Source: Struthio camelus
Taxonomy: Eukaryota > Chordata > Aves > Struthioniformes > Struthionidae
Direction: 5' to 3'
DNA length: 64,000 bases
Assembly (NCBI RefSeq): GCF_040807025.1
Contig: NC_090967.1
Coordinates: forward strand, 3,036,001-3,100,000
Shown piece after piece: positions 1-64,000 of the stretch. Position 1 is the stretch's first letter, and each line of letters opens with the position of its first letter. The notes below the pieces were generated by a model, which ran no database searches, had not been told where the DNA came from, and saw only the letters and a list, made by a program, of their open reading frames with translations. The position numbers and the translations under genes were made by a program.

Positions 1-1291
1 GAAGGTTTGCTCTTGTTGCTCAGTCGAACTCATGTGTCAGAAGATGAAGGATGAGCTTTGCTTGCTCCGACTTCCCTGTCTCAGGGGCTGTTACAGGATC
101 ACTGCCAGCAACAACTTTCTATTTTTTTCCCCCCCTTCGCTCAGTTCCAGGCTCTTGCACCTTCTGGGGACCACCTCAGTCACTGGTAGAAGCCTCCTTA
201 GCTAGATGCTTTTTAGCTCATTCTTCCAAAACCCCTGATACCTTTCAAAGCAGTTCTGCCCTCTGTTTCTTCATTACACCATCTACACTGAGATCCTCAC
301 AAAAGAATTGCAGTAAGCATTTAGAATGGGAAACAGTACTTCTGACAGGCTCTGAAGCGTCCACTAGATAACTGCCCAGTAAGCCTTGAACGGCCAGCTT
401 GAGCTGACACAGTGGAAGTGAGTAGCCACCCCTCCGCAGGGATTCTTTCGACTCCATGTGTCCCTCACGCCATGCGAAGAGGAGTCAAGCTAGTCCTCAT
501 CCCTCTGCAGAGGGCTTCCCTCATTCTGCCCTCTCCTCTAGCGAAGGGCAGCAATACCCTTACCGCAGAGAAGCAGGAGAGGCTTGTTCAGATAGTAGTT
601 CAGAGTAACTGAATTCAATTCCCACCTGCCCTTAAGGGTTGTTTTTCTCCATCAACACAAGGAGCCTAGAGAGATAAACCTCGCTTGCCTCGATTTCACC
701 TTTGTCTATAATTCATCTCTATCAGTGCCAACTACCCCGGCTTAATTGCATCAAAACATTCTCCTGGTTCTACCTGCTACTGAGCTCCCTAAACTATGTT
801 GCAACAAGGAGGCATTGCCTGGATTAACGAACCCAGATTAGCTCTGAAAGCCCCATGAAATACACTTTGAAGCCCTTTCTGCAGCAATCCAGGCAACCAC
901 AGTTCTTAGACCAGATGGAGACAGAAGTAACTGATAACCCTGAAAGGCAAAGGCCTCCCACACTGAAGGTGATTAAACCCTTACATCTCACAGCAGCTTT
1001 CAGCTGGTGGCAGGAGAAGGCACTTTCTTGCAGCTCAGGTTCTGAGTTGACATAGTAGAAAAGAGAAGCAGTAACTGACTTCTCTCCTACCCTGCTGTCT
1101 ACTGTTCCTGTCAACCCAGCAGGTACAGTCAGGTGCAAACTCAGTCAGGACAGGGATGGGATTCTTCCAATACGTGAAGTCTCCCTCCGTAGCTTTCTCC
1201 AGCTATTTGAAATAAGCAATACCACTAAACTAAACCAGGATCCTTTCAGCGCTTCGCTTTGAGAGAAATAACAAAGCAGAACAAGCATTAC
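1..1291 (-). other. REXO1: REXO1 intron 2 (5' part, runs off the window)
   Basis: This is intronic sequence downstream of the REXO1 exon 2 donor. The donor reads CAG|GTAATG on the minus strand at 1292/1291. I looked for the next REXO1 exon, expected to carry the family segment with an FPGQKRR-like motif, and found nothing in any minus-strand frame. The open frames here have no splice sites or conserved motifs and are treated as chance. No repeats stand out. Confidence 0.75.
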
Positions 1292-3072
1292 CTGTTTCCT
1301 CAGCCTTCCCTTGTCTTCAGTTTTCACATCTGTAGATTCATTAAAAATCCTGAGGCACTCTTCCATTGGATCTGACTCAAAGTCCAAGTCTTTCTCAAGT
1401 ATGGAATAATCAATGTCATCAGACGTTGAAGAAGAGGAAGATGACTTTGACAATTTAGAGCGCTTCACACTCTTTGTCTCTTCATTTTCACTCTGAGAGT
1501 CCGAACAACAGTCACCACCATCTGAGTCCGAGCTCACATCAAGCAACGCAGACGGCAAAGGTTGGCCTTTGTCATCATCATCCCCGCTCTCATCTCCAAA
1601 CAGGTCAACATGACTCAAGCTCCGTTGCTTCCGACCCTTCTTTGGATCCCCTTTTTCTTTAGAACTGATCTTTTCTTTCTTTCGTTCCAGTGCTGGAGCC
1701 TTGGTCCCTTTGTCTTTGTTTTTACGACCAGAGGTTTCCTTGCCATTTTTCAAGTCAGCTGTTTTTACTTTGGAGTCTTTCTTGCTGCTCCCCAGCTTCT
1801 CTGTGCTAGAGCTTTTGATGATACCCTCATTCTTATTTTTCCCTGAACTGCTGCCAGGGGACTTGGATCTTTCTTTCTTAAGCCCATCCACTTTTTCCGA
1901 CTTTGGCTTTTCAGGTTTTTTTACATTCCCATCAGTTTTGACTTTGCTACTTTTCTCTTTACAGTTTTTCTCCTCGTTTTTTTTTACCTTTTCTTCTTTC
2001 TTGAGCATTTTATCTTTTTCTGTATTTTTACTTTTCTCTTTCTTACCAACCTCATAGAGGCTAGGCGTTTTACTAAGATCTGATTTCTTCTTTTTTGTTT
2101 TGTCTTTCGAGTCTTTGTTTTTATCTTCAAAATCCTGGTCATTCTTGCCAGAACATATTTTTGCTGCTTTTGCATTCTTTTCTGATACGTTTTTAGCAAG
2201 ATTTTTCTGTGAACTTGGACGGTCTTCCATGTCATATTGCACTGTCATTTCTTTGATAGCCTGGGAAGCTAAGTCATCCAGTTTGGTGCTCTGCTCTTTG
2301 TTGGATAACCCATCATTTGATTCACTTTCAGAATCAACTTTTGATTGTGAACTAACAGAAGTCGGCTTATATTCCGCGTCGGCCTCATCTTCAGAGGAAG
2401 AGAACCTGGCATACACTTCATAGTCATCGGGTTCTTCACAGAGCTTCTTTGGTGAAGGAGAGTAACATTCTTCATAACTAGGCACCCTACTCCTTTTAGA
2501 CCCCTTTGGCTCCTTTGTTGTGGCTTTGCTCAAGAGTCTGGCTGAGTAATTTGAAAGCGGGTCATATTCCAGGTCTGTAGAAGGCTTGGAGTCATCGATC
2601 ACATATTTATTGTTAGTGACAGTGCAACTGTATTTTTTAGTCTGTGCTACAGCCTTGGGAACGTATTCCAATGAGCTACCTTTAGATCGGGAAGTATCCA
2701 AAGTGTATTTACTTGATTGGCTAGCAGCAGCTAGAGGAGTAGGGTTGTAGTCTGGGCTATTATTTAAATTGTAGCTACCTGGATTATACTCTAAGGAAAT
2801 GAAAGCATCAGTTTCTGTCACAGCAGCTGACATGGGTGTTTGGGAAATAAGCGAAGAGGCTTCCGAAGTGCCAAATTCCTTTGTTGTTTCTAACAGCTCC
2901 TCATACTTTTTCTGTTCTCTCTCAACTTCATTTTTGACTGCCTCAATGGCTTTGTTGACCAACTCCAGCTCCAGAATGCCGGGCGTCATGTCTGTAACGT
3001 CAGCCAAGCCACCGTTCTCCACTTGCAGCGAGGGCCTCGGAAGCTCTGGATTATAGGGATCATAGCCACGTT
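1292..3072 (-). CDS. REXO1: REXO1 exon 2 (large low-complexity exon)
   Basis: REXO1 (RNA exonuclease 1 homolog, Elongin A-binding protein 1) is a nuclear protein whose C-terminal DEDD exonuclease domain is encoded off the left edge. This exon supplies residues 64-657, starting inside codon 64 and ending in phase 0. The acceptor is TTTACAG|AACGTGG and the donor is CAG|GTAATG. It opens with GYDPYNPELP, followed by a helical segment LELELVNKAIEAVKNEVE, both matching the human protein. A middle part is rich in Lys, Ser and Glu. Near the end are the conserved blocks SHVDLFGDESGDDDD and DFESDPMEECLRIFNEST. The reading frame continues past the donor to 1145 only by intron read-through. The long charged tract is expected to be disordered. 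Identity rests on several collinear conserved blocks and on linkage to exon 1. Confidence 0.95.
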
Positions 3073-5539
3073 CTGTAAAGGAGAAGGAAAAGTAATGTAC
3101 AATCAGTAATTTAGGTTAAATTTTCTTTGGAGTAAAATTAAAGAAGAGTTTAAGGTCCACTCTCATCAAAACCCTGTACTGAAAGACACTACAGAAAGCC
3201 GTGCTGCAGCCACTACAGAGTATACGTTTGATACGGAAAGTCATCACTTACAATTCTTTGGCTGGTGGCAGGTACGTAGCTAGACTGGATTTTACAAACT
3301 ATTCTCAGGCCTTTATTGACAAAGTCCTTTTATTACTCATGCAAAAGCCCTATAAATGAAATATTCTTTGGAGTATTAAAGGATAATCACTGCATTAGGA
3401 CTAAGAGGAACTGAGTATGTGTAGTATTATCTGCCTAATTCAACGGAGTGAGCAAAGAAGTATAGAGGATTCTAGTATAAAGCTTGTGGATTAGGTTCCC
3501 ATTTATTGATGCCAATGCCCACGGCCCACTGAAAGACTACAATCTTCACTTGAAGCTCAGTATTTCTTGTGGTAGCAGCAAGAAAACAAGTCTTACTTGA
3601 GCTGACAAACTCTTTGCTAATTAAAAAAAACCTACTCTACAAAGGCAACACCACTGCTCAACTGCATAGAACAAAATCAAAACAGGAACATGAAACACTC
3701 AGAACTCCAACTTGACATTTCTCTTCTCACACAACTCCATTAGGTAGCTTACCTTACACAGATATTTATAGGACTATGAACAGAGGAATATCTGAGCACA
3801 CACACCCTCTCAGTAATCACCACTAGGCCTGCAATGCCTCTGTTCCATTTTCTCTTTTACAGATGAGTAGAGAAGAAGTGCTGAGAAGGAATTTACCCCT
3901 GAGTGTTTTGATGTCTCTCACAAACTAGTTCGTTTATTGAAGTAGGAGCAAGTGCGTTTGCTTTCAAAGAAAAGGAAGAGAGCGAGACAGAACCCTTGCA
4001 AGCAGGGGGCTCACGAAAGACCAAACTCTGAAACCCCATACGTAGTTTCTTTGGAGAAACTTTCACTGTCTTCTCCTCCACCCTGCCTGCTCACCCTTCT
4101 CTTCCCCCTTGCCACTGCCTCCTCACTCCCCTGATTTTGCTGCTGGCTCCCCTTCCTGCCTGCAACCTCCATCCCTTTCCACTCTGGCATGCAGATTAAT
4201 AAGTCTGACTGACCTTATTTACTGGGCTCTGCTCCATGCTTCATGAGTGATGTTGCAGCCCCTCACCAGAAAGGTGAGATCCTCAGCTGGGACCAGTACT
4301 ACAGCCAGGGCACGTATTTCCTTAGCAATTAGGTGATCAACAATGACACTAACGAGGGGTATGAGGGGTATTACAGGGATATTAATGGAAGCTCTCGCAG
4401 GAATTCCCAACTACCACCTGACTCAGGAATAAACTATGAGCTGTTTATCCACATGGGTTTCTAAGAAATGAATAAAAGCTCTATATTGCCATGAGTCTCC
4501 TGAAACAATGACAGCAGTCATCCAGGAAAAGCTTGCACATTTTATACTGAAAGAAAGGTGTATTTTAGAAGAAAAAAAGAAAGGTTTGCTCACATATTCA
4601 GAAACCTCCCAGGTAGAGCCTGGAGCTCTACAGGATGAAACCCATTGTGTTTTCATGCTGCTGGCTCAGCAAGGACACCAAAACAAGGCAGCAAAATCAA
4701 GAACTGGGGTGTGTGCCAGGCATCTAAGTTTTTTTTAATATGCCATGGGCTCAAAATTAAACTGCAGCATGTTCTATTTTCATAGCATATGTTTATTGCT
4801 TATGATCAATCACAAACATGAAAGAGAGACAAACCCATGGCAATAATCTCTGAAAAGCTAAAGCTGTCATCCTAGGCTGGTGCTTTCAAAATGCTTCTGT
4901 TCTGGCTTGCGGCTGGCTGACCAATGGATATGAAAACATATGCAAAAAAATGTGGAAGATGGAGCCCCTCTAAAGCCCCAGAGGACAAAGGACACACTCT
5001 GGCCATGCTGTAGGTCTCTTCGGACCACAGCTCCACAGCAGAGCTTTTGGGGAGTGATGGTCCACCCTATGGAACTAGTATGGACATGCTTAAGTAACCG
5101 ATTTAAGGGATTGTTTACAGCTGGCGAATCAATTGAAGCTCATCTTCTAAAGCTTATCTTGACAAGAGCACAGAAACTGTTGTCACTAGTATAAACGCTC
5201 TCCACTTTCTGCCACGCGGTCCCAAACTCTGCCATCTACCTTTCCAACTCATGCTGAAAAGGAAGGGCTGAAGTCATTCACATGCACGTGCACAGTGATA
5301 GGCATCCTGCTTTCAAAAGAACAGGGAGGAAAATAACTTCCTCTTGGAAGATTAGAATAAAGCCCTTTAGCAGCAATACAGGAACCTAGCAATAGAAATG
5401 ACTCAAGTTAACAAAGTATCAGAAGTTACAGGTAAGTTAAAAGCTGCTTTTTGACTTTCAACAGCTTTCACTACTTGTTTTATCATAGTGTCTGAATGCC
5501 GACTATTCCAGAGGAACTTTTTGTCCTTTGCTAGAAGGA

Positions 5540-5605
5540 TAGCAGTAAAACTGTCTTACTAATGTGAATATGTAGCAGTAAAACTGTCTAACTAACGTGA
5601 ATATG
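5540..5605. repeat. 33-bp tandem duplication
   Basis: Two adjacent 33-base copies of a unit containing AGCAGTAAAACTGTC and GTGAATATG differ at two positions. It lies in REXO1 intron 1. Confidence 0.95.
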
Positions 5606-7067
5606 TAAAAGAACAAAACAACAAACGGAGAGAGAAAATATAGGAAAAACCTCTCAGGTCCAATAAGGAGGAGAGAGTTTCTCATGACAGACAGAAACTG
5701 GGTGAAAATAAAGGCACTGGGTTCATAAAACTTTTTACCCTCTTGGGATTGCAAAGTCTTTTTTCCAAACCAATTAGATCCTGATTGAGCAGGGACTCTG
5801 GGCAAACACAGCATGATGTCACCGTCTTCCAAAACAACCTGCACTGTGTTCAGGATCAGAAATGTGGGAAAGAGGAACAAGCTTGCTCCCCCTCAGCTAT
5901 TCCAGAGTGCTTTACAACCAACACACAGAGCAACTTCCGAAATGCGAAACCAGAACATCTCAGAGGATGACATACATGGGACAGACTCATACCCAGAGAC
6001 TGCTTAGAAACAGGAATCATGAAGAAATGCAGATAGAAGGGGAAAACCAAGAACTAAAGCAGATGCAAACAGCTTCATCGAGACAAGTATATACGAACAT
6101 ATTACGAAAATAATAACCATTAACCTAACAGCTGAAAATGAACTGTGAGCCCTCCACATACCCTTTCTCCTCAATCTCCACCTCAGTCCTCATCACCTCG
6201 TGAAACATCAACTCTACCACTACAGCGAATACCAGCAAAGTGATGGTCTGGAGGAGTCAGCTATTACCTTCTAACTCAAGATGGAGACCTAAAATTTGGC
6301 ACAAGTGTTGTTAAAAAGTGGAGAGCCTGGCAATTTGTTCAGAGAGAAATATGAGGTCGCTAATAAATAGCTGTGAAAATGCACAATTTGAATCTGAACT
6401 CTTCTCGGAAAGAGACTAGTGAAACTAGACAAATGGTGTCACATCCACAGAGAAAAGCAAAACTATTTTAAATGCATCAGAATATACAGAAAGTAAAAAA
6501 ACAACCTGAGCACTGGCTCCAGGGTCCTAACAAGAAAACATAAACAACAAAATTGTTCTGTATACAAACGAGAATAAGCAATACCAGTACAACTGCATCT
6601 AAGCCGGAAGCTGTACCAATACATCTACTAGCTTAAAAAAAAAAAAAGTTGGTAGCAATTACTATTCTGATGCAAAAAAAAAAAAAAAAACAACAACCAA
6701 AACCTCTGCCTAGATCAGGTTTTCCATGTAAGTTGTCCTATTCTCTTCTGTTCATTTAAGGTATAAAGCTAACCTGCCCATTTTCTTTCAATGGAACGAT
6801 CAGTTGTAAGATACATAGTAAACCTTGAGAATGCCAGCAGGCTTTACAATATCTTCATGAAAGTGCTCTTTTGTAGGTATGTAGGAGGCCTGATGGATTA
6901 CCCAAGTGAAGCTGATCAAAGGATACATTTTCCCTGAAAGTAAGCGTAAGTGGGCTTGTGTAAGTGGGCTCCACGATACTAATTAGGACTGTTACCTGGC
7001 CATGATGCATTTGCAGATAACGTAGTGGAAACACAAGCAGAAGGGGATTTTATATACAGAAATCCAT

Positions 7068-7112
7068 ATATGTGTGTGTGTTATATATTTATATATATGT
7101 GTGTGTATGTAA
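7068..7112. repeat. TG/TA microsatellite
   Basis: TATATGTGTGTGTG and TATATTTATATATATGTGTGTG alternate over about 45 bases in REXO1 intron 1. Confidence 0.9.
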
Positions 7113-9410
7113 TTTTATACCTACACAGATCCCCAAAGTCAGAAAAATTAAATATGCTATCTGAAATCAGGCCACCCATTTAGATGCCTAATTAAACTCC
7201 TAGGAACCTAGGACAGAAAAGGACCTCTTGGGTGCCTGAGGCAGGCTGCACACATGTAGGCACCATGCTCATGCACACATAACTTGAAATAACTTAGATG
7301 GAAGATTCAAAGGAATCTTCATCAGCTTTTGCATTTATTACTCTCCATTTTAAACATCAATATGAAGACCTGCACTGTAAAAAAAGATTACTACAAAATG
7401 AATTATGCTGTTTCTGCTATTCTGATATACAAGATGTCTACAGTATTTCTGCTGAAGCAAAATGAGTAGATCAGAGAGATCAGTGAAATAACTCTCTTCA
7501 ACTGATGTAAAACTGAGATTCCACCCTCTCCTTTGAGAATCACAAGATAATGAGACTTGAGATGATAACTCCTCATAGGACTGTTAACAAAGCTGATCAG
7601 TACACTCTTTAAAATGCAAACTATTTTAATAAATTAATGCACATTAGAAATATAAAATAGTCCTCCTGAGACACAAAAAGGTGAAGTTAAACATCAACAC
7701 CATGAAAAATAAGTTACTAAGAATTTATATAGGACCTAAGGGAACAATATACTTAAACTAGAACTACTTTAGAAGATAGCAACGCTGTCCAAAATGAATC
7801 CCACTTACATCAGCTGCTTCAGCAAAAATGATACAGAAGCGTAAAACAAGCTTCTCCTGAAACCCAGGTTATAGTTATGTTGGTTTTGGAAAATTAGGCC
7901 TCAGTTCTAAGGTGGAGCTGCTTTATTACAGAGCTTCCCTAAGCTAGAAACTCTTTGCTGTACACTGGTCCTTCTAGTTTTTACAACAGGCAAAGATAGT
8001 AAACACAGGCTGACATTAAATGAATAACAGGAGGCATTCAGTACAAGGTCATCTGTTGGATGTTAAAACTTATTTTACAGTGAATCATTCTGCAGAAAAA
8101 GACGTGCTTTTTTTTTTTTTCCCAAGCATCCTAATAGAGCACGTACTTAAGAAGCTTTATAAACACAATAGCCCTGATGAATGTCCAACACCAGTCATTT
8201 TAAACCTACAGATTTTGGAAGAAAAGGCAAGCTTTTGCCTGCAAGTAGGACAAGGATGATAACTGTCTTGCTTCCACATATAACACCAGTCAGAGTTGCT
8301 AAGCAGCAGCTGCTGCTGCTAAAGAAAAGGGAGATAAAAATTAGAAACTTTCAAATGCGTGACAATTCAAGTCTCAAAACGGAAAGGTTTGCTGGCCAAA
8401 CTGCAGAAAAGCCAGCAAAAATATGCCAAAAGATGGCAAACAAACTCAAGACTCTCTGCTGTAGAAGTTACCCGTTTTCCTGAGTCACTGGAGCTGGTAA
8501 CAAAGGGTGCATTCAACAGGAGGAGAATATGGTGAAAGTTGTCAGGAGACCTCTTTGGAAAAAAAAAAAAAAAAGGCTTTTTTTTTTTTTAAAACGCAGT
8601 CAGAACAGCTCTGTTAGCTTAACAGCTTGCCTATGTTTACAGTGTCAGTACTGAGCAAATGGACAACCTTTGCGATTACAGAAAAATTATCACCGTTGGA
8701 AAATTATTTTAAGCTTTTCATTTAATACTTCACAGAAGAAGAGATAGTGGTTTCTCAAGGACAAAATGTTTCAAAAAGGCTTTCACCAGCAAGCTGAATT
8801 TTGCTATTTTTCATTATTAAACAGTGCAAAAGAAATGGCAGTTTTGAGCTCAGATCTCATTTGTGAACACCCAAATTTCTAACAGTTTAACAATAATATC
8901 TAACCACTTAAAAATAACAAACATTGAGATTTAAAATAGTACATTTCAACCAATTATCCCGAGTAAATGAGCTAGGAGGGCATGTAAGAGGAGCTAAGAG
9001 AAATGTTTCTTCCACTTTAAATACAGCCATAGCCCTAAGAATGATTTTGTGCTCCTTTTTAAAATACTAAATTTAATTATTAAAATTAAATAATAAAGAT
9101 ATAGGTGACCTTGTGCTATAGAACACAAGGGCAGCAAGGTTTGTAGGGAGAGGTATTTCAGCTGGTCTAATGAAAGTTGAGTTCTACCTACATGCCCCAT
9201 CCCTTGCGGTTGTTATTCCTTTAGGGGTGTTTGACGCAACAGCATCAAAGCACACTATGAGCCAACACGGTCATTTCTTTAGTGGAAAAAAAAAAAGGAA
9301 GCAAATAAGAGAAAAGAAAGTCTTATATTAGCAAGGCTGAAAAAAGTCTGAGCAGTCATCCATCACACTGCGATATTTTTAAACCTGCTGTGACAAAGCC
9401 TGCTTAAACC

Positions 9411-9482
9411 AAGGGTATAGTTTCACCAGATGTTGTCAGCCAACGTAAGGGTATGGTTTCACCAGATGTTGTCAGCCAACAT
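9411..9482. repeat. 36-bp tandem duplication
   Basis: Two adjacent 36-base copies (9411-9446 and 9447-9482) of a unit beginning AAGGGTAT and containing CACCAGATGTTGTCAGCCAA differ at only two positions, so the duplication is fairly recent. It lies in REXO1 intron 1. Confidence 0.95.
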
Positions 9483-12400
9483 AACAGCTCACTGCCGCTG
9501 AAAGACCATCTCAGTGAGTTCAACTGGTTCAACAGAGGGTCTGATGAGCATCCGATCCAGCGTACAGAGGGGCTGACTGTGCCCAAGGACACAAGGGGCC
9601 AGGCATCATCCTTTTACAAGCAAAAAGCCACCCTCTCAGCTCAGCAGCCCAAGGGTGCCAACACGTCATGGCCAGAGAGGAGCCGCACATCCGCCCAAGG
9701 TTGTTCAATCCACTAAGGGAGCAGTTGACACATGGCCCACATCAAACCCAAACGAGCAGTGTTCGCAGAGAACAACTCACTACAGTCAGAAACTCATTTT
9801 GATTGAAACAGGTTAGGGAATACCCCAGAAAGCAGCTCAAAAACTAACTTCTGTGAAGAACAGCGCACAGCCCCTACATTTATTCAAAAAAGCTTGACTT
9901 TGTACAGTTTTGTAAATAATGAAAACAGCCAGCAGTTCAGCTTCTTTTCCAACTTCTTGGCCTACTTCGGACAGGCACAAAACCTTTCATTCCTTTTCAC
10001 ACGAGCAGCCGGCCAGAAAATGAGTACTTTGCACCTCGCAAAAGAAAGTCAGGGTACCTTTACCAACAGCGCCCCAGCTCTGTTTGTCTCTGGTTCAGTG
10101 GAGGGCACATCTAAAAGGTATCTGAGTCCACTAAGTATCATAGTTTCACTTTCTTGATAGCTTCACAGATAGTACTGGAGGGCAGTTGGGACCTCCAGGG
10201 CTTCTACAGCAACACTATCTAAATCCAAGGATGCAAGATGCAAAACAACACGGTCAGGCCCATGCAAAAGCAATCATTTACATTCCTCTGCTGCTGCAGT
10301 GATTTAAATAGTCCATCTGCTCTGGTGGTGCAAACAACAAGGATAGACAAAGAGCATCAGAGTAATGTCAAAACCCGTGATAAATCTAGTATTTTCCAAA
10401 GGGGGAGGGGGGGAGGAAATCACACACTGCAGTATTTCTTCTTTAATCTAGGAAAGAATGTGGGAAAAAAATAAATATCTGGCATATTTACCTGGAGGAA
10501 GACAAAAAGGAAAGGTCAGTATCCAAAATACCACGATTGGTGCCCAGGCTGCCACCCCTACCCTGCAGTCTGTCATCGCACGCAGGCTATAAAGTATCTC
10601 ACCGTTTTAAAACTAACGATAGATGAATCTGGATATTCAGTGTTTAGATTCTTTGAAAATCTTTCCATTGCCTCTCTCATTTTAAAGATATTCCTCAGTA
10701 TTACAAGAAAAGCTGAAATTATGTTTGGGGGGGAAAAAAAAAAGAAGAGAGAGAGATTTAGTCTTTCTGTTTCCAGGAAAAAAGACTGGAAAACATTTTC
10801 ACGTCTCTTGTACAAGTACTAGGTAAAAATAAGGATCTATTTCAAAACTTAATTAGTAGAGTAAGTATTTTCAAAGACAACAAAAGAAAAAAAGAAATAC
10901 TTCAAGTATTCTGGTGTCTTCTTTTTTCCCTATTTAACTCTGCCTTGAAAACTTACTTTTACCAGCATGCCCACAAGATGTAATTCTACTCCTGACCTCC
11001 TAATCCCTTAAATTTGCAGCCTTTCTCTGGCTCGCTCAAGATAACTTATCTTCTCACAGTACCTGTCTTATTTCTTTAGCTATTTACACTAAAGGTTTCC
11101 CATTTAAAGAAAAAAAAAAAACAGTATTTCAATAAAGTCACAGCTGGACACTTTGAAAAAATCAAAAACTAAAGAAAAGCCCCTTTTTCCAAGCCATATC
11201 GCATGTAAAAACTTCAGCTGTGACTTATGAAGGACTAAAAATAAAACTTAAACTGGTTTTAAAACCTGTCTGGCTTTAGTTAACTCAAAAGCCTGTATGA
11301 GAACTTTGCAGCTCCTTTACAACTCAGACACCTGTGGCTTCGCAGACTCCTTAAACCAGCTAACCCAACACACTCCCTGGCTTTTAGTACAGATCCTCTC
11401 TTTAATAAAAAGACTAAATCTCAGAGAAATTAAAATCCTTGGGATAGCTAAACCCTCCAGAGGATAACCGAGTTTCTGCAGCCCGTACATTTTAGACCCA
11501 AATTTCACTCTGAGGACACAAGTCCCACATTAAATGAATGGTTAACACGTGAAAGCCTGGCCGGAGAAGGTATTTCTCCCAAAACTACTTCTTCACGTAC
11601 CACAACCTACACAGAAACACCAGCTAACTCCGCAGAAAGTCAAAAACTTCAAAGAATTACCTGAGCTCCCCGTGGTTAATAAATATTGCAGATATTTGTT
11701 CATGCTGTACTTGAGGCTTTTAATATCTGCTTGGTACGGCTAAGAAACTCCAGCAAAGGCTTATGGCACAATACCGCTGACCACGTGCTGACACAGCACT
11801 TTCTGGGCTGCAGAGATAATTAGGGCAGGACTTACCAACCCCAAGTCCCGCCTTCACCCTCATTTACTCCAAAGTCAGATTGGTTCTTACTTCAGGTTCT
11901 GCAGGGGTTTTTTTGACCGTTTTTTTTTTCTTTCCTACTTCTGTTACTATCATCTTGGGTTTTTGTTTCTTTTTTTTTAATCTTTAGGGTTTTTTTCGTA
12001 CTGTACACGCTGCATTTTGCTCGATTCGAGCAATGCAAATTGGCGAGCGCAGCGGTTTCTCAAACGCTGATCCGCGGGGATTCACAGGGCCACCCCACGT
12101 GGGGTGCTTCCCCACCAAAGCCTAACGCTACCCCACTTCTCCACGCAGCTAACACAAGTGCTCCAAGCACGCGGAGCCCGCGAGCTCTGGACATCGTCGG
12201 GAGGCAGGAGGCTGCAGGGCAGGGAGGCGATGTGGACCTGCTAGTTGGTGCGTGCCCAGCTGCAGCCCAGCACTGCCGCCTCTCCGGTACTACGTGAGCC
12301 GACACGCCACACCGGCGCGTCCCATCCGCCTCACCCACAGGACAGGCCCATCTGCTTCTCGGCAGCCTGGGGAAAGTGGTTTTAGGAAACCCTCAACTCA

Positions 12401-14384
12401 TGGATTTTGCTTTCTGCTCCTCAAGCACTAGCACAGCACTGCAGCACTTGACTTGCGGAAAAATCAGAGGAAGCGTTTAAGTGTCAGGCAAGATTATTCC
12501 ACGTTGCAAAGAAACGTCCCTAGTTAAGAGCACGGGAAAAGACTCCCTGCAGTGGGTGGAAGCGAGCGCTGGGAGCCTTGCAAACAGTGGCACCTCCAAG
12601 ACCTGAGGAGGTTGCTGCACCTTTAGTATTCCAAATCCTTCCAGCAGAAGTCGAACAAGGAAGATTTGCTCCCCCCTCCCAAATGTGCTGCTTTGCCACA
12701 CATCTGTAGCATGAGAGATAAAGAGCTGAATGCAAACTCACGGCCAAGGAGCCACCACGGAGCAGCTGCTCCAAGTCTCCCTGCAACCACACTACCATTT
12801 GCAGAAAGACCAAAAGTCAGAAGCCCTCTGCTCTGTAAGCCCCCATGGGAATCTGGACATGTAAAACTGCTACACCTGCACATCGGCGTTAACCCATTAT
12901 AACTGACAATTTCAACAAATGACAGGAAACCTCTGACTACTGGAAGGCTGTTACATTGATTTAAATGAAAAGATATGGCCTGACCTCATACTCAGGTGGG
13001 CTTTCTATTTCAAAACTTACAGTTAAAGTAATTACCCACAAGCAATACTTTGGTAATTACTGTCCTAAACGCTAATAGGTAAAAAAAGAAAAAAAAAAAG
13101 AAAAAAAAAGCAGCAGTCTTAGCAATGCCTCCCACACATGCAGTTCATTGAGTAGAGCTTCTATCACTGAACTACTCAATTTCCTCTTTTAGTGAGGAAA
13201 TACAGAAGAGAGTTCAGAAGTTCCCATTTCTGCTCATTCCATTTCCCTGTAGCAAATAAAAAAAAAAAAAAGTCTTCCCTACAAGAAGCCAATCTTGCAC
13301 TACATCAACTACAAGAAGGAAAACACATTTGTGAAAGATTTTTGTCATCCTTTCTACACATGGGTTGAACCTGCACGGCAATATAAGTAATACGAAAATC
13401 CCAGACAACATAGAAAGGCTGCTCGCACAAGACGCTGCTGAATTTAACATGCAGCCCATCAGCAATGTGCTATATAAGGAACCTGGCAGATGTAGGAGAT
13501 GACAGCCCTGATCCTACAGACAGCAATGCATGGGCTGAAGATGATTAAAGTTGGGGTTTAACATTTACGGATTCACTTCAGGTTTTAACAAATATCCTTG
13601 TGCCCAGCATTTTACATACAAGTCACAGCCGTCCTGCGTGGTTGCTTTTCAGCTGAGGGCTTTGAGGAAGAGGGAGACAAAGTGCCTTGCTAAGCACTGA
13701 CTGCATCAGTGACAGAATCAATACAAAGTTAAACCTGGGGAGATAAGCCCAAGGACTTCTCTACACCTGACCTGGGCAAACAGGAGCTAAATGGTATTAC
13801 AGCAGCTTACTCATGGGCTGGATAGCATAAATCACAGAGGTTTAAAAAAAAAAAAACACACTACGCACTAGCTGGAAGGTACCTTTCAAACATGCAGATC
13901 TAATCTGCAAAAGCCTTGCAGTCCAACTATAAAATCCACAGAGCAAGAAAACCTCTCCACAGTCGTTGGACCATATGAGAAAACTGCTGAATACTTGCCA
14001 ATATGCACAGTTGCAGGGTAACTATTTCAAGGCAGGGTGCTGAAAGGCCAGCTCTTCCCATCTCATGCTAACATTGGGATTAGAGCAAGCAAAGATGAAC
14101 TCACAGCTCCAGACCTGGATGCAGCTTTCTGGGTTTAGAAAACATCCCTCTCTTAAGCACATCCTGATGCCACTATCAAAAAAAAAAAAAGCAAACAAAC
14201 AAAAACCCTAAAAGCTAGGTTTCCTTAAGATACTAATGAAGAGATGTATTATGCTTCTTTTATGTCTTTCAGCATACTCAGGACCTAGACTTGAAGGAGA
14301 GGAGAAAACGTATTTGGTTCCTCCACAGCTCTTGAAGAGCCACTTTTAGGATTGAAGGCAGTTCTTCCCTCCTACTTACACAGC

Positions 14385-14520
14385 ATGCTTTCAAAGCACT
14401 TCACACGTATTCAATAATCTTTTTATCCTGCTCTGAAGCAGGTGGATTTTAGTCATTTTGTAGATGGAAAAAGCACTTTAGCCAAGTCAGGATTACAATT
14501 CACAGTCCCCAGCTTCCCGA
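14385..14520 (+). mobile_element. Possible MIR-like SINE remnant
   Basis: The order AAAGCACTTCACACG, ATTTTGTAGATGGAAAAAGCACTTTAGCCAAGTCAGGATTACAA loosely follows the MIR core and 3' end. It is highly diverged. Confidence 0.35.
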
Positions 14521-17500
14521 TCCTGCACACACTGCCACCCCATTTCTCAGCCCACCTTGCCTTGGAAACACATGGGCACTCGCTATCGCTCCAGCACCTT
14601 TTTCAGCTTTCAGCTGGCACTGAATTGCTACAAGCCTCCAGGTAGCAACACTCTTTTACCACATAGGCAAACACTTCTAGAAAATACATTGGCAAATACT
14701 TTCAGTAAATACATTGGAACAGGTTTCCCACACAAGTTACTCGTATGCTCCAGAACCTCGTTCAAATGTGCCCTATGGACCAGACATGTTACACCAGTTC
14801 TTTCCTCACCTGGCAAGTTTTCATTTACAGAGCTGCTTTCAGATGGGAAGAGGGAATGCCTGCCACAAGCAAGCAGCAGCAAAGGGAGGAAATTTCAACC
14901 CTCCTGCTGGAGATGATCCCCTAGTAGGGGCACAGCTTCTTCACCGTTATCCCTCAGTGGCTGGAGCCACAGAGAGCACTGTGCAAGAAATAAAGATCTT
15001 CTATATAACAGACATCTGAACACCATGCTCCCCACCAAGTCCAGCATGGTGATGAGGACAAGGAGACGGAGACGAGTACTACACCCAGCTATTTCTTCTT
15101 CCCAGCTCCTCTCCATCTGGCACCTATCCATGGCCTCCTCCCACCAAATTCTGGCAAGAAAGTCTGACTCTTGTTTTCAGAAGCCACTGACCACCTGTGG
15201 CATGAGAGTTGAACTCTTTAGGACCAGTAGCTGAAGACCTACAAAAAGTTTTGAGGTCACTGCTAGTCCCAAGCTGATGCTCAAAGTCAACATCAGCCTC
15301 AAATCAATATGCTTTAACAGGGTGGTTCTCCAGATGTTAACCTTTTCTCTAGGCACTATGCCAGAAAGCATAGATCTGCACTGTAGCTCTTGTTGTAGGT
15401 CCCTACCTGCTTTGCCAAAAACATGATTTTAAGGTTTATTTATTGAGCAACACGATTAAATAGGTTCAAAATGCCCAAATGTACTTTTACAAGGCTACTT
15501 AAAAAAAAAAAAAAAAAAAGACAGGGAGCTTCACTGACAGGGAACAACTTCTGTTGGAATGAGAGCCTGCTTTCAAGAAGATGGTTGCCTGCTTGCTAGC
15601 TAAACTACTACACCCTCTAGTGTATAACTTAAATACATCTGTCCAGGCTAGATCAGCTTCAGGCAGGCAGTGGAAAAGGCAGGATCACTTAATCTGGACC
15701 TATCAGAGGAAGCTAAGCCATAGTACTGCTTAAAAATAATAGTAAAAGTGTATTTTATTCCTGCAGACATCAGACACTTTATATAACATGCCTGAAGTCC
15801 CTTCTAAAAGATCGTGCTTTGCAGCAGATTCATAACTCTCATTTCTCAATCCAAATTAACACAGAAAAAATGGCTCAAGTCCAATGCTATGCTGAGAGAG
15901 AATTTAGAGATCCTTGGTTATGACAGCCAGGCTTTGTATTAGATGCCAAAAGCTTCGGAAAGAGGGTAGGGGCATGTGTTGAGACTCCTAAGCGGGAGTG
16001 GGAGGCAACAGGCACAAAGTTAAGACTAAAGGACCCTGCTTATTTAGATTCTTGAGCAAGTGACGGGCAGCTGACCTAAGAAAACTAGGCCTGCACCACA
16101 GCTTTTAATTTTTCAAAAGTCAGAGCTTCTCTAAAAGCCATAATACAATAAGCAAACCTTTCTCACTCCCCAGAACACAGACTTCTTCTCCTGGGTCACT
16201 AACATGTCCAAATCAGGCCTAAGATGACCAGGATTGTGATCGTTTCTTCCATCAAATACAACTGTCATTCTTATTCAACTCTTACATTAATGCCTTTTTA
16301 GCCAGTATTAGAAACTTCACAAACTTTCCAGGTGCACTATGAGGTTTTACTAAAGATCAGGTTTCACTTCCCCATTTTGTAACCAAAACCTGAAGTCATT
16401 CAAAAACCAAAATCAGTATCAGCTTTTATTTAGTACAGTAGCATCTGTTTGGCAGGAGGAAGGGGGGGGGGGGTGAACTAACCAAAAAGAGCAAATCTAG
16501 TTCCAAAATTGACTCTTTGCAGATATTTAAAGATAAACTGGAATAATACACTGAAAGATAATTTTAATATCAAGCATCTACAGTGACTGGTATCCTAAAG
16601 GCTTCTACACAGCTTTTCAAATTCAAGAGATCACTGAAAGGAACAAAGACTTCAATTTATTTAGCATGGTATTTGTCCATCTGTGAAATCCTTGTGCATG
16701 CTCTTTTTATTTTAAATTAAACCAATTTTATGGCAGATTGACCTGGCAACCAGGGGACCCAGAGAATTATTAATCTTCCAAATTTGTGAATAACCCAATA
16801 TTAAGCAAGCACAGAAAATACATCCACAAAGCGTGCTTTATTTTGACAACGTCAGAGTACGACTGTTAGAGAACACACACACTATAGCAAATATACTATA
16901 TTGAGGTAATACAGCTTTAACAGAAAGAAAGCAAGCTTTTTTTTTTCTGGGAAGAAGAAAGAAGGCTTTTCTCTGTGAGTAAAATGAACAGATCAGCAAG
17001 TAATGACTGTAAGCAAAATGCCCAAGAGTCGCTGGAAGAACAGAGCAGAACAACGGCTCACAATCTTCTCTTGTAGCCAAGCCTCATTTGACAAACCTGG
17101 CAGTGCTCCATGCCTTACTGAAGTCTCTTACTGGGAGCAGGCCCAGCTTACTGCAGGCCCCATATCATACCCCACAGTAGGGCCTTCCTCGCAGACTGGG
17201 AACCACTGGACCGGATAACTTAATACATTACCTGCAGCTCCCAAAACCCACACAGCTCCTGAAGGGTTGCGACAACATGACAACTATTAACGGAGGTTAG
17301 AAAGACTGCCCTGATACCTCACTGCCATGTAGCCTGGGGCACCTAGAGGGACAAAAATGGGGATCTGAAGGGAGCTGTTCCTCTCCAGCCTCGGTCCTGG
17401 TGACGAGAGACAGGCTGTCCTCAGGCAATCCGTTGTCTTGGAGAGCTGCTCCCCATCACCCTGTCTCAGAAGGTGGCAGTGGGAACCTACCGAGGGTGCT

Positions 17501-17997
17501 GACCAGGGAACACCCACACTGCTCCCGGCTGGAGGGGCCGAGGGGACCCTTCGGACTCCCCCTGATGCAGCAAAAGGTGACTAGCGAGCACCCAGTGCAG
17601 GGGCAGGCACGGCGCTCCCCGGGCAGGGCAGGGGACACGGCGGGTGCTCCTGTTTATTTGGGGTGAGGGGGGCCCACCTGCCCGGCTGGATGGTGTGGGC
17701 CGAGCCCAGCGCGGCACACCGCTCCAGGGGGCGGGCAGAGGGGCCTGAGGGGGAAACACCGCAGCCCTGGGAGGAGCCCAAGACTCAGCGGGGTGGGATT
17801 TGGGGCACCGGCGGGTGAGACTCCAAGCTTGAACGAGGCAGGCGGGAGACAGGGAAGGGGCGCGGGGACGCCCGGCCGGGGGGGGGGGGGAAGGGGCAGA
17901 GGCCGGGAAGAGCCGCGCCGCGGGGCGGGGCCGGCGGCGGGGGAGCAAGGGAGCAGGGCAAGGAGCGAGGCCGCCCAGCCGCGGGTCGGGGCCGTAC

Positions 17998-18187
17998 CTG
18001 CGCCGTGGCCGAGCACGACCGCCGCGCCGGGGGCTCCGCACCGCGCCGCCGCCGCCGCCGCCGCCGCCGGGGGGTGCCGGAAGTGGCAGTAGGGTCGGCG
18101 GCAGGGCGGGCCGCCGCCCGGCCCCTGCCCCCCGGCGCTGAGGAAGGGGCAGTCGATGCCGCGGAAGTAGCCGCTGGATCTCAGCAT
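17998..18187 (-). CDS. REXO1: REXO1 exon 1 (start codon, CCCH finger)
   Basis: This exon encodes residues 1-63 plus one base of codon 64. The start [15 protein letters not shown] matches the vertebrate REXO1 N-terminus (human MLRSTGFFRAIDCPY). Residues Cys13, Cys29, Cys34 and His38 form a C-X15-C-X4-C-X3-H zinc-finger pattern that ends in [11 protein letters not shown] stretch of eight alanines follows at residues 41-48, encoded by a GCC/GCG repeat at about 18043-18070. The donor is GCAG|GTACGG. I chose the ATG at 18187 because homology begins there. The open frame extends upstream without an in-frame ATG. Confidence 0.95.
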
Positions 18188-18264
18188 CCCGCCGGCTCCG
18201 GGGCGGGGAAGAGGCGGCGGGAAGGCGCGGGCGGCGGCGGCGAAGGCTCCAGGCTCTCCCCGCC

Positions 18265-18294
18265 TCACACCGCCAGCGCCGGCCCCGCCGCCAT
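18265..18294 (-). CDS. Upstream ORF in the REXO1 leader
   Basis: This is a 9-codon reading frame (MAAGPALAV plus stop) whose ATG lies inside the YY1-type AAGATGGCGGC motif. It ends 77 bases before the REXO1 start codon and is in a different frame. It would be in the mRNA only if transcription starts above 18294. A translated upstream ORF would be expected to lower REXO1 translation, but that is inference. Confidence 0.4.
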
Positions 18295-18520
18295 CTTGCA
18301 CGAGCCAGGCGCCAGCGGCGAGGCCCCCGCGAAGCCGCTGCCCTCACAGGGCTGCCCGCGCCGCGCCTGAGCGGAGCGCGGGGCGGGGCCACGCCGCAGG
18401 GGGGCGGGGCTAGGCGGGGAACGGGGATGGGGGGGGGGGAATGGCCACCAGGGAAGCGGGGGGAGGGGGGGACGGCGGCACATCCCTCAGCTCCCTTCCG
18501 CCTCCTCGCCCTCCCGGCCC

Positions 18521-21500
18521 CTTCAGCAGCACCCAGTGCTCGCAGCACCCTCCCTGAAGGCCCGAGCGGCCCGGCTGACGCCCACAGGGAAACCTGGCCC
18601 CCGTCCTGGGGCAGGAGGCATGGCACGATGAAGGATGCGTGTGTGGCGTCTCCCCCCAGGACAAAGCCCCCCCGCCCCGTGCTGGGATGGACAGATAAAT
18701 AGCTCCCCTCTTGCCTTGGTGGCACTTGGCCGCGTTTCCACACCGCTCCCCCCAGCCACCAGGGCAGAGGTTTATCCCCATTGTTTCTTCCCCGCTGGGA
18801 ACAGCCCCCACATCAGCCTGGTTTGGAGCGTTTCACCAGCCCGGCTTCCCCGCTGGAGCGAAGGGTCCCCGGGAGGCACCGTGGGGCGACGCTGCCTTCG
18901 AGGAGGGAGAGCACAGGCCCCCGGCCCGCTCCCCGCCGCCGCCTCTTCGCCAGACCTCTCCCGCTGCCGCGGGGTGGACACAGGCCCCGGGCCCTTGGTT
19001 CCCCGCTGGTGCAGGCCGGACTCATCCCGCTGCCAGGATCGGAGCAGTTGGGCCTTGCTCATCCAGCTGCAGGAGATGAGGCCATTTTGGGATGACAGCT
19101 AGAGACCAAGGCCCTCAAGGAGAAATCCCATCAAGTGCTGCCAGAAGCCCCGGCCCAGAGACAAGGGACGATCCAGGAAAGTCTCATCCCATGCGAAAGC
19201 AAAGCTTGGAGAGGAGGGCAGGAAGCACCGGGGTGGTGAGGGGAGCCAGCTGGCTGGCAGAGAGAAAGGAGCAGGACGGGAAGGAGGATGAATCCTTGGC
19301 CGTGGGGAAGGCTACAAGAAAGATCACAACATCACGTTTGTTTTGTTTTTAAAGAGACTCTCAACGCCTTTATTTTCCAACGGAGCACTGACAACAATCC
19401 CGGCTCCTCCCTCTCTGTCATTGGCCCCACAGTGGCCCAGTACAGTGAAGGCAGGACTTCAGGAGAGGAACCCCCCACCCAGGGGCAAGGGAAACCGCCC
19501 CCAGACTGGTCCTGCCGCCCAGGGCTGGGGAGTCGCGTCCCCTGGGTGGCCTGGCCCCGCGAGCCCTAACCATCGCAGGATGTGTGGCGCAGAGCCCCGC
19601 CGCCAGCCCTCAACCCCACCGCTGCGGTAAAGGACTCCTGAAGGTGCTTTAATAAGGAGAAGGTGCCACTAAGGGGAGACAGAGAAAGCCAAAAGAGACT
19701 GATTTGCACAGTCCCTCATGGGGCAGGGCAGGACTCCTGGGTTCCCCCGCTGCCCCTGAGCCCTTCCTTGTTTCCCTCACGGTGGGAGCCAAAGGGACCC
19801 GGCCGTGACCTTCCCTCCCTCGATGTCCCCCATCTTCCCTGCCCGAGCTCAGGACAAACCTCCCCCATTGCACCCTCCTCCATGCAAAGCACGGACAGAC
19901 TCAGCACCCAGAGTGCACCCACTCTGGACACGGACCCATGGACAGGGCACCCAGATGCAAAACACCAGCTTAACGACACGTCCAGCCTCTGCCAGAAAAG
20001 TAACAACATTAAAAAGCCCAACAAGAAAAATCCCATCCCGGCTGACGCAGGCAAGGTATATACAATAACAGTGACGTTTGTCGGCCTTCACCCTCGCTGC
20101 CTCTCTGCCCGGCCACATCCAAGCGCACAAGCTCCCGAGCCCAGCCGGCGTGACCTGGGAATGCCACAAACCACGATTTCTCATGCCTGGCCAAAACATT
20201 GAGAGGGACAAGCCAGAGACCAATGCTCCGGTGCTCCCTGAGGTTTGGGGGCGAGCAGTCGCCAGCCCCAGGACACCAGAATAGTTGCCAGAAAACATTA
20301 TTAAAGCTCTGTCCTGCAGAAGGAAGCAAATTAGGAAAACACCATGTCTGCCGAGAGCACATACGCGCACCGCCACACACCTTGCTGCCTTTCAGACTCT
20401 TTAAATACGGTCAAAACCACAGCAAATTAGGATCTTTACGAGATTCAACACAGGTGTTTCATTTAGAAATTATTTTGTGATACCCAAACCTGGTTATCAT
20501 TGGCAGTGAGCAAACCCTTCCAATAAAGATCATCCTCCTCCCCCATCCTACCCGCCAGCTCAGAGCCTGAAGCGAAGCTCCCGGCTCTGCGGCTCGCAGC
20601 ACTTGCCTTCCCCACGACACAGCTGTTTCTGGGGTGCAAACCCGTTAGGGAAAGGCCACCCAAACTCATTGCATGGCAGAAGGCTTTTCTCAGCACCAAG
20701 TCGAGGCTGAATCACCCCGAGCCTCCACCTGCCTGCAGAGGGGGCCAGCAGGGGAGGTTTCAAAGACAAATGCCACTGCATTTGTTTTTTTAATAGATTT
20801 TATCTCCTGCAGTTTTCATCTGCATGGTTTTAAAAGGGCTGATCAACAGCTCTCCCTCCAGCAGAAATATCCCACAGACACAAGGTGCTTTACAAGGTAC
20901 CCTAAGACCACTCACACTGAGCATCCCCATGCACGATCCTGCCAGCCCGCTCCCTGCCTCCCAAGAGTGCTAGAAAAGTCAGCTAATTCTTTCCGTAAGA
21001 GGATGGCATTTTTATTTTTACTGCATAGATATATCTATTTTATATAACTTCAGCTCTGATAGAGAGGACTCTACAAAAATATCACACGCACGTGCACACA
21101 CACACCCCGAATAACGTTATTCCTTCCCTTATAATTCTCCCCTCAAGCTTATTCAACTCACGAGCTGGCAAAAATAAAATGTAACAAAATAAACTAGTCA
21201 TTTCTATCCAGACCCAGAGGAACTCAACATAGAAAAATTGCCTGAAATCAATTTAAGGCTGATCTCAGTTATGCTTTTTGCTTGCCCGCCTGGGAAGCAG
21301 CAGTGCAGTTAACTGGGAAGCCCGCTAAATTTCCAGTTTCGCATCACACCAACATGGCCCTCATCGCACAAACACCCACGGATGCCAAGGACAGCTCCCA
21401 GGGCAACCCTACGGCTCGCCGGCAAAGGGGTGCAGACCCCCTGCGCAGAGTAGTTGCCCAACCAGAGGTAGCTTACGGCAACTTTTCCCCCCCGCCGTAG

Positions 21501-22499
21501 GTGCCCTGAGTGCCTCCCGGCAGCACTGCAAGCCAGGCAGCCCCACTGAGGTCAAACGGACAAAATCCAGGTGAGAAAGGCTGGCTACAGCAACGGGATT
21601 CAGTGCAGACAGTGGAAAACCTGCCTGGTCCCACTACAAGCATCCTCGAGACACCCTTAGGTTGCACATTCCCCAAGGCGGCTGCCAGCTCCTGGGGACA
21701 GAGCTAAATCACATCCTCCAGAACCTGATCTGAGATAGCCCAACGTCACCCGAGACTGGTCCCAGCAGGCAGCAACTCAGGTCCCTGCAGACCTGGAGGA
21801 CGGAGCTAAAAGCAACCCTGGAGCAGTGCCCAGAGACCCCCCCCAAAGCCTCCAGAGTAGCCCCACAGGTCAGACCCAGGCTGCGGTTTAACCTCGGCCT
21901 CCAGCAGCAGAGCCCAGACAGGGAAGGGAAACCAATCCCTTCCTCCACAGCAGCTGTAAGGTTTTTAATGCTGGGGGACAGGGAGGTTTTGAAGGCAGCG
22001 CACCCTAGCACGGGGCAGCTCAAGCAGGCACCAGGCATGGTTCCTGCAGGAGTGACAGCAATTCATCTGTCCTAAACCCAGGGCAGAAGAGCTCTGAGCA
22101 CTGCCCAGCTCCTTACACCGAGGCTGCAGCAGCGTCCAGCAGCCTGGGCTCAATTTGAGCTGGTGAGAAACCAAAGGGAGAGTCAGAGGGCTCAGTTTTA
22201 AGCTGGAGCCCATGAACCCCTGCCAAGTTCAGCAGGAGTTGGCCAGAGACCTCCTTTCGAGCAGGTGCTGTATCCATGGGCAAAGACCCCCCAAGCTTGA
22301 AGCAGAGAGGGGAGAAATAAAAGAAGGGAGGGAGAAAGGTAAAGTGCCATCCACACAAATAAATACTTATGCTGAAGCTCGAGCCAGACATTTTTGCTGA
22401 AATGGGGCAGGCGTCGCAGAGCCATCCTCGGCCACACGTGCCCAGGCTTTTCCCGAGGGGAGGCAGGGCATCTCGCAGGTCGTTTCTTTCCTCCTCGCA
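18521..22499. other. Intergenic, no coding exon seen; 3'UTR-like minus-strand DNA
   Basis: No conserved coding exon was found here on either strand. The part from 19370 to about 21270 is AT-richer with T-rich and TATATA patches, and on the minus strand it reads like a 3'UTR that would end at the poly(A) signal at 19369. By synteny with human 19p13.3, KLF16 should lie between REXO1 and ABHD17A. I searched by eye on the minus strand for KLF zinc-finger linkers (HTGEK/HTGER) and found none. Open frames in the GC-rich parts are treated as chance. Confidence 0.6.
19369..19374 (-). terminator. Poly(A) signal AATAAA, minus strand, orphan
   Basis: A canonical AATAAA on the minus strand is followed within about 35 bases by a GT-rich stretch (GTGATGTTGTG), as at genuine cleavage sites. 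An ATTAAA lies upstream at about 19649-19654. No recognised gene ends here. It could serve the transcript of the missing KLF16 slot or a non-coding RNA starting at the CpG-rich block near 23.7 kb. Confidence 0.4.
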
Positions 22500-24019
22500 A
22501 GTGGTTCGAGCTGCTTCATCCTGGGGAGGTCCCAAAGCGCTGGGCAGGATCACACCCCATCGCCAGGGTGCGGGGAAGGTGACACCTGGGGAGACCCTGC
22601 AGCGAGTAAGGGACAGGGCTCAGGGCCCCTCTGCAAGCTGGGAGGCTCGGAGCCGAGCCGCTACGGTGCCACATTTCACCCCGGTGAGCGGTCACGGCAC
22701 GTCCCCTCTTTCCGAGGGGACCCTAGAGGAGCTCGGCGGGGCTGGGCACGGAGTCGCTGGGCGCCGCGGTGCAAACGTCTTGCTGCAGCCGAGCTGGGTG
22801 CGGGGAAAGGGCCACTTTCCTGCAAGGGAAGGCGGAGAGGGGAGGTGAGCGCCCCGCGATGACCCCCCGCCACCAGCACACCAGCACCTGGGCCAGGCCC
22901 CAAACTCCTCCGCGGGCTGCTGCTTGTTTGCTCTTATCCACCCCCCCCCCACCACATCTGCCTAACGTCAGCGTGGAGAAAAACCCATCTGAGCAACAGC
23001 AGCAAAAAATTAGGTGGGATGAAGACAACGCAGCATCCTCATCCGCAGCTTAATTTCAGCAGCCCTCTCCGGGCACCAAGATGCCGTGCACTGCAGCCCA
23101 GGTGTTTCGGCAAGGCAATACCGCCCCACGGCTGGAGCACCGAGCTCGGATTCGGGATATCCGAACTCGATCCCGCACCCAGCCTTCCTCCAGCAACGTC
23201 AACCTGTCAGCTCATCCGAAGGAAGGGAGGCGAGCACGGCCGTGCCAGCATCTCCGCGGCCGCGGTTAAATTCCCTCCATACCAGGGTATCTCCAGCTTC
23301 CCAGCCCCTCTCCCAGCCGGACCCAGGCAGGGAACAAATCGCACCGATGCCACAGCCACCGCAGGACGCCGCAGCGCCGCTCCGCTGCCACCAAAATCCC
23401 GGGAATCGAGGGGGATGGAGGCTCGGGGTGGCGGGGGGGGGGGGGGGTTGCTCGCTCTGGGACACTCAGCGGCGCAGCCCAGCATTCCCCTCCCTCAGAA
23501 CCAGACCCTGCTCCCCGCTCACCGTCCCCCGTGGGGCCGCCCACGGGCTCGGACCAGCCCCTCGCGGCGGCAGCGGGCGCAGGGAGCGGGAGAGGCCCGC
23601 GGGAAAGGGCGGCCAGGAGCCCCGGTGTCCCGGTAGCCTCACCTGGGTGCGCCCGCAGGTGCGAGGACTCCGCGGCCGCCGCCGCCCGCTGCTCCGCCCC
23701 GCCCCGCCCCGCCGCAGGGAGCGGGGCCGCCCGACCACGCCCCCGAAACGGCCACGCCCCTCCCGCATCGGACACGCCCCCGGCCCCTCAGGCCACACCC
23801 GGGTCCAGATCTCCCCGCCCCTGTCCCCGCCCCCTGGCTCGGCCCCGCCCCCTCGGCGCGCCTTCCCTCCCTACCCGCCCCCGGCACCGGCCCCGTCCTC
23901 GCCGCGGCCCCGGGGCTCTGCCGGTCCCGGCCCGGCGGCCCCGGGCTCCCGTGGAGGCCCCGCAGCCCCGGTCCGCCCGTGGCGCAGCGGGGGAAAGAGA
24001 GGCACGGGAGGGCCGAAGT
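22500..24019. promoter_or_regulatory. Orphan CpG island in the KLF16 slot
   Basis: This is a CpG-dense block with runs of GGGGCGGGG on both strands and a 15-bp G-run at about 23432-23447, but no recognisable coding exon. The minus strand has a good donor CCCAG|GTGAGG at about 23645, and the plus strand one at about 22848 (GGGAG|GTGAGC). It may be the promoter of a non-coding or unrecognised transcript. The minus-strand frame before the 23645 donor reads ESSHLRAHP, slightly like the end of KLF9/13/16 exon 1, but the zinc-binding cysteines are missing. Confidence 0.45.
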
Positions 24020-24147
24020 GACACACACACACTCACTCACTCACACACACACACACACACACACACTCACTCACTCACTCACACACACACACACACACTC
24101 ACACACACACACACTCACACTCACACACACACACACACACACACACC
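24020..24147. repeat. (CA)n/(CACTCA)n microsatellite
   Basis: About 128 bases of CA dinucleotides are regularly interrupted by CTCA. The array borders the orphan CpG island. Such alternating purine-pyrimidine tracts can adopt Z-DNA and are length-variable. Confidence 0.95.
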
Positions 24148-24676
24148 CCGGGGAGGGAGGGCGGGGCTGGGAACAGCCCGATTTCTCTGCGTTCACCCCG
24201 CAAGGTCATTTTCCCCATTAAACCCTCTTAAATTTTTTAATCACACCCGTTCCCCACCCCACCATAACCCTCTTTGCAGCAGCGTTGTCAAAGTTCAGAA
24301 GTTTTTCAGGGGGAAAACATCAAAAAAAAAATCAGGCTACTACTCATTCTTACGCTGAAAGCTTCTCGCGTTGCAAATGAGCACAAAGTACTAATTGTAT
24401 CCCCAGCCCAGCTCCCCCAAATCACTTGCCATCCTCTGCCCCAGCCTGGCCTGTCCCCGTGCTCTGGGGGGCTCCGGCCCCCCGGAACTCGTCCCCAGCC
24501 TCATCCCAGCACGTCGTGGTGGGGTCCCGGCGTCCTTGCTGCAGGGCTGGCCCGGCCGTGGGCTTCCCTTCGCCGTCCCAGCCTCCAGGCATCGCTCAGG
24601 CATAGGATGACAAAGGGAAGCTCACAGGGGACAGGGCTCCTCAGGTCCTGGAGATGGAGCGAATCCTGGAGCAAAT
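24148..24676. other. Intergenic, nothing recognised
   Basis: GC-rich sequence without conserved coding, repeats or RNA features. On the minus strand it would be the 3' part of the tentative small transcript whose second exon could begin at 24677. Confidence 0.5.
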
Positions 24677-24929
24677 CCTGGAGGCGGAGGGGAGAAACGA
24701 GTCAGGAGGGGAGAAAAGGCAGGTAGGAGCAGATCTGGGGGGCAGTGGGAGCTGAGGGATCCCCCCAGCAGCATCACGGCAGCCCGGGAGGAAACACAGC
24801 CCTAGGGGACGTCCCCAGCATGGCCCATGGGTCCCCGGTGCTGGGGGGGCAGTTGGGGCCGTGGAGGGGGCCCAGGGGTGCAAGTGGGGGGTGCACGCAT
24901 GGCCTGCACTGGCTTTTGGTGCGGGGGGG

Positions 24930-25390
24930 GTCATATATAAATGTGTGTTTGTGCGTGTGCAAACAGGAGGGGATGAGGAGCATGATATTAAAAAGGCAGT
25001 GTGGTGTGTGCACATCCATGTGTGTGCACATCCATGCGTGTGCACACCCGTGTGTGTTTGCACATGCTCATGTGAATGCATGCGTGCAAATGTGTGCGCA
25101 CGTGCAGGTGGGTGGGTTTGCATGTTGCTGCGTGGGCATGCCTCCGCGCGCACATGCGTGTGCGTTTGCGTGTTTGCAGGCATGGCCGCGTGCACGCAAG
25201 TCGCTGCATACGTGTCCATGTGCGTGCCTGCACATCCGCTTGGGGGGTGTCTGCGTGGGGCACTTTCCTCCTGTGTGCATCCACGGGTGCGCGTCTCGGC
25301 ATCGTGCAGGCACGCCAGCAAGTGCATGCGTGCATGAGTGCTCAGCTGTGTGTGGATGCACGCGTGTGTGTATCTGTGTGCGTTGCAGAG
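24930..25390. repeat. Cryptically simple GT/CA-rich tract
   Basis: About 460 bases are dominated by TGTG, TGCG and TGCA words (plus strand) without a fixed unit. The tract is alternating purine-pyrimidine over long runs. It generates long open frames on both strands rich in Cys/Val or His/Thr, which should not be annotated as genes. Confidence 0.85.
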
Positions 25391-25561
25391 CTGTGCCGCT
25401 GCGGGATGGGGCAGCCGTGGGCATGCCAGGATGCCCAGCGCATCCTGGCTGCTGGGAGACCCGGGGGCAGCTGGGGACCACGAAACGCTCAACTGCTCCA
25501 CCAGCGCCACCGCCCAGACCCACCCCGGCCCCCGCCAGCCCCCGGCCACTGCCTTACTCAC

Positions 25562-25758
25562 CTGGCGGGGCAGAGGTGTGCGATGCTGGCAGGGGATCCT
25601 CTCCTCTTCCCTTCCTTCCTCCTTCCCTTCATCCTGGGCAAGCACAGCGCAGAGCCCATCACCCTGACATCGCGCCTCCGGCTCCCTCCTCTCTGCCCTG
25701 CGCTGGGTTCCTTCCCCTCACCCTTTTATACCTTCTTTGTTCATATGACAAGCACGTG
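25562..25758 (-). promoter_or_regulatory. Minus-strand TATA box and E-box with short first exon (tentative)
   Basis: On the minus strand a palindromic E-box CACGTG (25753-25758) is followed by a strong TATA box TATAAAAGGG (25721-25730). About 160 bases further is a strong donor CCAG|GTGAGTAAGG at 25562. An acceptor with a long pyrimidine tract ends at 24677/24678. Splicing the two gives a 44-residue frame from the ATG at 25659, rich in Arg, which I do not recognise. The first ATG after the TATA box opens only a 3-codon frame (MSG). The signals are good individually, but a gene is not proven. Confidence 0.3.
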
Positions 25759-25799
25759 AAAAGCAGAGCAGAGCTCAGAAAAAAAGCTCCTTAAGGCGC

Positions 25800-28359
25800 T
25801 TTAATTCGGTTTCCTGCGTCCCATGACTGAGCTCGGCCTGTGAACGGGGTCCCATGACCACGGCACGCAGGCCCCAGCCATCAAAAGGCTCATTTATGCC
25901 CCTCGCTAGCCCAAAAACGAGTTAAACCCCTCTTGGCTGGGCCTTCAGTCAGCCCTGGCCCCGTGTCGATGCTCCCGGCCAGCCTGCAGACAGCACCCAG
26001 GGGAGCCGGACGCAGGCGCGAGCCAGGTCCCTTTCCGACCACACGGATGCCGGGCAGCCAGGGGCACCCGCGAAGCCTCGGGGAGCTCCCACGCGGCGAT
26101 ACGTGAGCAGAGCCCGGCTGCATCGCCCCAGCGCCACGGGGCCGCGTGGGTACAAGCCGCCCCAGTGCCTGCCCGCAGCGGCGCCCGCCCCAGGCTGGCA
26201 GGACATGTGGGAGCCCGCTGCTCCGCTCATCTCGCGTGCGGCTGGCGCAGAGCCCACACCCCAGGGACACCCCCAGGGACTTGGACAGCCCCGGGAAGTG
26301 GGAGTGCGCCTCTGCCAAAGGGCAGCCACAGCCTGGGAAGCTCGTCCCAGGGAGCATCTTTTCCTTCCCTCTGCAGGATCCTACAGCTCGTGCCCCGGGA
26401 TGTCCGGCGCATCCTCTTTTACAGCCGCTAGACAAACGCGCGCGCACACACACACACGCACGCACACGTATGCACACGCTCCCAGCCTGGCATTTCCCGA
26501 GCCTTGTGCCTGCGCCTCGGCAGCAACAGGAGCAGGAGCCGTTCACAGACCCCGCACACCCCTGCTCGCTGGGGCTGGGGGCTTCAAAACAGCCCAAAGG
26601 GACGTTTGCCCCATCACCCCTCTTTTATGCTGTGGCTGCTGCTGTGCATTTGCCCTGTCCCCAAACTCGGGGATGTTTTAGCTTTCTCCTTCCTTCACAC
26701 CCTGCCGAGATCTCTGCAGAGTCCCCCCGCTGAAGTACAGCTGTGTCCCCCGGTCATCAAATCTCATCCTTCCCTGGCTCCTCTTGGCTCTCCCAAACTG
26801 CAGTACCAGCAGCGAGGACAAAAGTCACCCCAAGGCAGCTCCTGTCCCTGCTGGTGGCCCCAGGGTCATACTGTGCCTGGGACCCTGGGACGGTCTGGCT
26901 GGTGCGTTTTGGGCATCCGGCGGCTCCTACACCTATCACTGCTCCTCTCTTTTTTTTCCCTTTCATTCGACCCAATTTACTTCCCGCTTTGCACTCCCAA
27001 GGGCAGGACACACGTGCAGGCCCTGTCCCTGACAGCCCACACGGCCGCTGGGCCACGGCACTGCCAACGCGGGCGGCCGAACGCAGCAGGGTTCGGGCAA
27101 GGCAACCCACGTCAGCTGTGCTGCGTCCTAGTACCTTATATGGGTGCCTCGCGGGTCTATATTTTGGGCTGAACTTTTCTGCCTTTAGGTTTTCCAGAGC
27201 TGCAGTAAAGAGATACTCGAGTAGCCCCGACGTGCCCCCAAGCCCAGCCTCTCTAAAGGCTCTGCGGTTAAACAGGAAACAGGCAGCAGTAAGAGGATAA
27301 AAATACATTCGGTGCAAACAAAATGTCTCTATGTCGGGATTAGGGAGCTGCAGACTGTTCCGGCCCAGCTAATCGGAGCCGGCAGTGCTGCCAGGCAGAC
27401 GGAGGGGAGCGGGGCCAGGCATCCAGCAAGGGTTTGGTTTCCAGGCACGTGCATAACCCAAGTGCTTTCAAATCATCAGGTGGCTGTGAGGCAGGAGAAG
27501 GGAGTGAGGGTCCCCATCTCTAACTGATGGTGGCAGTCGAGGGGACAGAGCTGCAGATCCGGGGCGGTCCAGGTGCTCCACGGGAGTGAGGGACGCCAGG
27601 GGAGCAGCCAGCCCCTGCCACGGCTCCTTGCGGCTCCCAGTCCAGAACAATAGGCACCTTTGAGCGCCGCGAGCGTGGGGCTATGGCGCGACCCCAGCAC
27701 ACGAGGCCCCAAAGCCCCTCCAAGCGCAGCCTAAGGAGATTATCGCTCCTCACATGACCTCGCTTGGGCCCCAGGGCCTTGCAAACCAGCAGGGAGGAGG
27801 GGACGCACAGATGACACAAGCGCAGAGAAGGAAACCGAGCTCCCGGCCCGCGTCTGGGAGGCCGACGGGCCCAGCCAGCACCCTGCGACAGTCCCCACAG
27901 GTCCAGCCCGGGGCTCTCTTGGGGCTTATCCAGATGGTGCTGGGGAAAAGGCGCTTTCCAGGATGCCGGGCTGAGCAAAACACACTGGTTCAGAGTGTGA
28001 GGGATCCCCAAGGCGCAGGGATAGATAGAGATATTTTAAACAGCTCATTTGGAGCCCTTTCAAAGCAGGCACTGACCTGAAAAAGCACAAACCCCAAACG
28101 CTTTACCCTCATGGTGCGCAAAATACCCTGGGTGTTCGTGGAAGGGCACGGTGGGACATCCCCCCCGCCTGCCCTTGCAGCCAGCACGCACACCAGCCCA
28201 TCAACCGCTGCCCGGGGTCTGGCCAAGCGCTCTTCAGCTGAGGAATCAGCCCCAGGGGAAACAAGAAGGGCCGGATCCCATCCAGGGCTGGAATCAGTCC
28301 CACAGACTAGGCCAAAGGGAAACAAGCTGAGCACGCCGGTGAAAGGGCGCACACAGGTA
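25800..28359. other. Intergenic between the tentative promoter and ABHD17A
   Basis: No gene was recognised. It contains a CG/CA dinucleotide tract at about 26436-26472 and a consensus SRF box CCTTATATGG at 27134-27143 in a locally AT-richer, ordered-looking patch (27120-27310). The numerous open frames are chance products of high GC content. Confidence 0.5.
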
Positions 28360-29228
28360 AAACGTTAAATCTCAGCTCTTTATTCGCTGCCTGGTTTCCT
28401 CGTCCCCTTTCCCAAGCGAATCACAAGAGCTAGCAGTACAAGGGAGTTGTTAAGAGGGTGACCCGAATACGAGGAGTCCTCCAAGAAGGCAGAGCAGGGC
28501 CAGACCAGAGGGGACGTGGGGCAGGGAGGCAGGTGCTGGCACCTCCTCCACCTGCCCCCAAGCTCCCCCTTGGGACGCAGCTCTGCGCCATCCTGCCCCA
28601 GGCACGGGGCAAACACCAGGCACTCCATCATCATCGGCCCTGATCCCAGGAAAGCTCCATCCCGAGCAGGAAATGCCTCCTCCTCTGTCCCATGGGGATG
28701 GCAGGCATCATGCAGTGATGCCTAGGGAGGGAGACAGGATCCCCAGGCAGCCACTGCCCCCCAGCCCAGCCCCTTTCCAATCGCCTTATTGCTATAGTCA
28801 GACCAGCAGAGCAGCCAGGATGAATTCAGGGACTCGTTATTTTTTGGAGAGGGGACAAGGATGTGTCCAAAACCCAGGACTGACCATCAAGAGAGAGGGC
28901 TCATGTCTTTCTCTTCCCTGCTGCAGGGGAAAGGAGGAAGCTGCTGTTTCTTGCCAGCCCAGCCAGTGGTCCAAGCAGCGTCTGGGTCCAGTGGAAAGGA
29001 GGGCTGACACAAACCAGGAGAGCTGTGCTTGTATCAAAGAGGAAACACACCGTCCACTGAAAGGCATCCTCACCTCTGCCAATGCTGTCAGCCTGGGCTG
29101 GAGCAGAGGCCATACAAACTCATTCTGCCTCTAGCAGCAGGGAGCGTGTGCGTGAGGGGGGAGGGGACAGAAACGCACAGGAAACCCCCTTCCCTCCCTC
29201 ATCCCATCCCCTGTCCCCTCCCCGGGGC
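28360..29228 (-). other. ABHD17A: ABHD17A 3' untranslated region
   Basis: The region runs from the ABHD17A stop codon to about 20 bases beyond a canonical AATAAA on the minus strand, giving a 3'UTR of roughly 0.87 kb. No intron signals or coding sequence were found in it. Confidence 0.7.
28379..28384 (-). terminator. ABHD17A: ABHD17A poly(A) signal AATAAA
   Basis: A canonical hexamer on the minus strand, the first one after the ABHD17A stop codon. Cleavage is expected about 15-25 bases further on, near 28360. Confidence 0.7.
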
Positions 29229-29454
29229 TCAGTTGCGTTGGCTGGCCAGCTCCTGGGAGATGAATTTCCGAAGGCGCTCGAGGTACTGGCTGTAGAGTTC
29301 AATGTCATTGTGCCCGGCCCCATCCACCCACAGCGGCTCCACAGCCTTGGGGCAGCGTTCAAAGAGTGCCAGGCCATGGGAGAAGTCGATGACTTCGTCC
29401 TCCGTGCCATGGATGATGAGGACGGGAGAGGTGATTTTGGAGATCTTCTCAATG
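29229..29454 (-). CDS. ABHD17A: ABHD17A last coding exon
   Basis: Residues 231-304 follow the split codon 230. The acceptor is TGGCAG|CATTGAG. The segment [19 protein letters not shown] carries the expected acid of the triad (Asp249), and GAGHND carries the catalytic histidine (His278). The protein ends SQELASQRN, collinear with the human ABHD17A C-terminus (SQELPSQRA). The stop is TGA at 29231-29229. Confidence 0.97.
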
Positions 29455-30444
29455 CTGCCAAGGAGGTGGATGGGGAGAGATGAGACAAGGGGTGAATACA
29501 GAGATCAAGGCACCCCTATTAATCCTCCCCCACCCCAAAACACATCCCCTCAGGAAAAGGGATCACGAAATGCCCTTTGATCACAGCACAGCACAGGGAA
29601 ACAGGGAGCTTCTGCCAAGGCTGAGCTCCAGGACATCCCCCCGCCGCGTGACAGACAAGGACTAGACAGCAGTGACAAAAGCCCTGTGGGACCTCGGCAG
29701 GGGCCAATGGAAACCACTCCAGGACAGTGCAAGCCCGGGCCCTTCCCGTAGCGGGATCAAGCATGCTTGGCTTTAAGGAGTGAAAACACGTCTGTTTGCA
29801 AGCCAGCCCCAAAGGGCCCAGGATATAAATGCCAAGTGAGGCCATCTGGGTGCAGAGCGTGGGCTGGTGACTCCCAGCCACGGCTTCCGGCTCAGGGATC
29901 AGCCCTCAAGCCCGGCCAAAGGGGAAAGGCAAAAGCAAGAGCTCATCCCACCACACTTGTCCCACTCCACATCCCCCTTCCATGCCATCACCTGGAGGCA
30001 CTGCCTCTGTAGAGGGGGCAAAAGCCTTAGAAATTGCCCTTGGGAGAGAGAGAGGGGTCCCAGGAACCATCTGGACTTGTGATACCCAACAAGGGGCCAC
30101 TTGGACAGCCCTGAGGTCGACAAGCAAAGATGTTGGGACAGGACGGCCAGGAGGATGCCACCAGGGGGTGTGGGGTGCAGACATGATGTGACCCTTGGAA
30201 CAGGGCACAGTGACCCTGGGGAAGGTTGCTGATCCCCCAGAGGGGACCAAGTGCAAAGCAGGAAGATCCCGATGGGCACCTTCAGGCCTGCCATGGGAGA
30301 TAGGTCCACAAGGTCCCATTTTTTGCCATAACCCCTTGTTGCAGCCCCCTGTTGCCACCAGGGCTGGGTCCCAGATGGAGCTGGTCTGGGCACTGCCCCT
30401 CCAAAGTTGACCTTGTCCCAATCCTCTTTTCCCAGGCCACTCAC

Positions 30445-30624
30445 TTGGGGAAGGCATCAAAGCAGTAGGTCTTCTTGGTCTCAGGGAAGGCAACTCTCAT
30501 GCCAGAGGTGAGCGGGGAGTGGAGCACAATAGCTGCACACTCGTAGCGGGAGGCTAAATCCACTGTGGGCACTGTGCCTATGCTTTGTCCATACAAAATT
30601 ATATTCTCCGGGCTGATCCCATAC
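30445..30624 (-). CDS. ABHD17A: ABHD17A coding exon 3 (nucleophile exon)
   Basis: Residues 171-229 with split codons at both ends. The acceptor is TTCCAG|GTATGG and the donor CCCAA|GTGAGT. It holds the nucleophile elbow GQSIG with Ser184 at its centre, then [20 protein letters not shown] and [18 protein letters not shown], nearly identical to mammalian ABHD17A. Confidence 0.97.
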
Positions 30625-32010
30625 CTGGAAGAAGAGACAAGAGGGCAGGTCAATGCGCGAGCACTGAGTAGCAGTGTCACCCTGCTCTGGCCAAAACGTA
30701 CCACAGAGAATGAGCCGCACAGGAGGGTGGTCCAGTCAGACAGGTCCAAACTCTGGCACTGAGCTGTACTGGGACAGGGCTACAGCATCGCTCAAAGACG
30801 AGTCCAAACCAGTTGCCCTGGATCCTGGCCTGTCTGCTAATGCTGGAGCAATTAGGGCTAATTGAGCCTTGCCCACACACCTGCTGCACATGGCTCCCTC
30901 AAACACAGTGCTGCCCTGGGGAGCGGGAATGGGGAAAGCGGGCCAAATTGCGAGATGAGTAGGGAGTCAGGCCTCACCCTCACAAGGAGTAGACTGATAG
31001 GTAGGCTTGCAGACCCCTGGGTGCTGCCCAGTGCCAGCCACGCACCCCACGTGCCTCCAGACGGGAGCCTCGCAGGGTTGATGCTGGTTACTGGGGCCTA
31101 CTGCAAGCTGGACTTGGCTCAGGCCAGGGCAGAGGAGGGAGAGCACATCACCTGCAGGAGGCACGGAGCTGAGCACAGAAGGGAAGAGCCTGGGCAAGAG
31201 GGGGGCCACACACACTTGCACCAGTGCTGGGGACCACCACATGCCCTTGACCTGGCAGTCTGAACTCCCCAGCCCAGACACAGCCCCATCCCTATCCGGA
31301 TCCCTGATGTGAGCAGACCCCCTTTACCCCAGGCCTGCGGAAAGCCTCACTGGTGCCGTGAGCTGCCTGGGGGCACACGTCCTCCCAAGGCTTGAGCCAC
31401 GACCCAGAGCGGGGCTCTGCCCCCCAGCAGCTCTTCCTGGAGCGGCTAGCTCTCCCCCACCCAGCATCCCCACATGTCCCGGTCCCCCCGAGTCCTGCAG
31501 GGCTTTCCGGCCACCCCTTCCTGTTAACAAGCGGCCCGGGCCCCTCTCTGGGAGATTTCCTGTTTTCCAGAGTGCCGGCCTCCAGGGTTTTCCTGGCGAC
31601 AGGCGTACACAGCCTCCCTTCCCCCACGTCTCTCTACTCCTAAGGCTCCCGCGGGGGCACACGGCTCCCAGAGGGGCCTGGGCAGAGCCACAAAGACTGA
31701 AAGCAATCGCACACCACACAAACATACCACACACCTCCACACGTGCGCCAGGGACACCTTAGTGACAGACAGCCATCACGCACCACCCACGCACACTCTG
31801 AGGACAGAGAACGTACGTGCTGGAGACACACCACACAAACACACGCTGTGTACTACACCCACATCTCCTGGGGCCGGAGATACAACTGCTGACTTGTGCT
31901 GCCTCTCAAGCCAGCCCCACAGGGCTGCTGCCGCCCCTAGCCTCCACCTGCCCGGGCAGAGCAACAGTTCCCGCTCTGTCCTGCCCTCCTCAGCCCAGCG
32001 CTTGACTCAC
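30625..32010 (-). other. ABHD17A: ABHD17A intron between coding exons 2 and 3
   Basis: A 1.4-kb intron with consensus GTGAGT donor and TTCTTCCAG acceptor. The part near 31695-31860 is CA-rich. No other gene is visible. The neighbouring introns 29455-30444 and 32206-35944 are likewise free of recognisable features. Confidence 0.85.
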
Positions 32011-32205
32011 CGCGTCCGCAGCGCCTGCCAAGCAGCGTCGATGTCGGAGTAGAGGTTCTTCTCCGAGGGCTTGCCCGTGCTCACGCCATAGCCTGAGTAG
32101 TCGTAGGAGAAGATGTTGCAGTTGATGCGTGTGCCCAGCCCTATGTAGAAACTGCTCATCTGCCCCAGGTCCACGGCGTTGCCGTGGGAGAAGAGCACTG
32201 TGAAC
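32011..32205 (-). CDS. ABHD17A: ABHD17A coding exon 2
   Basis: Residues 106-169 with split codons at both ends. The acceptor is CCCTGCAG|GTTCACAG and the donor ACGCG|GTGAGT. It contains LFSHGNAVD, the HG oxyanion-loop motif of the alpha/beta hydrolase fold, followed by SYDYSGYG and the helix [11 protein letters not shown]. All are diagnostic for the ABHD17 family. Confidence 0.97.
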
Positions 32206-35200
32206 CTGCAGGGAAGAGATGCACACGGTGGGGTTAATCAAGGACTCTGCCAAGGCATCACGTCGCTGCCCAGCCCTGGGGAGCAAGCTGGGGCGAGCAG
32301 CGCGCAGCTCAGGGACCCAACGTGCCCGGGCAGGGCTAGGCCAGGCCAGGATGAGTGCCTGGACAGGACAGCAGGGCAGCAGCAGCCTGGGATGTCCTCT
32401 TCGGAGACCGAAAACCAAACCCCAGCACACAAAGGGCCAACACACCTCTATCCACCAAAGAGGGTCCTTGCAACACCCGGGGCTAGCCCCAGGGATGCCA
32501 AGACAATCCTTACCACATGGAGCCCCCCCTCCCCCAAATGTCATCCACTGGCTAGAAGACACTCCCTGCTCTCCCCTGCTTGCCTCCTCTAACAGGCCCT
32601 GACTTTTTCCTTTCCTGGGGACCAACCCTCACCATTCTTATAGCAGAGGACGGCTAACAGGAAACCCTGCGCAAGGGGGGCTAAGCAGGGTCCTCCTTCG
32701 GGAAGCCAGGCCACAGCAGGGTTATCAAAGTCAGGAGCTCACTACCAGTAGAAACAGAGGCAGCTGAAAGGCAGGCTTATTCTGTTTAAGTTTTTGAGGC
32801 TATTTTTGGTAGAAAGCTCAGGATTTGGGGCCATTTGCCCAATGGGGATTTTCAGTAAAAATTCTGACAGTGAATTTTTTGCTCTCCTGTGTCTGGCAAG
32901 ACGCCAGACACTGGGAGAAGTGAATTGTGGGAACAACAAGACAAGAAATTTCCACCATAAGGGGAAAAAAAACAATTTAATCATGAAAATTAACATGAAT
33001 AACACTCTTAAAGCTTAGCTCCCTTTTGCCAGAGGAAGGGAACAGGACCCGCTCCCTGCTGAGCCCCTGCAGTTGCCATGAGATGTCTGCAGAGAGGTCA
33101 GATGTCCCAGCTGGGACGCCCTGCCGTTGCCAGTGGCCACAGCATTGCCAGGTGGCTATGTGCTTCGGTTTCTTACAGTAACCCCGTCATGATTGCCGGT
33201 CAGAGGTAGCCCAAGAAGGCACTGCGCGGGAACAAGGTACCTGGATGATGCTGGCAGGCTCAGGGAAGAGAGCAGGGGGGGGTGAATTTACACAACAGCA
33301 GGGAGGAAAGCGGGATGAGGGCAGGGCATCCCAAAAGCTGTATCAAAGGCTTCTCTCCTGCCTTTTGATAAAGCAAAAATAATGAACTCCAGTTTTGCTT
33401 TGCATCTTCCGCCATGCCAATGGCCAGGGCACTTGGGGGAATCCAAGCCCTTCATCTAGGAGCTGAGAGTCAAAAATACTTTAAACTGAGCTAAATCATG
33501 TTGACAGAGGGCTTGGAGACCCCCAATAACCAGGCATTTTCGTCATTCAGGCCCATGTGTGGAGGCTTCCACCCCAACCCCAGAGCAGTGGTTACTATGG
33601 GTCACCAGCTCCCACAAAACCTCCCCCATGGAAACAGATCCAGCCGAGTGGGGAGGGGGAAAGGGGCAGGGAAGGAAGCTAGGGGCAAGGACATGTTGAG
33701 GAAACCCCACAAAATGCAGGTCACGGAGGCACCTGGATGGATCCCAGAGGGGTCCTGGACAGCCAGGTGCTAGGGAAGCCACTGGCTGTTAAAGGGCCCC
33801 GCTGGACAGACAGCACAGCCACGGAGGAGACGCTTCCTGGAGCAGGAAGGCAGTGGCAGGGAGGACAGATCGCAGCCACCAGGCAAGTGAAACTAGATGC
33901 CCCAGGGCTTGGGAGAGCCGGATCTCCCCCAGCCCAGGCCCTTCTTTCCAACCCTGCAGCTTGTGTGTAAGCCACCATTTCCGTGGGCAGACTGGGATGG
34001 GGGCCAGCACTGAGCCTCGCAGCTGCGGGGCTGCAGGCAGGCGGATGTGCACATAGAGCAATCTCGTCGCCGGTTTCCTCTCTCCAGGGACCCGCGACAA
34101 ACGCGTCAGGGAGCGGGGGCTGGAGCAGACACCCCTATCGGGTGGCCTCTGGATGCCTCCTATAACAAATGGATGTCTCCAGACCCCTGCGAGGTAACGG
34201 TCCCGCCTTGCCTGCCTGTCCCACCTCTGCCCAGTGGCCTCGGAGCCCTTGGCAAGCAGAGGGGAGATACCCAAACAAGCGCCATTTCTGGGCTGCAAGA
34301 CAGCGGCTGTATCACCTCACCTGGAGGTCTCTACGTTCATCCTTGGGGGACCCATTTGCTCCAGGAGATGGGAAGATACCCATGCTTGGAGTCAGCCAGG
34401 GTGCTGTGACCTTTGGAAAACTGAAGCCAGCAAAGGTAGCTCCAATCTGACCTCTTGCCACACCTCAGCCTCCCAAGGGCAGCTGTAACTCTGCTGACGC
34501 CACAAGGACACCCACCTAATCGCTGGCCCAGCCCCGGCTCACTTTGCTCCCAAGACGCCCGCCCCAGGCCCCAAGCAGAAAGGAACAAACGTACACAGGC
34601 CGTGGTGCCAAGGGCAGCCGCGTGGGGCCTCCCAGCTGTGCCGTCGGCTTAGGGAGCAGCTGCTGAGTTCCCTCACGTCCCCACGCCAGCTCCTCGTGCC
34701 CAGCCCAGCCACCAGCAGGTGGGGTGCAGACAGCCGTGAGAGGGTCTCCATCCCACACCCCAGCTACCCCTCTCCAGCTGTCCCAGCAGATCCCAGGAAG
34801 CTGCCACAAATTCCTGGAGGCTCTGGGCAATGCATCTCGCTCTCCTTCCTAAAAGGAGACGTGTTTCCCTAGAAAAGGGCCAGCCCAAGACCCTCAGGCA
34901 CAAAGCCCGGTGCCACAGGACACCAAGCTCAGCACAAGTCTTGGAGGCTGCTGCAATGGCACAGAACAAAGGGCCACTGCGTAGCACCAGCTGGGCAGTA
35001 GCTCCAGGGCAGAACAGACACAGGGGCTGCTGTTCAGCCATCACAAATGGCTGCTTGCCAGGTGCAGAGGGTTCATGACATTGGTTAAATACCCGTGACT
35101 CCTTCCACAATAGATCAAATGCAAATCAAGTTCTTCTTGTTTTATGGTCACAGGAACCATCATGCCTGGGGGGTGACCTACAGCAGGCTGAACCTAAAGT

Positions 35201-35944
35201 CCTCCCAGTTTTCACTCCTATCACTCTGCTCCTCAAGAAATCAAGGCAAGTCAGCCAAAACAGGCAAACATGGTTCACTCCAAGGTTCATGGGCTTTTCT
35301 CCTTGGCTGTACGGACTCTAGCCTGTCCATGCTGTTACTGCTGCAGAGCCCCAGCACCTGAAGGGGTCAGCATGGGAGGGACCAGACAATCCAAGCTTGG
35401 CACATCAGCAGCAGGCCCGACAGCAACGCGGCACCCAGCAGGGCTGGGGGGACAAGGGGACAGCAAGGGGGCTGCACAGACTCTCCCCTGAAAGCCTCAC
35501 ACACGAGCTCGCACAACAATCGGAGCGTTACGTCACAAGCATGACATCAGAGGGACATTCCAGGACGGTGGAGGGAACCCTGGTGTCCAGAGAGGGAAGG
35601 CCAAAGTCCCTAGCCTTCAGCTTCGCCTTGACTTCCTCCCTCTCCCTGTTTAATCCCATTCCCAACGCCAGCCACAAACCAAACAGCTTCTGACAGCTGG
35701 GCCCGGCAGTCAGTGCTCACCCGCGCCACAGGATGCCTCTAAATTCCCATGATGGGGCCAGCTCCTTCAGCAAGGCACCGGATTTAGTGTAGGGTCAGGC
35801 CAGGGCAGGGAGGTAGCAATCAGCTGAAGTGAAGGAGGGGGCAGGATGGCACCATGCCCAGGGGCGGGGATGCTGTGCTAAACCCCAGGCAGCTGGCATC
35901 AAACCCCTGGCAGTGCCAGGCTGCCACATCCACCCATGACTTAC

Positions 35945-36258
35945 CTGGCGCCTGGCACACAACGGACGTACATGCAACCGACGCGATTCCCTCGGCTGCT
36001 CTTGGTGACAAACACCTCGATGTTGTCCAGCTCCCGCTGGGTGTACTGGAAATCCGCCCGGTCCGTCAAATGCAGCTTCCAGCGTCCCACAGCACCTCCT
36101 CGCAGGGAGCCAGTGCTGGTGCTGCCCGCGGACTCGGGCTCAGGGACCATGGCGTACGTGGGCTCCGGGGGTAGGAAGGCCAGTTTGGCCGCAATACGAC
36201 TGGGGCAGGGCGGGCAGCAAAAGAGGCAGCAGAGCTGGCTGACTGACAGCCCGTTCAT
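35945..36258 (-). CDS. ABHD17A: ABHD17A first coding exon (palmitoylation cluster)
   Basis: ABHD17A is a membrane-anchored serine hydrolase that removes palmitate from proteins such as N-Ras and PSD-95. This exon encodes residues 1-104 plus two bases. The N-terminus [21 protein letters not shown] has cysteines at 10, 11, 14, 15 and 18, the cluster palmitoylated in this family to hold the enzyme on the plasma membrane and endosomes. The whole protein is 304 aa (human 310 aa), and the triad is Ser184, Asp249, His278. The donor is CGCCAG|GTAAGT. I chose the ATG at 36258 by homology, but see the in-frame upstream ATG at 39145. The gene lies between REXO1 and a ZFAND gene, all on the minus strand. 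Confidence 0.97.
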
Positions 36259-36290
36259 GACGGCGGCTTCAGCGCTAAACCAAGCTGCGC
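36259..36290 (-). other. ABHD17A: ABHD17A 5' end of exon 2 (leader or N-terminal extension)
   Basis: These 32 bases lie between the acceptor GCTCCAG|GCGCAGC and the start codon. The frame of the main protein stays open through them ([10 protein letters not shown] before MNGL), which allows fusion to the open frame in exon 1. Confidence 0.75.
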
Positions 36291-39006
36291 CTGGAGCAAG
36301 CAAGGATCCAAATCAGACAGTCAGGGACCAGTGATGGCCTGGGAAAGCCTCTGTCCTCCACCTGCCCTCGTCACAGCTGCCAACAGAACAGGGCAGCCGG
36401 CAGTCTCCTGTGGACTGTGGCGGCTGCCGTCCGTCTGTCCATCAACAGCGGCGGTGGCCTGCAACCAGAAGGTCAGACAAACAATGAGGGAGGGGGAGGC
36501 TCCCCCCAAAGTTCACCACATGCACGCACCACAATTACAGCATATGTGATAAGCGTGACATCAGAGCATATGCCACAAGCGGGATGCACAGCCCAGCCCC
36601 ACTCAGAGAGCAGGGACAAACACCCCCTGCCCAAACACAGGCCGTCCCCAACGCAGGTTACATCTCCTCTCCTCAAACTTGGATGGTTCGTTGCTTCTTC
36701 CACTGGCAAACACACACACAACCCTCACCCTATGCCACACACAACACGCATAGCACATCTCCCTCCCAGGCAGAGGGGCACAACGTCTTCCCCCAACAGA
36801 CACACTGCTCCCTCCCCGCAGCGTGCGCCCGCCACCGAAAACCACACAGCCCACGCTCACGCTGAGCCCACACACGCACACCCACATGCTCCCCATCCAG
36901 AAAACCAAGCCCCAGCACTGTACAACACTTCACAGGCACGCACGCCCACACCCCCCCAAATCACACACCGCAACCCCCGCAGAGATTTGCAGCATCTTCA
37001 CGCAGGCCCACGCCAGGGAAGCGAGGACAGCGGGCGCAGGACTTCTCGCAGGCACGCACACTCCCAGGTGGTCGGTGCTACAAAGGAAACGGCACCCCGA
37101 CGTCCCCCCACAAACGCCGGCAGAGGCTGGCCCACATGCTCGCAGCTAGAATGCAAACCCCCAAAAAAAGCAAGAGAGGGGGAAGGGGGGAAAAAAAAAG
37201 CAACTATTTTCTGCAAGTTCGGGCACAGACTCGCTGTTGAGGAATGTCAAACCAGCCCACACCCCCAGGAATTCACTCCATCTGCTTCTGAAGGGCTGGG
37301 AAAGAAGAGGAAAGGGTGGAGGGAGAGAGGCCTGCCCATCCAGCCAGAAGGGGAAGGCATGCATGGAAATATTTCTCTCCAGAATAAATGGATTCCCCTC
37401 CCGCCCCTGGACACGCACACGTGCCCCGGCATGGCCGTAGTCCCCCCTCTTTGGAGGTGAATTCGGGTCTCCTTCAGGCCAGTGAGAATCCGCGGTGGCC
37501 GATGTGACCCAGAGCCACGAGGGTGGCATCCTGGACATGCCAGCTCTGGGATCCTCCTAGCATAACCGGCTGCTCACCCCAAAGTGCCAGTGGAGCAGGG
37601 GGATGCACGCATCCACACACCCGCGGGCACTACAGTACCCACAACAGGCAACGGCTGCGAGGCAGGTCACACACCTGCCTGCAGGGACACGTATGGTGTG
37701 TCAGTACAGGCATGCAGAAACACATGGCTGTAGGCAGCACTGCAGAGCACACACACCGTGTGTCACACATGCACCTGGCAAATCCCGAGCCCCGGTGTCA
37801 TTTTGGGGACACACACCACACAGGAAGCCCCCACCACTGGGGCTGGCACGCACCTCCGGGCGCTCGGGCCACCCGCGGGGCCGAGTCCTCTGCCTTCAGG
37901 CCCACACTGACCCCACACCCCAGACCCACCAGCACACCAGGTTGCACGTCCAGACCCACATACACACTCACCCCATTGCGTGTGTCCATACACACACATA
38001 CAGACCCCAGCCCCACATACCTCACTGATGGGGGTGTCCAGACCCCCTCACACACTGAGCCAGACCCACACACACACAAACCCACCCCATAAAGACCCCC
38101 TCCCCAGCCCCACGCATCCCAGTGATGGGGGCATCCAGGCCCCCTCACGCACTAACCCCAGGCCCAGAACGTGAGTCCAGGTCTGGGTCCGGGTCCAGGC
38201 GCCTCCCCAACCTCCACAGACTAACCCGAGCACCACACTGACCTCCCAGCCCACGAGCACCCCACCGATGGGGGTGTCCAGCCCCCCCCCCCCACTGTCC
38301 CCAGGCCCATAAGCCCCACCGGTGGGGTTGTCCAGCCCCCCTTCACTGTCCCCAGGCCCATAAGCCCCACCGGTGGGGTTGTCCAGCCCCCCTCCCCACA
38401 GTCCCCAGCCCCATAAGCCCCACAAGCCCCACAGACGAGGGCTGTCCAGACCCCCTCCCCACACTGTCCCCAGCCCCATAAGCCCCGACGATGGGGGTGT
38501 CCAGCCCCCCTCCCCACAGTCCCCAGCCCCATAAGCCCCACAGACGAGGGCTGTCCAGCCCCCCTCCCCACACCGTCCCCAGCCCCACAAGTCCCACCGG
38601 TGGGGTTGTCCAGCCCCCCTCCCCACACCGTCCTCAGCCCCACAAGTCCCACCGGTGGGGTTGTCCAGCCCCCCTCCCCACACTGTCCCCAGCCCCACAA
38701 GCCCCACCGGTGGGGGTTGTCCAGCCCCCCTCCCCACACCGTCCCCAGCCCCACAAGCCCCACCGGTGGGGTTGTCCAGCCCCCCTCCCCACACTGTCCC
38801 CAGCCCCACAAGCCCCACCGGTGGGGGTTGTCCAGCCCCCCTCCCCACACCGTCCCCAGCCCCACACACCCCACCGGTGGGGGTGCCCAGCCCCCCCCCC
38901 CACCGACCCAGCCCCACACGCAGAGCCTGGCTGCAGGCCCCCCATACAAACACGCACCGCTCCCCCCAGCCCCCCGGCACCTGCGTGCCCAGGCCCCCTC
39001 CATTAC
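36291..39006 (-). other. ABHD17A: ABHD17A intron 1
   Basis: A 2.7-kb intron between the 5'UTR exon and the first coding exon. Nearest the promoter it is filled by a ~55-bp minisatellite (38000-38915). Further in (36700-37100 and 37590-38080) it is strongly CA-rich without a fixed unit. No conserved coding sequence was seen; the long plus-strand frame across 36417-37460 is a by-product of this simple composition. Confidence 0.75.
38000..38915 (-). repeat. ~55-bp G-rich minisatellite in ABHD17A intron 1
   Basis: About twelve head-to-tail units of roughly 50-65 bases are clear from 38258 to 38915, with two more decayed units to the left near 38020 and 38120. Each unit contains a segment CCCCACCGGTGGGG (a perfect 14-base palindrome in the best copies), then TGTCCAGCCCCCCTCCCCACA and CCCCAGCCCCA. 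Copies are most alike near the promoter side and decay leftward. The transcribed-sense (minus) strand is the G-rich strand, with four or more closely spaced G-runs per unit. Confidence 0.95.
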
Positions 39007-39190
39007 CTGGACATGCTGCTGCTGTGGCGGCGGTGCGAGCTGGGGGCTGCGCTCGGCGCCGGCCGGGCCGGGCTCGGCCCCCGCTCGGGGATCGCTGCGG
39101 GGCGGGCGGCCGCTGCGGGCCGCCGAGCCGGGGGCGGCCCTGCATGGCGGCGGCGGCGGCGCTGCTACTGCGCGCCCCGCCCCGGCCCCG
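39007..39190 (-). promoter_or_regulatory. ABHD17A: ABHD17A CpG-island promoter and 5' exon
   Basis: A CpG-dense block ends in a donor CCAG|GTAATG at 39007/39006, which fits the exon-2 acceptor at 36290. GGGGCGGGG boxes lie just upstream (39180-39260). The exon contains GCCGCCATGC at 39145, a good initiation context, and the frame from that ATG is open to the donor and in frame with the ABHD17A coding sequence after splicing. The transcription start is not determinable from sequence. Confidence 0.7.
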
Positions 39191-39315
39191 CCCCGCGCGG
39201 CGCGGGAAGTGACGCCCCCGCCCAGGCCCCGCCCCGCCCCGCGCGCCCCGCCCCGCCCCGGCTCCCGGCCCTGCGCGCGGCCGGGGGCGGCTGTGCAGCC
39301 GCTCGGCGCTGGGCA

Positions 39316-39960
39316 CGCCGCGGGGCTGCGGTGCACCCTCGCCCCCGTCCTGCACGCTCCCGGGGCTGCAATGCACCTTCCCCGCGTCCTGCACGCTCCG
39401 AGGCTGCAAAGCGCCCTCCCTGCCCCGTCCTGCGTGCTCCTGGGGCTGCAATGCACCCTCCCCCCCCCCATCCTGCATGCTCCCCGGGGCTGCAATGCAC
39501 CCTCCCCGCCCCATCCTGCATGCTCCCAGGGCTGCAATGCACCTTCCCCCCGACCCCGTCCTGCACGCTCCGAGGCTGCAAAGCACCCTCCCTGCCCTGT
39601 CCTGCATGCTCCAGGGGCTGCAATGCACCCTCGCCCCCTTCTTGCATGCTCCTGGGGCTGCAATGCACCCTCCCTCCCGATCCTGCATGCTCCGAGGCTG
39701 CAGTGCTGCTGTTCCCCTGCACGCCGGCCCTGCGTGCTCCCAGGGCAGCAGTGTCCCTGCCTTGCAGGCCCTGCATGCTCCGGAGCTGCAATGCACCCCC
39801 CCCCCACCCTTGCAGGCCCTGCATGCTCCCAGGGATCCTTTCCCCCTCCCTTACAGGCTGTGCATGGTGTCAGGGGGCTGTGATGCACCCCCCCCCGCCC
39901 AGCTCACAGGGAGGGCATGCTGCACCCCTCCCCCCTTGCATGCTGCAGGGCTGCGGTGTT
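39316..39960. repeat. ~40-bp minisatellite upstream of ABHD17A
   Basis: About 12-14 tandem units of 38-48 bases follow the pattern TGCATGCTCC-GGGGCTGCAATGCACCCTCCC. The array begins about 120 bases upstream of the ABHD17A CpG-island core. Many units have lengths divisible by three and lack stop codons, so both strands show very long false open frames. Confidence 0.95.
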
Positions 39961-40114
39961 CCTCCCTGCAGGGCTGGCATGTGCCCAAGGCTGCACGGTT
40001 GCTTCCCTGCAGCAGTCACCCTTGCTTGAGGAGGCTGTGTGCCGGGGGCTGCAGCACGGGTACCCTGCGGGACGCAGGGGACAAGCCCTTCTCCAGACCA
40101 GCTCACCACCAAGC

Positions 40115-40200
40115 CTCCCCTATTAGCCATGGGGAAACTGAGGCACAGAGCATGCCTTGGCCAAAGCAAGGTGCAGCTGGGACACCTGGGTTTGCCCGGC
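40115..40200 (+). mobile_element. MIR-like SINE remnant
   Basis: The phrase GGGGAAACTGAGGCACAGAG followed by CTTGGCCAAAGCAAGGTGCAGCTGGGA and CCTGGGTTTG resembles the core-to-3' part of MIR-type SINEs. It is short and diverged. Confidence 0.45.
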
Positions 40201-43098
40201 AGCACAGGGTGGGAGCGGGGCTTTGCAGTTTGCAGAGGGAACCGGGAGCGATTGCAGCGAGGGACGAGAGGGGCATTTCGAGGGCAGAAATACCCATTCA
40301 TCTGTGCTCTGAGCGCCAACGCCAGCTCAGGAATCGGCTGTGCGCATAAAGAACCATCCACAGCATCCAAGCAAACTAGAATATATTAATATTTACAGAT
40401 CTGGTTTCATACTCAGAAAAATAAAAGAGAAAGGGAGGTGGTGGAGGAGCAGCCGGCTGCCTTTTCGCATCCGGGCTCTCCTGCTCCATGTGCGGCAGCA
40501 GGCTGCTTCCCCGTCCCTCCCGAGTCTGCAAACTTTGTGCGAACAGTAACACAGGGGTTCTTACAATTTCTCCTGGCCCCGCCTGGGCAGCCTGTCCCCG
40601 TGGTGCTGAAAGGGCTCAGGGGCACTCTCCCAAAAAGCCAAATCCATCGATGTAAATCAAGGGGGGTTTCTGCAGAGCCTAAGGCAAGAGTGAACTGGGA
40701 GAGCGTTCAAAGCTCGTTTTCCACTGCTCCAGCTCAAAACCCAACTGAGCCCCCACTTGCCTGGGCTAATGCGCCGACAGCACGGCAAGCAGGCCAAGCC
40801 AACGTCGCTTGTTCGCCCCACCGCACCGCAGAGGAGATCCCAAATTCTGGAGCTGCTAAGCCATGGGTGCTGGGCAGCCCCCAGGCTTTCATCCCCCACC
40901 GAAAAGGCAGACAGCCCCTGGCTGCAGCCCTGCCAGCTCCACGGTGCATTTTTGCACTGATCTCCACCAGCTGATGGTTTGGCCTGGTGCGCTTAACAGC
41001 TCTCTGCAGCTGGGATACGAGTTGATATTGAAGGAAACGCTCAAAACACATGGGATGGTTAAAAGCGGGGCAGAGGCTGATGTTTTCTCCTGGGACCCAT
41101 CTGGATTTCTTTGCTTGTGAGACGGAGCCATCGCAGCCTCGCCGGCCTGGCTCTCAGCTTTGCAGCGGCCCGGGAAGAAGAGCCTGGAAAAAAGTCCTTC
41201 AGGAAAAGCCGCGGCTGATGCAGCCTCTGGGGGCAGCGGAGGGGGAGACCCAAACCCTGCCAAAAGATTTCTCCCAGAGACCTTTTTCCCCTGGGGCCGC
41301 GGCTGAGGCTCAGCCGAGGCCGATGTCAAGGGTTAGGTGAAACATGAAGCCCAGAGCTCCCCCTGGGGTGAGGCTGCAAAAGGGCCCCTAAAAGAAGAGC
41401 GAGGCTGCAAAACGGTTTCTCCCATGCTGTTCTTCCAACTGGGCTGGTGATCAGGGTCTTCTCCAAGGCTCGGCCCATGACCAGAAGCTAAAGTTAGGGT
41501 TGGGAACGAGACAAAAGAACCCCAGACCCTCCAGGTGCCTTTCTGAGGACCTCAGAGACCCCTGTTTGGCTTTCAGTGCGCCCCAGGAGCCTCTGTGTGC
41601 CTTTCAGGGAGTACCAGGGTCCTCTGTTTTCCTTTTGGACAGCCCTGGAGCCTTCCATGTGCCTTTCCTTGCACCCCAGAGCCCTCCAAATGTCTTTCAG
41701 GATGCACTAGGGATCTCCATTTGGCTTCTGGAGTGCCCCAGAGTAATCCATGTGCCTTTTGGGGTGCTCCAGAGACCTCCGTGTGGCTCTCTGCATGCCC
41801 CCGAGCCCTTCATGTGGCTTTCGGTGTTTCCCAGGACCCTCCATGTGCCTTTCCATGCACCCCAGATCCCTTTGCTTGGCTTTAGGAGCGCCCTGGAGTT
41901 CATTGCAGCAATGGTGACTTCCACGTCCCCTGGGGACCCGGCCCTGCCTCTCTCCCCACAAGGACAAGCAGCGAGATGAGAAGGCAAGAAGGTTGAGCGA
42001 GCTTTCAGAGCAAATACACTCATAGGAAAGGAGGACTCCCACTGAATATCAGCAAAGCCTACAGGGGAGGAAACGGGTCTCCGAGACTTGCATGCGTGCA
42101 GGAAAGGTTAGAGGTTTGATGGTCTAAGCTTTGTGCACAACCCTGATCAGAAAGAATCATATAAGGCAGAAGGTAGAGTTAAGTGGAAAGAACAGGCTGT
42201 CAGAGCGCGGGCTGCAGCCGTGCTACATCCAGGCTCGCTTGGGAAGGGGCCAGCAGTTATGTACGGGGTGAGAGAGGAGCGTTTGAAGCCCACAGAAGGC
42301 TGGTGCAAGGGTGTCCCTCAGGCCAGCCAAGTCCTTGGAAGGAGCAAGCCCCACAGGCTGGCTCCCTCCCAGCGGTGAGAGGCAAGAGGCACAGAGTGGT
42401 ACTTTCTTAACAGTCCTGACTTGTGGCTGGAGGTGTCTGTGTCGCCGCAAGCCACAAAGTAACTTTACTCTGTCAGTACTCTGCTGCTTAATGATCCAAC
42501 TGCTTCAACAGCTTCTCGAAGGGAAGGGAGGGGTATTTGGGGTGTTAAAACTACCGAATCCTCTTTCCCGCATCTGAGATCAGGCAGAGCAGAGGGTAGA
42601 CTTGCCGCTGGGATTCCTCAGCTCCCGCTTCTACATCTGCCACGAACAGACAATGGAGCAGAGGGAACAAAGTATGGAGACAGCTCACGGACACTAGCGG
42701 CTAGTCCTGGGAGGTTTGCAGAACTCAGAGCTGCAGGTCGAACGGAAAGGCTGCCTGGGGGAACCCTGCTGCCCGCGCCGTGCAAACCACCCTGGCGGAA
42801 GACAAGTCCAAAGGTCTTAGCACTGGCGGTGGGTGGAGCAGGGACGATCCCTTTTCCTTTTGGAAGTTGGTCAAAAATGGATCAATTGAGCAGCGGCTTT
42901 AGGACAGACAGGAAGGGAGAGAAGGAATCCCAGATCTCTGCCAAAAAGGTGCGAGAACTCTCCACATCTCGGTGTAGATTCACGTCTGCTGCTGGAGGCC
43001 CCATCATGCCACTGATGGGGTTGGGAGGAAGAGGAGGGCTGGGAGGAAGGGGAGGAGCACCAGGCCAGGTGGCTGTAGTTCTAGCTGCTCAGCTTCCT
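40201..43098 (-). other. 3' region of the ZFAND gene (3'UTR end uncertain)
   Basis: Sequence downstream of the ZFAND stop codon. I found no canonical AATAAA or ATTAAA on the minus strand here. Possible variant signals are AGTAAA near 42463-42468 (3'UTR about 0.65 kb) and AATATA near 40381-40386 in an AT-rich patch (3'UTR about 2.7 kb). A 31-bp minisatellite occupies 41535-41905. No coding exon was recognised. Confidence 0.45.
41535..41905. repeat. 31-bp degenerate minisatellite (12 units)
   Basis: Twelve consecutive units of about 28-33 bases each begin GTGCCTTT or TTGGCTTT and end near CCCTCCAT, with CACCCCAG-like centres. Divergence between units is substantial, so the array is old. It creates a 159-codon open frame on the plus strand with a 31-residue superperiod (three 31-bp units), which is an artefact of the repeat. 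Confidence 0.85.
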
Positions 43099-43247
43099 TC
43101 ACAACTTTTGGATCTTCTCAGCTATGATGATGGGGTTCTCCTTACGGATTTTCTCAGCTGCTTCTGCCTTATAGTCGTACGGGCAGGCGTGCATGTCTGA
43201 GTACCGGTGAATGGCACAGAACAGGTTCCCACAGCGGCAGTCAAACC
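43099..43247 (-). CDS. ZFAND5-like: ZFAND5-like last coding exon (AN1 finger, C-terminus)
   Basis: Residues 159-206 with the first codon split. The acceptor is CCTTCAG|GGTTTGAC. It encodes [21 protein letters not shown], the second half of the AN1 zinc finger (Cys161, Cys163, Cys168, His171, His177, Cys179), then the family C-terminus [16 protein letters not shown] and AEKIQKL, followed by TGA at 43101-43099. Confidence 0.96.
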
Positions 43248-43875
43248 CTGAAGGGAGGAACGGCAAAGAGAGAAAGCCATGTTAATCACTGTCCAGCCAG
43301 ATGAAAAGGCAGCAGAGCCCGGACTGTTCCCTGCTAGGCCATGAAACCCCACTAAAGCAGAAAGAGAAGGTCAGACTAATAAGAGGGGCTGCTGGCTGGG
43401 ATGGGTGAAAGTGAGTCTTTGAGTGCGGGGGAAGATTTTAGGTAGCTCTTAGGTTTCCTCTGGCTTAGCTGCTCTCAGGAAAACTGTCATGAGTGCACGT
43501 GTTCTCTGGGGCAGGCCCAGCTGTCATAGCAACGGGCAAAGCTCTCGAGAGCAGTTGTTCTCCACATTCCCTAGAGATAAGGGAATGCGATTGCCAGAGA
43601 CAGCAGAGCAAGAGATTTCTAATCCGGACCAGGCTCCCCAGGCCCTGGCAGCAGCAAGCAGGTAGCCTGAGCTGGAGCTGAGCCCTCCAAGCCAGCCTGA
43701 CTCCCAAGGCATCACAACAACAGCGCTTAAAAAGCTGACCGACCAGCAATAAGGTGGCAGGCAGCAAAATCTTCACCTCATTAGTATCGCTTTCAAGCTT
43801 CTAGGGCCTCAGAAACGCATAATTTAATCACTTCACTTGAAGACAATGCTGTTGAGAAGTGCTACCATTCCACAA

Positions 43876-43935
43876 GACATGGGGAAACTGAGATACAGAG
43901 AAGGAAAGGGATTTGCTGCAGGACAGCAAGCTGGC
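43876..43935 (+). mobile_element. Possible MIR-like SINE remnant
   Basis: ATGGGGAAACTGAGATACAGAG followed by GGGATTTGCTGCAGGACAGCAAGCTGGC resembles the MIR 3' part. Short and diverged; in an intron of the ZFAND gene. Confidence 0.4.
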
Positions 43936-45154
43936 TCCCCGTGTCACCCCCAGTGGATCATGCTCCTTCCTATAACATCTACAGGCTGTAAAGGCTGCAA
44001 ACACATTGCTGCGAGGTGCCAATTTACCTGTCTGGGAAAACCTATCTTATCCTAAATTGTCCGACCTCATGGGAGTTGTTTGCAAGTTGATTCCTAAACG
44101 AGGGGAGATTTTTCACTTTAAGCTCTTAAGAGCCAACCATCAAAGAAAAACCTCCTCCCTACAGAGCCAAAGGCTAGGTGCAGAGAATCCTGCCTTCCCT
44201 ACCATTCCAGGCTTATCAACCCGTGTTTACTCTATGACAGTGCCCTAAAATCTCCAGGCAAGCTTGGTCTGCACAGTGCCATGCTGGACAAACCTTCTGG
44301 GCCAGACTCTGCCAAAGCAGCTTACATCGATGAAAACAGAAGTGCATGCGCTATTGCTGGCTGCTGAATGTGCTAAGTAGGCTAAAGAGGAGAGCGCTTT
44401 GCTAGAACAGTGTGACCTGCACAGCTCTAGGGTTAACTTTTTCCAGGGAAAAACTAAACGCTAGAGTCAATAATAGGGGGATGATGTTTTTATCAACAAA
44501 ACACAGCCAAGTTAACTGCTTCATGAATTTCCTTTCCAGGGCCGCTTTTCCCATTGATACCAGTCACCTGACACACTATCTCATCACCTCTCACTTTTCA
44601 GCTCTACAAGCTTAACACCGAGAGTCTGGTCCTGCTATCATAAAGTTAATGGCAGAAGTCAAGGAACTTTAACAAATGGAATAAGCCTTGGAGTGGGAAT
44701 TTCAGTTTTAGTCTAACTTAGTTCAGGACCCCATTATGAAAGTTTTACCACTGACTTCCACAGGAGCAGAATTAGATCAACAGTGTGTTCACTGCTGCCT
44801 TTGCGTCTACAAACACCTTTTGCCAGGCAGCAGAACTAACCCTAGAGGCACTGCTCCATCCCATGCTGCAATTTTGAATACAAGGGCTGGTAGGGAAACT
44901 GATGATGAGCATCAGATTCCCCATGCTACTGCCTCAGATAGGACTGTTCAAAGATCAGAGTCTCACCCCCCCACCTCCCTTGGAGCAGCACCTCTTGCAG
45001 AAGCTAGGTGTTCTTTGGAGGAGTACCTCCAAACACTGACCCATGCCAACCCTGTGAATCCAAGCAGTACCACAACACAAGGCGATCTACTTGCAGAGCT
45101 AGGAAACCAAACTACTTAGACTGCAAGCAATTTTCACCACAGTTAGGATCTTAC

Positions 45155-45265
45155 CAGTTAACCCTATCTTCTTCCGGCAGGTGAAGCAGCGGTTCTTTTT
45201 CTGTTTCATTTCTTCTGAAGCCATCTTGTCCTCGACTGTGTTCTGGGATATTTCAAAGAGGGTAC
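45155..45265 (-). CDS. ZFAND5-like: ZFAND5-like coding exon 4 (AN1 finger, first half)
   Basis: Residues 122-157 with split codons at both ends. The acceptor is GTTTCAG|GTACCC and the donor ACTG|GTAAGA. It ends KQKKNRCFTCRKKIGLT, giving the first AN1 cysteine pair (Cys147, Cys150). Human ZFAND5 and ZFAND6 read KKNRCFMCRKKVGLT here; the first half of this exon (EISQNTVEDKMASEE) is not conserved with either. Confidence 0.95.
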
Positions 45266-46986
45266 CTGAAACAGACACAAGAGCTCTGTTATCCTTCTTG
45301 ATAAGTTAAGCAACACATTAGTTTTATTCCAATAGCTGCCTGAGGCCCTGCTGATTCTGACTGAGTCCATGCCAGACAGACACCTGCGTGTGCGCATAGC
45401 AGCACACCGTCCTAGCCTCCAAAGTTAACAACCTGAAGACAGTACACAAAGGTATGAGATTTGCCTTGTTCCACAGGTAAAGATCTACACCTTGTAGAGC
45501 CTCATATTCTCTCCCTGTTTCAACTCCCTAAGTGCAAGGCTCAGAAGCACCAAGGAGTTAGTAAGGTTTAGCTAAGGCATATGTAAGGTAACGTGACGCT
45601 AAGTAGAACTACCTGGTGCTTCTCGTAGGTTAAGCACGCATCAGGATAGTCACTACAGCTTGGCTCTGCTGTACAGCAACTCAATTGCACATCTGAGCCT
45701 GGAGTTAATCTTTGTAAAGTTAACCCCTTGTAAGAAGGTACTAGTAATTATTTTTGTTGACTCTTATGTAAGTGTTCCTCATATGTAGGTCTCAGAATGC
45801 TTTACACAGATACTCATCACTGTCTCTAATCTACCAGAAGGAAAACCGAGCTTCGAAAGCCAGATTGTTAAAGGTCACTGATGCTTAGCAGGATTTCCAA
45901 CAGCACCTAAGCAGGTTAGAGAAGTCATCAGGAAAGAGGGGCCCCAACTGCCAGAAGATACACACCTGCAATGCACACCGCTCTGAAAATCAGGTTAAGC
46001 AGACTAACAGTCAGATGCAGAAACAGCTTTGTGGATCTGACCCTGAACAACTTTCTAGAAAACCCACAGGCGATCAGAAAAGAGCGGCAGGCTCTTCCAA
46101 GTCTCTCTTTCACCAGACAGTAACTCCCACCTGCCTGTCGTAAGTTGTCTCCTGGGCTTGCAGGCAAGTGGTTACTAAACCCAAATCTCACAGTCCAGTC
46201 AGTGACCAAAGCCTGCTTTTTAGCAACTAACAACCCTGTTTTTATAGGTTTGTACACAAGCAAACTATGAGTTACAACTAGGGGAGGGAGTCTCCAATGA
46301 AGTGTCACTTGGTTACAGCTCCACTGCAACACCAAGTCTCACGCTGCAACTGATCAAACGGAGGACGTGCCCTGCTGGACAACAACACCTGCACTCCTCT
46401 GTCACTCCATGGGATCCACTTTGCAAACAAAATGACAATGTTAACGCTACCCCTCCAAGGGGCAGGTATGCCTCAGACCACACAGGACAACAGGCAGGCC
46501 AGCAGCCGCCACACAAGCCACTTGGCACTGTCACAAACAGAGCTCGGGAATCCCGACTCCTCTCCCGAGACTACGCTGGATCCAGCTCGACTCATCCCTC
46601 GAGAGAGATGGCACAGAACTGCAGCACGTAGCCAACAACAGCCATGCAGCAGGCTGTGGGATGCTCTGGGCTTTCTGCCATGAACAAAGATAGGCGTCAT
46701 GGAAGATTATCCTCCTGCCAGATAGTCAAGGGCTGGCAGCCACTCAGTTCTCAGCCCACAAAGCAAACTCCGTTGGCCTGCCCTCAGGCAGAGCATTTTC
46801 TCTCCTCCCTATTTCAGAAACAGGCAAACTGTTTTCTCTTCAGCTGTCTTGCTAGATGCACCTTTATTGCTGGTAGGTAACGGCTCTCCCCTGGAGTTAC
46901 TGGCCAGCATTCTACTTACTGCTCAAACCAGACTTGCTACATTGGTGTCATTTCGACTCCTACAAAGGCTAAACCAATCAGTCTAC

Positions 46987-47102
46987 CTGATGAGGAAGAT
47001 GCTGATGAGGCTTCTTCTGTCTTAACGAATCCCGTCTCATCGCTGTTTTCTTCTCTAGATATGCTCATGGCCGTCATCTGATGGGTCACAGGAGTCTGAG
47101 CA
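46987..47102 (-). CDS. ZFAND5-like: ZFAND5-like coding exon 3 (linker)
   Basis: Residues 83-120 with split codons at both ends. The acceptor is GCTCCCAG|TGCTCAG and the donor TCATCAG|GTAGAC. It contains VTHQMTAMSISREENSD, clearly related to VTQQMTEMSISRED of ZFAND5 and absent from ZFAND6, so it links this gene to the ZFAND5 side of the family. The exon ends in a short serine run. Confidence 0.93.
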
Positions 47103-47841
47103 CTGGGAGCATTTGCAACAAACAAACAAACCATAGAGCAAACACAAGTATTTTCTTTTGGTAATTAGTTATGTGGGAGAGATCTTCAGCCCATAAGGTT
47201 AATTTCATTACACTCAGAGGGAGCTCAGCAGTACCACAGGCCAACTCCCCTGAGACTTGAGGTCACCGTTCTCTACAGACATAAATGGAATGAACTTGTA
47301 GTGATCTCAGCTTCCTTTTCTACCCACTGGTTTTCTACCAGTTACATCTCAAAGCCAAAGCAAAAGTTCAAAGCCCATGCAAGCAAATCCAGGACCAGAG
47401 GAACAGCTGTGAATTAGGACTTTAATGCAACGGTAGAGCTCAATGAGAATATCCTCCTTCCTATCAAACATGACAGGTCTCCAATTCTGCTCTTGTAGCT
47501 TCCAGACTAGATCATCACCAGGTGCTAGGTGATGTTAGGACCAGGTTGAAGCTGAACAGTTTAACACAGCTAACAAAACAGCACACCGACAAGGTGCAAT
47601 GGCCATAGGAGAACCAGGAAGCTACTTATTTTACTACAGATTTTAATTTACTGCTGACCCTTTGGTACCTAACTCCATGCAGCAGTCATCATAAGCAGCG
47701 ACATCTCAAGCCTCCAGTTAAACCAGGGTCACCGTGAACTCTGACCCATCCTGTTTTGCAGGACCCCTTCGCCAAACAAAGGACGAGAGCCTACCCGTTG
47801 TGTCCCAGGGCATTAAATCCACCCATAGACTATGCCCCTAC

Positions 47842-47935
47842 CTGGCTTTCACATCCTCAGGCGTGGAGTCTCCCTCTGCACACCGCCCTGCAATTGACTC
47901 CGAAGCCACAGGGCTGCTGTTGGGACCAGTGGCTG
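47842..47935 (-). CDS. ZFAND5-like: ZFAND5-like coding exon 2 (variable linker)
   Basis: Residues 52-81 with split codons at both ends. The acceptor is TGTTTCCTAG|CAGCC and the donor GCCAG|GTAGGG. Sequence NSSPVASESIAGRC shows only loose similarity to the serine-rich linker of ZFAND5/6. The phases (1 in, 2 out) fit the neighbouring exons exactly, which is the main support. Confidence 0.85.
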
Positions 47936-49407
47936 CTAGGAAACAAGATCGCAATCTTAGTGAACTCTTAGAAATGTTAGCAGGTTCCTCAGCTGCTTGA
48001 CAGCCATGACAAAAGCAGAACCGTCCACTTTCAGCAGCCTTTAACCTCCTGCTGCCTGCCAGAAGCTGGGAGGGTGCACCCAGGTTGGGATCACTCCCAA
48101 CTCCCCTATTCTTATACTGTCCCATTTGAACTTGCGCAGAGGCCACTACAGGGACAAGACATCAGGCTGCATGGACCTTAACATGCCCAGGTGCAGCTCT
48201 TCTTACGCTAGATCAGGAATGACTCCTTGTATCAGGACCAGAACATCCTTCTGAAACTAGCTGCTCATCTTCCTGAGAACTGAAGGCCTCGTTTACAAAA
48301 GGTCTGTCCAGTTCCTCAGGTTTTGATGGATGAGCGTTTACGCACAGGAGTTACATGCTGAGCACTGTGTGTTCCATTACTGTGTGTTCTTGAACATTTG
48401 GTAAAAATCTGACTTCCGTCACCCCTGACACCTCTGTTCTTTGACTCCTCTTCTGTTTCTCAGCATCACAAAGCAAACTGCACATCAGCATAAATGTTCT
48501 CCTATCTGTATAAATAAAGGCACTGCAGGTACCAATATACCTTGAATCCAATGTTACTTTGCAACTCCTCCAAGGTATAAAGACCAGATCCACAGCTGCT
48601 GAAAAGCACTGGCTTCAATAGAAATATGTTGTTTTATGGCAGCTGGGGATCTAAGTCAGGATCTTTAGAAAAACCCTTTGTGATTAATCCTTTGTCAGGA
48701 AGAGCTGTGTTCCTAACGTACATTTTGAGTGAGTAATTCAAGCAAAGCCATTACTATGCTCAGGAGCAAAACCATGGAAGATCTCTAGAAGGCATTTCTC
48801 AATGTCTGTACACCGGGCAGCTGCACAGACTCTCAACAAGAGAAAATCCTGCTAATGATGGAAAGAGCATCCTTTCTGTGTACACAGCTGATTCTCAGTT
48901 CAGTGATGTGTCGACTATGTTTAGCTGCAAAACCCAAACCTTTTATTTCATTGCTTTTGCTTGTCAACTCTGTTAAGATGAGAAAATTATCCCAACCCTA
49001 AGGGCCAAATTCTTCTCAAGCAAAATTTCACTAATTTGGAAAGCTTTCTCACGGTCTCCAGCAACACACAGCTCAGGGAGCAGGTAATAGCTAAAGATCT
49101 GGGCTGCTGTGAGAGCAAATGAAGTTTTACAGTTCACTGGAAGGTGCTGCCTGAGACGGTGCTTCACAAACAGCTGGGATTGCGAAGAATACAACTGACC
49201 CCCTTACAGGGAACAGAAGAGCTCCAAGGCTTGGGTATTTGATATAGAGGCTTGGGCCTACATGAAAAGGCAAAGACCTGAGTTTTCCAGAAGGGAGTAA
49301 ACCTATTGGCAGACAGTACCAGGTTCCATAAGCTCTGTCCTAGCTTCTTAACATAGTTTGTATCCAGGCATCCATTTAAAAGAGATTTGTTGGCCAAAAT
49401 CCTCTAC

Positions 49408-49558
49408 CTGGGGGGCTTATCCGGTCACTGCTTTGTTGCCTCTGTAGAAATTCCTTATAGCAAACAGAGCACATCCCATTGGTCCGAGGGCTGCCATAAA
49501 ATCCACAGCCTGTGGTACACAACAGAGGCACCTGGGTTTGATTTGTCTCCTGAGCCAT
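49408..49558 (-). CDS. ZFAND5-like: ZFAND5-like first coding exon (A20 finger)
   Basis: ZFAND5/6-type proteins are small cytosolic A20/AN1 zinc-finger proteins. In the family, A20 binds ubiquitin, ZFAND5 stimulates the 26S proteasome and modulates NF-kB signalling. This exon encodes residues 1-50: [20 protein letters not shown] is followed by [20 protein letters not shown]. The A20 finger cysteines 14, 18, 30 and 33 are intact. The full spliced protein is 206 aa, close to human ZFAND5 (213) and ZFAND6 (208). The start ATG at 49558 is the family start. The sequence is too divergent from human ZFAND5 (T9-V11 and the whole linker) to be a simple orthologue, and its position beside ABHD17A suggests a third paralogue. 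Confidence 0.95.
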
Positions 49559-49581
49559 CCTTTCTCCTCCAAGAAGCCAAG
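49559..49581 (-). other. ZFAND5-like: ZFAND5-like leader part of exon 3
   Basis: These 23 bases lie between the start codon and an acceptor TTTGTAG|CTTGGC that is preceded on the minus strand by a run of about 20 T, an unusually long pyrimidine tract. Confidence 0.8.
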
Positions 49582-51725
49582 CTACAAACAGGAATGAAAA
49601 AAAAAAAAAAAAAAAGACAGCTGTTACAGTCAGAGTAAGAGAAATAGTGCATTGTATACTGCAGCTGATCAGGAAGAAGCACAAAAGATCCCAAGAGAGT
49701 CCAGTTCCTGTACACACACAACAATGTGATCGACTCCCTTGAGCAAAAGATACAGGGCTCTTACGCAGCAACAGGACCTGGGTCCTAACACCCTTAACAA
49801 TCCAGAGTTCAGCTGCCTCTAAGTTGCCCAGAGACAATCTAAAAAGTCAACAGTAACTGGCTCTTGGGTACTCCCTCCTTACACAACAACGCTTACTAAA
49901 TTCACTGTAAAAGGTATGCATGTAAGACCTGAATGATCAGCTCTCAAATGTTTATAAGAAGTGCCATCGTATGAGTGACTAATGACTCCTGCAAACACTA
50001 AAACAAAGAATGCAGGTCAAACGTCCAGCGTCCAGGTTAATTAGTTACATTTCACGCTTAACAGCATTTGTTTCCATTTCAAGCCAGTTCTGCTTATTTG
50101 GTTCTCAGGAAAATTCTGTAAGTGAGGCAAAAAGAATTTACTGACTACCAAATGCAAATATTTCCTGAAATACGCTGGCAGATGAGGGGAATTAGACACT
50201 AATATATTTAGGCTAGAAACAAGAATAAGGTTTCTTCCCAGCAGTAAGGTGCGATTCTGGAACAGCTTCCCAAGGGGAACGGTGGGTATGGTGAACCTAG
50301 TTTTAAAATGAATCTCAGTAATTTCTCCCTGGATTATATGAAGTTGCCTACAAAACCAGGAAGTTGTCCCTTCCAGCCATACGTGTTGCTGTGGTATTTA
50401 CCCAGCCAAACTGCATTGAACCCCTTTAAATGAAAACCATAAGCAATAGCTCCCAGCAATAAAAAACACCAATTCAGATGGGGCAAAGAGATAAAAAAGC
50501 ATGTAATATAACTCATAGCAGGAATTACACACTATTCTGAGGGAGAAATCCAACTTCAAGGGTAGCACTGACCACAGCACCATTACTACAGCTTTATGCC
50601 AGACAAAAAGGAGAGCAGTACCCAGCCCTGAGTGACAGACACTATGGAAAAAGCCTTTTCAGCTGTGCAATCGAAGCTTTGCGACACGGATTTCCACCCT
50701 GCTTTCACTGATGTTTCCTCAGGAAGAGAAGCAGAGCCAGACCCCCCCCCCCCATCCTGGTCCCCTTTGTGTGAACAACTTGTGCTGCAGCCTGTTTAGC
50801 TCTGGAAGAGGATAAGGGAAGTGGGTGTCTGCAGGACAGCAGAGCAGGTGGCTCCAGCTCAGAAGTGGTCCTAGCACACACAGGGCTTTGCTACAGGAAG
50901 TCCCCGGTAGCGTTCCTCCTCTGAGCACGGCAGATGCACGAAGCATCCACAACGTGAGAGCTAACTCTACTGCTTTCTTTCACGCTCCTATAAAACGTGC
51001 TCCACAAAGGGAGTAAGACGACGGGAAAGTGGAATAATTGCCCTCCCCTGAGTTCTCCTGCGGGAAGGAAGGGAATCGGCTCTGGCTTATTCCTCCTTGC
51101 GCTCAGCTGGGTGATAACCAGTACTCACAGTACATGCTCTCAGTACTAACACCCGGAACATGGGGTTTCCTCGCAGAACCCAGACCAGCGTTCCTGTTCC
51201 CAGTACGACCGTCCTTCCGTCCAAAGCAAACAACTCCTCCTTCAGCCCAACCAGCCAAGAGAGTGCACTAGACTCTCTGCAAGAGCTTACACAACGGCTG
51301 TGGTAACACTGAGCCCATCTGGAAGGCTGAACCCCTGTGACTACAACAGGGTTGGTAACCGCTGTGGTTCGCAGCTACCTTCTCCAAAGTTGTTTTTAGT
51401 TTTGAGTGCCCTGAGAGACAGAAAGAGATGATTGCCACTACTTTTGAAGATTTTAGCTTTCACTTATAAAGCTCCCTTAGCAAGCAGCCTGCGGGAAACG
51501 AGCACACTTGGCTGCAGGAGCCAAGCAGCGCACAGCCTTGCTGCAAAAGCAGCTGAAATAAAGAACCTCGAGGGAGACGTAACCTGTTCCTCTTCTCGCT
51601 GCCCCCATCCCTCAGTCAGCACTTCTGCGCAGAGAGCGACAGCCTGGAGGAGACGCCGAGGCGCGGCTGGCACTGAGGGGGCACGCTGGGTGACATGACT
51701 TCTCAGAAAGGCACAGCGCACTCAC
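49582..51725 (-). other. ZFAND5-like: ZFAND5-like leader intron 2
   Basis: A 2.1-kb intron between the second 5'UTR exon and the first coding exon. It contains a CR1 LINE fragment at about 50205-50356 and a C-run near 50742-50753. No coding sequence was recognised. Confidence 0.7.
50205..50356 (+). mobile_element. CR1 LINE 3' fragment
   Basis: The stretch containing GGCTAGAAACAAGAATAAGG, TCTGGAACAGCTTCCCAAGG and TGCCTACAA matches in order the 3' terminal part of sauropsid CR1 retrotransposons. It is a truncated, diverged, non-coding copy. CR1 elements of this type dominate bird, turtle and crocodilian genomes, supporting the sauropsid assignment. Confidence 0.75.
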
Positions 51726-51953
51726 CAGCAGGAGCCCACCCTTGCGTCCGCTGCTCCGTGCTCCTCTCCGCCGCCGCTTCCCGGCCTATCCAGCCACACC
51801 TCCCAGCCGGAGGAGCGGAGCCTGCCCGGATCCCGGCGCCTGAGGAAGTCACCTTGCAGCTGAGCAGCTCCAGCTGCTTCCTGCCCAACGCCAACACCAA
51901 CACCAACGCCAACACCGAGCGGCCTCCTGCCGGAGCGGTGGCCAAAAGCCGAT
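51726..51953 (-). other. ZFAND5-like: ZFAND5-like 5'UTR exon 2
   Basis: The acceptor TTTCTCTTTCAG|ATCGGC and donor CTGCTG|GTGAGTGC bound a 228-base exon on the minus strand. It contains a hexanucleotide array GTTGGT/GTTGGC (about 51889-51916). A two-exon leader is inferred from the splice signals, not proven. Confidence 0.6.
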
Positions 51954-52373
51954 CTGAAAGAGAAAGAAGCAAAGCCAAAGTCACCCACAGGGCGCACAGA
52001 CATGGCTCCGCCAGGCCCTTCCCGGGGCGCGGAGGGGACCCGCTCCGAGGGGCGCAGAGCTGCTCCCCGCAGGCTGCGCTGGGCTCCGAGGCCCAGGGCG
52101 GCTGTGCGGGCGGAGGATGGCGCCCGGGGATGCCTGGCGCTCCCGGAGCCCCGGGAGGTAGCGGGGCAGGGCTGCTGCGGCGGGGGGGAAGGGGGGGAAC
52201 CTGCCGGTGCCTCAGTTTCCCCCACCGCCGCGGCGCCCCCCCGCCGTCGCCCCGCCCCCCCCGGCGCCCCCGCTCGCCGCCCGCGGGGAAAATCGAGGCC
52301 GCGGCTTCGCGGCCTACGCGGGGGGGGTCGGGAGGGCGGCGGGCCGGGCCCGGGGCCGCCGCCTGCACTCACC

Positions 52374-52450
52374 GGCCGGGGGCGGCGGGCCGCGCCGGGC
52401 CGGGCAGCTCAGGCGGGCGGCGGGCAGGGCGCGCGGCCGCGCAACATGGC
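52374..52450 (-). promoter_or_regulatory. ZFAND5-like: ZFAND5-like 5'UTR exon 1 and promoter
   Basis: The donor CCGGCCG|GTGAGTGCAGG at 52373/52372 closes a CpG-island first exon. A YY1-type CGCCATGTTG lies at 52441-52451 on the minus strand, and its ATG (52447) opens a 12-residue upstream frame that stops before the donor. The CpG island spans about 51730-52580. There is no TATA box. The exon's upper limit is approximate. Confidence 0.55.
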
Positions 52451-52584
52451 GCTGGCTGGCGGCGGGAGCGCGGCCCGCCGAGCGCCCTCCCCCGGGGAGG
52501 CGGCCGGCCCGGCCGGGGGGGCCCGCGCCCAGCGCCCGGGGCCGGCCGCGGGGGAGGGACTGGGCACAGGGGCTACAGGGGCTG

Positions 52585-53450
52585 GGGCACGGCCGGGCTC
52601 CAGCTAGAGGCGAGGGGGCTGGGAGCCCCCTCCCCCCGGCTTTAGGGGAGGGACCGGGACCCCCTGGCTGTAGGGACTGAGACCCCCCCCCACACACACA
52701 CACAGCTATAGGGGAGAGGCTGGGATCCAGCCTCAGCTATAGGGGCTGTGGCAGAGAGATTCCCTGGCTATAAGGGAGGGGGCTGGGACCCCCTGGCTGT
52801 AGGGGCTGGGGCACAGCTGCACTCCAGTTATAGGGGAGGGGGCTGGAGATCCCCCCCCACCGCTGCAATAGGGGCCTGAGACATAGTTGTACCATGGCTG
52901 TAGGGGAGGGGACTGGGACCTCCCCCGGGTTATAGGAGCTGGGGCACGACTGGGCTCTGGCTATAGGGGAGGGGGCTGGAGAACCCCTCCATAGGGGCCT
53001 GAGACATAGTTATACCATGGCTATAGGGGAAGGGTCTACCCCCCCCCCCCCGGTTATAGGAGCTGAGGCACGACTGGGCTCCGGCTATAGGGGAGGGGGC
53101 TGGGACGCAGCTAGACCCCAGCTATAGCGGGGTGCCCCCTGCATTTATAGGGGTTGGGACACAGTTGGACCGTGGCTACAGCAGAGTGCACTGGGAACCC
53201 CCTTCCGTATAGGAGCTGAAGCATGGCTGTGCCCCAGTTGTAGGGAGGGAGTCAGGAATGCATATCTCCAATGGCTATAGGGGTGGCAACACACCCTCAC
53301 CCCAGCTATAAGGGAGGGACTGGAAACCTGCACCTTCTCCCAGCTATAGGGGAGGGCATTGGGAACTGGCTCTCCTTTGGCTCTAGGGGCTGAGACCTCC
53401 CCAATGCCCAAATAGCTATAAGGGAGGGGGCCAGGACCGCAGAGCCCCGT
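52585..53450. repeat. CTATAGGGG minisatellite upstream of the ZFAND gene
   Basis: Units of about 28-35 bases, arranged mostly as 60-65-base dimers, repeat GGCTATAGGGGAGGGGGCTGGGACC and GGTTATAGGAGCTGGGGCACGACTGGGCT for about 0.85 kb. Roughly 25 copies of the CTATAGGGG-like core are present, more degenerate toward the right. The array starts about 140 bases upstream of the ZFAND first exon. G-runs are on the plus strand. Confidence 0.93.
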
Positions 53451-55900
53451 GGCCATCGCTGTCTGGGTTGACTGGGGACATCCAAGGGCAGCGCTGTGTG
53501 AGGCCTGCAGGTCACACAGGGGTGCCGGGAGGAGATGGAGCAAGACGTGTGCGGGTCTACCAGCACGCCGCTGCACAGACACAAATTTCCATTGCACGTG
53601 GAAGTATAAGGAGCAGAAACCCCCTCGAACGAGGTCTGCGCACCTGGACCAAAAGCAGCCCCGGAGCCAAGGAGCGGGGCCGAGGCCCCCCGCGCTCTCC
53701 CCGGCAGCAGGCTGCTATTGGCCGCGTCTCACGTCCCCCCCCCCCCCCCCCCCCGAGTTTGCCAGGCTTCGACTTCCAGCCGCCAGGTCTTGTTCTGCCT
53801 TTGCTGGCATGATTAAAGGGCCGCCGTGTGGGAGAGCTTCTCCCGCTGGAGTCGCTTGGAGACTGCAGCCCAGCCACTCCTTAAGTTTCCCTTTGATGAG
53901 CTAAATAGATCCGAGCTCTTTAAGTCTCAGGCTGGAAGGCAGGTTTTCCAGACTGCAAATCATTCCTGTGGCTCTTCTCTGAACCCTCGCCAATATTTTT
54001 TTTTTCAAAACCTTCCTCAGATGTTGTCAGGGGATGACACAATTCATTACGAGCCTGATTTATCTGTGAGCCTGTGTGTACCTGCTTCCTAGGCCCAAGC
54101 CTCCTCCGTGGGGTTACTTTTGTATCGGCAACTTCAAGGGTTGCTTTTGCAGGTTCCCCGGGGCAGATCTTGCTGCGTCCTGAGGCAGCTGCAAGCAAAA
54201 ACACCTCTGTAACGGGGCAGCATTGCTAGGGAGCAAGAGAGGAAAAGGTTGCCAGGGGCAGAGCTCGGATGAGCCGTGCAGTCAGCACTGATGGTTTTGG
54301 GGCAAGTAACTGGGAGCAAAAACCGTGAGAAGTCACCGTTAAGCTCTACTGTTGCTGCCCCACAGGCTGGTTGTCTCTCCACCTTCTCCATGGGCCCAGG
54401 GGCTAATAAAAAGTTTATGAGTTAGCCCTAACCCTCAGGGAGGCATAGCTGTAGAAAGCATGGATTGGATTTCTGCTGTTTTTTGGTTCACCAAACCAAA
54501 GCTTTTCTACTGAGATGTGCATGGGGCTCTGAACTCTTGGTGGGGGGCGATATTTTGCAGGGCTCTTTCCAGGCCTGCAGAGGCATCCGTGGGCACAGTT
54601 GGATTTATTTGCAGCTGTTGGCGTGGGAAATAACTCAAGCAGAGAGTGTGAGCAAATCGTTTTCCCCACCTTTTCACCTGCCTGTCCACACATTCTCACC
54701 AGTGTCTCTTGGGTGCACGTTTCCCTGTTTCTGCATAGAGCACAGCATGCACAAGGTCCCCGCTAGCGCCCTGCTGTGTCCCAGCGAGCCACCACAGAGC
54801 CTTGGGGGTTGAGGTGAGCCTGCAACAGCAACAAAAGCACTTCTGCCAACAGCATGAGCATGGATGGCCACAGGCCAGGTCCCCGCAGCGCTTCTTGCAG
54901 CTCTTAAGCCCAGTTTGGGCAGCACCCAGCTCTGTCAGCACCCTCCTCCAGGCACGCTGTGCCGTGAGGCTGGCTGGCAAGAAAGCACCCAATGGAGCGG
55001 CCCGAGCCCACCCAACTGCTCCGCACCCATCCTTCAGCAGCTCCTGGGCCACCACAGGGAAGGTGGCTCTGACAGAGGCCATGGCCACGGCCTGATCGCC
55101 ACCAGGTGGCACCAGGCCCCCACAGAAAGATGGGCACCCAAGCGTCTGTGCATCCACCCGGGCATCCATCGCTTGCTGTCAACCCTGTAGAGCAGAGTAG
55201 GTCCCTCTCTGGCACGGGATCCCCATGAGCTCCTGCACTGCTCTGCCTCGCTTGGCTAATGAGGATCATCTGGCTTGTGAGGATCCCTTGGGCCAGGACC
55301 AAACAGGTCCTGGGGCCTGTCGGCCACCAGCATTTGCTGTGCAGACCCAGATGAGAGTGCCTCTGACCCCCAGGTCCTGGGGAATCTCTGTGCCTCTGCC
55401 ACCACTGCATTTCTGCCCTGAGTCTCTTTTGCTTTATAAACTCCAGCGGGGCAGGAGGGGAGTCAGTCCAGCTTTCAAAGGTGCAGGAGCTGAGAGCAGT
55501 GGCTGGGCAGCTGAAGCACACAGGCTGCTCTGCAAACGTGGCCAGTCTACGGATGGTTACAAGGAGACCAGCAGCTCTGTGACTTAGCAGGCTGTGAGAT
55601 CCCTGCGTCTCCATCCTGCCTGTCATTGGGCGAACGGGCCACCCTCCTCAGCCTTGCAAGCAGCAAGCAACCCCCATGCCCCTGATGAACCAGTCCCCCA
55701 GAAAAGCCCAGCATGTCTAGATATCATCATCCTCCCAAAAAAGAAGCACTTGCCATCTCCCCTCCACCTCCTCCTCTCCACCATCCTTATCACTGCTTGG
55801 CTGCCACCGCAGCCCCACAGTGAGCACAAGCTCCAGGCTGGGGAGGCCGAGCACTAAAGGTGGGTCATTCCTGGGGCTGGGACCAGGGGGATAGCATGGA
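53451..55900. other. Intergenic, no gene recognised
   Basis: This stretch contains a ~19-base C-run at 53737-53755, the reversed CR1 piece at 53895-54050 and unremarkable GC-rich sequence. Open frames on both strands are unsupported. Confidence 0.55.
53895..54050 (-). mobile_element. CR1 LINE fragment, reverse orientation
   Basis: The plus strand carries GAGCTCTTTAAGTCTC, GGTTTTCCAGACTGCAAATC, TGTGGCTCTTCTCTGAACCC and CGCCAATATTTTT in the order found in the reverse complement of CR1 3' ends. It is a diverged, truncated, non-coding copy. Confidence 0.7.
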
Positions 55901-55959
55901 GGGAGAGGGGGACATCTCGCTGGGAGGAGAGGGCACCGAGCAGGGGCTGGGGTTGGGCA

Positions 55960-56430
55960 TGGAGAGCAGGTCAGGCTGAGCAGCAGAGCTATTAATATAT
56001 TTTCCCGTGATGCTTTGGCACAATTTTTGGAGCCAAAGCCGGAGGGAGCTCCTGGCCAACCCAGTCGGTATTTCTCGTCCCTGCTCTGCTCTCCCCTATG
56101 TTCACTGCTGTCACTCCCACAGCACAAGGAGAGCTGCTGGAGCATCATCTTCACTCTGCCCTCGAGCTGCGGCAGCTAGACAGGAGGGGAGAGGGAAGCC
56201 GCTTCCATTTCTGGCCGTTGTTTGTCTGCATCAACCCCCTCCTAAGCAATTCTCTGCCTGGGTTATCTAATGACTATCACAGAGCATTTAAATGTCACTC
56301 CACTTAAGGGAGTAAGGCGTCCAGGGAGGGGAGGGCTGAGGGAGACGGGGTGGGAGAAGCAGGAGCAAAACAGTATCGATTTCTAGCCAATTATCACTGT
56401 TATCAAAGCAGCACAATTAAAGGATGAGTA
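55960..56430. promoter_or_regulatory. AT-rich, motif-dense block (candidate enhancer 1)
   Basis: Within GC-rich surroundings are two AT-rich cores, about 55985-56045 and 56225-56425. They contain TTAATATATT, GTTATCTAATGACTATCAC, CCACTTAAG (NKX-type), TATCGATTT (ONECUT/CUX-type) and CCAATTATC. Composition and motif density are typical of conserved developmental enhancers, but conservation itself cannot be seen from one sequence. Confidence 0.35.
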
Positions 56431-56572
56431 CAAATTTTCCAGTACCCTGCCTGCCTCTTCTAGGCCAGAAGCAGGTTCGTTGGCTTGAGTGCGCGCACAC
56501 AGATGTATGAAAGCGTATGCTTACATTTGCATATGCCTGTCCGTGCATGCTTATGACACATGCATGTGCATG

Positions 56573-56600
56573 CAAACACACACACACACACACACACACG
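56573..56600. repeat. (CA)n microsatellite
   Basis: About 13 CA dinucleotides, preceded by TGCATG-rich sequence. Confidence 0.9.
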
Positions 56601-57869
56601 TATGCATCCTTCAGCTCAGCAGGGTCTATTGAGGTTGTTTTCCCTATGGAGTCAATCTCCCCAGCCCCCTTCACTGCCTCCTTTTTGCTGTGCATCCAAG
56701 ATGTGTCTCCATCTGGCTCTTTCAGAGCCAGAGAGAGAGTGAGGAGATCTGGGGACCGGCTGCTAAAACACTGCTGGCGACTATCACCCAAAGAGGAGCC
56801 AGGGCCATAGGAACCTGGCCCATTTCTCATCCTCAGAGCACCCTGTAAAGAGTTTTCTCTCCATGCTCCCATGCCCACTTTTCCCTCCTCCTCTGCAGCT
56901 GCCCCAGGACACAAGGACTGGGTCCCATCCTGCTCACGTCCAAGGGCTCCCCTAGGCTATCAGCATCCTTGCCCTATTGGTATTTGGTTTCTTATGCTCT
57001 TGCAGGATGATCGTTGGAGGTAGCACAGCTCCAAATTACACTATTGCATCCCCTTCTGGGGCAGGTAGTGTTTGGAAGCACAGAAGATGCAAGGAGGAGC
57101 AGACCCCCGGCTCGGAGTGTGTGCCGGTGCAGTAACACATATTACACGTGTAGAGCACATGTAGTGTGTGCCTTGATACCTGGCAGAGATTTTGCAGGTG
57201 GTGCATCAGGAGGGTCAGACACCTCCACCCCAAAGGCACACCCAAAGCCAGGATGCATCCCTGTTTTATAGCTGCAGGTGGAGAGCTGTGTGTGACCAAG
57301 CCAGTATCAGACAGGGGGGAGCCAGTGGCTGGCCAGGGACAGGGGGGAGGTTAAGCAGTCCCCCAGGTTGCCCTGTGTCCCAGCCTAGGAGCCTTGGCCA
57401 CATGGGCCATGTTATCTGCTCTGGAGGTGCAGTTCAAGAGCGGTGTCTCCAGCACCACAGCAGGGGATGCTCCCAGAGCAGCAGGGGGAAAAAAAAAGAG
57501 AGCTTTTTAGCTTAGTTTATATTGGCTGGGAGGGAGATTAAATGAAACCAGAGAAAGTGCTTTCGTACCACGACAAAAGTGATCATGGGCACAGACAAAG
57601 CCATGAGTCCTCTCACTCTCCCAACTGGACCCCCTCCTCCTGGAGGTGAGAACCAGCCTCATTCCCGCGTCCTACTCCAACCACTGAACGTTGCTCCTTT
57701 CTGAAGCGAGAAGCAGGACCTGCCGCCCTGCCCTGTCCCCCTGCCCTCACCACCTCCTGCTCCCCCGCCACTGGCTCCAGGTGTTCGATCTCCAATCTCG
57801 CGCTGTTAACATATTAACCTAGTGCTGTGCTAGCCCCCCGCCACAATGCTCAGCGCTCCCTGCCTGCAT

Positions 57870-58380
57870 GACACACATCTGGGGAAAAATAAAGGTGTGG
57901 GGGGTGTAAAAATCCCTTTAATAGGCTCAGTGGGTTAGAAACCCCCTCGCAATTACTGCATTCTCCTCGCCCGGCGCACACAAAGGGCTCTCCGGGGCGC
58001 TGGGCATGTTCTTGACAAACCCAACACAGCCGCGGGAGCTGGGAGGAAAGAGCAGACGCGGGAGCCCTTTCAGACACTGCTATTTGGTTGCAAACTGCTT
58101 AATTTCCTGAACAAAATGATATTTTTGTTGTTGTTGTTGTTTTGATGGAAGGACGGCACTTTTTTGGCATGTTACAATCCCAGGGCTATTCATCTGTCGC
58201 CACAGCAACGAGCTCCATCAATGGCCATCCAAGATTGCGGATGATTAGAGACAACATGTAAAAGGTGGAAGATGCTGGGCACCTCGCAAACCTCATCTTC
58301 CCAAATGACTCGAATTATCCTCATTATTTCTCCCCAGCCAATTCACTTCCCGGTCTGCAGGAGATGTCGCTGTTATATAA
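57870..58380. promoter_or_regulatory. AT-rich block with RFX X-box (candidate enhancer 2)
   Basis: A long stretch of non-repetitive AT-richer sequence includes AGGTGTG (T-box-type), GCAATTACTGCA, GCAAACTGCTTAATTTCC, a (TTG)n run at 58127-58141, the X-box-like GTCGCCACAGCAAC at 58196-58209 and CCATCAATGGCCATCC. It has no coding potential. Regulatory function is inferred from motif content only. Confidence 0.4.
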
Positions 58381-58999
58381 ACACGGGAAGAGCGGAGTTA
58401 TGAGAGTGGGTGGAGGAGAAGGGAACGATCTCTTCTGGTAGGGACTGACCTCGAAAACTTGTGAGCATGGAGGAAGGTTTCATCCCAAGGTGGTCAGGGA
58501 GCAGGCAAGCATCTTTGCGCACCAGGAGGAATAGCAAGGGGTGAGCTTTGCTCCATATCCACACCATGGTCAGGGTGAAGGCAACAAAACCGAGCTTCGG
58601 GATGTCCAAGACCGGTGTCAGCCCTGTCCCTGCAGGATCTTCCACCCTCCTGGGGGCTTCAGCCGCTCTGAGTCACCTCTCTCTTCCACGGGGGACACAT
58701 TGGGGCCATTCGAGTGGTTTTGCTCACTGGGAGGAACAAAATCCCACACAATTGCATTGCATGAAGGTCGACCAGTCTGATGTCCTTCCCAGCAGCATCC
58801 TGGCTGCCAGCCACCACCATGGGGCCGGGGGGTGGCAGCCAGCCGCCTGGAGCCTTTTAGGACACCAATAGCCTTTCAGAAGGAAGCCTCAGCAACCATT
58901 AGCCCTTGGCACCTTCAAACATGGACGCGAGCTGCTCGAACAGCCGGCAGGAGACACCTAATGAGGTCTGTGGATCTACAGCTGCAGCCGAGGGTCTCT

Positions 59000-59745
59000 G
59001 GGTCGCACCAGCCATCCATGGGAGCAGGGGGCTGGAGCGTGGGGTCGGGCCTCTGCGCTGGCGCTGGCCTCAACCTGCATGGCCCTGCAGGACGGCAGCG
59101 GCGGGGAGGACGCCACCACCCCGGCGCCTGGCAAGGCACCCAGGCGTCCCCAGCGCCCGCGCGGGTGCCTTCCCTGTGGAAAATGGCTGCTGCCCAAAAT
59201 GGCCGCCGGGGCACCCCGCCCTCCTCAGAGCCACCGGCCCGCGGCAGCCTCTTCCCGGCGCCCTCCACCCCCGCGGCACCCAGGGCCTGTTCACCGGCCC
59301 CCTCCAGCCCCGCACGGGCAGCGGGGAGGGCTGGGGCGGGCGGCTGTCGCGGCGGATCCGTCACGCCGCCGGGCTGCAGCGGCCGCTCGCCCGGCTGAGC
59401 TGATGGCTTGTGACGAGCGCCGCCTCGCCGCGTCGCCGCCCCCGCCTCGCCGCCACGCCGCCGTGCCGCCGCGCCGCCGGCCTAACGCGTCCCGACAGGG
59501 GCTCGTGCGGGCGGCAGGGGGAGGCGCCACCACTGCCATCGCTGCCCCTCCTCGCCAACCGCTTTTCCGGCATTTTCCACCTCACGCTCTGGGGCGGCTC
59601 AGTGAGGAGCCCGGCTCCGGCCTCGGCGCCCTCCGAGGGGCCGGAGGAGCCCGGCCGAGGGGGCAAGGGGACCTGGCGGCCCCGAGGCGGCGGCGGCCAA
59701 GGGGCTTCCTGAGGAAATGGTGTTAATAGGCTGCTCCCGCGTGTC
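59000..59745. promoter_or_regulatory. Orphan CpG island
   Basis: A CpG-dense block with many CGCCGC and GGCGGC words but no GT-AG-bounded coding exon that I can recognise on either strand. It directly abuts the AT-rich element at 59745-59860. It could be the promoter of an unannotated transcript or an orphan CpG island coupled to an enhancer. Confidence 0.45.
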
Positions 59746-59860
59746 ACGGCCATGAAATTTTAATGCCCGCCCGTGAAATATTCATGGCGCTTTCGACGCC
59801 GACACGAAAATCGCACTAAATGGCCTGAATATTTCATGGATGCGTTCGGCGAGGGATTTG
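59745..59860. promoter_or_regulatory. POU-like palindromic element (candidate enhancer 3)
   Basis: Three related AT-rich sites lie within about 90 bases: CATGAAATTTTAATG, GTGAAATATTCATGG and CTGAATATTTCATGG. Each approximates the palindrome TGAAATATTCA, a form bound by POU-homeodomain dimers. Between them lies unusual CpG-containing sequence (CGACGCCGACACG). The sharp change from a CpG island to this block is notable. Confidence 0.4.
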
Positions 59861-60039
59861 GCCACGGGGTTTCCCGCGCGAGCTCGAGTGGCGCCACCAG
59901 CCAGGCCGACACCGTCCGCTCGGGCGGCTCCTGCCAGGCGGCAGCCGGCCCTGCTAAACCTGGCCGGACGCTGGCCTCCCCGCCGAGTGCGGCGCGGGGA
60001 TGGCCTCGCCGGCCGTCCCCTGGCCCCCAGGCTGGAGGA

Positions 60040-60190
60040 GCTGCAAAATGGATATCTATTAAAGGAAGCAAAGAGGTAGAGCCCGAGTGCGATATTCTCT
60101 GTCACTCTGGAAGAGGTCAGGGAGCTTGAAAAATAAGGGGGGAATTTCCAAATGGCCTGTCTCAAAGCGAACGGGTGAAACGCTGAGCTG
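60040..60190. promoter_or_regulatory. AT-rich, motif-dense block (candidate enhancer 4)
   Basis: AATGGATATCTATTAAAGG, GATATTCTCTGTCAC and GGGAATTTCC (NF-kB-like) lie in a non-repetitive patch between GC-rich stretches. Support is compositional only. Confidence 0.25.
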
Positions 60191-63100
60191 CGGCTTGGCC
60201 ACCTCTTTTGGCAGAGCTTCCTCTTTTCCCCGCTGAAACAAGCAGCAGACATGTCACGAGCGTGAGAGTTCTTTTGCCCAGCCCAGCCCTGCGTTATCCT
60301 CCGCTAGAAAGTTTTCACACAACCCCATGTCCCAACGCTCGAGCGCGCAGCTGGCCCAGCTCCTCTCCTGGTGACAGGGCCATAACACGGTGACCCGGGA
60401 GATGACTGCGGTGACAGAGTGGCTTGGATCCAGGTCACATCTCCACCGGAGCATCACCTCTGCAAGACTAGATGCTCACAGCCTGTGCCTGGGTTATGCG
60501 ATATGCTGATCTGAATCCAGAATCAGCTCAGGTTGGCATGAGGTCCAGAGCTCCTGCCACCAGCCCATGATGTGGACGATCATGGCAAGGACACACCGTG
60601 CCCAGAGTCGGCTGTTCCCCAGTGGAGGAGCTGGGGGACACCAGGGCTGCGAGCCTACTGCTCCCTATTGCGAACAAATGTCCTTCGCAGCCCCGTGGCC
60701 ATAGGGAGGGGATGCAGTCTGCTGGACAGCAAGGAGAAGACAGGCAGGGCCCCCCAGCATGAGAAGCCAGTGGGGGCTCTGTCCTTCCTCCAGCTCAGCT
60801 CCCCTGACGTTACTCCTCCAATACCCCTGGCTGGAAACCTTCCCTCAGGGTAACTCACTCCCTTCATCTCAGCAAGGCTGGCGAGGGGTGGTTGGAGGAA
60901 ACCGTGGCTTTTTGGCTGTGTTCATCCAACCACCCCTTCACTGGAGGATCCCCCTGAGCGCAGCCAACCCCAGCTGGTGGAGAAATGTCATCCTGAGATG
61001 ATGTCTGGCAGTGGAGGACAAGTGAAACCACGTCATGGGCACAGACATCTTCCCTCTGCTAGGCCTGGCATAGTGTCTGTCCCCACCTGCCAGGCCCTGT
61101 TAACGAGGCTGGTGGCACCCACTGGCCCAATGTCCTGCCACTCTGTGTCCGCTCCCGGGAGGATTCCAGCCCCAGTTTCCACCTGGCCCCTGGGAGAGCC
61201 CAGCTCTCTGCCTATATCCAGCCACAGCCCCACGCTCAGCCCAGCTGGCTGCACCCCCTGTTCCCCCCTGTCCGAGCTCTCACTGGTGACACTGCTGCAG
61301 CTGCGAGCTCGATTTCCCCTCATGAATCATTAGATGCAAGATCATGCCTGGATCACTCCGCAGCTCTCAGCACTGCTGCCTGAACAGCAAGCTGTGTTTA
61401 GCCCCTGCGCTGTCTCTCCACCCTCCGCTCCAGCCCCACTCAGCTCACCACATCTCCACGATGCTGTGCCAGCAGCACAGAGGAACATGGTCTTTGGGGA
61501 ACATTCACTGGGACCATGGGAGAGGCTGCAAGGACCAACGTGGAACACGAGTGTCTCCAGTGCTGGGCATCACCCCTTTCCTGGCTGTAGGGCCAGTGAA
61601 CCCCAACTGGGCTTTCAGCCTGGCTACAAGAACAGTCATAAAGGTTAAATTGCCTTCTGAGCTCTAAAGCCGTCCTGAGATCCAGGGATGGAGGGCAGCA
61701 CAGCCTGAAGGTCGCAAGTATCTAGGATGGGTGCTCCATAGAGACCGCACTTCTGCCTGCTGCACAGCCCCCTGTTAACGAGAAAATCCCTGAGATGTTG
61801 GCTCTGCTTTGCACCATGCAAGTCCCTGCCTCGCTCTGTGCCTCAGTTTCCCCATTCTAGCCTGGGGACGTGATAGCTGTCCAGGTGGGACCGTCCACTG
61901 TGCTAAGACATTTCCTAAGGAGGTCTTGCTGTGACCACACTCTACTCCCAATTCAAACCCTGCTCCGGGAGGCCAGGTCCATCCTCCTGCAGCTGCTTGG
62001 CTCAGCTTTCATGCAAGGCACAGATGGTGGCACCAGCTGCGGCTGCACCTGCGCTTGCCCTCTGCTGTCCTCTGTTTGCTCCCCAGCTGCAGGGCTGAGT
62101 GCCGGAGGGAACCCAGCTGGCCAGACCCCAGCAGGCAGCAGGATCTGTCCCTGGCACTGCAGGATGAGTGCAGGGCCCATTTGGCTGGCCGCCAGCTGCT
62201 CTCCACCACGGCTGGCACGAGGAGCTGGAGCACAGATGGGGTCTTGGTCCCCATCAAGAGACAGGCCCTGTGCTCCAAGCTGCTGGGAGCAACCTCATCG
62301 GCTCTGGAAAGAGCAGCAAAGGGATGAATTTACCCATCATCTTCTATGTCCATCAGACCGACAGAGGCAGGCAAGAGAGCTGCAATAGGCATTGCCTGCA
62401 GCATCCTCTCCTTGCCAGCATCCCCCAGGGTTTAACATCCGAAAGACCAGCAGTGTCCATCAGGGCAGGCTCAGCCCTGTCACACCCAGACTCTTCCCTG
62501 AGGCCCCTGCAATGGTGCTCCCCAAGTGTAGCCCTCATGCACTGCAGGACCTTGCAGAGACATGAGCCCAGCTCTAACCCACATCCTCTCACTGCAGCCC
62601 AAGCCCATGAACCTTGTCTGCTCACCAAGCTCCCAAAAATGGGTTGGCCTTTTCTTTCTGCAGCGTCTTCCGCATGTTTGAAACCAATCGTCACCTCCTG
62701 CCGGGCTCCTCCATGTTCCCCACGTCTCTGCTCCAGGCCTGTCTCCCTGGCCTCACTCCCAAAGCCAGAGCAAGGCTGGGGCTGTGGAGCAGAGGGGACA
62801 TGACTGGAGCCCTTCTGCAGGGACATCCCTGCACACCCCAGCCCTGCTTCTGCCTTTGCCTCCTGTCCCCGAGCGCTGGAGGGCAAGCAGGAGCTGGTGG
62901 CCCTGTGCCTGCTTTGCTTCCCCCTTTTGAAAGGGTGCTGGAGCCTCTTCTGGGACCAGGGACTGCTGTCACCTCCTCTGAGAAGCTCTCAGAGGAGCAG
63001 GGACGAGGGATAGCTCTTACCCAGTGCCAGGAGGGTGGCTACCCCCACCTGCCATGGGGCAGGAGGATGAAAAGGGTGTTTTGGAGAGCGAATCCTGCAC

Positions 63101-64000
63101 CGCATTTCCAGCCCAGACTGGTCTGCGGCGTGGGCTGCTGGAGCCAGCCGCCACCGCGGAGCCGATGCTGTGCCCCCCTCGGCGGTGTGACATTGGATGT
63201 GAGAGACTGACACCTCCAGGCTGTGACTCTCTCGCCTTGGCGGGGGCTGCGTGTCAGGTCCCTGCCGGGGCTCGTCCCTGCACTTCCCGCTGAGCCCCTG
63301 AGGCCGAGCATGCCGCGGCCAATCGATCGGAGCAGTGTCCAGGGCCTCCCCACCTGGGAACAGCTCCCAGCCTTTGCTCAGGGCACCCTGCTCTTGGGAT
63401 GCTTGTGCCAAATCCTTCCCTGGACCCTCGACGTGCTGCTGGCCCGCTTGCTCCCCATGCTCGCCCCGGGGTGGGGTTAGCTACTTGCCAGTGCCAACAC
63501 CCCGTGGGGAGGGTGGTAAAAAACGAGACAAGCCCTGTGCAAGGAGATTGGCTCTAATCAGGCTAAATTGGAACTGATAATTAACAGCAGGAGGGAACAT
63601 CGATAAGGAGAGCGGCCAGCCAGGGAGGTGCGGCAGTGCTGTGGCTCTGGAGCTCTTCGCCCAGCCCGGCACCCGGTGGCCTTGCTAGCTTTCTGCAGGG
63701 GGACTGCTGGGCTGAGACTTCTCCTCGCCCCACTGCCTGGTCGTGTCGCTGCTCCCCAGGCCCAGTCCTTCAGACGCTGCTGTGCCCTGTGCCTGCTCTG
63801 CCAGCCGTGCCAGCATCCCCGCACCCAGGGTTGATGCTTTGGATGGTGCCAGTCAATGCCCAGTCTCTCCTTTCTTCCTGCATCCCCCCTTCATCCTCCA
63901 CCGTGCTGGAGGAGGGGATGGAGGACGGGGGATTTGCGTGCAGGGGCTAAGCTGGGTCCCACGGGGAAGAAGACCACTGGTGGCCTGGGTGACACTGAGG
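60191..64000. other. Intergenic to the window end
   Basis: No gene was recognised. A reversed MIR-like phrase (GTGCCTCAGTTTCCCCA) lies near 61835-61860. A homeodomain-like patch at 63545-63615 contains CTCTAATCAGG, GATAATTAAC and CATCGATAAGG. The rest is GC-rich with chance open frames. Confidence 0.5.

Follow-up and report, generated by a model that had tools for sequence, protein, structure and literature searches.

A third ZFAND gene and a third mir-204 copy beside ABHD17A in a bird genome, probably parts of a block copy of 2R age

The window (the whole 64-kb stretch of DNA analysed) contains, on its minus strand, a gene of the ZFAND family, here called ZFANDx, whose coding sequence (window positions 43099-49558) is a single open frame of 206 amino acids, uninterrupted by a stop, in five coding exons. 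Coding exon 1 (49408..49581, with the ATG at 49558) was delimited by the open frame and splice borders and carries the A20 finger identified by Pfam; coding exons 2 (47842..47935, its phases identical in ZFAND5/6) and 3 (46987..47102, PVTHQMTAMSISREE, placed by the open frame and alignment) encode the linker; coding exon 4 (45155..45265) begins the AN1 finger; and coding exon 5 (43099..43247) holds the remaining AN1, the C-terminal tail and the stop. The coding introns have AG acceptors and GTA donors, in phases 1,2,1,1. Two putative 5' non-coding exons lie upstream on the same strand, exon 2 at 51726..51953, with splice signals read in the sequence, and exon 1 at 52373..52450, a G+C-rich stretch with a readable donor site, whose outer end follows the earlier sequence-only reading; G+C is 0.686 in 52001-54000 around it. 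That reading had described a complete seven-exon gene, of which the five coding exons are demonstrated and the two non-coding exons, with their good splice signals, are plausible.

Pfam identified both zf-A20 (46.2 bits, cut-off 21.6) and zf-AN1 (35.5 bits, cut-off 27.9) in ZFANDx. When it was aligned with the genome's own ZFAND5 and ZFAND6, all 12 of the 12 zinc ligands were invariant, namely C14, C18, C30 and C33 in A20 and C147, C150, C161, C163, C168, H171, H177 and C179 in AN1, confirming the 206-residue protein with intact fingers that had been read from the sequence.

ABHD17A lies at 29232..36258 (minus strand), with exon matches at 35938-36258, 32010-32210, 30438-30632 and 29232-29459, the ends of which may overrun the exons. 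Its product was assigned to the alpha/beta hydrolases by Pfam, and we take the gene to be ABHD17A. The nearest exon match is 6.8 kb downstream of ZFANDx and both genes are on the minus strand, as had been claimed. To our knowledge, human 19p13.3 has no ZFAND gene beside ABHD17A, and the human lineage may have lost this copy, as the earlier reading proposed. Within the window we also identified a mir-204-family hairpin (Rfam RF00646; 24559-24634, mature arm 24598-24619, minus strand), which scored 67.4 bits against a cut-off of 48.4 and was the sole gathering-score Rfam match in the whole window; sub-threshold matches at the hairpin were mir-1258 (28.3 bits), mir-204 on the opposite strand (24.2 bits) and mir-4650 (23.1 bits). 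A first coding exon read in the sequence at 17998..18187 (minus strand) resembles that of REXO1, which we presume it to be; its 64 amino acids had no Pfam match. On the same contig (C26, 8.0 Mb), a SCAMP match lies 59 kb beyond ZFANDx, a position that fits the human gene order as we understand it. KLF16, expected beside ABHD17A from the human arrangement, was not found there: the HTGE finger motif is absent from the 64-kb window, and no match of 80% or more was found on C26 among the matches listed (at least 193 matches; best 150 of 914 candidates scored). KLF16 was dropped as a block member.

ZFANDx is nearly equally distant from its two relatives in this genome, with 122/199 identical residues to ZFAND5 (the copy on contig C41) and 108/197 to ZFAND6, compared with 116/202 between ZFAND5 and ZFAND6. 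Intron phases 1,2,1,1 are common to all four genes, i.e., ZFANDx, the two ZFAND5 copies and ZFAND6. Identity to ZFAND5 is concentrated in the A20 finger (82%) and in AN1 plus tail (80%), falling to 34% in the linker, and third codon positions are 30-54% identical; dS was not computable for any of the five paralogue pairs because their synonymous sites are too diverged. The alignment bears out both likenesses noted earlier, that of the linker to ZFAND5 (PVTxQMTxMSISREE) and that of the N-terminal QVP to ZFAND6.

A ZFAND5-like function for ZFANDx is somewhat favored on these similarities. By analogy with ZFAND5, the A20 finger would hold ubiquitin on the substrate, the flexible linker would let the ubiquitin-bound A20 swing, and AN1 with the C-terminal tail would dock on the 26S proteasome and speed degradation. 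A 19-residue C-terminal peptide of ZFAND5 stimulates the proteasome, according to the part of a review consulted here (PMC11799193). The corresponding 19 residues of ZFANDx match ZFAND5 at 13/19 positions, differing at 6/19, and ZFAND6 at 14/19, and the N-terminal TQVP of ZFANDx resembles the SQVP of ZFAND6. A less likely alternative is that ZFANDx is an ohnologue whose role is closer to that of ZFAND6 (export of Pex5 with Pex6) than to proteasome activation by ZFAND5. Against this, AN1 plus tail is 80% identical to ZFAND5 but 74% to ZFAND6, A20 being 82% identical to both, and the MSISREE linker motif is common to ZFANDx and ZFAND5 only.

The arrangement around ZFANDx is repeated elsewhere in the genome. 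A ZFAND gene lies upstream of, and on the same strand as, ABHD17A on C26 (6.8 kb), ABHD17B on C41 (116 kb) and ABHD17C on C12 (247 kb), and the chance of this pairing on the three contigs is about 1e-11 by a rough, after-the-fact estimate. Neighbor families recur together on these contigs, ABHD17 and mir-204 both being present on C26, C41 and C12, with mir-204 8 Mb off on C12. The full same-strand order ZFAND5-ABHD17B-TRPM3/mir-204 is found on C41 only; ZFAND6 and ABHD17C are the only block members near each other on C12, where TRPM1/mir and a KLF13-like gene are more than 8 Mb away, and on C40 ZFAND5 is inverted.

RF00646 has at least four matches in the genome, on C41, C40, C12 and C26, all above the cut-off (53 of 152,908 candidates scored), and the C26 hairpin scores below the others (67.4 vs. 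99-100 bits). Pairwise identities among the hairpins are similar, at 51/70 (C26-C41), 52/70 (C26-C12) and 54/70 (C41-C12). The C26 hairpin is placed after ABHD17A, matching the C41 order. The hairpins of C41, C40 and C12 are each flanked by exon matches to residues 86-146 and 144-205 of a TRPM probe; on C26, the usual location in an intron of TRPM1 or TRPM3, which the Rfam model does not require, was not observed. None of 62 genome matches to the TRPM probe fell on C26 (70 of 85 candidates scored), and a tblastn search of the window for TRPM remnants returned two rows, both from the reversed control.

In a tree without an outgroup, the genome's own two ZFAND5 copies cluster with two ZFAND5 sequences from PDB, here taken as mammalian with the species assumed, and ZFANDx falls outside this cluster with support of 99.7/99; ZFAND6 groups with human ZFAND6, its sequence presumed, at 100/100. 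Nesting of ZFANDx in a bird-specific clade, the outcome named in advance as contrary to an ancient origin, was therefore not seen. The tree is nearly a star, with branches of 0.36, 0.31 and 0.44, and a FastTree run on these sequences separated ZFAND5 from ZFANDx plus ZFAND6 with support of 0.999. A search with the three-protein alignment gave 24 genome-contig and 76 viral-contig pattern matches, in a set with no other vertebrate genome, and none of them encoded a relative. The near-equal distances, saturated synonymous sites and repeated gene order together argue for a duplication older than the bird-mammal split, taking the PDB ZFAND5 sequences as mammalian and the presumed human ZFAND6 sequence as correct.

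Overall, distances, tree and repeated gene order support the earlier proposal that ZFANDx is the third ohnologue of the ABHD17-ZFAND pair, and very probably ZFANDx, ABHD17A and mir-204 on C26 are a block copy of 2R age. The ancestral order would have been ZFAND - ABHD17 - TRPM (carrying an intronic mir-204) - KLF, all on one strand, and the genome doublings of early vertebrates would have duplicated the block as a unit. ZFANDx would then stand with ZFAND5 and ZFAND6 as a third surviving ohnologue, and on C26 the ZFAND, ABHD17A and mir-204 copies would have survived compressed to about 25 kb, where neither a TRPM host nor a KLF copy was found among the candidates scored. The mir-204 copy, with its chicken miR-204/211 mature arm, would need transcription without a TRPM host. 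Section 15 of a 2026 paper, consulted in part, describes a TRPM1/3/6/7 paralogon with two further chromosomes without TRPM (PMC13143021). C26 may correspond to one of these two, although neither chicken 28 nor human 19 is mentioned in that section.

Segmental duplication of the ZFAND-ABHD17-mir-204 block on a small scale, before the bird-mammal split and without genome doubling, is improbable. The tree, built from one genome without an outgroup, sets a lower bound on age and so leaves room for it, but the three ZFAND copies are about equally distant, as are the three hairpins, and the published four-chromosome 2R paralogon, two members of which lack TRPM, includes the regions of TRPM1 and TRPM3 (PMC13143021, as far as consulted), with the membership of C26 presumed. 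That the gene arose recently, by duplication of ZFAND5 or ZFAND6 within birds or reptiles, is very hard to credit: ZFANDx was found in one genome, yet its divergence from ZFAND5 contrasts with the slow evolution of ZFAND5 itself (204/211 identical to PDB 9bui for the C41 copy, 199/211 for the C40 copy), and both the incomputable dS and the tree support argue against nesting within ZFAND5. A processed copy or decaying pseudogene is equally implausible given five coding exons with ZFAND5/6 intron phases, canonical splice borders, no stop and conserved fingers.

If the block is of 2R age, birds likely keep a third copy of it, in which ZFAND and mir-204 have survived since 2R and the TRPM host is gone; a 2026 statement that no mir-204/211 duplicate survived 2R would then be wrong, and chicken gga-mir-211 would be a misnamed ohnologue. 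A third mir-204 copy, if true, would correct this recent view of how TRPM and mir-204/211 evolved and would be a clear example of an intron-borne microRNA outliving its lost host gene, and the C26 block helps fix the gene order in one 2R paralogon. Mir-204 is absent from the main text of a study of microRNAs and genome duplication (PMC8789304, consulted in part), whose subgenome naming, like MirGeneDB, may already count the third copy. The eight mammalian ZFAND proteins in the review table include three with A20 plus AN1, ZFAND3, 5 and 6 (PMC11799193, table as consulted). Studies of proteasome activation by ZFAND5 take account of one close paralogue, ZFAND6. Our literature search found no paper joining ZFAND5 with ZFAND6 and paralog, with ABHD17A, or with ohnolog.

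Compared with known systems, ZFANDx shares with ZFAND5 (ZNF216) the A20-linker-AN1 architecture, the ligands, the intron phases and the linker motif, as well as, for the C41 copy, a downstream ABHD17 gene on the same strand. It differs in lying on another contig, in its overall identity of 61% and divergent linker, and in its tail, where VVV has become III, R has become K and I has become L. ZFAND6 (AWP1) likewise has the architecture, phases, an ABHD17 neighbor (ABHD17C) and QVP near the N-terminus in common with ZFANDx, but is 55% identical, less similar in AN1 plus tail, and without the MSISRE motif. The 22-base mature arm of the C26 hairpin equals those printed for chicken miR-204-1, -204-2 and -211 (PMC9876980, consulted in part); by contrast with the TRPM-hosted mir-204/mir-211 copies, it has no TRPM match on its contig. 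Chicken gga-miR-211 is a third mir-204-family locus, given at chr28:1784394-1784467 (PMC3496578, consulted in part), of 74 bases vs. 76 for the window hairpin, of which it is a probable orthologue. It is named like the mammalian gene that lies in a TRPM1 intron, whereas the chicken TRPM1-intron copy is named mir-204-2 instead (PMC3675212, consulted in part), and, therefore, gga-miR-211 is probably a misnamed third ohnologue.

The five coding exons of ZFANDx, our working name for a third A20/AN1 gene in the ostrich genome (contig C26, window 43099-49558, minus strand), form an intact gene for a 206-residue A20/AN1 protein. In alignment, 12 of its 12 zinc ligands are common to the ZFAND5 and ZFAND6 proteins of the same genome, and the sequence-only reading of a complete minus-strand gene is thus upheld by the intact frame and the retained ligands. 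That reading had counted seven exons, of which five are coding; the remaining two are plausible as non-coding exons upstream of the coding part, as predicted from splice signals. At window 52868-53103 there is a 124-base tandem array with about two copies.

A search of the whole genome (1.45 Gb in 262 contigs; C26 measures 8.0 Mb and includes the window at 3036001-3100000) returned 12 matches: five to ZFANDx itself, two each to ZFAND6 (C12) and the ZFAND5 copies of C41 and C40, and a single AN1-only match on C7. The three relatives were rebuilt for comparison, and all four genes have intron phases of 1,2,1,1; the introns of ZFANDx rule out a retrocopy. ZFANDx is identical to ZFAND5 (C41) at 122/199 positions and to ZFAND6 at 108/197, and ZFAND5 to ZFAND6 at 116/202, while the ostrich ZFAND5 proteins match PDB 9bui at 204/211 (C41) and 199/211 (C40). 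All five paralogue pairs were saturated at synonymous sites and yielded no NG86 dS; the C40-C41 ZFAND5 pair has a dS of 0.114 (NG86) or 0.091 (YN00). In an unrooted tree without outgroup, long branches lead to ZFANDx (0.36), ZFAND5 (0.31) and ZFAND6 (0.44); the four ZFAND5 sequences, two from ostrich and two from the PDB that we take to be mammalian, cluster with support of 99.7/99, and ostrich ZFAND6 clusters with a sequence taken as the human protein at 100/100. Both groupings exclude ZFANDx, which does not show the nesting within a bird- or reptile-specific ZFAND5 or ZFAND6 clade that had been set against an ohnologous origin. Together with the saturated dS and the three long branches, these groupings indicate that ZFANDx is no recent duplicate.

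The ABHD17 search gave 14 matches, with one gene per contig on C26, C41, C40 and C12. We regard the 31% match on C1 as a distant hydrolase. ABHD17A lies downstream of ZFANDx in the same orientation, as had been claimed, and ZFAND is upstream of ABHD17 on the same strand at 6.8 kb (C26), 116 kb (C41) and 247 kb (C12); the C40 copy of ZFAND5 is inverted. By a rough estimate made after the fact, random placement would produce three such neighbourhoods with a probability of ~1e-11. On the minus strand, the order is ZFAND5, ABHD17B, TRPM3/mir-204 and KLF9-like on C41, and ZFANDx, ABHD17A, mir-204 and REXO1-like on C26. A SCAMP gene on C26, ~59 kb past ZFANDx, is positioned as expected from the gene order of human 19p13.3. 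On C12 (10.34-10.64 and 19.07-19.24 Mb) the block is split: more than 8 Mb separates ZFAND6-ABHD17C from a KLF13-like gene and TRPM1/mir-204. Upstream of ABHD17A, a G+C-rich 55-base unit is repeated in 12 tandem copies (window 38260-38918).

KLF16, located between REXO1 and ABHD17A in human, had been expected beside ABHD17A. No KLF finger motif was found in the window, no KLF match of at least 80% on C26 was among the matches listed in the genome search, and the interval from the REXO1-like exon to ABHD17A showed no KLF9/13/16-type finger gene. Therefore, the KLF16 part of the earlier argument fails in this genome.

Songbirds carry ZFAND5 on the Z chromosome (PMC7692361), and the collared flycatcher has ZFAND5W as a W gene (PMC4468903), on which basis C41 and C40 are taken as Z and W. 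C40 at 3.08-4.90 Mb parallels C41 at 26.09-27.88 Mb, with matches to KLF9-like, TRPM3, mir-204, ABHD17B, ZFAND5 and TRPM6-like; if C40 is W, it retains much of the C41 Z block.

ZFANDx is not known to have a human counterpart. A review table on ZFAND proteins lists eight mammalian members, with A20 and AN1 fingers combined in ZFAND3, 5 and 6 (PMC11799193). The same review describes ubiquitin bound by the ZFAND5 A20 finger, AN1 on Rpt5, and stimulation of the proteasome by a C-terminal peptide of 19 residues, four of them contact residues (PMC11799193). Taking this peptide as the last 19 residues, ZFANDx keeps 13/19; of its six changes, we class five as V/I, R/K or I/L swaps. Given the intact fingers and conserved tail, ZFANDx is probably a ubiquitin-binding proteasome helper; a ZFAND6-like role with Pex6 is possible.

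The window also carries a mir-204-family hairpin (24559-24634, minus strand; mature arm 24598-24619) that scores 67.4 bits in Rfam (cut-off 48.4) and has a predicted fold of -36.4 kcal/mol; weaker Rfam matches overlapping this stretch are all below their own cut-offs. Four matches, on C41, C40, C12 and C26, were found across the genome, all above the cut-off (53 of 152,908 candidates scored), and identities among the C26, C41 and C12 copies are about equal (51/70, 52/70 and 54/70, pairwise). On C41, C40 and C12, exon matches to a probe taken as TRPM3 (its residues 86-146 on one side, 144-205 on the other) flank the hairpin, placing each copy in the matching intron of a TRPM3-like or TRPM1-like gene. 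With this probe (70 of 85 candidates scored), none of 62 genome matches to TRPM was on C26. A TATAAAAGG box (25730-25722, minus strand) followed by a CCAG|GTGAGTAAG donor at about 25561 occurs 0.9 kb before the hairpin; this span (25560-25730) could possibly mark a host-free primary transcript of the hairpin.

Chicken, which is among the genomes searched by Morini et al. (2026; PMC13143021), offers a comparison. One table places gga-miR-204-2 on chromosome 10 and gga-miR-211 on chromosome 28 (PMC3496578), the copy in TRPM1 intron 5 is called mir-204-2 (PMC3675212), and mir-204-2, KLF13 and TRPM1 are listed in one region of chromosome 10 (PMC11050503); a single mature sequence is printed for all three chicken mir-204/211 genes (PMC9876980). 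Because the TRPM1-intron copy is already named mir-204-2, the chromosome 28 gene named mir-211 is most simply read as the third ohnologue (a paralogue from the early vertebrate genome doublings) and the counterpart of the window hairpin, and chicken chromosome 28 would then correspond to C26.
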